Source: Terana coerulea
Lineage: Eukaryota > Basidiomycota > Agaricomycetes > Polyporales > Phanerochaetaceae
Direction: 5' to 3'
Assembly: GCA_024811115.1 (NCBI GenBank)
Contig: JAKOGH010000144.1
Coordinates: forward strand, 1 to 64,000
DNA: 64,000 nucleotides
The position numbers and the translations under genes are program-made. The notes under the pieces are model-generated. The model was not told the origin of the DNA and did no database searches. It saw nothing but the letters and a program-made list of their open reading frames with translations. Numbering within the stretch: position 1 is the first letter of the stretch; every line of letters starts with the position of its first letter. This document shows positions 1 through 64,000 of this stretch, piece by piece.

Positions 1-3000
1 AGTATGCACATGGGAAAAGCATATCCTTGAACTTGCACTGTGGCTGTGTGCTAGTCGCCAACAGTAGGATGAAGTGTCGGTGAGCTGGGGAATATAGCAG
101 TAGTAGCAAACTTGTTCGCCAAATATCTTGAAGTTAAGCGCTTGAAGTCGAAGATACAGCCCGGTGCCCATCTGCGATGAGGACACTGCTTGAATGGATC
201 GTGCTTGAGAGACGCTTTGCCAAAAACATCGCATAGTAAACACATTTGCTGAGCATTATTGAGCATGGCTTCGAGTTGACTCACAAAAGCAAGTGTGGGT
301 CCAAGGCAGAGCTGCTCGAAGTCGCTTATTGCCTTAGCTGCTTCGTAAATGTAGCTGGTCCGTCAGCCAAGTCCATATCGTCATTTCTGCGCTTGGAAGT
401 ATGCTGATCGCGAGTGTCGATGATGAGGGAGTTGGTGAAAGTATAGTCGTCAATGCCTTCATACCGTAGTCATCGGCTTGTGGGTACAGCGACAGCATGG
501 AGCCATAGCACTGATCAAGTTGTTAGATGATATCTCGCAGGGTATTGCAGTACCATCCACTTTGATATTCCAGCGAATGCACTGCTTGCTATCATAGATG
601 ATAGTTCGCATAGCACTGTAGCCCTTCGATGTATCCATAGCTGCAAAGTCTTGAGGCTGCATGAGGCGATTCGCGAGCAATGGGAAGGAGATGTGCAATG
701 GCATGCTCGTGATCACGTGACCATAGCTTGTACCCAGTCCATGAAGTCCATCGGAGTACTTGCATGAATGACAGCACGAACACTCGGATAGTCGTTGCCA
801 GCAGCAAAGGCAGAGGTGCACACCATCCACCGACTGTCACCGTTGATCAAGACGACCGCCGCTTCCTTCGCGATCGCTAACAACCCTTGCACTCTTTCCT
901 CCAGCGATACGCTGGGCAGTGGAGCCGTTTAGCAAGAATGTCGAGGAGTGGCTTGAATGGGACAAAGATAAGACCGCGATCTGCACTGTCAAAGTCTGAG
1001 CTATAGAAATGGGCCAATGCAACTGCTCGTGTGACAATGGCATTTCGGCTGAGAAGTGGCTTGTCGATCACATACCGCAGCTCTGGCCGAATGGTGGTAG
1101 TGCGAATGACTTCAGCATGACGTAGCAAGTTGCCTTCGCGACGTAGCGTGGAAATAGTATGTGGTGGAAGTGTAGCAGATAAAAGGACTAGTTGGCAGTC
1201 TTCAGCAAAGCGAAGTTCATTGAAGAACTTGACACTGTCACGGAATGCGTCGGAGGTGAGGTAGAGATGAACTTCATCTAAAATAACGCGCTTGATAACA
1301 CGGCCACGAGTGCTGTGCAGATAGACCATTTCATCCTGGAAGTTGGTGTTGCGAGCTTGATCGACCAGCACAAGAACAATGCCCTTCCTAAAAGGCTGCG
1401 TGGTCGAGTGGTCGAGCGATAGACCTCAAAAGGTATTTTCATGGCTGTAAGTCGCTTTTCATAGTCCCTGAAGCAGTGATTTGAGTGGAATGACGATGAT
1501 AAGGGTATTCCGTGGTTCCAAGTCAGCTGCAATAAGTGGCAGCATGGTCTTGCCTCCACCAGTAGCCAGAATAGAGATGACATCTGTTGTACGCTGCAAA
1601 ACCTTAATAACTGACTGTTCTTGACCGCTGGATGACCACTGAGCATCTGGCTTTTGAAGCAGTTTACGTAGCGAGGCAAGTGCCTTAGCAGTAAGATCGC
1701 CACCGGCTGTATGTGATATGCCTCGTATACGTGTGATACTATTTGAATTGTAAGTAAGTAATATGGCAAATAGATCACACTACGCACGCAGATGTAGAAG
1801 CAACTTTAGCGTATTTGCTGCTGACCAGAAACCAATGGACCAAGTGAAGCATTAGGCACCGAAAATGCAGGAGCCTGTTGTGGGCTAGAGTACGATCGTA
1901 CCAGTGACGCTGCTTGAACAGCAGGATGTTGTATGATGTTGGGCAAAGACATGGGAAGAATAGAAGGTGATGTATCTGGGATTGGTGACGGAGAGGTTGG
2001 AGGAGATGACCGATGCATGAATATGTCATCAGCTGGTTTTAGATAATGTATGGGTTGTATTGGTGGTATCAAAGCAGCTGCTGCAATCTTGGCATCAAGT
2101 GCTGGCATAATAGAACTGATGAGCTGAGCTGATAGCTGCTGAATGTCGATAAGCCGTGATAAATCCAGTGTGGCAGCGAGATGGTGAGTGATTTGAGTCG
2201 TCAAACTGTCTAAGTTAATTGGCTGAGCTTGAAGTTTGGTGGTGACCTGATCTACAATTGATGTAACCATAGCTTCTTGTGCAAGAGCTTCACGTGATCG
2301 AGGAAACTGAATCACGACCAGCAGCGACCAATGTATCGAAGTTTGTGCAACGCGACTCCGTAAACGATATACCAAGTCCACCTTAATACAATGTTAGCTA
2401 CTATTATTATAAAGAAATATAGCATAGCCTACCTGGAACAACATGCATTGCCTTTTGCCACCCAGTGCTGGCTTCCAGAAATAAAGGAAGCATATCTTCA
2501 CCATGACCAGCTGACGCATCAGGAGATAGACCGTAAATTCGACGTTCGAGAGAGTAGCTATGGCCAGCTTGCTCAGCACCCACAGTATCGCCTTCATTGT
2601 TATCCAGAGCATCCATATCGCTAGGGCAAAGCTTACGACGAAGGGCAATAGCGATATGACGCCAGTCACGAACACCAAGTTTCTCCAGCATATGTTGATT
2701 GGTATATTGCTGCATTGTTGCCGTGAGATGTGTTGTAGTGAAGTTGTCCTTGCCATTAACGAAGAGCTGGGTATCGTCGTTCAAGCAGCTCTGGATTGTT
2801 GGGGAAAAGGTGCTTGACAACAACCTTTCGCGAATGGACGTACAACAGCTAAGTCTTGAATTAAAATGTGCGAAGTGAAAGCGTCAGAGAATGAGAATAG
2901 GACGGTCACGGCCTTTGAGTGCAGAGGTCTTGCTGTATGTGCGCATCATAACGAGATGCTTGTCCAGCGAGTAGATTGCGTGATGGTTGATGTGGTGTAG

Positions 3001-5433
3001 AGCGATAGATCATACCAGTAAGTTCTGTTCTCTGACTAGGACCACCACTAAGCATCTCGCAGCGAAGGAGGATGAGCTTGGAGAGCTTAGCATAGTTCGT
3101 CAACCATTGCTGAAGTGCAACGCGGTTCCAAACTCGCTTGCCACTTTGCTCAATCGTAAATTGTTGAAGCATGTCGTGATGTCCAAGCAAAGTGTCGATA
3201 AACTTGGTACGACTGGTCAAAAAGGGGATTGCGATGGTCGGATAGAAAGGAATAGCCAGGAGTGGTGTTGGACATGTCTTCAGTGAGGCTTTTGTAGTTA
3301 GCAGCGATAGGGAGATTTGTGAGCACGAGTGTTGTCCATAGTACGTGAATATCATCTTCCAAAGCCTTGAACATCCTGATGCATAGACTGAATTGTAAGT
3401 GTTGTGCCACGAAACTGAAATGTGCTCCAGTTGATACGATCGAGCCAAATGAGAGCAGGGAGTGAGACTTCTTCATGAGCATAGGCAGAGGCGAGGTGTT
3501 GGTTGGTGCAGATTTCGGCAAAGGTAGAGTCGACATGATCAGTGAACCAAGGTTGCAATGCTTTCATATGATCCAAGCTAGAGCTAAACTTCGCTTTCGC
3601 TGCAATCATGATGGACTTCCCAAAGCATAGTGAGGCGTAGAATGCTTGAACATTGCAAAGCTCTTAGTGAGATATTTGGGGCTTTGATGCGAACCATCGG
3701 CAAGAAGGCTGTTCCAAAACAAAGTAGCGAAGTGTTGGATTGGAAAGGGTGTCTTCATCTCGCTTCGGCCAGGTCGAAGTCCATAAATGCTTGCAAACCT
3801 CGTGGATCATCTCAATGTACATCGAAGGTTTTCCGCACCATACTCTTCACATATTGACCGACTGCCCAATATGCTGTCCAATAACGAAGACCGCCAATAC
3901 CATGGAACAGCTTTGTCGCTTTGCTTGTTATCGTAAAGACGAAAGAGCATGACGAAGCGATCGAAGTTGACGAGAATATGCTTGAAGTGTCGATTCCTCT
4001 TGATGACGATGGAATGGAGTGTGATTAAGGCCACTGATAATAATATGAGATAATTAAAGCACAAAAGAACACATAATAACGTACCCATCAGCAGGATCCT
4101 CAGTGTTTAGTATTTGCAGCTCAAGAACTGAAGCTCGATCAATGCATGCAACAGCACTTTGAATGTACTGATCGACTGCTTCAATTAACCATGGAAATTC
4201 CTCCTTCTTCGGCAAAGTAATGTATGCTCTAAGCAGCATTGCGTCGATACTGTCTGTATAGAGATACCATTTGGTGTTACGCTGCCAAGCACTGAGTTGG
4301 CGAATGTCGGAAGTGTTTGTAGCATAGCTATCTTCAGCAATAATTGCTAAAGCATCGGTGTGGAGTACAGATATGCTGTCGGAAAGTGAAGCCTGTGGTG
4401 ACTGAATTCGAAAGCAAGTGCAGGCATCGCTGTGGTTGAAGCGTTGAACAAAGCCAGAAAGAAAACCTGGTGATGCTTGAGTAGCGTGTTTTCCAGAGCG
4501 ATGTCTTCGGAGGACTTCTTCAGATGTAGAGCTAAAACGGCAGTATTTGCACCAGAAGCCAAGTTCAACAGCTAGGCCAAAGACAGCAGGAATATCGATA
4601 TTGACTGGAGGTAAAGGCAGTGCAGGCGATATGTTGCAAGTTGAAATAGCATCGGCCCACAGCTGGTTGTCAATAGAAATGCGAGTGGAGGTGCCTGTTT
4701 TATGCTCAGGGCCATTGCAAATGTGGCCTAACATCCAGCTCTGGAGTGTCGCAATTTGGCACGATTGACAACATAGAACATGATATGTTGTAGCTGTAAT
4801 ACCAATGGAGGCAAAGTATTCATTTGCCACCTCATCAGTGTTGAGCCAGTTAATCTAAACAGAAGGTCAGAATGTATGGTCAATATCCTTATATAAAACC
4901 TACAGCTGAAATGGCAATCTGCACAGGCTCAGCAACTTGTATTTCATTGGATATTGGTGAGGGCTAATATATATTAAGCATATTGCATTTTGTTCAATAT
5001 TAAAAGACATACTGAGTGATGCTTTGTATTTTGTTGTACCATTGATAAAGGCTCAATGTGAATAGGCTGAGTATAAATATAAAGTAAGAAATAGTAAAAA
5101 GTTATATAAAAGCAGACTGACCCAAACAGCATTTGTATCCATAACATGCTTGGCCAAGGTTTTAAAAACCCCAAAAGTCTTGCCACATCCACAAAGGCAG
5201 ATAAAGAGGTCTTTGCCATCGAGCTTTTGATTGTGCACAGTTACAATGCGTCCATCTGGCAAAGGCAGCTCTTTACCGGCAACTCTACTGATGATGCTGC
5301 CTAGATCCTTTAGAGTCAAAAACTCTATGGCAGATTTGGCATGTAGAGGGTGCCATATTCTGTAGCATTGATAAGCATTGCAAACTATGAGCAAGTAAGG
5401 AGAACTTACCAAAAAAGCGAAATAAATGACCAC
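1..5433 (-). pseudogene. OrsD-RecQ (telomere-linked-type) helicase, degenerate, 3' end beyond window
   Basis: I read this as one large gene on the minus strand. In order it shows a zinc-finger-like segment (CLCGCGKTFGVFKTLAKH, ~5.2 kb), an OrsD/DUF3505-like zinc domain (CQSCQ ... CKYCRFSSTSEEVLRRH ... H, ~4.8-4.5 kb), a long middle region with QAGHS (~2.6 kb), then a RecQ-type helicase core: Walker A ATGGGKTM (~1.55 kb), DEVH (~1.28 kb), SATLPP (~1.18 kb), a motif V/VI-like stretch (~0.8 kb), a DG-C-CCRC zinc-like end (~0.5 kb) and a CLLC/H/C segment (~0.2 kb). This order matches the OrsD-helicase family of basidiomycetes, related to subtelomeric TLH helicases. The frame is broken: an extra C in CCC at 1466-1468, an 8-bp tandem duplication at 1401-1416, and another shift near 900-925. 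The reading continues past base 1. The 5' start is not determined. Mobile-element-like or subtelomeric origin is inferred. Confidence 0.75.
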
Positions 5434-5610
5434 TTGAATAGATGGTGATAGTTCAGGTTCAAGTTATATAGCTATCCTAAAGTGGAAGTGCCATCATTGA
5501 TTGATTTCCAAATATGGCAGTTCTATCACAAAGTTACATAATTGAGTCCCTTTGAGAGTGCAATCATATGACTGTAGGAATAAACTGCTAAAACCAGTGG
5601 CATCTGTTAT

Positions 5611-5695
5611 ATTAGCTGGCTAGGCATGCCCTTAGGCATATGATGGCATGCTTATATTAGGAAGGCATGTAATCATGTAAGGGCATGTCATGCCT
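5611..5695. repeat. GCATG-rich short repeats
   Basis: Diverged copies of a short unit around GGCATG(T)GATGGCATGC, flanking the tandem-repeat block on its left. The same kind of unit is found at 7330-7530 on the right side of the block, immediately before a hairpin in both places. No coding potential. Confidence 0.6.
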
Positions 5696-5730
5696 GAATG
5701 CACAGTACATTCTGAATAGTAAAATATTAG
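5696..5730. repeat. Small hairpin followed by AATATTAG (copy 1, diverged)
   Basis: GAATG/CATTC arms around CACAGTA, followed ten bases later by AATATTAG at 5723-5730. It is the diverged relative of the perfect hairpins at 7534 and 9147. Confidence 0.5.
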
Positions 5731-7325
5731 AGTAAGTAACCTCTTGCTCTCCGATGGAGCTAGAAATACCTAGAAATTCGTCGATATTCGAATATTTCCA
5801 GCTTACTGACTAGGTAAGTGAGTGGTAAGTAACTGTTACTTATCTCGAAAATGATTTCACTACCATCATAACTAGAGTTCTCACTTCTTTCAAAAGTTCT
5901 AATGACTTGCCACATTAGAGCATTGGATAAGGCAGTGCAAGAGCGCACTTAGTGACCAGGTAAGTCACAGTAAGTACTGCCTACTTACTTGGTAAGTAAG
6001 AGTAAGTAAGCTCTTGCTCTCTGGTGAGCTAGAAATAGCAAGAAATTCGTCGAAATTCGAATATTTTTGCTTACTGGCTGGGTAGGTTGCAGTAAGTACT
6101 ATTTACTTACTGAGTAAGTAAGAGTAAGTAAGCTCTTGCTCTCTGATGGAGCTAGAAATAGCCAGAAATTCGCCAAAATTCGAATATTTCTAGCTTGCTG
6201 ACTAAGTAGGTGGGTAGTAAGTAATTGTTACTTACCTAGTAAGTAAGGGTAAGCAAGCTCTTGCTCTCTTGGTGGAGCTAGAAATAGCCAGAAATTCGTC
6301 GAAATTCGAATATTTCTGGCTTACTGACTGGGTAGGTCGCAGTAAGTACTGTTTACTTACTGAGTAAGTAAGAGTAAGTAAGCTCTTGCTCTTTGTGAGC
6401 TAGAAATAGCAAGAAATTCGTCAAAATTCGAATATTTTGACTTACTGACTAGGTAAGTCGCAGTAAGTACTGTCTACTTACTGAGTAAGTAAAAGTAAGC
6501 AAGCTCTTGCTCTTTGGTGAAGCTAGAAATATTTAGAAATTCGTCGAAATTCAAATATTTCTGGCTTACTGGCTGGGTAGGTCGCAGTAAGTACTATTTA
6601 CTTACTGAGTAAGTAAGAGTAAGTAAGCTCTTGCTCTTTGGTGGAGCTAGAAATAGCCAGAAATTCGCCAAAATTCGAATATTTCTAGCTTGCTGACTAG
6701 GTAGGTGGGTAGTAAGTAATTGTTACTTACCTAGTAAGTAAGGGTAAGCAAGCTCTTGCTCCTTGGTAGAGCTAGAAATAGCCAGAAATTCGTCGAAATT
6801 CGAATATTTTTGGCTTACTAATTGGGTAGGTTGCAGTAAGTACTGCTTACTTACTGAGTAAGTAAGAGTAAGTAAGCTCTTGCTCTCTGGTGGAGCTAGA
6901 AATAGTAAGAAATTCGTCGAAATTCGAATATTTCTGGCTTACTGACTGGGTAGGCTGCAGTAAGTAATGTCTACTTACTGAGTAAGTAAGAGTAAGTAAG
7001 CTCTTGCTCCCTGGTGGAGCTAGAAATAGCAAGAAATTCGTCGAAATTCGATTATTTTGACTTACTGACTGGGTAGGCTGCAGTAAGTATTGTCTACTGA
7101 GTAAGTAAGAGTAAGTAAGCTCTTGCTCCTTGGTAGAGCTAGAAATAGCCAGAAATTCGTCGAAATTCGAATATTTTGGCTTACTAATTGGGTAGGTTGC
7201 AGTAGTACTGCTTACTTACTGAGTAAGTAAGAGTAAGTAAGCTCTTGCTCTCTGGTGGAGCTAGAAATAGTAAGAAATTCGTCGAAATTCGAATATCTCT
7301 GTCTTACTAACTGGATACTGCGCTC
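5731..7325. repeat. Tandem repeat block 1, ~123-bp unit, about 12 copies
   Basis: Units are recognised by the core GAGCTAGAAATAGC, which begins near 5757, 6026, 6149, 6275, 6397, 6520, 6644, 6769, 6893, 7017, 7136 and 7258. That is a period of about 122-125 bp after the first gap. Each unit also has AGTAAGTAAGCTCTTGCTC, a GAAATTCGTCGAAATTCGAA segment, and arms GCCAGAAAT/ATTTCTGGC and GTAAGTA/TACTTAC that can pair within the unit. Units differ by scattered substitutions, so this is an old array. No reading frame is conserved between units. Confidence 0.85.
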
Positions 7326-7329
7326 CTCT

Positions 7330-7530
7330 TTATGGTAAGTAGGCATATGGTGAGAGCATCCCAATTAGGAAGGCATGTGATGGCAAGACCCATATTAGGA
7401 GGGCATGTGATGGCATTACCTTATTTGGAAGGGCATGTGATGGCATTACCTTATTTGGAAAGGCATGCCTCTGGGCATGTGATGGCATGCCCATATTAGG
7501 AAGGCATGTGATTATGTAAGGGCATGGCAT
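7330..7530. repeat. ~34-bp direct repeats, GGCATGTGATGGCAT type
   Basis: About five direct copies of a unit containing GGCATGTGATGGCATTACC, ending at a hairpin. Only the repeat makes the region look coding on the minus strand (a recurrent MPSHA/NKV peptide). Confidence 0.75.
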
Positions 7531-7533
7531 GCC

Positions 7534-7569
7534 GGAATCCACAGTGGATTCCGAATAGTAGAATATTAG
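7534..7569. repeat. Perfect hairpin followed by AATATTAG (copy 2)
   Basis: GGAATCC-ACAGT-GGATTCC forms a perfect short stem at 7534-7552 and is followed by GAATAGTAGAATATTAG. Same architecture as at 5696 and 9147. Confidence 0.7.
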
Positions 7570-7944
7570 ATTAAAATAATCATTGTTTTGCTTTTCGAAA
7601 AGCAAAACAATTAATAAACAATTCGATTAAAATAATCATTGATTCTTTTTTTGAAGCACAACAGTGAGTCAAAAATTAAATGCCATGACAATGAACTATG
7701 TAAACATTCACTATTGAGCGTCATATACGTCATATGCAATATAATTATATATATATATAGCAAGCGTCATGACGCGAAACAGGTAGCTGATTCCATTTTA
7801 ATAGTATTAGCATATGTTACGTCAGCTTCAGCATGTAAATCATATAATTGAACATATCAAAATAAACTTTGCATATACTGGCATAAATATGTTCATGTTA
7901 CATGACTACATGATCTATCAACTAATCTTATCACAACTGTTCAT
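7570..7944. other. AT-rich spacer, no gene seen
   Basis: AT-rich sequence with a TATATATA run near 7750. I see no conserved protein, RNA gene or further repeat copy. Confidence 0.5.
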
Positions 7945-8144
7945 TTACCATTCAAATACTTTAACTATATTATACTTGTGATGTGTATTGGACTTTGCCC
8001 CAACCCATGCTTTGTACTGACTATTTGTCACCCATGTCTGTTTGAACTCTATCTCTGCTAGCTGTTGCACTGTAGCTGAAGCTCACACTTCATATGCATA
8101 CAGAAAAAGTGTATCCTTGAACTTGCACTGTGGCTGTGTACTAG
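7945..8144 (-). pseudogene. C-terminal stub of a second OrsD-RecQ helicase copy
   Basis: Bases 8110-8144 are nearly identical to the left edge of the window (about 15-54), which lies in the C-terminal part of the large helicase. Both read STQPQCKFKD on the minus strand. In this copy the frame runs on through one TGA after YAYEV, then to QQLAEIEFKQTW and VTNSQYKAWVGAKS, and ends IVKVFEW with a TAA at 7945-7947. Upstream of STQPQ the gene is cut off exactly where tandem-repeat block 2 begins at ~8145. It is therefore a remnant of a separate copy in the same orientation, not part of the first gene. Confidence 0.7.
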
Positions 8145-8930
8145 GTAAGTCATAGTAAGTATTGTCTACTTACTTGGTAAGTAAGGGTAAGTAAGCTCTT
8201 GCTCTCTGATAGAGCTAGAAATAGCTAGAAATTCGTCAAAATTCGAATATTTCTGGCTTACTGACTAGGTCAGTAGGTGGTAAGTAACTGTTACTTACCT
8301 CGAAAATGATCTCACTACCATTATAACCAGAGCTCTTACTTCTCTTCAAAATGTTCTAATCACTTGCCTCATTGGAGCACTGGATAAGGCAGTGCAAAAG
8401 CGCACTTAGTGGCCAGATACATAACAGTAAGCAACTGTTACTTACTTGATAAGTAAGGGTAAGTAAGCTCTTGCTCTCTGGTGGAGCTAGAAATAGTCAA
8501 AAATTCGTCAAAATTTGAATATTTTTGGTTTGCTGACTAAGTAGGTGGGTGGTAAGTAACTATTACTTACCTAGTAAGTAAGGGTAAGCAAGCTCTTGCT
8601 CTCTGGTAGAGCTAGAAATAGCAAGAAATTCGTCGAAATTCGAATATCTTCAGCTTACTGACTGGGTAGATTGTAATAAGTATTGTCTACTTACTGAGTA
8701 AGTAAGAGTAACTAAGCTCTTGCTCCTGGTGGTGCTAGAAATAGCTAGAAATTCGTCGAAATTCGATTATTTCTGGCTTGCTGACTAAATAGGTGGGTAG
8801 TAAGTAACTGTTACTTACCTAGTAAGTAAGGGTAAGCAAGCTCTTGCTCTTTGGTGGAGCTAGAAATAGCCAGAAATTCGTCGAAATTCGAATATTTCTG
8901 GCTTACTGACTGGATAAGCAGCTAACTGAC
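8145..8930. repeat. Tandem repeat block 2, same ~123-bp unit, about 5 copies
   Basis: Carries the same core (GCTAGAAATAGC near 8213, 8490, 8606, 8741 and 8859) and the same GTAAGTAAG and GAAATTCG motifs as block 1. Near 8280-8430 it also contains a stretch resembling 5815-5960 of block 1 (the AATGAT-TCACTACCAT and AAGGCAGTGCAA segments). The two blocks therefore share an internal non-repeat segment and come from one duplicated array. Confidence 0.8.
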
Positions 8931-8969
8931 AATGCAAAGTTTGATGATGAAGCAAAATATACATGTTCA

Positions 8970-9140
8970 CTTTTCAATTAGGCATGTACATATGTATATA
9001 TTCCAATTAAAATGTGTACACATCCCAATAAGGTATGTACACGTTTACATAAGCGGTATATATCCTGATTTGGATGTGTACACGTTTACATAAGCTGTAC
9101 ATATCCCAATTTGGACATGTACACGTTTACATAAGCTGTC
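8970..9140. repeat. ~33-bp direct repeats, TGTACACGTTTACATAAGC type
   Basis: Four or so copies of a unit built from TGTACACGTTTACATAAGC and ATATCCCAATTTGGA. The region ends in the hairpin at 9147, mirroring the layout at 7330-7569 with a different unit sequence. Confidence 0.75.
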
Positions 9141-9146
9141 GCGTCA

Positions 9147-9183
9147 CGTAATCCACCCTGGATTACGATTTTAATAATATTAG
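9147..9183. repeat. Perfect 9-bp-stem hairpin followed by AATATTAG (copy 3)
   Basis: CGTAATCCA-CCC-TGGATTACG (9147-9167), then AATATTAG at 9176-9183. The stem sequence differs from copy 2 but the layout is identical. A hairpin just before a short fixed terminus resembles the 3' end design of Helitrons, but the terminus here is TTAG rather than CTRR, so that link is only a suggestion. Confidence 0.65.
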
Positions 9184-9439
9184 GACATGGACTTAGACAT
9201 ATATTGAGGACATAAGAATAATATTACATATGGTCTATGCAGCTGTGCATGCAAGACGAGGCAGTTGACCAGCTCCCATTAGTAGAGATAGCATGCGAGT
9301 TTCTGAAGTGCGCATTCACACGGGTCGCCTAAACCTCGGAAAAAGGGGGGAGTGCTGAAAAGAGGGCCCAGTTATCCCAGTCCGCTTGCAAGCTCGCGTC
9401 ACCGGAACGGCAACTGACGCACGTGGCACACGGAGCTCT

Positions 9440-9580
9440 GCGAGACCGGAACTGGCTAGCGGAGAACGTCCGGACGGCTGGGAGGTTTGTTCGGCGAACA
9501 CGTTCGGAACATGTTCCGCGAACGGGAGCTCCAGCCGGCCGGACTTTCTGGGCTAGCGAGTCTAGGAGACGGGATGACTG
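9440..9580. repeat. Large imperfect palindrome upstream of the first CSC1-like gene
   Basis: The centre is the perfect palindrome CGGAACATGTTCCG (9505-9518). Arms continue outwards: CGTTCG/CGAACG, GTCCGGACGGCTGG (9468-9481) against CCAGCCGGCCGGAC (9531-9544), and GGCTAGC on both sides. Because of this symmetry the peptides read on the two strands look alike (VRTAG-FVRR against VRPAG-APVRG). I see no gene between 9184 and 9879. The palindrome is probably a foldback-type insertion or a regulatory dyad. Confidence 0.6.
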
Positions 9581-9879
9581 GCGAAGGTCGAGGAGAGAGG
9601 ACATTCGGTTTGACGACAGGAGTGATGGGAGACATTGACCAATTAGAATGCGACCCAATCAGAGCGCCCAAGCGCCAGGCACACCCACGCGATGATTTCA
9701 TGGGCGCTACTCGCTGTAACCGTGCAGAAAGTCGGCCGCCACAACGACGGTGATGCTCCACGTCCAGGAACGCGTTATGACCTGCGTAACGCGTTTGAGA
9801 CTCTAGCCCCTGGCCACCTCCTGCTTTACCCCATCATCCGCGTGAACCCTGCACCCGGTAATGAACGCACGCCCAAGCC

Positions 9880-12800
9880 ATGTCGACCGTCACCCCTGAG
9901 AAGGCTCAGAACACCGATTCACAAACATTCCTAACCGCCCTCGTCACCAATGCCGGAATACTTGCCATAGAGCTTCTCGCGTTCATATTTTTGAAGCACC
10001 GTCTCAGCCGGATTTACGAGCCAAGAACATACCTTCCTCCCCCCTGCGTAAGTTTGCCCTGTCTTTGCCATCCCCGGCCTGCTTAGCCATGGACCTTTCC
10101 TTAGGAAGCGTGCTGTGAACCTGCCGTCCGGTTGGTGGAAATGGCTTTTAGCCATAGCTGCCATACCCACAGGCGATGTGGTGAGTTTTGCTGCAGTTCA
10201 CGTGTTTGGGTCCTCCATTCACTGGGACGAATTACAGCTACAGAAAAACGGGATGGATGCGTACATGTTCCTACGATTCCTCCGCCTTCTTATCATTCTT
10301 TTCGCATCCATGACTATCCTCTCGTGCGGGATCCTGTTACCCATCGACACTGCAGATTTACCCGACGCCAAATTTAGTGACAAGCTCGCGAAGCTGAGCT
10401 GGGGAAAGTATGTTTTCTTTCTTTCTCGTCGGCGTGGACCCAAGTTTACAATTTTACGTCTTCAGCATACCTGATGATGCTACGGGACGATATGCTGCGC
10501 ACCTCGCGGTGGTCTACATTTCAACCTGTACGTATACAACTCGCGTCTTTGGCCACAATTAAAGCTGACGGGCACTTAGTTTGGATACTGTACCTCGTGC
10601 GTCGCGAACTCAAGCACTATGCCCGGACAAGACAACAATTCCTTATTTCGCCATCTCACTCTTCACTCGCGCAAGCCCGAACTGTCCTCGTTACAAACGT
10701 ACCGGATGAAATGTGCAATGAACACGATTTACGACGTTGGGCGAGCTTTGTGCCTGGTGGTGTGCAGAATGTCTGGGTTTATCGGGACACAAAGGTGCGT
10801 TATACTACAGTCGGTTATCTGCCACCCTAACGGTCCCGCAGGATCTGAACGAAGACTACAAGAAACGTCTCAAAGCGTGTCAGAAGCTCGAGAAAGCCTC
10901 TTCAAAGCTCATTCGGTCGGTGGTCAAGGCGAAAGGCAAGCGTGACAAAGCCGAAGACAAGCAGTTCAGGAAGGAGCATCGGGCAGAGTGGAAGCAGCGC
11001 AAAGCGGCGGAGAAGGAGCATAAGAAAGAGGAGAAGGCGTTGGCAAAGAAGCGGAAGCAGGCCGGGCATGCAGCAATGCAGGCCGAGCAAGAGTACGAGC
11101 TGACGCACGGGGCTCACAAGATGGCCAGTATCACTCGCAACCATGACTACGGACGCCCAAGTGCAGACACGAACTTGACGGCTGTCAACAGCGACAATTC
11201 CCCCAACCTCAAGGGACGTACATCGCATGACGAGAATGTTCGAGGACAGCCGAATAGTATGGACAACGACAATTTGGAAGGCAACATCGGACGAGTTTCG
11301 TCGTCTCGGCCACGCGGCGCCCGCTCGGTCACCAGCGAGCTCGAAGCCGGCCAGCTTCCTTCACCAACCATGCCGCAGCACAACGGACACAATGACGGAC
11401 TGCACGATGGTACCGCTGATAACGCAAGCCACATTTTTGAGCAGTTTGCCCCGGAGAGCAAGCGGCCGAAGCATCGCCTTGGGTTCCTTGGTTTATTCGG
11501 GAAGAAAGTAGACACTATTGAATGGTGCAAGGTACGTCTCGGGAATCTGCGCTGGTTGTTCCTTGCATTGAGTCTTTTATTACGTCAAACTAGGATGAGA
11601 TCGCACGGTTGAACAAGAACATTTCCGAGAAGCGTGACCTACTTGCTCACCGAGACACGCAGCCGAAGCCCCTAGGAAGCGCATTCATACAATGTCACCT
11701 GCAAATGGGCGCGCACGTTCTCGCTCAATGCGTGAGTTACCACGAGGTATGTTGCTCGATTACCCGTATGATAGCCGCGTTGACGAGTATTCGCCGCCTG
11801 TAGCCTCTCATGATGGCAGATAAGTGGATCGAAGTGTCGCCGAAGGACGTTATATGGGACAACATTGATGTGAGTCCGACGCCTCTGTGCTTTTTTTAAC
11901 CATACGCTATACTCACCACCGTATTACCTCAGGACTCTGCGTACGAAACCCGCTTCAGATACATCACATCATGGATCGGCAGTATAGTGCTAATTATCAT
12001 TTGGTTCGCGCCGGTCGCGTTCGTCGGTACGCTCAGTAATGTATCAACGCTCTGCGAGAAGGTCTCGTAAGTGCTCGTTTTCCCCTCATATCAGGCACAT
12101 CTGAAAGTTTGTACCGTTAGCTGGTTATGCTGGATTCGGGACGCTCCAACTCCTGTCCCCGGTATTATCCAGGGTATTCTCCCGCCTCTTTTCCTCGCCA
12201 TCTTATTCGCAATCCTGCCCTGGGTACTGAAAGGTAAGGACTATTACCAGGCCTGTAATGCCACCCGCTAATGATTGGACTGAATAGGTCTCGCATGGTA
12301 CGAAAATATCCCTCGGTGGTCGCTCCTGTCTATCAGTGTTTACAAGCGATACTTCTTATTCCTCGTGATGTAAGCTCGTCATTACTCGCATGCGGTTTGC
12401 AATCGGTGCTAATGTGTTACCTTAAGACATGGCTTCCTGGTTGTCACGTTGAGCTCAGGGCTGACATCCGCCGCTTCCGATGTGAGTGTTTTCCTCCGTC
12501 TTGATGATCTCAGCTCACTTTGTTTGCAGATTGCGGAGAATCCGACGCAGGCCGTATCCAAACTCGCGGAGCAGCTCCCGAATGCATCCATATTTTTCTT
12601 GACGTGGACGCTAACGCAAGGTTTGTCCGGCGCCGGCAGCGCACTCTTGCAAATCGGACAACTGGTCGTGCATTTCGTGAAGAAATGGTTCCTTGGACGA
12701 ACGCCCAGGCAGGCCTATGCGGTCACGTTCATGATGCCGAGGGTAAGTTCTTCGTCTAGGCCTTTTAACCTCGTGCGCGACACTCAATATTTCTCAAAAG

Positions 12801-14157
12801 GCAAATTTTGGACTCATTCTGCCCCGTATGTCGCTACTCGCGACCATTGGTCTCGCCTATAGTGTTTTGTCGCCCATCATAAACGCCTTGGCGACTGTGT
12901 CGTTCATATTGTTCTTCTTCTCGTGGAAGTTCTGTGAGTACTTACTGCATCAATATATTGCGAGTCACGGTCAGCTTACGTTGCGATCTGCAGTGCTTAC
13001 CTGGGTCTTCGACCAACCTGACGAAACTGAGACCGGAGGGCAATACGTACGTTCTCCCTCTCCATGTATTCCAGGCCTTAAGCTTACGCGATCGCTCTGC
13101 AAGTTCCCGATCGCTATCAACTTCTTGTGTAAGTCCCGGGTGTTGTCAAGTTTGCGGAGTCACTGACACTCGCAAACAGTCGTGGGCATGTACATCGAAC
13201 AAGTCTGTCTCGCGGTACTTTTCTTCCTCAAGGTCTCGGATGGCTTGATTTTCATCATCGAGGGCGTTCTGATGGTCCTTCTCATTGGCCTCACTCTAAC
13301 AGCTCAAGTATTATACCGGCGTAGCTTCCTTCGTAAGTGCCAGTCTGATCCAAGTCGTGTTCAACCCTCACTGCTTGCCACAGCCATCACTCAGTTCCTC
13401 CCGATGTCGTTGGCAACGAGGAGGATGCAGGAGCGCGTTGAACGTGAGCGGAAGCGACACCATGAGCTCCAAGCCAGCCCCAGGAAAGAGGACGACGATC
13501 TCGACTTGTTCAGTCGCGAAGGTAAGTTGCATTACTTACTCAGTAACCAATGCTCTAATCTCATGTGCGTTCTCAGGCATTCGCTCGGTCGTACACCATA
13601 ATATCAGGAACCCCGTGGAGAAGTTGATGAAAGAGGTCCAGAAGAATGTGGCCAAGACGGCCAAGATCGAGCCGAACCTTCACACTGACGACTCGAACAT
13701 CGAGCATCCGATTGAGAAGCAACAGCCTACCTCTTCCACATCAGCACACGCAGTCAGCGGCTCGAACGTCAATGAACAGCTTTCCCGACCCGCATCGCAG
13801 CGAACCAAATCCCAACGGCGGCTGCATGTTCCTTCCGCTGAAACTGGCGAGACTCAAGATGTACAGAAGTTTCCTCACTTCGACCCTCCATCCAGAAAAG
13901 ACGGCGAAGGCGATGACGAGGAGGATCTGGACAAGGACTTCGATATTCACGGCTTTGACCATCCGTCGACGTATGAACAGCAGCCCTGGGTGTGGGTTCC
14001 CAAGGATGAACTTGGCCTTAGCGACGCATTGGTCAACGAGTATCGTACGTCAGGCGTTGACGCGAGCGACGAAGGTGCAGCTATCGATGGGAAGGGTAAT
14101 GTCGAGGTGACGAGGAATCCTCCAGACGAGGAATGGACGGGTGGACATGATGCATAA
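9880..14157 (+). CDS. CSC1/OSCA-type (DUF221) osmosensitive cation channel homologue, paralogue 1
   Basis: Multi-exon gene from ATG 9880 (MSTVTPEKAQNTDSQTF) to TAA 14157. The order is typical of fungal CSC1/RSN1/PHM7 proteins: an N-terminal TM with YEPRTYLPPP, the WGNIPDDA-RY-AH region, a cytosolic PHM7-type domain (VRRELKHYARTRQQFL ... ARTVLVTNVP ... YRDTK), a charged linker, LGSAFIQCHLQMGAH, the seven-TM channel core (YETRFRYITSWIGS, WIRDAPTPVPGIIQGILPP, VYKRYFLFLV, WVFDQPDETETGGQY, VGMYIEQVCLAVLFFLK), and a soluble PHM7_ext-type C terminus (FDHPSTYEQQPWVW). Compared with paralogue 2 the cytosolic linker (~10.9-11.1 kb) has an extra K/E/A-rich coiled-coil-like stretch. The family forms Ca2+-permeable, osmotically gated channels in the plasma or internal membranes. 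About 17 short introns. No frameshift seen. The first acceptor (near 10094) is ambiguous. Confidence 0.85.
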
Positions 14158-14564
14158 CCGTGCAGATGCTTGCTGTGATTTAGTAACGACATTTATCAAA
14201 TATCTATCATATACTATTCTCTTCCGTCAGCCATACAGTGAATCTTGCTAATCTTACCGAGGCACCTAGTATGCATCGGACATGTATGTCATGCTTTCAG
14301 ACGCCTGCGGCACTCCTAACCTTAGGTCCTCACGCCGACGTGTTCGGTGGGTGCCGTAACCTTTGTGGCACCCACGTGGCAGAGTCGCCGACCACGCCAG
14401 TGCGTGCTGCGATCCGCCGGGCTGGTCGTTCCTTGCCACTTACTTCCAAGCAAGTCGTGAGTCTTACCACCCTCGCAGTTGCTCTTCCAACATTGACGTG
14501 CTTTAGGTACGGATGGTTCCTCCTGGGTACGTAATGTCCTCCGATTTTTGTCAAGACCTTGCGA
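14158..14564. other. Intergenic, CSC1-like to F-box gene
   Basis: Terminator and promoter space of two same-strand genes. There is an inverted pair GTGGGTGCC / GGCACCCAC near 14346-14384. Nothing coding recognised. Confidence 0.4.
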
Positions 14565-16365
14565 ATGACCAGAGACGGTGTCCGCAGACAGGATGTTGGT
14601 GTTACCGAAGCAGACGAGATTGGGACCTTAGAGAGGCAGTATGAAGAATACAGAGTGGCCATGCTTACAATTGCAAGACGCTTGAACTCCTTACGCCCGG
14701 TCTCCCACCTTCCTCAAGAGATCATGTCTAGGATTTTTTTGGAGAGCTTCCGACCGTCTACATTTCGGACCCCCTCTCGGCTACTCGACGAAAGGATAAC
14801 TGTCACGCATATCTGCCACGACTGGAGAAATATTGCTATCAACTATGGCCCGCTTTGGTCTTATATCGAGCTCGGCCGCCGCCGTCCCGAATACGCAATG
14901 GCCGCAATTGAGCGGTCTAAAGACAGCTTACTCACTCTGGTGGTGGTCGGTTCCCCATTCGAAACCCTTGATCCATCCATTATCTATGAAAACATTCAGC
15001 GAATTCGGTACCTCGACTTCCCCACGCAGCAGTCTTCGACCTTTCTTGCTCCAAGTGTTCTCAACTCTCTTCCAGGCAGATTGCAGGCGTCTTCTCTTCA
15101 CGCATATAACGACCCCTCAGATTCATACATGTACGCTATAGGATCACCTCCGTTGACGCCACCGATGTTGCCCGGTCCGAAGCCCACTCTGCTGTTGTCC
15201 GTGATAGATGCACCGAACCTTCAGTCGCTCAGCATCGTACCGAACAATGACACGTGGTCCACTCTGAGCACTCGAGTCTCCCTACGAAATCTTACCATCG
15301 GTTCATGGGGCCATCTTACCCCCAGACCTCCCTTCGCAGAACTTCTGAGAATACTGCGAAGCCTTCCGCTGCTCGAAACGCTCCATCTGCGCCAGCTCAA
15401 TTTCCCACTGACTGAACCCTCCGCCCGCGTGCCTCCTGCGGTACTGTCAAAACTACGCGAGATCCAACTGGACGGGGATTTGACAGCTTCATCTCTGTGT
15501 CTCGACCACATCGACTCTCCGCTGTCTGCTAGGATTGTTATTACACAGGGCAATCATGCTCCTCCTTATCCCCCTTTCGACGATATGTTCCCTCTCGAAC
15601 CAGCTCGACTGCTTGACGCTAGTGCCAAAATCATAGCCAGGATCATACCCATGCTCCAAGGTTCGCTGGACCGTCTATACGGACTCGCTATCACCTGTTT
15701 GGATCTGCGATGGCCTCGAACCGTCAGCTTTAGTGGCTGGATTAGTAATGGCGAAGACAAAGCGGAACAACGTATAGAGCTGCAGCAGCTCGACGCTCAA
15801 TTTTCTGTCGAGTTTCCGCTAGATCTATCAGTATACCGGCTTTTTCTCCAGCACTTCGCACTTCCCGGCCTTCGATATTTGGAAGCTAGGGCTCCCCAAC
15901 GAAGAAAGCATTCCGCATGAGGAATACAGGTTCTTATCGCGGTTAGATGGTGTTACACACCTTTTCCTCCATCCGAATTCCTACGACTTTCGGGAAGTGC
16001 TTCGCGGTAAAGACGAAACAGTACCCCTTCCCTCACTACGGACCCTAAAGCTCCAGGGCTGGACACATAGGCATCTTCCCACCACTCCTGGATATCCGGA
16101 GCCTCCACATCCGGACGATTGTCATATCTGCCAGTGGCCGGCATCGCTGCTGACCCTTCTTCGCGAACGCAAGGAACTTGGTCTACCACTTCAGCGTCTG
16201 GTCTTCGCGCACTGTCAGTGGCCAGAGACGTCTGATGACGAAGCTAGCCTCGCTGAACTTGTCGGTGACGTGGTTACATTCAACCCTGATCCCTTCTCGC
16301 CATTTCCCCTATTCCCGGCGCCAGGAGGCTGGAGTACCCCGCTGGATAACGCATGGATGCTCTAG
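14565..16365 (+). CDS. F-box protein with LRR-like C-terminal region, paralogue 1 (one apparent frameshift)
   Basis: Starts at ATG 14565 (MTRD). A short coiled coil (LERQYEEYRVAMLTIARRL) leads into an F-box with the agaricomycete pattern VSHLPQEIMSRIFLESF, then VTHICHDWRNIAINYGPLW and a leucine-rich region (APNLQSLSIVPN, LREIQLDGDL). F-box proteins of this class are thought to be substrate receptors of SCF ubiquitin ligases. The frame is interrupted at TTT 15878-15880. Removing one T gives LRYWKLGLP and joins the second part (LDGVTHLFLHP ... SLRTLKLQGW ... DCHICQWPASL) that ends at TAG 16365. The paralogue at 43.8-45.6 kb has the matching uninterrupted stretch (LRRVKLCPP ... CQRCHWPAAL), so the lesion is either an insertion error or a recent mutation. 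Confidence 0.75.
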
Positions 16366-16945
16366 CAGTATGAAGACTAGGGGCATCGTGCCAGTATCCT
16401 AGGTACGACAACGGCAAACTACTCCATTTCAACAGCTATTCGCCCATTTCTTCTCTGTCCTCTCTTCGAAAACCTGTGGATACTTTGCGAATCACAAATA
16501 CTTGACTGTCCTCAGGCTCAGCCTGGTCCTAAGTTTGCTTTGTAATTTCCTGTTATGTCCTTCACTCGCGTTTCGCTTTCGATGTTGTTCGGGAACTCCC
16601 TTAACACAATGTCTCGCTCTCGTGAATCGACTTCTTCTTTGCAACTCATATCATATTACTCTTAGGCCCTTGAGAGCTATGTCTTCGAAGTGTTATGCCC
16701 TTCGTCGTTTCGATATACGTATCTAACACGTATCGCAGGCTCTGCGGAGATCTTGCTGCGACTAGAGATCGTAGTGATGAACGAGAGAATTGGTACGAGA
16801 GAATGACCACGAAATGAGAAGTGAATTTGCAGAGCTAAATGCATGAATGTAATACAATGTGAGAGCGTACATGCCCAGATGCAACAAAAACAGTCGGTCT
16901 CTACTATCCAATGGGACGGTCCGAAGCTAATAGAGAGAGATGGCA
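16366..16945. other. Convergent 3' intergenic region
   Basis: Space between the 3' ends of the F-box gene (+) and the LDB17-like gene (-). No conserved protein or RNA recognised. Confidence 0.4.
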
Positions 16946-19298
16946 TTAATAATGCGCAGCGTTCCTCGCGCCGGGCCCGAGTGGGCTGTGAACGCGAGGG
17001 ACGGGGTTGGTGGAGGATGCGATCGTCGTTATCGTTGCTCCGCTGTTCGACTTGACGGGTATCGCTGGTGGCTTTCGCCTACGCGGGGGTGGCGCAGGTG
17101 CTGTTCTTCTCTGTCTTGGGACAGGAGAACTGGGTAACGACGATGCAGAGATGGGAGACGAGGAAACCGGAGACGTTGGTGACGTTGAGCCGAGGACTTG
17201 CCTGGCTCCCGAGTCCGACGGCGAGAATGGCGAGCTGGCGACCACCCGGATCTCCGGCGGCTCCTGAGTGAATGGCGCATCGTCGAGCATAACATGCCGT
17301 CGTTCCTCTGGCGCGCTAGCAGGGAACTCGGGTGCCATAGAGCCGATACGCGACCGTCTTCTCTGCGCAGTAGGAATAGCGGTTGTGGCGGCTGCAACAT
17401 TAGGTAGGCTGACAGCACTATCGTTACTCCCCATTCGCAAGCCCTCGATTCCTCTGCCCAGCGTTGCCACAGCATGCGATGACCGGAGATTTTCATGGCT
17501 TCGGCTCGCTTTGAGGGTCTTTGGCCTGCCACCAGCGCCGTCTGAGGTAGCCAGCAAGGCGCTGGTACCGCTAGCGTTCACGGAAAGGGCGGTAGAAGCG
17601 GTTGTAATTGATTCTAGCGCAGGGCTCCGCATGCCATTCCGCTCCGACTCGTTGCTGCTGACACTGATGGTACTGCCGATCGAGGTCTGGTGTCTTGCCT
17701 TCGGCTTCCGGTATTGTATACACCAATCCCCAGATAGGCACCGCTGAACAAGTCGTTTTGTCGTGGCGTTCACATCCCGAATGTTCTCGTTTTCGATTAG
17801 GGATTCGAGGACATGCACAATTTGTGCACGTTTGTATGGCATAGAGCGAAGCTGTGTCCTGGTAAGCAGCGGATGCAGAACCCGTAGGTACGTGTGTCGA
17901 AGCTAGAAGGAATGCCATGAGCGAAAGCCATTCCAATATTTACTGCCACGTACCGACTCGTGGTCTTCATCCAAGTCTAGAATCTCACGCAAAAGACGTC
18001 GACGAGAACACAAAGGTCATTCGTGTAAAAGTACTCGGCGCAGCCCTTAGTCGTGAAGAGCAGGTAGAGTATCTTCAGAACCAATAGTTGCATAACGAGG
18101 TCCTCAGCCGTTCGTCCTAGCAGCAATGTAAGACCAGCGATGTCTACATAGTCGTTCAAAATGCCTTACCTGCACGGTTAAGCATGAATATCATGTTCTC
18201 TCCGAATGTCGAGCTTGAGCCCAGCCGTGCCATGAGAATGCGCAGAACGCGATTCTGCTCTTCAGGCGTTGTTTGTGTGTTCAGATCCACCTTCGGGTGA
18301 GTGTGCGGTGCATGCGATTGCAGTGACGCCACCATGAACTGTTCGTTGAGTGTGACCTACTGGTCGTCCTCAGTATGCAGGAGTTGGTACACATGAGAAA
18401 GGAAACGCACAATGAGCTTGATGACGGCATAGTTGAATGTCTCATCCGCATGGTCTCGTGTCTGCTCCACCAGGTCGAAGAGGAGTTGAATGAAGTTGTC
18501 GTCGAAGACACCTAATCACTATAAGGAATAGAATGACAGAGGTAATAGCAGATACGCACGAAGATCCGTAAGAGAAAGCTTCTGCACTCGGCACACTTCA
18601 TACAGTATCTTGACGGACAACAGCCTTAACTTCGCCTCTATGGGCATTGTGAAGCCTCTTGTCGAGCCCCCTCCCGAGCTGGAGGAGCCGCCAATGAACG
18701 CATCGTCGATGTCCGGTTCGACCTCCAGGCCTACGTGGTCCATAAGTAGAGGTACGATAGGCTGCCATTTCTTTTGTGACCGCAAGAAGTTGGCGTGTTT
18801 TCGGCCGTATGCAAGAAGGACGTTGTAGATTATCAACTGGCAGTGTGGGTCTGTGTTCTGGGAGTGTACACCGTCAAGGGCAGCCAGGGTATTGGAGCGA
18901 AAACGTCGCGGCGTACCATTTGAGCCTCCTGTAGCAGGAGTCCACACATCCTCTCCGAATGGAACGTCAGCAACTCCGAATATAAGACCAGATCGCATGC
19001 ATGCTCTAGCTGTAGGGGACTCTGAAGGTATTGCTCTGGAAGCGCATTTTGTCAGTCATGTTCGTCTGGCAAGCAACTCCATGACGCACCATGGTAGCTT
19101 GCACAGAATGTTATGAACCGTCTTAGCGTCGCATCCAATTGGTCCAGGGTAAGGTCGGCCGGAAAGTGCAGAATATCCTCGAGTTCTAACACCGCACTGG
19201 TCAATGACGCTGGTCTTCCTCACGGCGGACATGTCTCACACACCAGACCAGAACTGCTGGGCATTCTCGATGATGTAGACGATGCCAAAGTCGTCCAT
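16946..19298 (-). CDS. LDB17/SPIN90 leucine-rich domain protein (actin/endocytosis regulator), two lesions
   Basis: Start ATG 19298 (MDDFGIVYIIENAQQFW), stop TAA 16946. Exons in order give ILHFPADLTLDQLDATLRRF, HCQLIIYNVLLAYGRKH, KLRLLSVKILYEVCRVQKL, VFDDNFIQLLFDLVEQTRDH, VTLNEQFMVASLQSH, LKILYLLFTTKGCAEYFYTN, DLCVLVDVF, LRHTYLRVLHPLLTRTQLRS and MPYKRAQIVHVLESLIEN. This is the fungal Ldb17 / SPIN90 leucine-rich domain family, which binds Arp2/3-actin machinery at endocytic patches. The tail of ~230 residues is disordered with proline clusters (APAPPPRRRKPPAIPVK) suited to SH3 binding. Two lesions: an in-frame TAG at 18357-18359 between HTEDDQ and VTLNEQF, and one missing T in the AAAA run (+ strand) at 17991-17994, which shifts VDVF out of frame with LREILDLDEDHES. 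Both may be sequence errors in a normally single-copy gene. Confidence 0.8.
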
Positions 19299-19607
19299 GG
19301 GAGCCTGTTTGACAACGGCGGCGGCGACGACGAGGTGTAAAGTGGGAGCGGAGTGAAACCCGCACACCGGAGGCGGGCCAAGGTTTATGGCGAAACGGAT
19401 ATGAAGCGGAAGCGCCCATACTCCACGGATGGGCGTTTACACGCCAAGCTTCGGGAAACGGGCACTCGGATAGGAAGGCGTGGCGATTCATCAGGCACGC
19501 ACGTCTATGAACAATATATACACTCAGAGTACACCGAAGTTCATGTATTCTGCAGACTATGATACAACTCTCTACGATACATGCGCACTGTAGGCCTGGG
19601 AGCCTGC

Positions 19608-21168
19608 TCATCGCCAAACGCCGAAAATGATACCCGCTACCACTGTCCATACCAGACGTAATTGGGCAGTGTGAATGCGGCCCGAGCTTGGCACGGCAGT
19701 GATGATACTCGGCGCTGCCGAGGTAGATGATGATGGAGTACTTGTGCTGCCGCTACCAACGGCACCTGCGCTGGCGACTGCAAGGCTGTGTGAGGCAGAG
19801 TCATGACGGATTAACGTGATACACTCACCACTTGTAGGCGAGGCAGTTGCGTCAGACGACGACGTTATTGTCAGAGTAGTTCCATTTATTGCCCTGCACG
19901 ACCAGGCACACGTGTAAGATTATGTTATGCAGAAAAAGATGATTCCCAGAACTTACGGACAGAATGTCAAGGTGTAATTGGCGTTTAAGCCCCGAGTCAC
20001 ACGTCCACAGCGCCGTATTCGATGATTCATCGAAAGCATACGCATATGAATTGGGGCAATTCCCCTCTATATTAGAAACGGTAAATTGATGCAACATCAC
20101 TTGAGGATAGACATTGCTCACTGAAGAAGCTGTAGAACTGTACGCCGGAAGAAGGGCATGCAGCTGCGGAACCAAAACTGCCTGAGCAGCAGTTGGGTGA
20201 ATTGTCTGCCGTCGGCGTTGTTAAGGCAGGAATTACAAGACGAATTACAAGACGATAAGTCATGGAAGTCACATACTGGGATTGCCGTCCAAGTTCGCAA
20301 AGCATGCTGACTTGCAGCCCACGGGGAACCCCATGCTGTCAAATGGGCCTTGTATTGGCTGTGGACAAATCGGTCCCAGATCCACCGTACAACTCGCGAC
20401 AGGGAAACCGACGCTAGTTGTTATAGCCATAGGTAGGTCGTAGCCATCGACCAAGGAGACTGAAGTTGAGTCAGCCTTTGGCAACTGGGTAATTAGACGT
20501 ATACCCGCCATCGTAGAAATCTCTGTTTCCGTCTCCTTGTAGAGTCCACTCCGCCACGCTAGCAGGTGGAACGCCCTACGACACGGGTCAGGATAGCACG
20601 CAGCAAAACAGGAGCATTCAGCTTACAGTGCCTGTGTGAGGATCGCACAGCAACCCGCCGTTGCACCACCCTGTTAAGCACGTTGGACCGTTTGTTATCG
20701 TAAAGTCGCAATCTCGTCTACCCTAAGCCGAGAGTCAGCTTCAACTTCATCCACGCAGATTCTACGTCGTTGTACTTACCCATATCCGAGCTGCCTTCCA
20801 ATTATCAGGGGCGGCGAAACTGACTGAAGTGAACGGGTCGGCTTGCCATCTACAACATCATCAGGTGATGCAAGCGCATAGCAATAAGATACAATGACTT
20901 ACCCGGTCGGGAAGTCTGGCACTGCTGTTCCTGCGGTAAGGTCGGTGAACATCTGCGTCGGTTGAGTGAGAGGTTTGCCAATTCAATTATGAGGACACGC
21001 GCACCGCTGGCCTGTCATTGGCCATGTTAGAATACAAATTTGTACTAAAAGTTGAAGGTGCGCACCATAACGTGAAGGGACAAGCATTCACAACTGTGAA
21101 AGTTCTCGCGTAGGTGGCCGCGGCAAGACGACTGAGCGTGGCAAAAGTGCCATTCGTGAGGTCGTCAT
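19608..21168 (-). CDS. Thaumatin-like protein with S/T-rich, hydrophobic C-terminal tail
   Basis: Secreted thaumatin-like protein. A short N-terminal signal is followed by RTFTVVNACPFTLW, then RDCDFTITNGPTC, GGLLCDPHTGTG, VSLVDGYDLPMAITTS, CTVDLGPICP, GFPVGCKSACFANLDG, NCCSGSFGSAAACPSSGVQF and NCPNSYAYAFDESSNTALWT, all in the family's usual order. After the domain comes an S/T-rich stretch and a hydrophobic end (LRLVWTVVAGIIFGVW, then TGA), suggesting a GPI- or membrane-anchored form. Two single-base shifts interrupt the reading: one T missing in the run at 21143-21146 (+ strand AAAA), inside the signal peptide, and one extra base in TTT at 19984-19986, just before the end of the domain. Both sit in homopolymers. 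Some fungal members act on beta-1,3-glucan, but activity cannot be judged here. One intron appears to use a GC donor near 20510. Confidence 0.8.
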
Positions 21169-21637
21169 GGTGGGATGTCTCCAGACGCGAGCAGACTGCC
21201 CAGAGGATGCAAGGGTTTGGTGGAGGTGACAAACGAGCCAGAGTTGCGCAGCATGCTCATGGTGAGAGGTTATCCTTGGACTTGGAGCGGCGTGAGGAAG
21301 GTGCTCAACGTGTTGATCACGGTCGACTCTTGAGGTAATGGGCGCTCCGTTCCTTGATCCGCTTCACATGAGAACCTCAAACCGCGAGCGGCGAGGGTCC
21401 CTCGGAGTTCGGCTTGCCCAAGACCCCGTCGTACAGTAGACGGCACACACGCTGCGCAACCTCAACCTCTCTTGCCTCCAACCTTCGTTCATTTCCATCC
21501 CAGAAAGCTCACATTCCCTCCTTGGCTGGATGCAGCTGCCAGCAAAGGGACGCATGGCACGTTTTATTACTCTTGCGACGTGCGTATATCAGCTGCTCGG
21601 TTTCCCGGCTGAACATCTCGCAACCACTTACCCTGCC
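21169..21637. promoter_or_regulatory. Shared divergent promoter region
   Basis: About 470 bp between the divergent starts of the thaumatin-like gene (-) and the small two-TM gene (+). No specific motif is assigned. It must hold both promoters if the chosen starts are right. Confidence 0.4.
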
Positions 21638-22469
21638 ATGAAGCTCCCCACCATCTTCAACATGAACAAGCTTAGGAAAACCTCACAGTACCGCCACAGC
21701 CAAGAGCAAATGCCGTATGCCGATAGACATACACCGACGCAGGCCGTCCTCGAGAGCCGTACTATGACGCTTGCTCGTACTGCAGTCGTGCCGACATCTC
21801 CCTCCAAAGCCTCATATACACTAGGACGTGTCATTGAAAGACGGCCGCAGTATCCTGAAATGCCATCTACGGTGAAGCCTATGTCGCCTACCGAACAATA
21901 CTGGGCTGCACGAGCTATCACCGCCGAAGCCCTTTTGGCCATGCAGACAACGCACCACGAGGAGATTAGGACACTAACGGTGACTGAGGAGTCCAAGCGG
22001 ATGGTACGTGCTTCAGCCGACTTACTAGTTGGTATTTCACCGATGACCTCCATAGGCTGAAGTCGCTGTTGTTCACCGAATGCATGAAGCTCGACAAGTC
22101 AAGTTGGAAAGAGCAGCCGTACGTACTACCAGCTCAAATGGACTCCCGATGCTCAGTTATTTTCTGCAGCTCGCTTTGCTGGCAATCTTTGTCCTGCTTG
22201 TTGCCGGTGTGGTTTATCTTACTGCAAGCCACGCACAACTTAGCCATCCAAAGTCCCGCCCACTACATTTCACAATACCTATACTATCTCCGTTCGCCTC
22301 CGTGGTACGCTTTTAGGCATCTTCGCTCGAGCTGTTCTCTGAAAGCTTTTAGGTTGAGCATGAAACGTCCGTTATTGGAAGCAAGACGTTGACGATCTTT
22401 GGCGTGGTGGCGGCGATCCTCGCATACGGATGCTTCCGTTACTGGTTGACCCATCGGATGAGACGATAG
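21638..22469 (+). CDS. Small two-TM coiled-coil membrane protein, unknown function
   Basis: I do not recognise a named family. The start is likely ATG 21638 (MKLPTIFNMNKLRK). An in-frame upstream start near 21530 is possible. The first exon carries MSPTEQYWAARAITAEALLA and HHEEIRTLTVTEESKRM. After an intron ending at 22057 comes AEVAVVHRMHEARQVKLERA, an amphipathic helix. Then follow a TM (LALLAIFVLLVAGVVYL), a short loop (SHPKSRPLHF), and in the last exon a second TM (LTIFGVVAAILAYGCFRYWL) with a basic end THRMRR and TAG 22467-22469. Introns have clean GT/AG borders and keep frame, so the gene looks real and intact. Helix-loop-TM-TM suggests an organelle or ER membrane protein, which is inference only. 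Confidence 0.65.
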
Positions 22470-23076
22470 CGCGCCGACACCAGACCTTGTATCTGGACGA
22501 CCATGCAATTCCCGCGAGGTGCTTGAGTGTTTCGGTCGCCGCCACCGGAAGTTCACACCGCGAGCATCTGAAACAAGGGTTCAACGTTATCATTGGAGTA
22601 CGGGTATAAGCTTGACAATGACTCTCAAGTCTTTCAAGACCAGGTTAGGATGAAGCAGGAGGTGCAGAATTGCGAGAGCACGACGAATGACTAAATTATT
22701 GCTAGTATATTGTTGATCATACCGAAGGGAATGCAGTCATACCGTCTTACAATTCGCCTTCGCCCCCACAAGTTCCGCCGTCAGTCCAGTGAGTGGCCGT
22801 TTCGACACGCGCTCCGGCCAAGAAGCTAAGAACGTAGCGGTCGGCAGACAATCCGTTGATGGGCGCTTAACTAAATCATTCTGCCGCTGGTCCGACCTTC
22901 AACTCCTCGCTGCTCGTTTACCGACTACATCATGACACCTCTGCTTTATCTCTTCCACTAAATTGCTCACCCCCTAGCTTTTACCCTGTCACTCCTTTAG
23001 AATCACTCGCTCAACTCTTCTTTTTCAACTCTCAAATACACGGACTCCCGGCTACTCTACCAACTCGCCAGAATAA
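22470..23076. promoter_or_regulatory. Intergenic, promoter side of CSC1-like paralogue 2
   Basis: No coding signal recognised. Pyrimidine-rich stretches precede ATG 23077 (about 22970-23060), as is common upstream of fungal start sites. Confidence 0.4.
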
Positions 23077-26000
23077 ATGTCGACAGTAACAGCAGATAAA
23101 GCGCAAGACAACGACTCGCAGACATTCTTGACGGCGTTGGTGACGAACGCTGCCGTCTTGGGGATTGAGCTTGTCGCGTTTGTTCTGCTCAGACGGCGGC
23201 TGAGTAGGATATACGAGCCCAGGACGTATCTTCCGCCTCCAGAGTACGTCCTTCGCAAGATAATCTAGCGCTGTTTCCGCTCACCTCAACTACCCGTACA
23301 GTAAACGGGCGGTTAGCTTACCTGGAGGATGGTGGAGATGGCTGCTCGCTATCATAGCAATACCCACTGGAGACGTTGTGAGTACATCGTGCTACTTCGT
23401 GGACAACACAGGGTTCACGAACAATCACTCCAGCTTGAAAAGAACGGAATGGACGCATACATGTTTCTGCGATTTTTACGACTTCTCATAATTCTCTTTG
23501 CCTCCATTACACTCCTGACATGGCTTGTGCTGCTCCCTGTGGATACCGCCGGCCTGCACGACGCGAATTTCACCGACCGCTTGTCGCGCTTAAGCTGGGG
23601 AAAGTATGTCACGTCTCAAAGTCTGGTGTGTTCGTTATCGTTGTATCTGACGATTCTCATCGTATCAGTATCCCTAATGAAGCGACAATCCGATACGTTG
23701 CTCATGTTGTCGTTGTATACGTGTCTACCTGTACGTACGCAACCAACGGAAAATATCCCGGCAAAATAGCTGATCTAGTATTGCTTCAACAGTCTGGACT
23801 TTGTTTCTTGTTCGTCACGAGCTCAAGCATTACACCACGAAGCGCCACGAGTTTCTCATTTCCGCATCCCATGCCACCCTCGCACAAGCACGCACTGTGC
23901 TGATTATCAATGTCCCGCTAGAGATGTGCGATGAGCATAAGCTGCGAACATGGGCAAGTTTTGTGCCTGGTGGCATACAGAATATCTGGATTTACAGGGA
24001 CACGCGAGTGAGATTGGTCCTGATTATGCGCGCAAACCAAGACTCATTGGTCTAAACAGACCCTGAATGAAGACTACAACGCTCGTCTTGAAGCATGTCA
24101 GTTGCTCGAGAAGGCGATATCACAAGTCATTCGAAGGGTGGTACAAAAGGAATGTAAACTACATAGGAAGCTTGGCCGAGTCCAAGCCAATGGAGCTAGG
24201 CCCAAAGAGACGACCTCAGGCCATCCGATCCCAGATCCAACGGAAATAATATCTGAGAAGACGTATCCTATGCAGCCACGAAAGAGTCAAGACATCACCG
24301 CCGCAGTCAGGCCAAGCGGCGATTCAGGCCGGACGATTGTCATTAATTTTAATGAAGATCCATTTGCGGACGAAACCGCCAGAGTCTCTTTCGAAAGCGT
24401 TACTACTACAAGGTCAGCTGCAAAATCGAGACACAGCCGCACTGCGACAGTTGCGCTGGAAGCTGGCGAACTTTCATCTACCGGTGCGTCGAGGAGATCT
24501 TCGGCGACAGAAGTCGGCGCAACCAATAGTCATGAAGAGTCAGAACGTCTATTGGAGAAGCATGCGCCTGCGAAGAAACGCCCAAGGCATCGGATCGGAT
24601 TCATGGGCATTCTTGGCCGCAAAGTCGATACTATCGATTGGTGCAGGGTACGTACACATCCACGACTTCGTCCTGTCTGTAGGACTGACGCATTGACTGG
24701 GTTATGAAGGGCGAGATCGGTCGGCTGAACAAGAGCATCGACGCGAAGCGGAAAGATCTAACCGAAGAAGGCAAGACACCAAAGCCTCTGGGGAGCGCAT
24801 TCATCCAATGCAACCTGCAAATGGGCGCGCATGTATTAGCGCAGTGTGTCAGTTACCACAAGGTACGCAGCTTGATGGAAAACTCGGAGCTGTATCGCTT
24901 ATTGTGCCTATCCCAGCCCTTGATGATGATTGATAAATTCATCGACGTCTCTCCGAAAGATGTCATCTGGGATAACATAGACGTGAGTTTCGCTTGTTCT
25001 CTGACTGGAAACACGAGCTTACTTACTTAAGTAACAGGACGGTGCATATGAGACTCGTTTCCGCTATGTGACGTCGTGGATAGGCAGCATCGGCCTCATC
25101 TTCCTCTGGTTTGCCCCGGTTGCTTTCGTTGGTACCCTGAGTAATGTTTCGGAGCTATGCCAGAAAGTCACGTAAGCCTGTGCGCATTACTTTAAAACCC
25201 CAGGTACCTAATGACGACTAGATGGCTTTGTTGGATTCGTGACGCACCTGCGCCTCTTCCTGGGATCATTCAGGGTATCCTTCCGCCGGTTGCTCTCGCA
25301 ATATTGTTTGCGATTTTGCCTTGGTTATTCAGAGGTATGGGTTCCGCCACAAATGTAGCCCATCATGGTGCTGACAGTGCTTAAGGTTTGGCGTGGTACG
25401 AGAACATACCTCGCTGGTCGTTACTTTCCATCAGTGTCTACAAGCGCTACTTCCTCTTTCTCGTGATGTAAGCTCACATTTAATGAGTTAGCCTCGTCGC
25501 GCGCTGAATTGACATGTAGACATGGCTTTCTGGTTGTAACGCTCAGTTCAGGTTTGACTTCGACTGCGGCGCAAGTAAGTTCACGGCCGATTGCATGCTG
25601 CCCTGCGTTAACCGTCGGTCCGTTCCCAGATTATCGAGAACCCAACTCAGACTGTGTCATATCTCGCATCACAGCTGCCAAGTGCATCGATCTTCTTTCT
25701 TACCTGGACATGTAAGAATGCCTGTTTCCCTCCGCTCATAAACAATCCTCAACTAATTCGGGAACAGTGACACAAGGATTAAGTGGTGCGGGAAGCGCTC
25801 TTCTGCAAGTAGGGACCCTAGTCCTCTATTTTGTCAAAAAGTGGTTCCTGGGACGGAGTCCTCGACAGGCGTATGAGGTGACGTTCATGATGCCGAAGGT
25901 ATCCGTCCGACCATCTAGACCAGGGTGCAGTTGTATATTCATGCATTCCCGCAGGCAGATTTTGGTTTGGTTTTACCGCGCGTATCCCTGCTCGCCACTA

Positions 26001-27246
26001 TCGCTCTGGCGTACAGCGTACTCTCTCCCATTATAAATGGACTCGCAACTCTCTCGTTTATTCTATTCTTCTTGTCGTGGAAGTTTCGTGCGTGCTTTGC
26101 CCTGATTCACTGTTGCTTATCTCACTGGAATGTGCTTGTTCAGTGCTTACGTGGGTTTTCGACCAGCCTGACGACGCAGAGACAGGTGGAAAATATGTAC
26201 GTGGTGCTTTGTCTCAGGTAGCCCGTGCTAATCGTGTTCTTCAGTTCCCAGTGGCAATCAATTTCCTGTGTACGTATTAGTTGTATCTACTGCATGTGAT
26301 GATGCTGAAAGCCTTGCTAGTTGTTGGCATGTACATCGAGCAGTTCTGTCTCGCTGTGCTTTTCTTCCTCAAGATATCGGAAGGAGTCGGTTTTTTGGTT
26401 GAAGGCGTCCTAATGCTCTGTCTCATAGCCTTCACCTGGGCTGCTCAAATGCTATTGCAACGTAGTTTCGACTGTAAGAGCTATTGCGAGCCTCAATGCT
26501 GAAAATGCTAACGACCTGTGTTCAGCCATTACTGATTATCTGCCCATGTCGCTGGCAACCACACAGCTACAGCAACAGCAGGAGCAGCACACGAAGACAC
26601 ACGTGTCGGGGCATGCTACAGGCGCAGACGGCGAAGAGGCTATGGACTTGTTTAGCCGAGATCGTATGTCTTCTTCGTTTTGTGAACCGCCACGTTGTTT
26701 TACAAGAATCCTACAGGTATGAAATCGCTGGTCCGAAGGCACGTTCACGTTCCCGTCCAGAAGCTGGCAAAGGAGGTGCAGAAGAATGTGTCGAAGACGG
26801 CGGAAATAGACATAGTCAGACAGCAGTCGCTCGACAGCACTCATAGCTCCCAGTCAAAATCTGACCGTAGTGACTTCGGGCGGCCCATACACAATCGGTG
26901 CGGTCCGTCAGACTTGGCAAGCAACTCCGGTAACTTCAGTCAGCCGCGAGACTTTTGGAACACTCAGGCGATTCCAGCTCCGCTGAGAGGAGAAATGCGC
27001 GACAACCAAGACGAGGGAGACCAAGATTTTGATGCACACGGCTTCGATCATCCATCGACGTATACCGAGCAACCTTGGATATGGATACCGAAGGACCACC
27101 TCGGCCTGAGTAGGATGTTCGTCGATCAACTAAAAGCAGCTGGTGTAGAGGCCAGCGACGAAGGCGCAGTCATGGACAACAAGGGAGACGTGGAGGTGAA
27201 TAGGTCTCCGCCAGACGAAGACTGGTCCGGAGGACATGATGCGTAG
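23077..27246 (+). CDS. CSC1/OSCA-type (DUF221) osmosensitive cation channel homologue, paralogue 2
   Basis: ATG 23077 (MSTVTADKAQDNDSQTF) to TAG 27246. Collinear with paralogue 1, with the same exon borders in nearly every case: YEPRTYLPPP, LEKNGMDAYMFLRFLRLL, WGNIPNEATIRYVAH, ARTVLIINVPLEMCDEH, LGSAFIQCNLQMGAH, YETRFRYVTSWIGSIG, WIRDAPAPLPGIIQGILPP, WVFDQPDDAETGGKY, VGMYIEQFCLAVLFFLK and the C-terminal FDHPSTYTEQPWIW. It lacks the long K/E/A-rich insertion of paralogue 1 and has a different S/T-rich cytosolic linker. Its regulation and interactions may therefore differ while the channel core is conserved. No frameshift seen. It differs from paralogue 1 by many substitutions, so the duplication is not recent. 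Confidence 0.85.
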
Positions 27247-28474
27247 TACCTCTGTAACAGAACTCCTGGCCAGAGGACCAGAATTAATGCGGTTTGACCG
27301 TTCGCTTGCGACTATGTCGTAACAGCAGCAACATCCACGTGTTACCAGCGGGAGGAAGACACCACATCCCGTGGACTGGTTGGCTCGTGAGTCCCAAGCG
27401 TATCCGTTCGAACTTACCTTGACAAGTAGCCAGTTGAGCGAGCCCATTCCAGCGCCAGTGCGGACACTGGCGCAGGCTTATCAGGCCTCCGGCGTGTGGG
27501 CAGTGCTGCAAAATGCGGAAAACCTACTCAGTGCATTCTCGGACGACTAAGTAGAAATTTAAAAGGCGTACAAAAATCGAAGCCAATCATCGCTCCAATC
27601 GTGGCGTCTTTAACTATGGCACAATTTTCCAATCGCCGTGGGTTTGCGGAACCGTTGATTTCTCGTTGATTTCGCCGGCAAGCGAGCCCCGCACAACTAG
27701 TGCAAGAATCTTGCGCGAGGGGTATGACACCGCAGTTTCGGTCGATCGGACTCATATTGACCCTAGAACAAGGTAGAGTTCCTATTCGTACCGTGGCGTA
27801 ACTTAGCGGTGTCGGTGAACCCTTGGGGATGCCGGCACAGCTACCATTCCGTACGGCGTAAGCTTCCACGCGCGCTGCGGTCACGGCACATGCTTACACG
27901 CGCCCTAGGCACGTCAAACTCACCGGCTGGGTAGCTGCGCTGCATACATCGCCTTTACGCAGAGATGGGAAATAGGAAGCACAGGCCTCTTGCCGCAAGA
28001 TCGCCCAGCTAAGCAGTTCCTACATCTATCAATCCCCGCAATATTGAACTGACTTGCTGTATATTCTCTCAGTAGTGTATCAGAAAGTTGAGAATGCTTG
28101 AGAGGTGACAATGTGGCGTATTCGCTGCTGAAATGGACTACGAAGACGAGCCAGTGTTGTATGATAATCGCATGTATATGCCACACCGTGCAGTCAGGTT
28201 TGCGATGAGCTGAGTCGTCGGTCTCAGTCCGCCGCCGGAGTCCATGTGACGATCTTCGCTGCACCTTTCTGGCGACGTCCTTGGTTGCGTCATGGGAAAT
28301 CGGCTCAAGTAGTCGCGCCCCGGGAACAACGGCCACAAGCTCGATAAAACCAAAGCGTTCCAAGGACCGCTATACGTGCTTGCACGTCTCAAGCTCTCCT
28401 CCATATTCAGCGTGAGGTTCTCGATTCGCGGTATGCAAATCTACTAATAATTTCATTAGAAGCTAGTGCTCACC
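27247..28474. other. Intergenic, no gene recognised
   Basis: About 1.2 kb between CSC1-like paralogue 2 and the first kinase. Open frames on the minus strand (27.9-28.4 kb) show no family resemblance. Holds the promoter of kinase 1. Confidence 0.4.
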
Positions 28475-31350
28475 ATGTCAGACATACTGTCGGCTTTGAT
28501 GTCGATGGCAATGACGCTATGGGAAATGTCTCAAGAAGTCCAGGAAAATAACGAAGAATGCTGTCTTATTCGGGACACGGTGGTCTCGCTTGTCGACGCG
28601 TTACAAGCTTGTGGTAGCAAGTACACAACGGACATTATGGAGACTAGGCTTGTGAAAATCATGAAGTGAGTATTGTCTGCAAGTCGCCACGCCGGCTTCT
28701 GATCAAAATTATTAGGGTCATACGAGGAATCTATGATACAATGAAGACGCTGAAGAAACGACCGTTGTTCTACAAGCTTGTGCACAGAAGCAGCGTCAAG
28801 GGAAAACTAAAGAAAGCTCGCGACGCACTGCATGAAGCGTCAGTCGAGTTCCAGGTCAATGTCTACTATTTTAACGCACCGCATGCAAAGCTGATCATTG
28901 CCGTAGGTTGGCGCTGGCAATGAGACTGTCCACCTTGTGGTCGAGGTGAAGGAGCGTGTTAAAGAACTCACAGAGGCTCACAAGCGAGATGAGGAGAGGT
29001 TCCAACGACTTTGTGACAAGTTGCTGCATTCTAACGAAGCGGATTTGATGGAGGTACGTCTATATCCGCAAGTTAGTAGCCTGAAGACCTGAATATGTTT
29101 CGCACGCCTTAGGATCTTGGGGTATCAGAACGTTTGATGCCCGATGCCGTAGTTGCTTTGTCGAACGTATGTTTCATCCGTCAATAATTTCGGGCGGAAT
29201 TGACAGGGAAGCCTTCAGCACATTCCGAGGCTTGCCGACGGCACGGTGAAGCAATGCTTCGAACGAGGCTTAGATGCTATGCGAAGACGCACCAGCGACT
29301 TGACATTCTTGGTCGACGGCTTCGCTATTAGCTCCCTCGATGTGTTTATCGAGGAAGGGCGATTGCTTGGCTCTGGCGGTTTTGCAAAGGTATACCGCGG
29401 CGTGTACCAAGAGAAAACCGTGGCAGTTAAAGTGCTAGCTAAGGGCATACCAACGTCGGTAAGCCAGTCACGTCCTAGCATAATATCCGATGCTTATTGC
29501 TTTCTAGGTGATACACCAAGAAGTAAATCTCTGGAAACAACTGTCCAGCCCTTACATCCTGCGATTTTTCGGTGCTTGTTCCACCGTAGAACGTCCGTTC
29601 ATGGTCTCGGAGCTCAAGGAGGGCGGAGACGCTCTGGAGTACCTGCGCGAACATTCCACCGCCTCTCGACACAAAATGGTGCGTCTCAACCAATTTAGAC
29701 CATACTGAGGCATCGACAGATCTCACCAAATACAGCTCCATGAAGCCGCTCTCGGGCTTGTATATCTGCATGAGCAGTTCATCGTTCACGGTGATATTAA
29801 AGCGGTGAGTGGACAATTTTACGAACATACCAATTGCTGACTGTTGTACTTAATCAGACTAACATTTTAATCGGAGGCGATGGATCAGCTTGCCTCGCCG
29901 ATTTCGGCTTGTCCCGTATCAAATTCCACACAACAACCGCAGCAAAACCAGGCTCGGGGAACCCCCAAGGAACTGCAAGATGGATGGCACCTGAGCAACT
30001 GAACGGTCGCTCTGCGTCGAAGAAGTCCGATATATACAGCTTCGGCATGACGATCTACGAGGTGATATCTTCTCTCCAAAATCGACCGTCTCGTATGAGC
30101 ATTGACAGCCAGTTCATTCATATTAGATCTTTACTGGCCGCCCTCCATTTCCCAATACGTCCGACAGCGTAGTGTTCACTATAGTCTGCGAGAAGGGCGT
30201 TCGGCCTCAGTATGACGACGTAACCCCGGACGTGCGAGAAAGAGGTTTCGATTCAGATATGTGGATGGTGGCAACACAGTCCTGGTTGCCTAACCCAGAT
30301 GAAAGGCTGACGGCCCCAGAGCTTTCCGCCCGTCTCCGTGTTTTGTCGACCTGGAAGCCAGACATACAGCTCCCGACCCACGTTGCTTCACCGGCGGCTA
30401 CAGAAAAACGGGCTACGCGACCTACGGCACCGCACTTCATGCATAGCCTATCTGCCGACCCCTCATTTCCACCCTCCAGGAAAAGCGCATTCGTGCAGAA
30501 GCACTCTCCATTCTCTCTTCTCCTGGATACATCTCCTAAATCTGCGCCTACATCACCCATCCCGTTGCCCTCTTCCGATCCTCGGCCGTCGCATACTTCC
30601 ACTACTCGAGATGCCAGCAAAGCAGCTGACGACCGGTGGCCCCATTCTCGCTCGTCATCCAACAATTCTCTGGAACTCGGTCAGAGCATAAGCTACGACT
30701 CTGATACACTATCCACAGACTACTTGTCGGAACCCTCACCGGATTCATCTTCACGATCTCTACCCGTGCCTCTGAAGGCCACTCCGCTTATGGGTTCAAA
30801 GAAGTTGCCAAGCGCCTCCCTACCTGACGAGATACCTGCGTCCTTCTCACCGAACACCGCTCTTGCTCAATTGCCGCAGAAAGATAGCCCGTCTGATGGA
30901 GTGCCTACCCGTCCACGAGTTACCCGGTCTGAAGTGAGATCATTTTCCGACCACCTGCAGCTTGTCTTTGCGGAATTTGTACCGCCTTCCGCCAAGGGGC
31001 CTGTCGTTCAGAAATCGGAGTCCAACAAACTCTCGTCCATTTCCGGAGATATCGGGATGACACTGAAGTCCTTGGAACTCGAGCCCACGGGTCTGACTCG
31101 CTCTAATGTTCCTGTGCTCTTCCAACGTCACGCAATAGGAGCAGAGGAAAGCGAGACTGCCCCACTCTCCCCATCCATTGCCTTGACATCTGGGACTGGT
31201 GCCTCATCACGAGATGATAATGTGCACTTACACTCTGTGGAGTCTGGCAACGGTAGCCAGATGCGCCAAGCACCTCCATCGAAAGCTTCAAACTCTCCGC
31301 GAACACCATATTCTACCCACCCCGACCTCGCTGACATCGTTTGGACGTGA
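28475..31350 (+). CDS. MLKL-NTD-like helical domain plus TKL kinase, copy 1
   Basis: ATG 28475 (MSDILSALMSMAMTLWEMSQ). The first four or so exons form an N-terminal four-helix region (EVQENNEECCLIRDTVVSLV, VKGKLKKARDALHEASVEFQ, VVEVKERVKELTEAHKRDEE) of the MLKL-NTD/HeLo-like type common in agaricomycete kinases. A brace segment (LDAMRRRTSDLTFLVDGFAI) leads to a TKL kinase: LGSGGFAKVYRGVY, VAVKVL with Lys, HQEVNLWKQL, HGDIKATNIL in place of HRD, ADFGLSRI, GTARWMAPEQL, SDIYSFGMTIYE, VRERGFDSDMW. All catalytic residues except the Arg of HRD are present, so it may be active. The C-terminal tail of ~300 residues is S/P-rich and disordered. In animals and plants MLKL domains permeabilise membranes after kinase-module switching. 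A cell-death or signalling role here is inferred. Frame intact throughout. Confidence 0.8.
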
Positions 31351-32655
31351 GACTTGTCACTACTACAGCATGCCGCTGAATCGGTAGGTGTAAATCTCAT
31401 AGGGTATATTCGTACTAAGTCGTTGGGCAGACAGTGGGACCGAGGCCACAGACCTGCCGTATGCACACTACTTTTCATTTTTGGTGTTGTATTCTTGATA
31501 GCTGCGTTGAATTAGTTGAATATCCTGACTTCCGTGTACTATAGTTCTGTCTGTTTGCTGCCCACATAGTATATATTTGCGCTACGAGATGCCAGACAGC
31601 GACTATCCTCGACGGCGTGGTTTTCGCGCACGTTAGTCCTGCGCGAGGTTTCTCATGGAGGGACGACCGCAAAAGCCGTATCCAGCATTCAATCACGTTG
31701 TGAGAATGACTACAAGGTTGCGACTAGTGCCTACAGAACAACAGAGTTTCCGTGTCTCGCAAAGCATGGAAGCCCGTCTCGGCACGTGATACTTAGCAGG
31801 AAAGGGTCCGTGAGAGTACCTGTAGTCCCGTGTGATAAATGCATCCTTTCAAGGCACTGTCTGGAGACAAGAATGAATAGCACCTCACAGCAAACACTGA
31901 TTGGTGTACCGCTAACTTCGTCCTCACTTGAAGTAAATGTGGGATCGCGGAAAGGGTTCGGAGACAGCCGAGATGAAATCAAACGCCACAAAGTAAGCGC
32001 TTGCCTTTCTCTTTCCACCACGTCACAGCTCGACGGTACAGTTCAAGCAAGCGTTATTGCCCGGTACGAGGTTCTAACAGCAGTGGGGATGCACAAGATA
32101 CTTACTTGCAAAGTAGGAGTTCCTAAATCACGGGTATGGTCGATGCATGGAAGCAGGCGCGTGGGTTGCCTCCGTGTGAAGCACACACAACCCCTCACGA
32201 CTGAATATTGAATAGCCGAACACTCAGGCGGCCGGATGAGCTGGATACTTTTCGAGGCAGTTTTAAACTGCTTAGCGCCTTCTGATCACTCAAATCCGTT
32301 ATACGCCACTATCTGGAGCTGAGGGAGCAAACCGGTGCACCGATGAGCTAGAAATGCGATGCCCCAAACCGGATAAGCCTGTCGGCCCACGGAACGTAGT
32401 TGATCGAATGGCGCATTCTCGGCTCGTACTCCCCGCCGAAGCGCGCAAATGATCACCGGTCCTATTTTCAGCACTCATCATGCAAGTTTCCCGCGGTATG
32501 TCAGGACCACGAAAGCCAGAGGCGATGTCATCAAAGCCATACTCTTCCGGAGCATAGTACCTCCTCTCCCTTCTCCTTGCGCTCACGGCGCATACTTGCA
32601 CTGGGGCTCTATGCACGTTCATCTGGGCCAGGAATACCTTTGACGGTCCGACAGG
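31351..32655. other. Intergenic between the two kinases
   Basis: About 1.3 kb without recognised coding signal on either strand. It should contain the terminator of kinase 1 and the promoter of kinase 2. Confidence 0.4.
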
Positions 32656-35600
32656 ATGTTGGAGATACTCTCGACGTTGGTGGTGGCGGCTAAAACTCTG
32701 TATGAGGTTTCCCAAGAAATCAAAGAAAACCGAGAGGAATGTACGGCAATTCAGAGGACGGTAAATTCGCTTGTCAAGACTCTGCAAGACTGCACCTCCG
32801 AATATACTTCAAGTTCAGCGAGCATGGAAGATAGGCTTGCCAACATTACGAAGTCAGCCTCCTTTTCAGAATAATTCTCAGCATACTGACGGTTGCAATC
32901 TGACATCCAGATCCCTCTGTGATATCTCCAGCACAATGCAGACTTTGACAAAGAGGCCATTGATTTACAAGGTAATGCACCGCCACCGAGTGAAAGGAAA
33001 GTTGAAGAAGGCTCGCGAGGCGTTGCACGAAGCAACATCTGAATTCCATGTAAGCCATCACCATTTTCTGCTGCATGCGTGGAGTCAAATTACGGACTGA
33101 AATGAGCTATAGGTTGGAACGAGTGCTGAAGGTGTATACGCTATCCTCGCAGTGAGAAAGGATATCAAGTACATCTTAGAGGAGGCACATAAGAGGGACG
33201 AGGAGCGGACACGAAATTCGATTGTCAGATTACTTGATTCACCCGAGGCCGAGCTTATCCAGGTATTTGGTTGCTTAACTACCGATCACTACACCTCTAA
33301 GCTGCTTCCATAGGAAGTTGGGATTGCGGATCAACAAATGCCCGATGCGATGGTGGCTTTAACAAAGGTGCGTTGTCCACAGCAATTTCTGCACCTTTTG
33401 TGTAACTGTGCGGTCTCGCAAATTTTCAGTACATCCCAGAGCTTTCAGACGGCCCTGAGAAGCAATGCTGTGAGCGGGCTTTGGACGCCATGCGAAGACG
33501 AACGGGAGATCTGCGGTTGGCCATCGATGGCTTCACTATCAGCGCTATGGAGGTGTCGATCCACTACGAGAAAAGGCTCGGCTCTGGTGGGTTCGCAAAG
33601 GTATATCGTGGAGTCTACCAGGAAAACACTGTTGCGGTCAAAGTTCTTATCGAGGGGCTTTCGCCTACGGTTAGTTTGCGGTCGCTTATGCTTGGCGCTA
33701 TCATCGCTTATATTCATGAACTAGGTGATACAGGAGGAGGTCGGCGTTTGGAAAGAACTGTCCAGTCCCTATATCCTCCAGTTCCTGGGTGCATGCGCAA
33801 CCGCTGAACATCCGTTCATGGTCTCAGAGCTAAAGGAAGGAGGCGACGTGCTTGAATACCTGCGCAAGCATCCGAGCAGCTCTCGCCATAAAATTGTACG
33901 TCACTATCTATAATGCTCGCAGGCAATGACCACAGTCTAATATATTGTGCAGCTCCACGAAGCATCTCTCGGTCTTGAGTACTTGCATGGCAAGTCCATC
34001 GTCCACGGCGATCTCAAAGCGGTATGCAGGCGTTATTCACAGCTACTATTATTGCATCCAGCTAATCCGACTTGTAGACGAACATTCTTATTGGAGCCAA
34101 TGGTTCGGCGTGTCTCTCCGATTTCGGTCTCTCCCGTATCAAACAGCATACGACAACAATTGCCAGTCCAGGGTCCAAACCACAGCAAGGCACTGCGAGA
34201 TGGATGGCGCCTGAGCAGTTGTCTGGAAGTTCCGCGTCAAAGAGATCCGACGTTTATAGTTTTGCAATGACTATCCATGAGGTATGTTCCTCGATTCGGC
34301 TGTGGCGCAACCTTTCTACTTACGCCGACATGACGTTCGATCTAGACCTTTACTGGTCGTCCGCCCTTCCCCGATACTCCGGACGGTATGCTGTACACTC
34401 TGGTCTGCGAGAAGAAGATCAGACCTCGATACGAAGACGTGCAACCGAATGTCCGTGAGCGTGGGTTTGACTCCGCTATGTGGGAGGTCGTTACTCGCTG
34501 CTGGTCTCCGGATCCCGCGGAACGACTGACAGCTATTCAACTGGCTGCTCGCCTCGGTGGTTTGGCTGCGTGGAAGATGCAACGTCCCACTATTCTACCC
34601 ATCGATAGAGAGACACAAAGCTCCTACCCTGCTTTCGGCGTGTCTGAGCGAGGCGCATTTCTGCAGCCTCATTCGCCGACGTTCGCTGCTTATCACCCTC
34701 GCCCTGAATCTGTGCCCGCCTCGCACTCTTCGCTGAACGGTTCCATTTCTGCCGTTTCCTCCTGCGATTCTTGCCCGCCGTTCGCTAGACCAGAGGCCTG
34801 CCCACATCTTTCCGCCGGTCCGAGGCTGCCCAACACCGTCTACAATTCTGACCAGACATTGTACGATAGTGTGCAGTCCGCCACAACCGACCACCTATCC
34901 GAGTCATCGCCGAGCCTACTTTCGCGCTCTTTGGTAGAACCCATGAAACCAACTTCTCGCGCGAAGAATGACCAACTGCCAAAGACCCCGTCAAGGCATG
35001 CGTCTTCCGACGGATACTTCGGCGTTCACGCCTCCATCTTACAAGACTCAGTGGTCGCTGAGCCCGAGCAGGATCTGATATCGCTGCACGACCAATCGCC
35101 GCCTATTTCACCGCATGTGGATGTCAAGCCGATTGCTCCTACACCTCTTCTTCTCTCCTCCAACCTACCGCCTCCAAGCGTACGAGAGCAAGTGTCGCTC
35201 CCTACTCTCGAACTGGAGCATCTGGGGCATTTGCCACCTGCTGTCGCACAGGTACACAGACTCCCCTCGCCGCCTCATGAGAAGGGTGAGGCCCCTGACT
35301 TGCCGAAGGCCAGTTCACCCGTTCACGACATCGCTCGAACTTCCATGCATGCACCCGTTTCACCCATCTCGAACCCTCCAGCGCAACAGACCCCCCAGGA
35401 TGACGATGACGATGAGGACGTGATTTTACTCTTCGCCGGCATGACCTTCCCCGACCTCAGTGCCACCAACTGGCTTTTGGGGACCCGAGCCGCTGCGACC
35501 CGCAACGCCTCAAGCACCACCGGCCGCATCTTCTTGTCTCTTCGCACCTGCACCAATCACGCTTCCCCCATCGACGGACTCCAAGTATCTGGTATCCCGC

Positions 35601-35994
35601 TTTGCGGCCATACGACCCTCCTAAACCCATCGTTCCCGCGCGGAGCTACTGGTCCACTGTGCTCGGCACTCAGCCCCGCATCCTTGAGCGACCCGCAACT
35701 CAGGCTGCCGAGGCACCCAACCCCGAGCCTCCATCTCCAGCGTTGTCAGCGTTCTCCTCCTCAGATGACGAGCCAGAAAACCTTCCGGAGCTGCCCGCGA
35801 ACCCGGGTTCTCGAGCTCGAGCGGCTCCGGCAGCTCAAATTCTCCCAAAGAGAGCAACAAGCGGGACGAAACCCGCTGCACAACGGCCCTCTGGCGGTAG
35901 ACCGCTGCCACCCATTCCTGCGTCTCGCCCTGACTGGAGGTCATCTTCGTATCTCCAGACTCTCATGCAGCTTCCCGACACGCTCAACTCATAA
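32656..35994 (+). CDS. MLKL-NTD-like helical domain plus TKL kinase, copy 2 (tail frameshifted)
   Basis: ATG 32656 (MLEILSTLVVAAKTLYEVSQ). Tandem paralogue of copy 1 with the same exon order. N-terminal helices (EIKENREECTAIQRTVNSLV, VKGKLKKAREALHEATSEFH) are followed by ALDAMRRRTGDLRLAIDGFT, LGSGGFAKVYRGVYQENTVA, the HGD motif (HGDLKATNIL), SDFGLSRIKQHTTT, GTARWMAPEQLSGSS and VRERGFDSAMWEVV. The kinase core is intact. The long S/P-rich tail switches reading frame twice by composition. Near 35440-35460 the frame giving SVPPTGFWGPEPLRPATPQ takes over. At 35610 dropping one A joins SKYLVSRFAA to YDPPKPIVPARSYWSTVLG, ending in TAA 35994. If no correction is made the uncorrected frame stops at 36037 instead. 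Residues 1 to the kinase end are reliable, the tail less so. Confidence 0.75.
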
Positions 35995-36037
35995 CTCCCT
36001 ATCCGCGACATTTCAGAGACCGTTTCCATGCGTATAA

Positions 36038-36541
36038 TTGTGGATTATTTTATGTTATTTGTGAACTTGCTCATCCACTTCCGGGCTCGTTCGAAACTCG
36101 CGAGAGAATGAAAAACACGCCGTCTACGTTGTACCATACTTGTAACATGTACTTGTTTGATCTTGTCTATCACGACGTTATCCAGAACATGCAATGGCAC
36201 CACCGCGCGATATATTCAAAATGGACGGTAGGTGCGGAATCCCGTCTTCGATGTGGACAGCCCTACCTGAACATCGGTTCAGGCTTCAGACAGCTGGTAA
36301 GAACATTGAAAGGATATATTTTAATGTTGTGATACTCAAGGTAAGTGCGCTCGCCGAGCTCGTCGTACCCGAAGTCGGTGTGCGTCTCGGAGTCGATGCA
36401 AGCCGGTCAACTCAAATTGGGCGTCTATTCCACGTGGCACTTTGGGCGGCACCGACGGCGGACATCCGCTGCTCTGTGCGACATCCAGCCCGTCCTCAAA
36501 ACCCCCTTCGACACCGTCCTCGCCACTAACGACGATTCCAA
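36038..36541. promoter_or_regulatory. Upstream region of ribosomal P1 gene
   Basis: About 500 bp between kinase 2 and the P1 start. No conserved protein or RNA recognised. A long 5' leader or intron is possible but not visible as a conserved element. Confidence 0.35.
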
Positions 36542-37152
36542 ATGGTGAGAGACCGCCCTCATGTGCTCTTGGATCTATGCTGTCGGTTGGAAGGGAGAAA
36601 TCGGTGACGTTAGGCGATGGATGGGCAGTGTAGTGGTCGGATGACGGAGCTTGCGGGTACGCCAAGGGTTTATGGCACTGACCGCTTTGCTTTATTCGTA
36701 GGCCGCCTCTGAACTTGCAGCAACATACGCCGCCCTTATCCTGGCGGACGACAATGTCGAAATCACCGTTCGTAACAAATGCATACTTGACATGGTTCAC
36801 GGAAACCTGACTTGGGATTCGCTCCGTGTACTACAGGCGGACAAGATTGTTGCGCTGACGACCGCTGCGGGTGCTGAACTCGAGCCCATCTGGGCAACCC
36901 TCCTCGCCAAAGCTCTCGAGGGCAAGGACGTGAAGGAGCTCCTGTCGAACGTCGGTGCTGGTGGTGCCGGCCCCGCTGCCGGCGCGCCTTCGGCGACAAC
37001 TGGCGGCGCCGCGGCAGCTGAGGAGACCAAGGCCGAGGAGAAGAAGGAGGAGGCCAAGGAGGAATCAGACGACGACATGGTGCGTGGGACTGAAGTAGTC
37101 ACTGCATGCTTGGTGCTAAGACCTTCTGCAGGGCTTCGGTCTTTTCGATTAA
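36542..37152 (+). CDS. RPP1: 60S acidic ribosomal protein P1
   Basis: Four exons. ATG 36542 alone forms the first coding codon, followed directly by an intron. Then come [59 protein letters not shown], an Ala/Gly hinge, an acidic stretch of Lys/Glu ([20 protein letters not shown]) and the last exon GFGLFD with TAA 37150-37152. The acidic run and GFGLFD end are the diagnostic P-protein C terminus that contacts translation GTPases on the ribosomal stalk. P1 is favoured over P2 by the ASELA-YAALIL start. Length about 110 residues, as expected. Frame intact. Confidence 0.9.
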
Positions 37153-37984
37153 ACTGTCAGATTCATGGTCATTTTGCTATCTTATTTGCCCTCTGCATTC
37201 GCTGCACTACAACACGCTTCAGGCTGCGGAGTCCGCGCTACCTCTGCATACCGCCTTGTACCCACTACATCCCTCAGCGCACACAAAAGATTGTGAAAAC
37301 ATAATTTGTGTTTCACGGACGAGCTGCTCCGCGAAGCAGTAGTGAATACAACGTAGGTGACGACGGTGCTAGGCCTCAGGTCTGCGACTTGCGTTGCCTT
37401 ACTCGCGGGCTTAATCCGTCGTGTGACAGCGTCTCAAAAAGATCTTACGAAGCACATGGAATTGGGCTCATTATAAATCTGGACTCGCTTCTATGTCTCC
37501 GATGCACTGGCCTTTTCAGATGTGCACGACCCTTAAGTGTGGGGTGCCCCTATTCCAGTAACCCTGCAGGCTACACCTTACCACCCTTGGTACGAGGATT
37601 GTGCTGTGCCCTGTCATGTGTGCACGGGGGCTACATGTAATGTTGCCGGTGTTGACCTCATTGCAGAGTTGCCCTTCGTAGTATTGATTCACGCCTGGAT
37701 AGAGTGGAGAATACCAATAGGCGCGAAAATGTCAATAGCATGGATGAACGGCTGTTTGAGCTCACATAATATGAGAACATCCTTTCCGTTTGTATACAGC
37801 TCAGTAATACATGTGTTGTACACAGCCGCTGTCTCTCGCTGTGGAGAGCTCTGTTCCCTGAGGCCTTATCCCTATTCAGGTGTGTCTTCCTGTTACCCCG
37901 CGTGGTTCTTCTCCACTGACGCACCCTCCCCGCTGCCCGTATTCGCCAGCTATGCACTTTCTGCGACTGCTTTTATATAGGTCT
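37153..37984. other. Intergenic, no gene recognised
   Basis: About 830 bp downstream of P1. No convincing coding or structural RNA signal on either strand. Confidence 0.4.
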
Positions 37985-38363
37985 CGAGGTCCCCCTCGTC
38001 TCCAGCTGTATGAATTGTCGAGATCTATCAGCAGTCCGTGCGTTCTGGACCGCGTTGGGTCGTTGACCCTCATGATGGTTTGGTCGCTGATGTGGCCGTG
38101 CAAAACGCCTTGATCATAGTAGCTCTTATGAGCTGGAGCGAGTGTTCAGGACGTATCGTGAAAATAGCTGGGAATGCGGGCTCACCGCACGCAGCATCGT
38201 ACACGACAACGGTCAGCTCACGCGAGTGCTTGTATCCAGACAGGGGCTCGGGAACGAATGGCCTGGTTTTCGTCTCCATGAAGTCTGCGGTGGTTGCGAG
38301 GGATGTGCCGGCAGTGGTCGCCCAAGCAAAAGGATTGTTGGGCATGTGCCATGGTGGATTCAA
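37985..38363 (-). pseudogene. FunK1-type kinase fragment with lost catalytic motif
   Basis: Minus-strand fragment readable in two exons: PLSGYKHSRELTVVVYDAAC, then AHKSYYDQGVLHGHISDQTI, MRVNDPTRSRTHG and LLIDLDNSYSWRRG. In fungal FunK1 kinases the corresponding text is (A/G)H..LY..G-I-LHRDIS..N-I ... GLLIDFD. Here HRD has become HGH and the Asn is replaced, so the catalytic Asp is missing. Upstream and downstream parts of the kinase are absent. The ATG7 promoter begins immediately to the right. I read it as a decayed remnant or a severely truncated pseudokinase. Confidence 0.5.
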
Positions 38364-38542
38364 GGCTGCCTCGCGTCGTGCGCGTGGCTGAGATTATTGG
38401 ACGCGCATCACGTGCCGACGATCAATTCAGGTTTGCTAGGCTACCCAAGTCTCCCTTCCCTCCGCGACCGACCTTGACTGCGGGTCTCGTCAGGACTGCT
38501 TCTTTACCCCTTTGACCCTCAACCACTTTCACGACACGCTTT

Positions 38543-41054
38543 ATGACAATTATCCAGTTCCAGCCGTTCGCCTCGCTCGTCGAGCCGGCGTTCTGGCATG
38601 CCCTCACGAACCTCAAGATCGATGTGCTCAAGCTCTCGGACGACTCCGTGCCCGTAACCGCGACGTACTCGACCGGACGCTCTATCGTCGACCGCGAGAC
38701 GGGCAAGGAGATTGCCCTGGGGTGCAACCTCACCGTGGCCGGCGATGCGTTCACCGATCAGCCTCAGTGCGTCTCGCAGCGTCTGCGGTCGTTAGCCATA
38801 TTCATGCACGTCCTCGGCTAGCGTGCCCACATATTCGGTCGCTGCACGCGGCATTCTCAAGAATTATAACACGATAGAAGACTTTAAGGCCGCAGATAAG
38901 ACTGCGCTGTTCAATGAGCTCTCGGACGAGGTATGAGCGTTTGAGTGTCTAGTTGCGCTCATGTCGCTGAATTACTCGAGCAAAGATTTGGGAGGACATC
39001 CAGAAAGGCGCAACGGAGAAGCTGACGCGCTTCGTGTTGATTACCTTTGCGGATCTGAAGAAATATAAGTACTTCTACTGGTTCGCCTTCCCAGCCTTCG
39101 CTGCGAAACCTGCTTGGGAGATCGACGGTGAATGGCAAAGCGCTTCGCTAACACTCAGCAACGACACTGTGAGCATAATGCGTCTCCTTTCACTGACCAC
39201 AGCTTGATGCCACTCTCAGCTTTCCACCATCCACTCTACCATTCACGTTTCCCTGAGCCCGTTCTTCCTGGTGCGGACGAATGGCGCGCAGCCAGAGATC
39301 GCGCCAATCCAGGACCTCGAGGAGTTCTTCGATGGTGTCGCGCCCGAACACCGCGTAGTTGCGTTCCTCGACCCTTCCGCCCTCCCCACCAACCCCGGCT
39401 GGCCGCTGCGCAACCTACTCGCCTTCCTCGCGCACCGGCATCCATCATTCGCTTCAGGTCCTATCAACGTACTCTGTTGGCGCGACAATGAGGTGCCTAC
39501 GGACGGGCACTGGAAGAGTCGGTTTGGCGTTGTGAAGGGTGCGCCCGCCACGCAAGGCACGGGGGTCAAGCCCGCCGCGGTTGGGTGGGAGAAAAACGTG
39601 CAGGGCAAGCTCGGTCCTCGTGTGGCGGATTTGGCGCCTATGATGGACCCTACACGGTGAGCTTATTGTGTACTGCTTCGGCGAATGCGCTGACAGCAGT
39701 GCGTAGGTTGGCAGACCAGGCGGTCGACTTGAATCTCAAGTTGATGCGATGGCGTATTCTTCCCTCGCTCAATCTGGACAAGGTAGCTTCAACGAAGTGC
39801 CTGCTCCTTGGTGCCGGCACGCTCGGATGCTACGTCGCACGAACATTAATGGCAAGCGCTACTCTTCCTCACTCATTCGCCTCCACTAACGAAGTGGTCA
39901 TACAGGCATGGGGTGTCCGGAATATCACGTTCGTCGATTCGGCGCGGGTCTCGTTCTCCAATCCTGTCCGGCAGCCTCTGTTCACTTTTGACGACTGCCT
40001 GAACGGCGGGAAGCCCAAAGCGGCATGTGCAGCGGAGAACCTGAAGAAGATCTTCCCCGGTATCGTAAGTGCATATATGCATGCTTTTGGCTGCTAGTGT
40101 CCCCTAACAGTCATCGTAGAACGCAGCCGGCCTCAATCTGAGCATACCCATGCCCGGTCATCCTGTACCTCCTGCTTCGCTGGAGCAGACTAAGAAGGAC
40201 ATTGCTACGCTGGAGAAACTCATCGACGAGCACGACGCGGTGTTCTTGTTAATGGACTCGCGCGGAAAGTCGGTGGTTGCCGACCGTCATTGGTGCTTCA
40301 AAGGGAAAGGTACATTAGTTCGTTTTTGACACATGTGTAAGGTGGCGTCTGACACTGTCATTCAGATTGTCATGAATGCGGCTTTGGGCTTTGATACCTT
40401 CCTGGTGATGCGCCATGGTGCACGGAGCTCCCTTGCGAAGGGCGAGCGTCTCGGATGTTATTACTGCAACGATATCGTTGCGCCGGCCGACGTAAGTGTC
40501 AGGCTTTGAGCTACTTCTGCTTTTTACTGACCACGAGGAGTTCCAGTCTCTTACGGATAGAACCCTGGATCAAATGTGTACTGTCACACGACCAGGTCTC
40601 GCCTCAATAGCGTCTTCGACGGCTGTGGAACTGCTTGCTTCGCTTCTCCAACACCCAGATGGGTACGGCTTCAATATCAGATTTTGCATTCCATCGTTAC
40701 TGACACTGTTCTAGCCTGAACGCACCCGCACCTTTGTCAAATGGCAAGGAGTTGCCGGACCCACATGAGTCGGGCAGCGTGCTTGGGCTCGTGCCGCACC
40801 AACTGCGGGGCTTCCTCGCTGAGTTCCGGAACCTGCACATCAAGGGCGCGGCGTACTCGCGGTGCACGGGGTGCAGCGACGCCGTGCTGCACGCGTACGA
40901 AACGCAGGGCTTCGACATGCTCCTGCGCGCGTTCAACGAGCCCAAGTTCCTTGAGACGCTCACGGGGCTCGACAAGCTGTACGCGGAGGGCGAGGCAGCG
41001 CTGGAGGATGTTGATTGGGATGTCGCTGATGAGGAGGGTGAGGACGATTTTTGA
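38543..41054 (+). CDS. ATG7: ATG7, E1-like enzyme of autophagy (one apparent frameshift)
   Basis: ATG 38543 ([20 protein letters not shown]) to TGA 41054. Conserved blocks follow in order: [37 protein letters not shown], the Rossmann-type ATP site [68 protein letters not shown], and the catalytic cysteine segment [23 protein letters not shown]7 activates Atg8 and Atg12 for autophagosome formation in the cytosol. The intron 39852-39905 starts with GC rather than GT. One extra G at 40264-40265 breaks the frame inside the conserved block that otherwise reads [20 protein letters not shown]. Because ATG7 is single-copy, I take this for a sequence error. The acidic C terminus (DEEGEDDF) is typical. 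Confidence 0.9.
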
Positions 41055-41520
41055 GCGGATGCGGTCTCGAATCAAAGGAAAGATAGGATGTATCCATAGA
41101 TTTTGTACTTGATACCCTGCTTGGTTGAAGAATATGGGAGGATCTATCGTATCTGGGACGCGTAGGCGTTGTCTTTGTAGCGCTTGACGCGGGGTTTCTG
41201 AGTAGGCGCATTCGCAGTACTAGTGTACTTGGGACTGTAATGAAGCATTGGAGAGGCGTAGGCTTTTCTATACGCGGTAGTACTGTGACTTGAAGATAGA
41301 CTCGGATCCAGCCTGGGCCGTCTTGAGTTAAAGTTACAGTACTTAATCTGGGGAGGCGGCCAAAGCCAATCAGCATCTTATCTTATCTTACCGAGATGAG
41401 AGTGGGGAGATCGTGGTGTTTGTGGCTGTTTGGCATGCCACCTCACTGAAATTGGCGACGTGTCCGAGTTGCTCTCTACAACGCTCTTCACAACCCGCTC
41501 CCTGGTCAAACCCGTTCATC
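41055..41520. promoter_or_regulatory. ATG7-SEC61 intergenic region
   Basis: 466 bp holding the ATG7 terminator and SEC61 promoter. No gene recognised. Confidence 0.4.
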
Positions 41521-43297
41521 ATGAGCGGATGTACGTCTTCAGGCTCTCCTTACCCGCTTGCGACTCTAACACTTGACATACAGTCCGGTTCCTCAACCTC
41601 GTCCGCCCGTTCCTGCCTTTTCTCCCGGAAGTCTCGTCCCCAGATCGCAAGGTACGCGCTTTGCTGGAGGCCGCACTACGTGACACTCAACTTCGACTCG
41701 CCTCTAGGTACCATTCAACCAGAAGGTGCTATGGACGGCCGTCACTCTGCTCATCTTCTTGGTCTGCTCGCAAGTCCCGCTGTACGGTATCATGTCGTCC
41801 GACTCGTCTGATCCACTGTACTGGATGCGTGTCATCCTTGCGTCGAATCGTGGCACGCTCATGGAACTCGGTATTACCCCCATCGTCACCTCCGGAATGA
41901 TTATGCAACTGCTGGCTGGTGCAAACTTGATCGAGGTTGACTTTTCGTTGAAGGAGGACCGTGCGTTGTTCAGCGGAGCCCAGAAGCGTGCGTTCACATA
42001 TCCCTGGCCGTGTCATCTGAGCGGCGTATTTTCCATTTATGCTGACGCCGCTTGTAGTGTTTGCCTTGGTCATTTCCTTCGGTCAGGCAACCGTCTACGT
42101 CATGACTGGTCTCTACGGCCAGCCCTCTGAGCTCGGTGCCGGTGTCTGCGTGCTCCTGGTCATCCAACTTATTTCCGCGTCGCTCATTGTCATTCTTCTC
42201 GACGAACTTCTCCAGAAGGGCTACGGTCTCGGCTCCGGTATTTCGCTTTTCATTGCCACCAACATCTGCGAGTCTATCGTCTGGAAGGCCTTCTCTCCGA
42301 CCACCATTAACACGGGTCGCGGCCCCGAATTCGAGGGCGCCGTCGTGTCGCTCTTCCACCTTCTCTTCACCTGGAACGACAAGGGACGTGCGCTCCGCGA
42401 GGCCTTCTGGCGCGACCGTCTCCCGAACATCATGAACCTCATCGCCACCGTCGTTGTGTTCGCCGTCGTTATCTACCTGCAGGGCTTCCGTATCGAAATT
42501 CCCGTGAAGAGCAACCGCTTCCGCGGCCAGCGCGGCGCGTACCCCGTCAAGCTGTTCTACACCTCGAACATGCCCATCATGCTGCAGTCCGCGCTCACCT
42601 CGAACGTCTTCATTCTGTCACAGATGCTCGCTACCCGCTTCCCCAGCAACCTCCTCGTCAAGCTACTCGGTGTCTGGGAGGTTAGTTAGAGCTATTTACT
42701 CGATCACTGAACCTGCTGACATGACCACCATTGCAGCCCATGGAGGATTCCCCTCAGCTGCAAGCCGTTTCCGGTATCGCTTACTATATGTCGCCGCCGC
42801 ATAACATTAAAGAAGTCCTCCTCGACCCCATCCATACGTTGATCTACATCGCGTTCATCACATCCGCCTGCGCCATCTTCTCCAAGACCATGGATTGAGG
42901 TGTCCGGAAGCGGTCCTCGGGACATCGCCAAGCAGCTGAAGGAGCAGCAGATGGTGCGTCGCATCACTGACACCGCGCGTTTCCTGGGCTGATGTTGGCT
43001 CGTACAGGTCATGGCTGGCCACCGCGAGGGGCTCAATGTACAAGGAGCTTAAACGTGTCGTGCCCACCGCGGCGGCGCTCGGCGGCGCAATCCTTGGTCT
43101 GCTGTCCGTCACAGCGGACCTCATGGGCGCGATCGGCAGCGGCACAGGTATCCTCATGGCCGTCACCATCATCTACAGCTGTACGTCTATTCACACTCAT
43201 TACTCATTGACTTCGGCTGATGGCGTCTTGGATAGACTGGGAGATTGGCATGCGGGAGTCGGGCGGACCCGAACTTGCCGCATTCGACCTGCTCTAG
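41521..43297 (+). CDS. SEC61: SEC61 alpha, ER protein-conducting channel (two apparent frameshifts)
   Basis: ATG 41521 (MSG, then an intron) to TAG 43297. Exons give [125 protein letters not shown], and, after correction, [37 protein letters not shown], then [20 protein letters not shown] and a last exon ending in PELAAFDLL. This is the ten-TM pore subunit of the ER translocon. Two one-base insertions break the frame: an extra A at ~42890 (between KT and WIEV) and an extra G in GGGG 43028-43031 (HREG). Loss of Sec61 alpha would be lethal, so these are almost certainly sequence errors unless a second intact copy exists. Confidence 0.93.
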
Positions 43298-43794
43298 TTT
43301 GCTATATATATAATGAAAGCCATCGCCGCGTTAAAAGCTGCCGCATAGGAAGAAAAATGGACGGGACGCGTTGGGATTATATGCATGGGTGTATGCGTGC
43401 GGACATGCGTACACGCTACTGTGTGCGGACGGACCAGGACAAAAGGCATCCAGAAGGGCGTACATGCCAGCGTTCGCAGAAGTATTTGTACTGCTTGTTT
43501 ATTAATCCATGACGTTTCCGGGAGCATGTGGCTGCATTAGATGAAATGGTTGAGTGCCTGCTGCATAGCCTGCGTTGGTTGGTCAGCGAGACAGCTTACG
43601 TCGGCTGAGTCGTGAGTAGGCTAAACCAACCACCTCGGCACGAAATAGTGACCGGGCAGATATTGCCGTCGGTATGCTCACTCTCTTTTCGCTACTTACC
43701 ACGTTGGCCGGAAATGAGCCCAAGTCGTGAAGCAGTATCCGATAATCACTGTATATTACACTTCATAGACAAAAACTCGAAGACAGAGGACTGT
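43298..43794. other. Convergent 3' intergenic region
   Basis: Lies between the 3' ends of SEC61 (+) and the second F-box gene (-). No gene recognised. Confidence 0.4.
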
Positions 43795-45610
43795 TTAGAT
43801 ACTTAGCTCGTCCACAAATCTAGGGTATGTGTACCATCTAGGCTCGACTGCGTGCATGTATGGCGTGTGTACGCCATCATCGTCTTCAGCTGCTGTGCCT
43901 AATTCCGGCGACTGAACAAGCTCATCCACGACTTCAGCGAGACGTGCCCTATCCCTAGGCGCAAGCGGACGGTGACAAAGACGGCGCACTGGAACGCCGG
44001 CCGCTCTGCGTGCTTTGAGGACGTCGTACAGCGCCGCAGGCCAATGGCACCGCTGGCAATCGGCACGCGCAGAGAGGGCTGGAACGCCGGGAGGCAGGAT
44101 GCCGACTGGGTGGTCCTCGACATGGTCGTGCGGGGCCTGGGAGTTCTCCACCTTGAGCGTGTGCAGATTGGGGAGGACCGGTTGCGCGCCATTCGGAGCC
44201 TGGAGCAAGGCGGCCATGTCCACGCCGGAGCAGTGGACGAGGAAAAGCCGCTCGACGGCGTCGAGCCGCGCCGCGACGTAGAACTCCTCCCGCGGGAAGT
44301 TTACGACGTTGGTGGGGGACCACGGCGGACAGAGCTTCACGCGCCGCAGACTGGGGACGAGCAGGTGGTCGGTGAAGAGCCGGTAGAGGGCTACGTTCGA
44401 GGGAATTTCCACGGTAAAGTAGGGCTCTTGCGCCGAAGAGCGAGGATCGTCTGTTGCAGTACCCGCCCATCCGCTGAACCCGATGGTTTGTGACCAATTG
44501 ATGCTCGTGATTGCGAGCCCGTGCAGCGCGCCAGCGGGCTCATGGAACTTGGCTATGATCTTCTTCAGGATGACAGAGCCGGCTGCGCAGAGAGCAGGGG
44601 GATTAATGAGGTGCTGCATCGCAGGGGCGTGCTGGCTGCGAATCAGTTCAATTGTGGCAGAGTGCGGGAACTCTACATGGTCCAGAATGACAGAGCGGGC
44701 GAAAAAGTCGCCCGATAGGCGTATAGAGCGCAAGTTTGGGAGCGATATCTTGTCGAATTGCAGGGGAAAGGTAGGGTGCCAGTGAAAACGTTCAAGCAGG
44801 CACAAAGTGAGACTTTCCAGCTGCGGCAGACCCTGCAACATGCACAGCAGCTCTTGCGTGAGCAGTCGCTGGGGGATCTTATCCCAGGACAGGATATTCA
44901 GGTGGCGCAACGATGCGCGGCTGGCGAAGGAGGACCATATCTCGTCGTTCGGTGCGATGCTCAAGGAGCAGAGATTGGGGGCGGCAAGCGTCGACAGCAG
45001 CATGGAAATGAAGCAGCAGCACCAGCGAGAGGCAGTACGTATCTGGCGTACCCAGGGAAGGCGATACTAGTATCTTCGTAAACGCGGAGATGCGGGGTGT
45101 ACGCCAAGCCGCCCGAGAGGCCGTCTCCCACCCGCTGCATCAGCTCCGGGGATACGTGGCATGCGCTGTTGAACTGGAGGCGCTCTATGCGATGGGCATG
45201 CTGGAATATGAGGGCGAGCAGGTTTGGAGGCGCCCGTGGGTTCCGGTCGTCGATTGCGCTCAGGTCGAGCAAGCAGTCCTTGGACCGCTGGATGGCGGCC
45301 GCTATATACTCCTGAGGATGGCTCATCTCGATGTGTGACCACAGGGGCCCACAGCTCAACGCTACCTCCCGCCACACGTGGCATACGTGGCTGATGCTGA
45401 CCCGCGTTTCCAGGCCGCGACGGAAGCTCCAGCAGTCGTAGAGAACTGCTTTGTTCAGAAGAAAAATATCTCGGACAGAATCTCCGTCGGAAGACGAGAA
45501 ATCGGTCGCAAGGAGTTCAATCGCCTTGAAATGTCGAGCAGAGCCAGTCGGTGCTCCTGGCATCGACCCTCCAGCTCCTTGATCTCATCTGTAAGAGAAT
45601 CGCTGCGTAG
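43795..45610 (-). CDS. F-box protein with LRR-like C-terminal region, paralogue 2 (two apparent frameshifts)
   Basis: Stop TAA at 43795. Upstream, the exon beginning near 45597 reads DEIKELEGRCQEHRLALLDI, RRLNSLRPISRLPTEILSEI, then VSISHVCHVWREVALSCGPL, IQRSKDCLLDLSAI, LAAPNLCSLSIAPNDEIW, LPNLRSIRLSGDFFARSVIL, SFSGWA-like and ADCQRCHWPAAL. It is the paralogue of the F-box gene at 14.6-16.4 kb, sharing the coiled coil, F-box and the DEI exon border. The frame breaks twice: in the A run at 45462-45466 (+ strand), directly after the F-box core SEIF, and near 45001-45005 between AAASFP and MLLSTLAAPN. Both are single-base events. The first coding exon upstream of 45600 is not located. Likely an SCF substrate receptor, by family. 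Confidence 0.7.
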
Positions 45611-45949
45611 AGCATACGTTCGTTAGCGTAGCCCGTTCACAATCGAGAAGTTGAGAATACGCGTACGTGCATCGACTCATATCTGCTGATGAGACGTAGG
45701 CTGAAACTATACCACCTTATCCTGAAGAAGAGTTCTTGTGACGGGACTTACCCAGTGGGTGGAAGAAGAGAACGCAACGGCGCTTGTTGCACAGTTTGCA
45801 CGTCCCGGGGATGGGCGCCACAGCCACTCAGTATCATCGTCCAGACGTCCACCATCGACTGTCCGTCGTGCGGTCAATAATTGTACATGGATCGACTTTA
45901 CATACCGATACCGGACATGTAATAAATATCACATAAATAATGCGTTCTC

Positions 45950-46907
45950 TCAAAAGTATCCTGCATAAGCCGGCGGAAGTGTACTAGCACGCGTTGAGAC
46001 TCCGTCAGACACAGTCTCAGCACCGTGGCTGGGAGGTCGCCCCGTGCCTTCGCCATCCAATCGCACCCCGCCATCCTCCTCCCGCCTCCTTCGTGCGATT
46101 CTGGTGGATCTGCGCCCGGGAAGTGGCGTCGCGGGGTATGACGGAGGCTGGGACAGCCATTCCGCAGACGCATAAGCGACTTCCTGGGAGTCATCGGTAG
46201 TTGAGATTGGCACGCTGCCTTCCTGTAACTGCGCCGCGTGCTTCTCAGAAGGTGGTTCATCTGGCGGGCTAGTTGGCACCATCTCTTTCCGACCGAGTTC
46301 CTGGCTAGGACGACTTCGCAGCCGCGGTGGTGGCCCAATCAACACTTGCCTGGCTGGTGCAGGTTGTATCGCCTCGTATGGTACATCTTCACGGGGAATA
46401 GGCAGAGGTTGCGGGGGAGTTGCGGGGATACCTATTGAGTTCGATGTTGAAGGACTCGAGAAGGATCTCGAGTAGTCGTATGAGCGGGCTTGCGTAATGT
46501 GGCCGGTCGCACGTAGATTGCTTCCTCCAGGGCCAAAGCTGGTCTGAGGCACACCGGACAGTGGAGACCTCACGTATGCCGTAGGTAGTGCCATTATACC
46601 GATATCTGGGGTGCTGCCGGGTGGAGGGATGGGTTTCAGGCGGAAATGAGTGGGCCTCTCCATTTTCGACTTTCCTGCCTCTACATGGTTAAGCCGGTCA
46701 GCATCGTGTCATGGATTCTGTTGAGGTTAAGTCCCATAATGGCGAACCTGAAGCATCCGTGCCATGTTTCCGTCGCTTTCTTCGCACTACAACCCAAAGA
46801 ACAGTGACAAGTCCTATTGCAACGGCGGCCAAGGGAACCAGAAGCGGGATGAGAGGAGAACCCGACTGGGCGATCTTTTCAGTACAAACACAGCGAAGAG
46901 TGGACAA
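45950..46907 (-). CDS. Single-pass membrane protein with C-terminal PPxY, array member A
   Basis: TM exon at 46.7-46.9 kb: SGSPLIPLLVPLAAVAIGLV continuing to VLWVVV, then the stop-transfer RRKRRKHG. After one intron the cytosolic tail (46663-45950) is P/S-rich, with PTHFRLKPIPPPG, PPPRLRSRPSQELGRKE, the basic-acidic box RRRREEDGGVRLDGEGTG and the end STRASTLPPAYAGYF, TAG at 45950. PPAY is a WW-domain ligand (class I PPxY). The extracellular part upstream of 46907 is not clearly readable. Only a short DLASASVG-like stretch near 47050 fits, so the ectodomain may be short or lost. It is the closest relative of member F in TM and tail (PLIPLLVP against PIIPLFVP, PSQEL against PSQEH). Confidence 0.65.
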
Positions 46908-47040
46908 AGAGCGAGCTTACGGGGTCGGATACAAAACTCTAGCAATGTGTACGACCTCTCTCTTTGGAAATTTGTTTGGCCTACTGAAAGTATAAGCAAG
47001 GAGCGTATGGTGGCGAATTGTCATCGAGTCAACCTACCAT

Positions 47041-47863
47041 TTCCGACAGAGGCGGAGGCTAAGTCAATGGCATGCGACTAGAAACCTCTAAGATTGTTCT
47101 TGAGGGGTATGTACGTGATTTCCACTCTCCTCTAGCCCAGCGCTGCGACAGGAACGTGAGGGCGAGTGGCCAAGCCCGAACGATGTGTGTTCGCTGTGGG
47201 AGCGTTGTGCATAGGGGGTAACTATGGTGGCGCCTCTGACAGCAAGATAAGACGCCATCTTGTGTTATATTACCGAAACGTGTAAACAGTTAACAGAGTA
47301 ACACTGGCTGTTGACAACAAAGAGTGTTAGTTAGTGGCGATGCTACGATGATTCCAACTGATACTTACTTCTCAACCTCCCAGTAGTAATGGGTGGAGAT
47401 GGGGCGCACGGCACCTGTACAGCCTATATTCTGATGCCTACTGAGGGGTATGTATCGTAGCCTCCCCTGCGATAGTGTTACGGTGTCCACGGCGTCCGAG
47501 TCAGAAGGAAGGAGGGTTGTTTGGCCGTGTTAGGATTCAAAGCTCGACACTCCTATATTGGGCCAATTATTACGTAATGGATCTCTTTCCTCGCAGGCGC
47601 CCCGCACTGCCCTGGTACCCGAGGCCTCCAACCATCTTCCATCGCATTCCCTGTGTATGCTCGAATATCGAATACGCGGATTGCGTGGAAGTCAATGTTT
47701 CATTGGTTGAGAATTTGTGTACAGCCAAGTGTCTATAGAGGCTCTCCCTCGGAACGCTCGTCACGCATACTAGTAGTAAGTCAAATTTCACCGAATCATT
47801 TGTCCGTATCGTATAAGTTAATAACTAGGTAACGATAGGTTTCTGCAGCGTCCCAATCCATCG
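47041..47863. other. Spacer A-B with duplicated upstream box
   Basis: No gene recognised. Bases 47514-47602 resemble 56951-57034 (GTTTGG-TGTGTTAG-TTC-AAAGCT ... TTACGTAATG ... GCGCC) and, in part, 53330-53355. This suggests a shared 5' flank of the array genes. Confidence 0.5.
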
Positions 47864-48904
47864 TTAATTGTATCGCGCATATCGCGGTGGGAGAGTACTG
47901 CCGCTCCCTGAAGGTGTATGCGTTTGAATGGTGCTCGTACTAGCTGTCAGGGCGGCGCTGTGTATGCGACTCGGCCGCGGCGGCAGGCCCACACTATACA
48001 AGCCCTCATATTCATCACTTGATCTCCCCTCGTAGGCATTATTGGCTACCTGCTGCGATCCATTCACGGGCTGTGGGTCTGTGAGGAGATCTAGGAGGGC
48101 CTGCTGGCGGCGCCGCTGCGTCTCTGCAAAGGCATGCGCGGCATTATGACCTGGCGCTTTTTCGGAGATCTTGCGCCGGGGCGATGAATGGTTGTTTGGA
48201 GTAGAGGATGGCTCTACGTCTAATACGCTGCCGCTGAAGCGGCTGGTAAGACTAGCATTACTCATGTTGAACTGTTCGTCCGCTTTTTCCGGGTTGTCGA
48301 CCAAGGAACTCCGACTAGGAGTCTGGCCGATTGCTTGCTCGGTGAGTTCTGTATTTTTGACTTTGAATAATTAATGCGTAAATCTGGCTGCAGGTTCACT
48401 TTTCAAAAGGCACTTGCCTGGTAATCCCACGGGCGGGCGAGGGCGAGACCCTCGGTGGTACCGGAGTATCGCGAACAGTAACGTAAGAGCCGCCAAGAAT
48501 CCAACAATCGACATTACCACCACAAGAGGTACGCTAAAACCATTTTGTGGTGCCGGCTGGGGCGAAGGAGATAGATACACGGTGACTGTTGGCGGTGATA
48601 CGCTCGTCGCGGTGGTCGTGACTGTTGGGATGAAGTCGTGCGCCAATGGCGGCGCACTCGTCGACTGGGTAAACAAAACCAAGGTCAGCTATGGTGATGA
48701 CCACAAGCAATTATGTTATGTGACGTAAACTTACGACTGCAACCCAGGTACTATCTTCGTACAGAAGACCGGACTACGCGTTCTTGTTAGCGGCGGTATG
48801 CTGAGATCTTAGTTGAGACATACCGCAGTGGCCAGCTCGCTCAATACTTCTGGGTCCACAGTGCTGGCGCTCGTCGAGCTAGGAGGAACGAGCGATATGT
48901 TCAT
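47864..48904 (-). CDS. Single-pass membrane protein with C-terminal PPxY, array member B
   Basis: The upstream exon begins MNISLVPPSSTSASTVDPEV near 48904. An S/T/P-rich stalk (TVTTTATSVSPPTVTVYLSP) precedes the TM NGFSVPLVVVMSIVGFLAAL/TLLFAIL and the stop-transfer RYHRGSRPRP (48.7-48.4 kb). The tail exon (below 48350) reads TEQAIGQTPSRSSLVDNPEK, SPRRKISEKAPGHNAAH, and ends SGSGSTLPPRYARYN with its stop at 47864. PPRY fits the WW-ligand consensus. It lacks the DGGVRL box of other members. No clear signal peptide was found upstream, so the first exon may be missing or the protein may be an N-terminally shortened copy. Confidence 0.6.
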
Positions 48905-49451
48905 GAGGATAATAATGATGCAGTAGTAAGGACAGTAATGCCAATGTGTTTGGCGACGGAGCGCTCAGCTAGTGGACTTTAGGTCGAGTGGGCGCGCAAT
49001 GTGGTGCCACCCAGCATACACAACACAGATAAGTACTTCAATGTCCTACAGCCACATAGATCTGATCGTTGCTACAAAGTCATAAGCCCGAATGTTGGGA
49101 TCCAGAGAAGAACTAGGATTCTGTCGGAGGAATATCAGAGCAGAGGGATCTGGTTCCGACCATTAGTGGCGGATCTCGCTCTCAATATACAGTGAAATGC
49201 TCCTACCTGATAGCAGCAACTACCGCGCAGAATCTGGTACGCACTTCACAGCATCTCTGGTATAATCACTGCAACATCTCTAGATTGGATCACGCTATAC
49301 AATCGACTTTCGAACATTCATGGTCTAACTCAGGCTTGCAATGAGAATAAGCTAAGATAAAGAAGAACTATATTGTACGCATTGTCTATATCCGTATAAA
49401 TAAATAATCCGAGTAATGACAGAATATAGGGCTACCAAGTAAAGACTGGAT
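48905..49451. other. Spacer B-C, no gene recognised
   Basis: No conserved coding or RNA signal seen. Confidence 0.35.
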
Positions 49452-50674
49452 CTACTCATAATCATCGTATCGCGGTGGCAGGGTACTGGCACTGATTGAA
49501 TGTGCGTCACTGGTTGCAGTCTCCGTTGTCCGAGCCGGGCTGACGTCTCTCTCCGGACCCGTGCCATTCAGTTGCGCACCGCCGTCGACCGCCCGTCTCC
49601 TGCTCCTCCACGCCCTCGAACGCTGGCGCCTCCAATATCTCGGCGGTTCCTCGTTGAGGAAGTTTGGCAGAGTCGGTAGAGCTCTGATATCCGTGGTGAC
49701 AGTGGGTGGAACTGCAGCAACCGCCGAGTCCAACGTTGTGTGCACGAGGGGTGCTGATATGTCAATGACATCGTCGTCTTCGCTGATCACGGAGCTCCCA
49801 GCCATGCTTGTGGCTGACAGCCTGTCTTCGGCATGCGGCGAATATGTACCGGCCGCGGATCCTCGAGCCCCCGGTAAGGGAGCCCGCGAGGGAGACATGG
49901 CTTTGCAGGGCTTCAAAGGGTGCAGTCTGCGTAGTGCGAACGCTTTGGGCTTAGGAATATGATACAAGTCAGCTCTATCCTGCGAGAAAGGGGACAACAG
50001 TAGCACACGCCAAACGCACAAGATGACGATGAGGTCTGCGACGATGGTGCCGAAGAGGAGCGGCGTCTTGTGCGTCTGCAAATAATGAGAAGGAGGATGA
50101 CCAGGAGGAGGATAGCGATGATGGGCAGCCCGATGATGAGTGACAGCTTGAAGCTTTGGTCGGCATGCGCAGGGCTCGGTACCGCCGGCGCTGCTGATTT
50201 AGCTACCACAGCTGTTGACAAACTGGAGTCTGTCCCCGCATGGACGGCGGAGGTCGCTACCGATGCCTAGACGACAAGGTGAGTAGCTGTTCTTTTGATC
50301 TCTGCCTATCTCTTTGAGTGACATTGGGTGCTCACTTGTGAGGTCGACAAGCCGCTCTCAACAACTAGACTCGTCTTCGCGAATGCGTTTGCATCAGTGA
50401 AATTTGAACGTAGGTATTTGGCTAATCGCATGTGGTACATACCAATGCTGCCGTATTTCCCGCCGTGCTGCTCGGGAAAATAATGCTGGGCGGAGCCATA
50501 GGTTCCTTGCAAGCCCTGCACTCCTGGGCTTGCGGAAGCCGCTGTACGAAGAAGCGCCAGCTCTGAAAGAAGAGAAGGAATGGGAGCATGGCATGTGCAA
50601 GAGGATAGGGATATACGTACAGAGCTGACGGTGTCCATGTACAGCCCCTTGATATCTGCATCATACCCATTCAA
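49452..50674 (-). CDS. Single-pass membrane protein with C-terminal PPxY, array member C
   Basis: Extracellular exons upstream of 50.3 kb are uncertain. The last one gives NAFAKTSLVVESGLSTS, followed after an intron by ASVATSAVHAGTDSSLSTAV and PAVPSPAHADQSF. The TM is LSLIIGLPIIAILLLVILLL/IIC with stop-transfer RRTRRRSSS (~50.1 kb). The tail exon (49.97-49.45 kb) reads DRADLYHIPKPKAFALRRLH, SVISEDDDVIDISAPLVHTT, RYWRRQRSRAWRSRRRAVDG, GAQLNGTGPERD, and ends SISASTLPPRYDDYE with its stop at 49452. It therefore has both the basic D-G-G box and the terminal PPRY. Residues before the TM are the least certain part. Confidence 0.6.
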
Positions 50675-51147
50675 TACACCGTGCGAGCCCTTTAGATGGG
50701 AAGTCTAGATCAGAATTATCTAGTGCGGGAAAGATGATTGGACGTACAAGGCATCAAGATGTGCGTTTGGTGTCTTGAGAGGATACTGAGCAGAAGCTGC
50801 GACAATACAGACCGCGCTCTTCAGCATGCACCAAACGACTTCAATGAGCTCAAGCAAATCGCTCATTCACGGTCATGCAGGCTCGTTGTGTGACTCACGT
50901 GATGGTATGAGGCACTGGCAGCTTTGTTTGGTATTGCTAGAATCAGAGGGTTTTGATTGCCTATTACGATCTCCCGAACGCCGCGAAGCTGTGTTTCCGA
51001 ACTCATTCTAACTGACAGCAGATGGACAGTTGGAAGATAAGGTTCGATTGAGCAAGGCCAAAATGATCGCAAGCATGATATGGAAAGATGTGTAAGCTAC
51101 TACCATATAGCTGCTGGCCGCGGGAAACAGACTGACTCGTACTGTTC
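50675..51147. other. Spacer C-D, no gene recognised
   Basis: No conserved coding or RNA signal seen. Confidence 0.35.
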
Positions 51148-52822
51148 TCAAACAGTGTAAGGCGGAGGTAGCGGGAGCCTCCGGGTTCGGTGGCAACAAG
51201 CCAGTCCCCGCCAACCGTACCCCCGCGTCCATGGCTTGCCTCCTCCGCGCTCGCCGTATGTATTCTTCAGTAAAATCGCTTTCGTACATGCCCCTCCGTA
51301 GCGCTTCTTGCCTTCGGTTCTCTGCATGAGCCTCCACATCTGGACCTCGTGGGTTTACCAACGACGAAGCTGGTACAGCCGGAGGGTATTCCGGAGGCAA
51401 GGTGCTCGTAACCGACGCGCGACTTGGGAAACAAATGGCCACACGACGCGCCCTGGCAATAGGATGGGTATCTCGAAGAGCGTCTCGCAATGTGGTGGTA
51501 CGTTCTTCCTTTTCTTGGGGTATTGCCTCTACAATATAAGCAAGCAGATAATAGTTAGGCTCACTCATATTCTGAAAAGGCGAAGTTATGCCATACTCAC
51601 GAGCAGCGCGGCGTCGTCGGTGACAGCACCAGAGGATGACTAAGACAGAGCTGAAAAGAGCCACTGCCAAGACGGATATGGTCACCAAAAGCGAGACATT
51701 CTTCCTCGAGGATCGGTCGCCGCTTGCTGCTGAAATGCTTGAGGAAGACGGATAAGCCGATATCTTGGTAAATATTAGCAAAAAATGGCTTTCTGGAGAG
51801 TATTTGACTGACCGTATCTGGCGACTGAGTAGCCCTGAGTGAAGCTCCTTGACCGATGTACGAAGTTGGAAATGAGATGATAACCGAGGCTTCTATCGGC
51901 TTCATTGCAAGTGTTATCAGGGTCGGTATAGAGAGAAATCAACCCTACCTCGAACGAAGGAGACAGTACCACGCTTGAGGTTGCAAAAGAGGCCGGAGAA
52001 TGAATATCGATCGTACTCTTATGTCCGTCATGTGTGAGTCATCTACTTGCGCATAAGCTCAGAAGGAGTGACGTACAGAGGCAGAGAAGGCCGAGGAGGA
52101 AGATGGCTGGTCGAAGGCCTATGTTTGGGCTCGTCACAAGATCTGGTAGCAGCAAAGCGACAAGCAGTGGCACACACCGCGTTAGATTGAAAGATAAGCC
52201 TTGATAACGATGTAAGGGTAGCACTAGTGCTTGACTTCTCGGCACTTAGAATAGTTGAAGTGGAAGCGGGTGCTTGCAGCGTCGATGTAAGCATTGATGA
52301 GGCCACGATAGCGCTGGATTGTGACTGCCCCGGAGATGTAGATGAAACAATGCCAGAAATCGACACAACGCCACTGCCTAAAGCTTCGCTAGCTAGTGGG
52401 TGTTGTGGAACATCCGCAGTGGAAGCTTGCCGTGACGCAAGCGGCATGGATGCAGCATCTGTAAGCAAGGAGCCAGTTGGCGTTGGCGATAAGTCCATGC
52501 GTATATTCTGCCAGTTGGATTCAGAAAATCCGAGCAGGTTTAAAGCCACGGAAGGATGTGGGGTAACCGTACTACCCAAGAAGCAATGAGAAACCGGGTG
52601 TAGTCGTAACGTGGCATAGCGACCTACGTGAAGCGTGTAACTGTGGGAGCCCAAGCTAACAAATTTTTGGAGCACGAATTGTCCTGAGTTTAAAAGAGCG
52701 TGGTATAAAAGAGTGGGGGGAGATAATTTCCGGTGTATAGGGGCCGAAGGAGGAACGAGAAACGGAATTGACGATGACGACGCACGGCGTTCCATTATAT
52801 AGGCCACGATAAGTACCGCCAT
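51148..52822 (-). CDS. Single-pass membrane protein with two PPxY sites, array member D (frameshift at end)
   Basis: A long open N-terminal exon starts at ATG 52822 (MAVLIVAYIMERR), includes FVSLGSHSYTLHVGRYATLR and a Ser/Thr-rich stalk (52.5-52.2 kb). Exon joins between 52.2 and 51.9 kb are unresolved, and another hydrophobic stretch occurs there in a different frame (LRPAIFLLGLLCLCTSLLLS). The next clear part is SEASVIISFPTSYIGQG, then the TM NVSLLVTISVLAVALFSSVL/VILWCC with CHRRRRAAREYG (~51.7 kb), an internal STLPPEYPPAV, the box RRARRRQAMDAGVRLAGTG and NPEAPATS. A one-base shift then gives LPPPYTV and TGA at 51148-51150. So it carries two PPxY motifs. A separate, tail-less gene in 52.0-53.2 kb is a possible alternative for the N-terminal part. 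Confidence 0.55.
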
Positions 52823-53656
52823 TCATCTGACCGTCGCAAGGAGAACAGGGTGCCTACTTTCACAGCATCAGAATCAGTTCCGTGAAATACTAACGAAACC
52901 GTACCTTGGTATACCCAGTCCGTCTGACTGTGGATATCACGAGCATCATATATCAACGATAAAGAAGATGCATCGCATATAACCCTGTAGACAAATACAA
53001 GCTATCCGCACGTTTCTTCCACCGGCAAGGCCCTAACGTACAACGGCATTTCAGTATCTGGAGGTTCGGTGTCGAACTCGACTTGAATCCGAACGGATGC
53101 TGGTTCAAGTTTCAAGCAACAGTCGGATGATGATGTGGCCAGAATTGTGCGGGAATGCAGGGGCCTGCTGAAAGTGTGAGGATGAGTAAGACCATGTAGA
53201 GCCAGTTGTATCCAAATAGAGCTTTTAAGACACGAGATCAACACTCAGTTGAGCATCCGCGGCAGGATGCTGGAGCAACCTGCTAAAGACGACTCGGACG
53301 GCGGCTTGAAGCGCCGGGCGTTTCGGTGATGTTTGGTCATGTTAGGTTCCGATGCTTCTCGCTTCCATTTGGGGGTAGGCCGGTCTAGCCCTCAGCAGCT
53401 CTGGCTTGCGCTTGAGTGGCTGAACTACGTATCCTCCCAGACCCTTGACGAGCGCAGATCAGAAATAATCTTCCAGGACAAGCAGTAGGGTATTTGTCAA
53501 GCAGTAAGTAAAAGCTGGCTGCCAGTTTTGTGACCGAAAGCTGCAAGTCCGGACGCCAGAGTCTTGGCGTGAAGTCGCGTGATTTGTTCTAATACTTGGT
53601 CGGTTCACAGCTTGGACGAGATGCAGGCGGAAACGACGAATGAGATAATTTTAATA
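52823..53656. other. Spacer D-E with possible signal-peptide exon
   Basis: On the minus strand near 53200 a short hydrophobic start, MVLLILTLSAGPCIPAQFW, resembles a signal peptide. One frame over, CLKLEPASVRIQVEFDTE and PPDTEMPLYVRALPVEET read to 53002. They could be first exons of member D. 53330-53355 repeats part of the upstream box seen at 47514 and 56951. Confidence 0.4.
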
Positions 53657-54980
53657 CTATGCATAGGGAGCATACGGCGGTGGAAGCACGCTATCTTCAG
53701 AAGACCCGGCGACAGATTCCGCAGGGCTCACCGCACGGATACCACCGTCCTCGGCCAACCTTGCATCCGCATGAGTCTCTCGCCTCCACGCATGAATCGA
53801 AGGGCCCTCGGCTGTCGCACTACTTGCATAAAGGTTCTGCCGAGGCAAGAATAAAGAGTGTCTCCCCTCCGCAAGTGCGACTGGCGACGAGCTCCTGGAA
53901 GAGCCATCGTACACTGCGATATTGCTTGCGTCCACGACGAAGGGGCGAGATGGCGATGTCAAAATAGCAAGAGCTTCGTGACCTGCAGTGGAGTTGCAAA
54001 CACTTTCTTCCTTACCCGATGCAAATGACGTTGCAGAGCCAAAAATGCTGAAATGTTTGACTGTAGACTTCTCGGGCCGGAGTAGGATCTCTGCAGAAAG
54101 GCGTAGGTCAAACGGTAAGCATCGCAATTGGAGGCGAGTATTACTCTAGAGACTGACCAGAACGTAATGTCCGCGTACGGTGCCGTCTGAAGCAATAAGC
54201 GGTTATGCCAAGCAGAAAAAACCCCAGGCATACGGCAAGAGCAACGATAGCAAACCGTAATGTCTTGTCAAGTCCATGGCCGGCTGCCGCGTGGGCTTTT
54301 GCTACTGCAGAGCCAGTGGTTGCAAATTTTTCTGCCGATGCAAATATTCCTGTTAAGCTCGACGCGACACTCTGGATTGTGAGACTGTGTAAGTCGTACG
54401 TCTCCATAACGAAATAAGAGTTATACCAGGCTGACCGTTTCGGAGCTCATCGAAGAGAACGTCACCATCCCATCCAGGCCACCGCGCGACGTCGCTGTAA
54501 TTGGCAAATCCGATATGCCTGAGGTGTCTTGAACGGAAGGTAGACGTGTGGCAGGCTCTGAAGTCGCCGCACTTCTGCTGATCGGTACCGGGATGGCGGT
54601 GGAGAAGTGATCAGATGGAGTATTGCGAGGATGTGAAGTGGGCTCGGACGCAATGTCGGTTGGGGTAAAGGTTTCAGTGACGGTCGGCTCGGTTGGAGAA
54701 GAGGAGGCAGCCACTTCGCCATCATCCGAGGTCTTATAGTATGCAATTGGTTAAATTAGCAGCCGCACAAAGGTTAGCAAACTCACCGGACAGAGAACCG
54801 CAACGGTGACTATTGTGAAGTTGCGGAATGCGGTCGTGGTGCAAATGAACTGCCGTAAGGTATGCTCTGTGAGTGACTGTGAGAAGGTAAGCGAGCTCAT
54901 TGCAGGTGAAGCCTGCATTGGCATAGGCTGCCATAACCCGGTAATATATTGCAGTACGTAAGATGGTCGTCAATGCCAAC
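53657..54980 (-). CDS. Single-pass membrane protein with C-terminal PPxY, array member E
   Basis: An extracellular exon near 54.8 kb gives RQFICTTTAFRNFTIVTVAV followed by LCP at an intron. The next exon is a Thr/Ser/Pro-rich stalk (TEPTVTETFTPTDIASEPTS ... FSSMSSETVSLV). The TM exon (54.4-54.15 kb) has LDKTLRFAIVALAVCLGFFL/LGITAYC and RRHRTRTLRS. The tail exon begins EILLRPEKSTVKHFSIFGSA and ends with RRETHADARLAEDGGIRAVS, PAESVAGSSEDSVLPPPYAP and YA, its stop at 53657. The terminal segment (P-ES-SSE-S-LPPPYA-Y) is shared with members G and H, so E, G and H form a subgroup. The first exon and signal peptide upstream of 54.98 kb are not resolved. Confidence 0.65.
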
Positions 54981-55376
54981 GATGTAACTGACTGCCTTTA
55001 TCGAATTTCACAGATTGCAAGATCCAGCCCATAGCACATGAGATTGAAGATCAAAGCGAACATGATGTAAAGTTGTACCTGCGGCTAGCGAAATCAGATG
55101 TGTGCAGAACACTATCAGGAAACGGATGTACTTACCGCGCGTCCTCAGCACACTTGTTCTCCTAGCGGCACGTCATGCACTAGGACTGATCTGGGTTAGC
55201 CCAGATAACTCAAATAGCTTAACGAGGTTGGCCGACTATCGTTCAATAATCGGCACAGAGCGCTGCAATCGCGCCAAAGCAAGTTCGTTCATGTTTCACT
55301 GTGACCCAAACTGAGCCATGGCAAACACAGAGCTGTCAGCTCATTCTGAATAAATAACGCAAAACCGTGGGGGAGA

Positions 55377-56640
55377 CTAAAAGTATCCCGCGTATGACGA
55401 AGGAAGCGTCACGGCGTGGGTGAGTGGTCTGCTTGGCACAGCCTCGACGCTGCGATTTCTAGGCCTCCCCGACCCTCCCCCTGTCCAGTTGAATCCCACC
55501 GTTTCCCTCCCGCCTTCGCCGCGCGGCACTAGTGTGTCGGCGTGCGAGCTGAAGCGCAGAGGGATCTTCAGCAGGCTGAGGCGATGGGGTCTGATTGCCG
55601 AAGTTTCTAGATTTGCCCGTGCTCGGTACATGGGCGTTCAAAGTGCGGGATCTCGCCATAGACCTTTGCGCGAGCGGTCTGTCGGTTATGAACTCGTCAA
55701 GGATGTGCTCTTGACTCGGGAGCCTCCGCGGCCGCGGAGGTGATCCAATCGGCACATGTACCGGAGGGGGTATGTCAAATCTCGGACAGGTACACGCCTG
55801 TCGACTCGCGGCTGAAGGCGAGGTGCAGAAATGGGACTACCGATTGGCTCCGGAGTCGAAGAGGGTGAGCGATATGCGGGATAACGGTCGTGAGGGTGTG
55901 TGTTATGATTTCGGTGGAAATCGTGCTGTAGCCTTGAGGGGACAAACTCGCAAGAGGCACGACTGACTCTGGTGACCTCACGGCGCTCATCGGCCCCATG
56001 CCGCTGTCTGCGTTTGAAGCCGGCGTATCCGGTGCCAGTATTCTGGAGCGGAACAAATTGCTTGCCCGTGGTCGCTGTACAGTGAGTTCTACATTGTCAA
56101 GGTAATCAATATCCTGCGGCTGGGCATACTTGAGTACACGGGGATAAGAGCCAGACCTAAAGAATCCTTGTTGCGCTTCCTCCGACACCTCCGTATCACT
56201 AGCACCAGGATGATGGGCAGTAAAACTGCAAGGACAAGCAGTGGGACAAACAGCGGAATAATGGGTAAATGGATCTGGTTCACGCCAGCATACGATGTTA
56301 GTTCTTGCAGGGCATAGTATCACTCGGGACACTGGGCTCACCAGCTTCGATATAGAGCCTCTCTTATTGAGTGCGACAGCGTGAAACGCCCGGAAATGCT
56401 TCAGAGGGCGCAGATCATCAGCAAGGTATGCAGTGTTATCAGCCGGTGCAGGCTTACTGGAGCAGATGGGTATGAGCGACTGGGTAGAAGCATGCTCTTG
56501 AGACAAACAGAACAGGTAGAAGTAGGATGCAGTGGACTGCCGTATATGCTCCAGAGCGGCGAGGGGTAATGAGAGGAGTTCAAGGGTCTGCATGAGCCCA
56601 TGCGTCCACAAATACCGACTAGAAGCACAGGTTGTAGCGA
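55377..56640 (-). CDS. Single-pass membrane protein, array member F; PPxY degenerated to PSSY
   Basis: An ectodomain exon near 56.4-56.3 kb reads RGSISKLVSPVSRVILCPAR. The TM exon has NQIHLPIIPLFVPLLVLAVL/LPIILVLVI and RRCRRKRNKDSL (56.28-56.15 kb). The tail reads SGSYPRVLKYAQPQDIDYLD, then, after frame changes near 55.8 kb, PPPVHVPIGSPPRPRRLPSQ, RRHTSAARRRREGNGGIQLD, and after dropping one base at 55482, GGGSGRPRNRSVEAVPSRPL and AVTLPSSYAGYF with its stop at 55377. Tail and TM match member A most closely. The WW-ligand core PPxY is replaced by PSSY although the flanking TL and YAGYF are kept. Several single-base shifts mean it is either partly decayed or poorly sequenced. Confidence 0.55.
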
Positions 56641-56656
56641 AGGCGAAAGGCTTCAC

Positions 56657-57889
56657 ACCAGGCCCGGATGTTATCTTGTAGAATAATGCAATGGTGGTTA
56701 CAAGAGTTCTACATGAGTTTCAAGGAACTGTTTGATGATTGTTGACATCGTAACGCTCGAAGAACTAGTTAGTAGAGATATGCCAACGAGTCAACTTGTG
56801 CAACAACACACTTCTGCCGAGCGAACGGTACGCATGAGGACCGTCTTATCTCGCTCTATGAGTGCGGCTGACCATAGTGTTGCAGGTACGTAGGTTCAAG
56901 ATGATTGCTAAGTCGCATCGCAACCGTCGTGATAGTGCTTGTAAGAGAATGTTTGTTTGGTTGTGTTAGATTCCAAAGCTGATTACTGCCCTTTTCGGAT
57001 TACCGCCCGGTTACGTAATGCTCTGCTAGCGCCAGCCAATTTGCTCCTCTCCCGTCAAGACGTCCAACTTCAACATTCAAGTTCATCTCAGTCATGCCTT
57101 AAGGCCTCATCGTCGCAAATAGTACGCGGCGCGGTTGGTTGCAGCAACCAACCGTGCTGCGTACAAGGTAGTCTCTCGATCCAAGCCGCCAGCATCACTC
57201 ATTTTCGCCGCCTCCCGCACTTCTCAAAGCCGCTCTATATGTAGGCTACCGCACACTGAAAGCGAGTCCCGGTTGTTTGGCATCATCACCAATCCGTTAA
57301 TGTTCAATCACACGGCCACCAGCATGCCCATCATGATTGCTACCCATTCTTACGTCTTTGCTACGCTTGTTGAGCCCAGGCCCTATCAAGGAATGTGCTT
57401 CATCCTACATCCTTTCCTGATCGGAACGTTACTTCGCCACCGCCTGTCGTGTCAAGATTGAGGAAGCTGAATCAGTCCGCAGAGTGACTGTAGTATACAT
57501 GCAAGCGGGACTGGACAAAGGATCGGGGACAAAACCGCTGAGAACAGTGTTGAAAGGCGAGAAAGCGGGTGGGAGCAGTCTGGCTGACGTCTGAAGCTGA
57601 CGTTACTTACTTGAGCTGGTGGTTGTAGTTCTGCGTGTTACAATCCGAGCTGGAGAGCACGAGCTTCGGGTTAAAAAGCATCATGTATGACTTATACGCC
57701 CCTCGACTACCGACGGTTATCACTGCACGGCTGCTATATAATTGTATCAGATTCGCAAGTATGAGATCGTTGAATTCGATATTGGCGTACCTTCAAGTTA
57801 ATTTCACTGAGCAGGGGGCTGCACTAGTTGCAAGATCAAGTCCAAATTCATTCAGCTAACGTTCATCGCAGATTCTCAGTACGTATTCG
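56657..57889. other. Spacer F-G with duplicated upstream box
   Basis: No gene recognised. 56951-57034 is the second full copy of the box described at 47514-47602, lying about 300 bp or more upstream of member F. Confidence 0.5.
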
Positions 57890-59315
57890 CTATAGCCGAA
57901 ATAAACATACGCACCTGTAGGCGGCATACGGAGGTGGGAGTGTGCTCCCTTCCGAAGATTCAAGAGACTCAACCGGGCTCGCCTGTCTGACATTCGGAAC
58001 GTCGCTGTACAGGCGAACTCCTGCGTCAGTTTCTTGATGTCTAGATATCCTTCGCCTGCGCTCCACTAGTATGGCATTTTCTCCGCTGAGCCGGCGTTGT
58101 TGCGCCGGGCCTCTCGCCCCAGTTCCCGCCCGCAGCGCATTAGGCGTGGTCTGCTTTTCGAGACTGATGGCGAGCGGCGGGCTCAATGGAGACGGAAGTG
58201 CGTCATCCAGGGAAATTTCGAACACAGCAGCATCGCTCAAGAACTCGGACGTCGAGCTTTGACCTGCAGCTGCAGTGTGTTGGACGGATGCCAGTGAACG
58301 CCAGGACGACAATATACCATCCTCGGGCGTCGGGATGTCCGAGCTTAAGACATCAGCATCCTTTGCTTTAGCGGCGCCATCTGGTACGTAAGTTGACAGA
58401 AGTTAGCACACTCGATATTCACCGTTTGAGAGAAAGAAGTCCCTACGTAAGGTCGATAATGCAGCCTTCCCACGACGCTTCATGTAAGTCCTGCCAATAA
58501 TCAGGAGCGCAGTGCATAGAGCCGCCGCAAGCACTATAAGCGGAATGTATAGCGATTTGTTCATTCCCTGGGTCTTTGGCGCCGGAGTTCCAGTGGGCGT
58601 GTTAGTGGCAGATGTCTGAGATGTGCTCAACGGGTTGTCGTTCCCAGAAGATGTACTGGAGGGCTTAATGATCCTTTTAGCCCAATGCGACATCACAGCA
58701 AAGGAGACTTACAATGTCGCTGGAGGGCGCAGTGCTTCTTTGACTGGAGGCATTGCTTGATGACATGCTGGTCGAGGCTCCGGAGTGCTTCACATCACTG
58801 GTATTAATATTATCACCGGATGCAGCACTTGGCGCAGGAATAGCCGTGCCAGAGGTCAATATTGAAGCTGTGGAAGGGGACGCAGTAGACGTTTGTGTAG
58901 GAGCTGTGGATGAGCTAGAGATTGCAGGACTTTGCGAATCTACGCTGGGAGTCGGTAAGGAATCGGTTGGGCCCACACCCGCTTCAATGGATACACTAGC
59001 AAAAGCGCCCTATAAGGCGAGAATATGAGGTAAGCGTAAGAGATGCAGAAATCCCAGAGGTTACTCACGTCACAAATAACGGTGTTTCCATCTGTGAAGC
59101 AGGACTGAGAGGAATCGACTGAAACAAATAAGGCCGGATTGTGGCGTGGAAATCGGTGCGGGGGAAAGCCAGTCGCCATTCTGCAGCACGGCCAGTTCAG
59201 GATTTCGGATAGCCGCAAAAACGTATCTGACAGAGAGAACGTTCAATGACTGCATGATACGGGTCAGGATCATAAGTAGGGGATACTTATAGACAAAACC
59301 GTACGATGGTAACAC
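57890..59315 (-). CDS. Single-pass membrane protein with C-terminal PPxY, array member G
   Basis: Best-preserved exon chain of the array. Extracellular part: RYVFAAIRNPELAVLQNGDW, an intron, DSSQSCFTDGNTVICD, an intron, GAFASVSIEAGVGPTDSLPT and a long Ser/Thr stalk (58.97-58.72 kb), an intron, then SGNDNPLSTSQTSATNTPTG. The TM is NKSLYIPLIVLAAALCTALL/IIG with RTYMKRRGKAAL (58.56-58.46 kb). Tail: LSSDIPTPEDGILSSWRSLA, RRRRISRHQETDAGVRLYSD, SPVESLESSEGSTLPPPYAA and YR. At that point a GTGCGT donor allows a further 3' exon; otherwise the frame runs to a stop at 57890 (CVCLFRL). PPPY and the D-A-G-V-R-L box are both intact. The two Cys of the ectodomain suggest a disulphide. The signal peptide is upstream of 59.3 kb and not identified. 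Confidence 0.7.
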
Positions 59316-59949
59316 GGCCTAATTGATTTAGTGATTGACTGACATAACTGCGGCAGAGAGAAATATCAGCGATGGATCGTTCTTGCTTTGATGTTTGATG
59401 GCTTTAGACTGCTTTCGCCCGGCAGAAACATGATGTTTGGCGACAGTGCTAAAGCTCCCCCTCGAACAAACAGCATTGTAGCTCGCCGCACGAGTTCATC
59501 ATGAGAGAGGAGAAACCGGCGAGATTTAGGCAAATTTGCCGTGGAAACATGGAACACGTAGAGCTTTTTATCAAGGCGTAATCGCGAAGGGTAGAAGCCA
59601 TGTGAGTGGAAGCTGATAGTAGTGAGCATGCACTGGTTACAGAGGATTGCTTCATCTAGACAATGAAGTCAATGATCAGCAAGCTGCGTTCCGTCTGGGA
59701 TCTTTGCGCGCCTCTGTTGCAATTGACTAGTAGTCACGTTATGTAGCTTTGAAAAATTGAAGTCGTACCTGCAACGCGCTGATGTGAACTCTTTGAATCA
59801 TGCCCCAGAGTCCTACGGAAACGGGCCTCCCCTCGATATGTCCCATTCTTGCACCTTATACTTCTCCAGCCGGTCCATAGTGTTCCCTGGCATTGGTTCT
59901 CCCACCGCACAGCTAAACGCTCTCAGCTCAGCGCCCTTCCGGTTATGGT
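59316..59949. other. Spacer between member G and the APH-like pseudogene
   Basis: No conserved coding signal recognised on either strand. Confidence 0.35.
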
Positions 59950-60922
59950 GAAGCAGTGAAGGGTTGTAGGAGTGGACGTGCTTACGACAGCATTGGCCCA
60001 GCAGAGCGTCTTCCCCGCCTTCGTCTTTGAAATCTCCCGTGACTCTTGGTACCTTGACATGAGGAAACGCCGGTAGTCATCGTCGAATTTTGCCGGGGCT
60101 ACAGCTGCCAACTATGCCGGCCGGAAACCGGCCATCTACCAATCGCCGACCCCGGTAACGTTGCTGGTGTCTATGTAAAGAAGAATGTTGCGTCGACCGA
60201 GATCCCCATACGCGAAGTGAAATCTCGGCGACGTCGACTTGGCTTCGCTATCGTACAACGCACGCACAATATCGTAAATCTCCAGCGCTTTGTCGTCAGG
60301 CCTGCGCTCGACGTCGTCCTCCGCGCGCGCTGGAGGTATACCGCGGTAAGCAAGCGCCTCCATAAACTGACGTTCGGTGACGAAAAGTCCCGATGACTCG
60401 GCGGGGAGAAGGAATTCATGGTTCAGCAGTGCGATGTCGTTCAGTGGGCCTATGGCAATATCGCCGGACTCCGTGTGGCTCTCAAAGTCAAGGTTAGAGT
60501 GTATATGTGCTCCAAGTTCGGCCTCCTTCTGGCTAAAGCAAAGCGGCCACTGGTCCTTGGGATCTTACGCTCATCAAGAAGGCTTCCGCAATGAGCTGCT
60601 ATAAGATACATTATTAACGTTCTATACGCTCCAAGGAGGCGAGCCACTCACTGCGGACGGAGACCATCGTTGCCACCTCTGCCTCAGTCCCGATGGACTC
60701 CCGGACAGGAAGAATAAGCCACGTGAAGAGCCTCATGGCGCCTTGAAGGATGAAAAATAACGCCCCGCGTACTGCCCGTGGCTGAGGCTCTTCTTCTTCA
60801 CATGGTGATTTGAAATGGGATGAAATGATATTTCTCATCGCCTCGAAGTCGATGTTCAAGCTTAGCCAAAGCCTGTCGTGATGGCTGACGGGTGCGTATT
60901 CAGCGGTATTTGGTTGTGGCAC
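59950..60922 (-). pseudogene. Aminoglycoside-phosphotransferase-fold (APH family) gene, two nonsense codons
   Basis: The exon near 60.9 kb reads WLILPVRESIGTEAEVATM. The main exon carries IGPLNDIALLNHEFLLPAES, LFVTERQFMEALAYRGIPPA, DKALEIYDIVRALYD, the phosphotransferase loop FHFAYGDLGRRNILLYIDT and NVTGVGDW. Fungal APH-fold proteins have H/Y-G-D-L..NIL followed by VTGV-I-DWE.AGF.P. Here the text is GDW-stop-MAGFRPA-stop-LAAVAPAKFDDDYRRFL, with TAG where Glu and Trp would be expected (about 60133-60137 and 60107-60111). Two substitutions rather than indels point to real decay, not base-calling error. It sits on the same strand as the membrane-protein array but is unrelated to it. Confidence 0.6.
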
Positions 60923-61233
60923 CTTGTAAGATAGTAATAGAAGGCATAGACAGTAACGTCAACGACGCCAAGCTCGTTGAGATGAACGTACGCGGCAAGG
61001 CCCAGGACAGTTCTGTATTTGGTAAGCTTTGGCTTTGGATCCTAACGCGTACAAACACTGAATTTAATCTCCGATAGCAAGTAGGCGCTCGTTACCACTG
61101 CAACGCTTCTCCAATCGCCCGAGGTTTACTGTCGTTGCGCCAAGCCATCCGCAGCTCCTGTTAGAAAACAGAAAAATCGATGAGCACAGTACTATTGAAC
61201 AACTATTACAGTGCGTACATGGTTATACAGTGC
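60923..61233. other. Spacer APH-like pseudogene to member H
   Basis: No gene recognised. Confidence 0.35.
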
Positions 61234-62530
61234 TCAGTCAACCTGGTACGCAGCGTACGGCGGTGGAAGTGTGCTTCCCTCCGACGACACGACAGACTCC
61301 ACGGAATCCACACAGCTCTGAGGCCCTGGCACGGAAACTCCTTCGGCAAGCCGGACAAGGCCTATGTCCATCTCCCTCAGCCTGCGCGCGCTCCTGGTCG
61401 CTTGACCGACCCGGGAGTCATCCAGACTGTCTCGTCGGAGATCGGCTCCGACATCCTCCCAATGAGTGTAGGCATCTGCTGTGACGCGACGCGGCGCTTT
61501 TTCCGACTTCATAGGCCCCGAGGGGATGCTGAGCGCGTCCTTGGACAACGAGTCGAGGCCCGTGATGTGACTTTCGGGTCGCAGAGTAAATTCGGGCCTG
61601 GCCGACGTCACTTGCGTTTTTCTCGAAAACCAGTTGGGCATGGCATCTGCCTCTGGTATTGAATCTCCGCCTAACAAACTCGGGCCATCTAAAGAATGCC
61701 AGGAAAAGTCCAGATGCATCAGCGTAGTCTTCCACAAACTGGAATAAGTAGATTACGTACCGATTGGGGTACGCCTTGCCGATTTCCTGCGAGCTTTGGC
61801 CCTGGAATGCCACAGAAGAGCAACGATAACAGTGCACAGCACCCCGCAGACTGCGACAATCGGAATCAATACCGCCTTGCTCAGATGATGATTCTGACTC
61901 TGTACGCTTGGGGCAGGCTGACGGTCGACTGTCCCTGATGCTGGTTTACTACTAGTACTACCAGTGGGAGACTAGACGACAGTGTGAGTCACGTATTAAA
62001 ATAGCAGCGCAGTCGCCGCACCGTGGATGAAGTAGACGAGGAATTCGAGCCCCCAGCAATGCTAACACCTCGAGTAGTCACTGGTAGAAATGATACGAGA
62101 ACCGCGCTCTCTACTGTAGCGGAGAGCGTCGTATTCGCTGGGAACGGCGCTGCGTTAGACGCAGTAGTTGGCTTTGAATTTGGTGTAATGAATGTCTCGG
62201 AGGTTGGAACGTTTGACGATGGTGCTGATGGAGCGAACGTCGGTGAGGCCAAAGTTGAAGTTTGCGTGATGGGAGGAGTCACTTCCGTGGTCCCTGGAAG
62301 CCTATTGCTTTCTATACTGCCAGTGCTCCCGGAAAGCAGTGTTGTCGCCGCAACGAAGGGCGGGACAATCGCTTCTGTAATACTATTCGCCAATTCAGTC
62401 GCATTGCTCTAGAGATTCAGCGTAAGAAGAGTTCCATTAGCGGGAGTTTTCTGAAGAACTCACTACTTCAGAGCATATTTCAGCAAAATCAGGAGAAGAG
62501 CAATCAAGATCAGGAGTAGAACGGTCACCA
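61234..62530 (-). CDS. Single-pass membrane protein with C-terminal PPxY, array member H
   Basis: An upstream exon near 62.5 kb reads STPDLDCSSPDFAEICSE. The next exon starts SNATELANSITEAIVPPFVA and is a Thr/Ser/Pro stalk (TEVTPPITQTSTLASPTFAP). After an intron come KPASGTVDRQPAPSVQSQNH and the TM SKAVLIPIVAVCGVLCTVIV/ALLW with the stop-transfer HSRAKARRKSARR (61.85-61.75 kb). The tail exon begins WKTTLMHLDFSWHSLDGPSL, includes RSARRLREMDIGLVRLAEGV and ends with SCVDSVESVVSSEGSTLPPP and YAAYQVD, its stop at 61234. The final 16 residues are almost those of member G. Frame is intact from the stalk to the stop, making H the cleanest demonstration of the design. The signal peptide is not identified. 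Confidence 0.7.
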
Positions 62531-63954
62531 CTCGGCATGTGTACTAGTTGTGTTCAAGTTCGCGCGAGATCGAAGTTAAAATAAGTAAGGAGCGACTATG
62601 ACGGTAGGTTATTTGAAGTCAAAACTTGGGGATGAAGGGGAAAGGGTGTACCTCAACAACACCCGTCACAGGTGTTGCCCCGTTATAACTCGCAGTGCTC
62701 AATGGTCATCAACTTCCACGATGTGACCCGCGATGAGCATCCAGTTCTGCAGATGCTCCCTAACGTAGAAACAGCTCTGCACGTAATAGTTCAACGAGAT
62801 CACAGATAAACAGATAACTGCACGTATAATCTGATATCGCTATAAGAAGATCTGAAGACAGTCCATGTAAGGAGACTGCGGAATGTTCAAGGGAGCACGC
62901 ATACCAGTTGGATCGGGATTTGGAAGCCTGAGATGGAAGCGTGACGGCTTCATCTGTCAGAAGGATGGGATGTGGCATGTAGGTCGGTGCAGTATCATCG
63001 TGCATGGATACCAACTCTCATGAGTAGTACCTAGGGGTGAAGGGAGAGGGGTAAATCTCCCCGTAAGAGCGCCATTGCATAATCGTATACAAGCTGAGTG
63101 GCGCACGCCGTCTTCAAAAGCGCAATACTCCTCTGTGAGAGCATCCCTACAGTAACATTGCGCAACGTTAGCATTTCCCGGACATCGTCGCAAGCGGTAC
63201 TCACTTCTCGTGGCAATGTACTCAGATTCTTCGGGATGAATGCCAAGCGTGCGTTAGCATTTTGAGCCAGCGGTGCGAGCAAGAGGCCAAAGTACCAGCC
63301 AGATGGAGCCCGCATCCAATCCTGGAGCTCTGCAGAGCCCGCTGAGCGGACAACGGTGCTCGTAGCAGAGCATGAAGAACGAAATCTGGTCGCGACTCGT
63401 GGCCAAACAATGTGCAAATAGACACAATCACGTGCGCAGGCAAAGCCACGCGACGCAAGTTCGGCCGGGCGCCTCTGTTGAAGCCGAACCAAGTTCGCTT
63501 CCATCACTGTCAACGGCAGGTATTGCGTCCAAGGCGTCCTGTGCTCGCATGTGCTCCGCCAGCGGCCGCTGCGACGACAACGACGCTGAAAGCGTACCGA
63601 AAGAGTCAGAAGGACCCCGGAGGGCGCTGAAACCTTGTTACGTTGGCTCTGGCAATACACACTCTCCGAGCTTTAGCCATAACATGCATAACAGCTGGGA
63701 TTATTACCGTATACCCAGCACCGGACAGATACAACTCGGAAGTAGGCCTACGCATGAGCTTCTCGCCCAGCCACTCTACGTACACCAACGTAGTACCAAC
63801 GCTCGAAGCCTGACGCAGGCACCCAGTGCTAGCGGCACGGTCTCCGTGAGAAATGGCACTACGGCGCCAGCGTGAAGAAGTGCGTTTCGCCGGGAGGATT
63901 CAGTAAGCGCAGTACAAAGCAGGCATTCAGGCATACTCGGCTGACAGGCGCTTG
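62531..63954. other. Spacer H-I; unassigned 209-codon minus-strand frame inside
   Basis: A minus-strand open frame at 63031-63660 (including LQDWMRAPSGWYFGLLLAPL) has no family I recognise and overlaps another open frame on the plus strand. I leave it unassigned. The rest shows nothing. Confidence 0.3.
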
Positions 63955-64000
63955 CTAAACCGGGTACACGGCGTACGGCGGCGGAGGCGTGCTACCCTCT
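63955..64000 (-). CDS. C terminus of a further PPxY membrane protein, array member I (cut by window edge)
   Basis: The minus strand from the right edge reads EGSTPPPPYAVYPV followed by TAG at 63955-63957. It matches the EGSTLPPPYAAY ends of members G and H. Only the last 14 residues are in the window, so TM and ectodomain cannot be checked, but strand and motif show that the array continues to the right. Confidence 0.6.
   Translation of the reverse strand, partial: EGSTPPPPYAVYPV

Follow-up and report, generated by a model that had tools for sequence, protein, structure and literature searches.

Nine minus-strand loci (A to I) fall within positions 45950 to 63999 of the window, the whole 64,000-nucleotide stretch that we analysed. 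In all nine, a transmembrane (TM) segment followed by basic residues stands upstream of a P[PS]xY tail, the TM segment of I being located outside the window. The array runs on along the same contig (C123; C208, C260, C299, C351 and the like denote other contigs of this genome) with at least one further open copy (J) and one remnant. The features are as follows.

Locus A, 45950..46874, minus strand: TM exon 46874-46748 and tail exon 46680-45950, ending in TLPPAYAGYF; a second, internal PPSY
Locus B, 47864..48904, minus strand: open four-exon model of 287 residues with a Ser/Thr-rich outer part, one TM segment and the tail TLPPRYARYN; last intron read as GC-AG
Locus C, 49452..50266, minus strand: TM exon 50266-50020 and tail exon 49942-49452, ending in TLPPRYDDYE; a second, internal PPRY; upstream exons uncertain
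Locus D, 51148..51724, minus strand: probably decayed, judging by its frames; the DAGVRL block and an internal STLPPEY share the frame of the TM segment, which the terminal LPPPYTV does not
Locus E, 53657..54900, minus strand: open four-exon model of 352 residues, tail VLPPPYAPYA
Locus F, 55377..56274, minus strand: A-related pseudogene whose tail similarity to A is spread over three frames; end TLPSSYAGYF
Locus G, 57890..59179, minus strand: open four-exon model, 371 residues as read to the stop, with TLPPPYAAY close to its end and possibly a short 3′ intron after it
Locus H, 61234..62538, minus strand: open four-exon model of 375 residues, tail TLPPPYAAYQVD
Locus I, 63955..64000, minus strand: tail end TPPPPYAVYPV; TM exon outside the window at C123:64994-64433; tail-exon frame apparently broken
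Locus J, C123:66039-67509: open, beyond the window
Remnant tail, C123:67804-67824: beyond the window

An earlier sequence-only reading had quoted nine minus-strand tails, all of which were recovered in place, with the frame of I completed at C123:64347. J and the remnant extend the array past the window.

The array and its tail motif

Across the six frames of the whole window, 22 frames hold P[PS]xY within 25 residues of the stop, and nine of these are loci A to I. A stricter control was restricted to stop-to-stop frames of at least 60 residues with P[PS]xY no more than 8 residues from the stop. Of the frames between 45900 and 64000, it retains 7 of 78 minus-strand ones (A-F and H) and none of the 56 plus-strand ones. 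Outside this region the window gives 1 of 177 and 1 of 169, and 300 first-order Markov sequences average 0.22 such frames (maximum 2). G is left out of this count because its frame continues 8 codons beyond the last Tyr, and I because the window edge cuts its frame. As the minus-strand frames stand far above the plus-strand, rest-of-window and Markov controls, we reject a chance origin of the motif. These controls and the sequence kinship described below rule against a coincidence of tails without common descent, which the earlier reading had allowed for.

In the genome as a whole, the pattern (S/T)T(L/F)PPxY is matched 35 times and its reverse 24 times. Seven of the 35 fall in a 22-kb stretch of the array contig, one of them (51386) internal to D. 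Further copies or pieces were identified on C208, C299 (two) and C260 (two), and at C123:122568. The off-contig candidates C497 and C616 were rejected for want of the TM-plus-tail layout, and C673, which holds an unrelated frame only, was likewise discarded.

The motif was defined on 12 chosen tails (A, B, C, E-J, C208, C299 and C123:122568), a set that excludes D, the 67.8 kb remnant, the C260 copies and the H-like C299 copy. These tails end in L/P-P-[PS]-x-Y-x-x-Y. P(-3), Y(0) and Y(+3) are invariant (12/12), and L(-4) and P(-2) are each present in 11/12; D (PPPYTV) has no Y(+3). All 12 thus show [L/P]PxY with a hydrophobic or aromatic residue at Y+3, on what the positive-inside rule predicts to be the cytosolic side. 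In the TM frame of A, C and D there is an extra, internal PPxY. The rest of the tail had been described as almost completely diverged, which is not what we find: a second block, approximately DxGxRL, follows the basic stretch in A, C, D, F and G and recurs in altered form in E, H and J, its D and G being invariant among eight aligned tail exons. No such block is evident in B and I.

Linkage of the membrane helix to the tail

Since an automatic gene finder performed poorly, with low scores, copies merged or missed and one model crossing the disrupted frame of I, the gene models described here are hand-chosen splice paths. Six of the nine loci (A, B, C, E, G and H) are open across the TM segment and tail. 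Full open models were obtained for B, E, G and H inside the window and for J outside it. The first four consist of four exons with intron phases 0, 0 and 1, and J of six exons with phases 0, 0, 0, 0 and 1; the small exons of J sit in an exon-plus-intron unit of ∼91 bp that stands three times, 77-79% alike.

For 11 loci (A to J and the C208 copy), we fixed one codon in each TM exon and each tail exon, listed all stop-free GT/GC-AG introns joining them, and scored these with our own uncalibrated splice matrix. The best-scoring intron is in phase 1 in 11/11 loci. In C, a phase-0 alternative scores close behind (2.56 vs 3.05), and in D and C208 the unspliced TM-tail frame is likewise open. The last introns chosen by hand for A, B, D and E rank second or third in the scan and are also in phase 1. 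TM segment and tail are thus compatible in one spliced frame. A phase common to paralogues whose tails are often 25-32% identical points to a single ancestral gene already combining helix and tail, and the tails are almost certainly joined to membrane helices, as judged from these frames. That TM and PPxY exons belong to different transcripts, a possibility raised in the sequence-only reading, is unlikely given phase 1 in 11/11, an argument made at the level of sequence.

The outer parts of the five full models comprise 87-193 residues with 31-41% Ser plus Thr, and their predicted cytosolic tails 157-181 residues. A Ser/Thr-rich ectodomain had been ascribed to every readable member alongside the TM segment and basic stop-transfer. 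The latter two hold for 9/9 loci, and Ser/Thr enrichment is clear in B, E, G and H (31-37%) and in I (31%) and partial in C (28% over 43 residues). That the first exon of G is coding finds support in the C260 copy, which matches it at 38% over 71 residues and with a two-Cys CFTD...C pattern. By hydropathy, none of the five models (B, E, G, H and J) shows a clear signal peptide, although undetected first exons could hide one. E has the most hydrophobic start, and hydrophobic ATG frames stand upstream of B, E and J, that of J alone having a usable splice donor.

Kinship, decay and constraint

The common TM-tail intron phase and sequence kinship make these loci one family, and by the same token the array is one tandem family of related tails. 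B is the most distant member, with E as its best outside match (7.6e-4). Duplication has left traces at several scales. G and J, upstream DNA included, are 72-76% identical, and a stretch at 68.0-68.8 kb, upstream of the remnant, matches the sequence upstream of H with 66% identity. On both C299 and C260, a G-like copy and an H-like copy are separated by ∼2.8 kb and arranged alike, suggesting that the H-G pair was duplicated as a unit; the two contigs are 94-98% alike where compared and may be alleles.

Decay accompanies duplication. In D, F and I, the TM side and the terminal PPxY are out of frame: the LPPPYTV of D lies outside the TM frame, and in I the frame after the TM-tail intron differs from that of the PPxY. 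The breaks in D and I may be assembly errors. The copy at C123:122568 holds a stop and shows no TM segment, and the C260 copies contain stops or frame changes. As D, F and I are out of frame, the array reflects birth and death rather than nine working genes. The birth-and-death view put forward earlier gains from the shared intron phase, the adjacency of open and broken copies and the local duplications.

G and J are the young pair in which ectodomain and tail were compared, as had been proposed. Their ectodomains give an omega of 0.90 (bootstrap 0.59-1.46, 126 codons, on a gappy alignment), compared to 0.35 (0.23-0.52, 217 codons) for TM plus tail (TM exon 0.36, tail 0.34), a contrast with a permutation p of 0.0015; over the last 39 codons of the tail, omega is 0.21. 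Their introns are 74% and 77% identical, the upstream 150 bp 79% and the 3′ flank 45%. Because their Ser/Thr exon is 39% identical and gapped, we do not claim positive selection. In this one pair, the ectodomain evolves much faster than the TM segment and tail, in keeping with the earlier picture of a variable outside and a kept inner, putative docking site.

Possible roles and known systems

A ligase of the kind named in the earlier reading is encoded in the genome. Contig C351 carries it as one gene, in which a C2 frame is followed by a frame with three WW domains and then by two HECT frames, the Rsp5/Nedd4 order. HECT matches also occur on C42, C610 and C878, where no WW match is listed. 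Seven of the ten WW matches are on contigs other than C351, five of them over the cut-off, and so other WW partners are possible.

We propose that the array encodes tandem-duplicated single-pass proteins, with a Ser/Thr-rich part outside, one helix with a basic inner flank, and a long tail ending in L-P-P-x-Y-x-x-Y that the positive-inside rule would place in the cytosol. The proteins would reside at the surface and the tail would dock onto the WW domains of the Rsp5/Nedd4-type ligase. As adaptors, they would bring Rsp5 to neighbouring membrane cargo; as cargo, they would themselves be ubiquitinated and sorted. Selection would keep the TM segment and tail while the outer part drifts or diversifies. 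By analogy with known proteins, we give an even chance to the family working like Rcr/Comm-type membrane PY adaptors or being Rsp5 cargo itself. If the tails do bind Rsp5, local duplication gives one ubiquitin ligase many membrane-anchored partners, and evolution acts differently on the two sides of the membrane. With open and dead paralogues within ∼22 kb, the docking idea should be easy to test. A bolder and rather doubtful version would be a new adaptor class for Rsp5, membrane-anchored and lacking signal peptides, with the Rcr/Comm design rebuilt and multiplied as a head-to-tail array in which the outer parts choose cargo or ligand and all members plug into one ligase through PPxYxxY.

Other roles have to be weighed against these. 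A Ser/Thr-rich stalk plus one TM segment is the layout of the Wsc/Mid2 sensors, and the array proteins resemble them in both features and in the basic inner flank. The likeness to Wsc/Mid2 drawn in the sequence-only reading is nevertheless weak, since the five full models have neither a WSC (PF01822) or Mid2 match nor, by hydropathy, a clear signal peptide, and other parts of the genome do contain WSC domains (19 matches, 18 over the cut-off). We regard wall or surface stress sensors whose PPxY tail serves Rsp5-dependent turnover only as unlikely. The ectodomain omega of ∼0.9 in G/J, the repeated exon-intron unit in the outer part of J and the mixture of open and dead copies in a single array would suit receptors for the environment or for self/non-self recognition, whose outer parts diversify while the inner output is shared; we consider this very unlikely, as relaxed constraint explains an omega near 1 equally well and no folded outer domain was found in the five models.

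The broken loci D, F and I, the remnant at 67.8 kb, the stops or frame changes in the C260 and C123:122568 copies and the low gene-finder scores would also fit a family that is mostly decaying and has little present function. Constraint on TM plus tail in G/J and the open frames of B, E, G, H and J argue against this, and we regard it as distinctly unlikely. Given the further WW matches, there is a slim prospect that Rsp5-driven sorting is not what the tail is for, and that it acts through another WW protein or in late-domain-type vesicle release. A passage of PMC2582799 speaks against it, describing PPxYxxL as the extended PY motif of ENaC and a Nedd4-ligase binding site, with a hydrophobic Leu at Y+3; the array tails differ from that motif in having Tyr there.

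Domain searches gave no Pfam match over the cut-off in the five full models. Weak matches are to Psg1 (0.099, E), Hamartin (1.9, G), Alpha_GJ (2.9, B) and TMEM154 (0.077, J), and the TM exon of C matches TMEM154 (1.8e-5) and Glycophorin_A, both below their cut-offs. Protein searches of 1877 and 7506 candidates, and of the 7995 sharing most words, returned no outside homologue, from a database that appears to hold few fungal proteins. No title on such a family is among the literature matches listed, which is no proof of absence.

The proposed adaptors or cargo are best compared with membrane proteins that carry PY motifs. RCR (PF12273) is not matched in the five models, which sets them apart from Rcr1/Rcr2, nor in the genome search, a weak negative as the control genomes were silent too. 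Rcr is not known to have a large Ser/Thr-rich outer part or a tandem array. Like the array proteins, Rcr1/Rcr2 of Saccharomyces are fungal membrane proteins with PY motifs; these motifs (PPSY and VPEY) bind Rsp5, Rcr1/Rcr2 and fly Commissureless (Comm) are likened to each other as short one-TM proteins with PY motifs binding Rsp5 or Nedd4 (PMC5578492), and Rcr1/2 are possible adaptors (PMC2810449). Comm, PRRG and CYYR1 share with the array a short one-TM build and PY motifs, and the same source describes an extended PY motif in Comm, low conservation outside the motifs, and an absence of signal sequences in Comm and two PRRG proteins (PMC5578492). They are, however, animal proteins with no sequence kinship shown, and the Comm motif is GLPSYDEAL. 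Ear1/Ssh4, membrane Rsp5 adaptors of yeast, resemble the array proteins if the latter are adaptors; they hold SPRY domains (PMC2810449), whereas the five models have no SPRY match. By analogy, Rcr1/Rcr2, Comm/PRRG and Ear1/Ssh4 would be the nearest working models, and if the array does form an adaptor class, it would be a membrane-bound counterpart of the arrestin adaptor repertoire.

Other genes and reading frames in the window

Window 10722-14157, plus strand: PHM7-type membrane protein gene, first copy
Window 24024-27246, plus strand: PHM7-type membrane protein gene, second copy
Window 14535-16365, plus strand: F-box/LRR-like reading frame
Window 43795-45584, minus strand: F-box/LRR-like reading frame

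Both PHM7-type copies give domain matches to PHM7_ext and PHM7_cyt, the second of the two PHM7_cyt matches falling below its cut-off. The two F-box/LRR-like frames resemble each other by eye; only one of them yielded an F-box-like match (44964-45584, below cut-off), and a domain search with 14535-15917, within the plus-strand frame, returned no match.

A possible gene fragment and repeats associated with the array

Window 52043-52822, minus strand: Ser/Thr-rich open frame upstream of locus D
L013 3117-3396 (C123:67117-67396): unit of ~91 bp, three copies, in the outer part of J
Window 60684-61089 and L025 2991-3409 (C123, about 124 kb): repeated DNA segment

In the Ser/Thr-rich frame itself, perhaps a gene fragment, a TM and tail cannot be clearly made out. 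The unit in J, an open array copy past the window, comprises a small exon plus an intron, its three copies being 77-79% alike. The repeated segment occurs once close to locus H and once close to C123:122568, where a dispersed copy lies; by DNA comparison the two occurrences are 74% identical.

Related contigs

C260 and C299 share stretches that are 94-98% identical and carry the same gene pair; the two are possibly alleles assembled as separate contigs.
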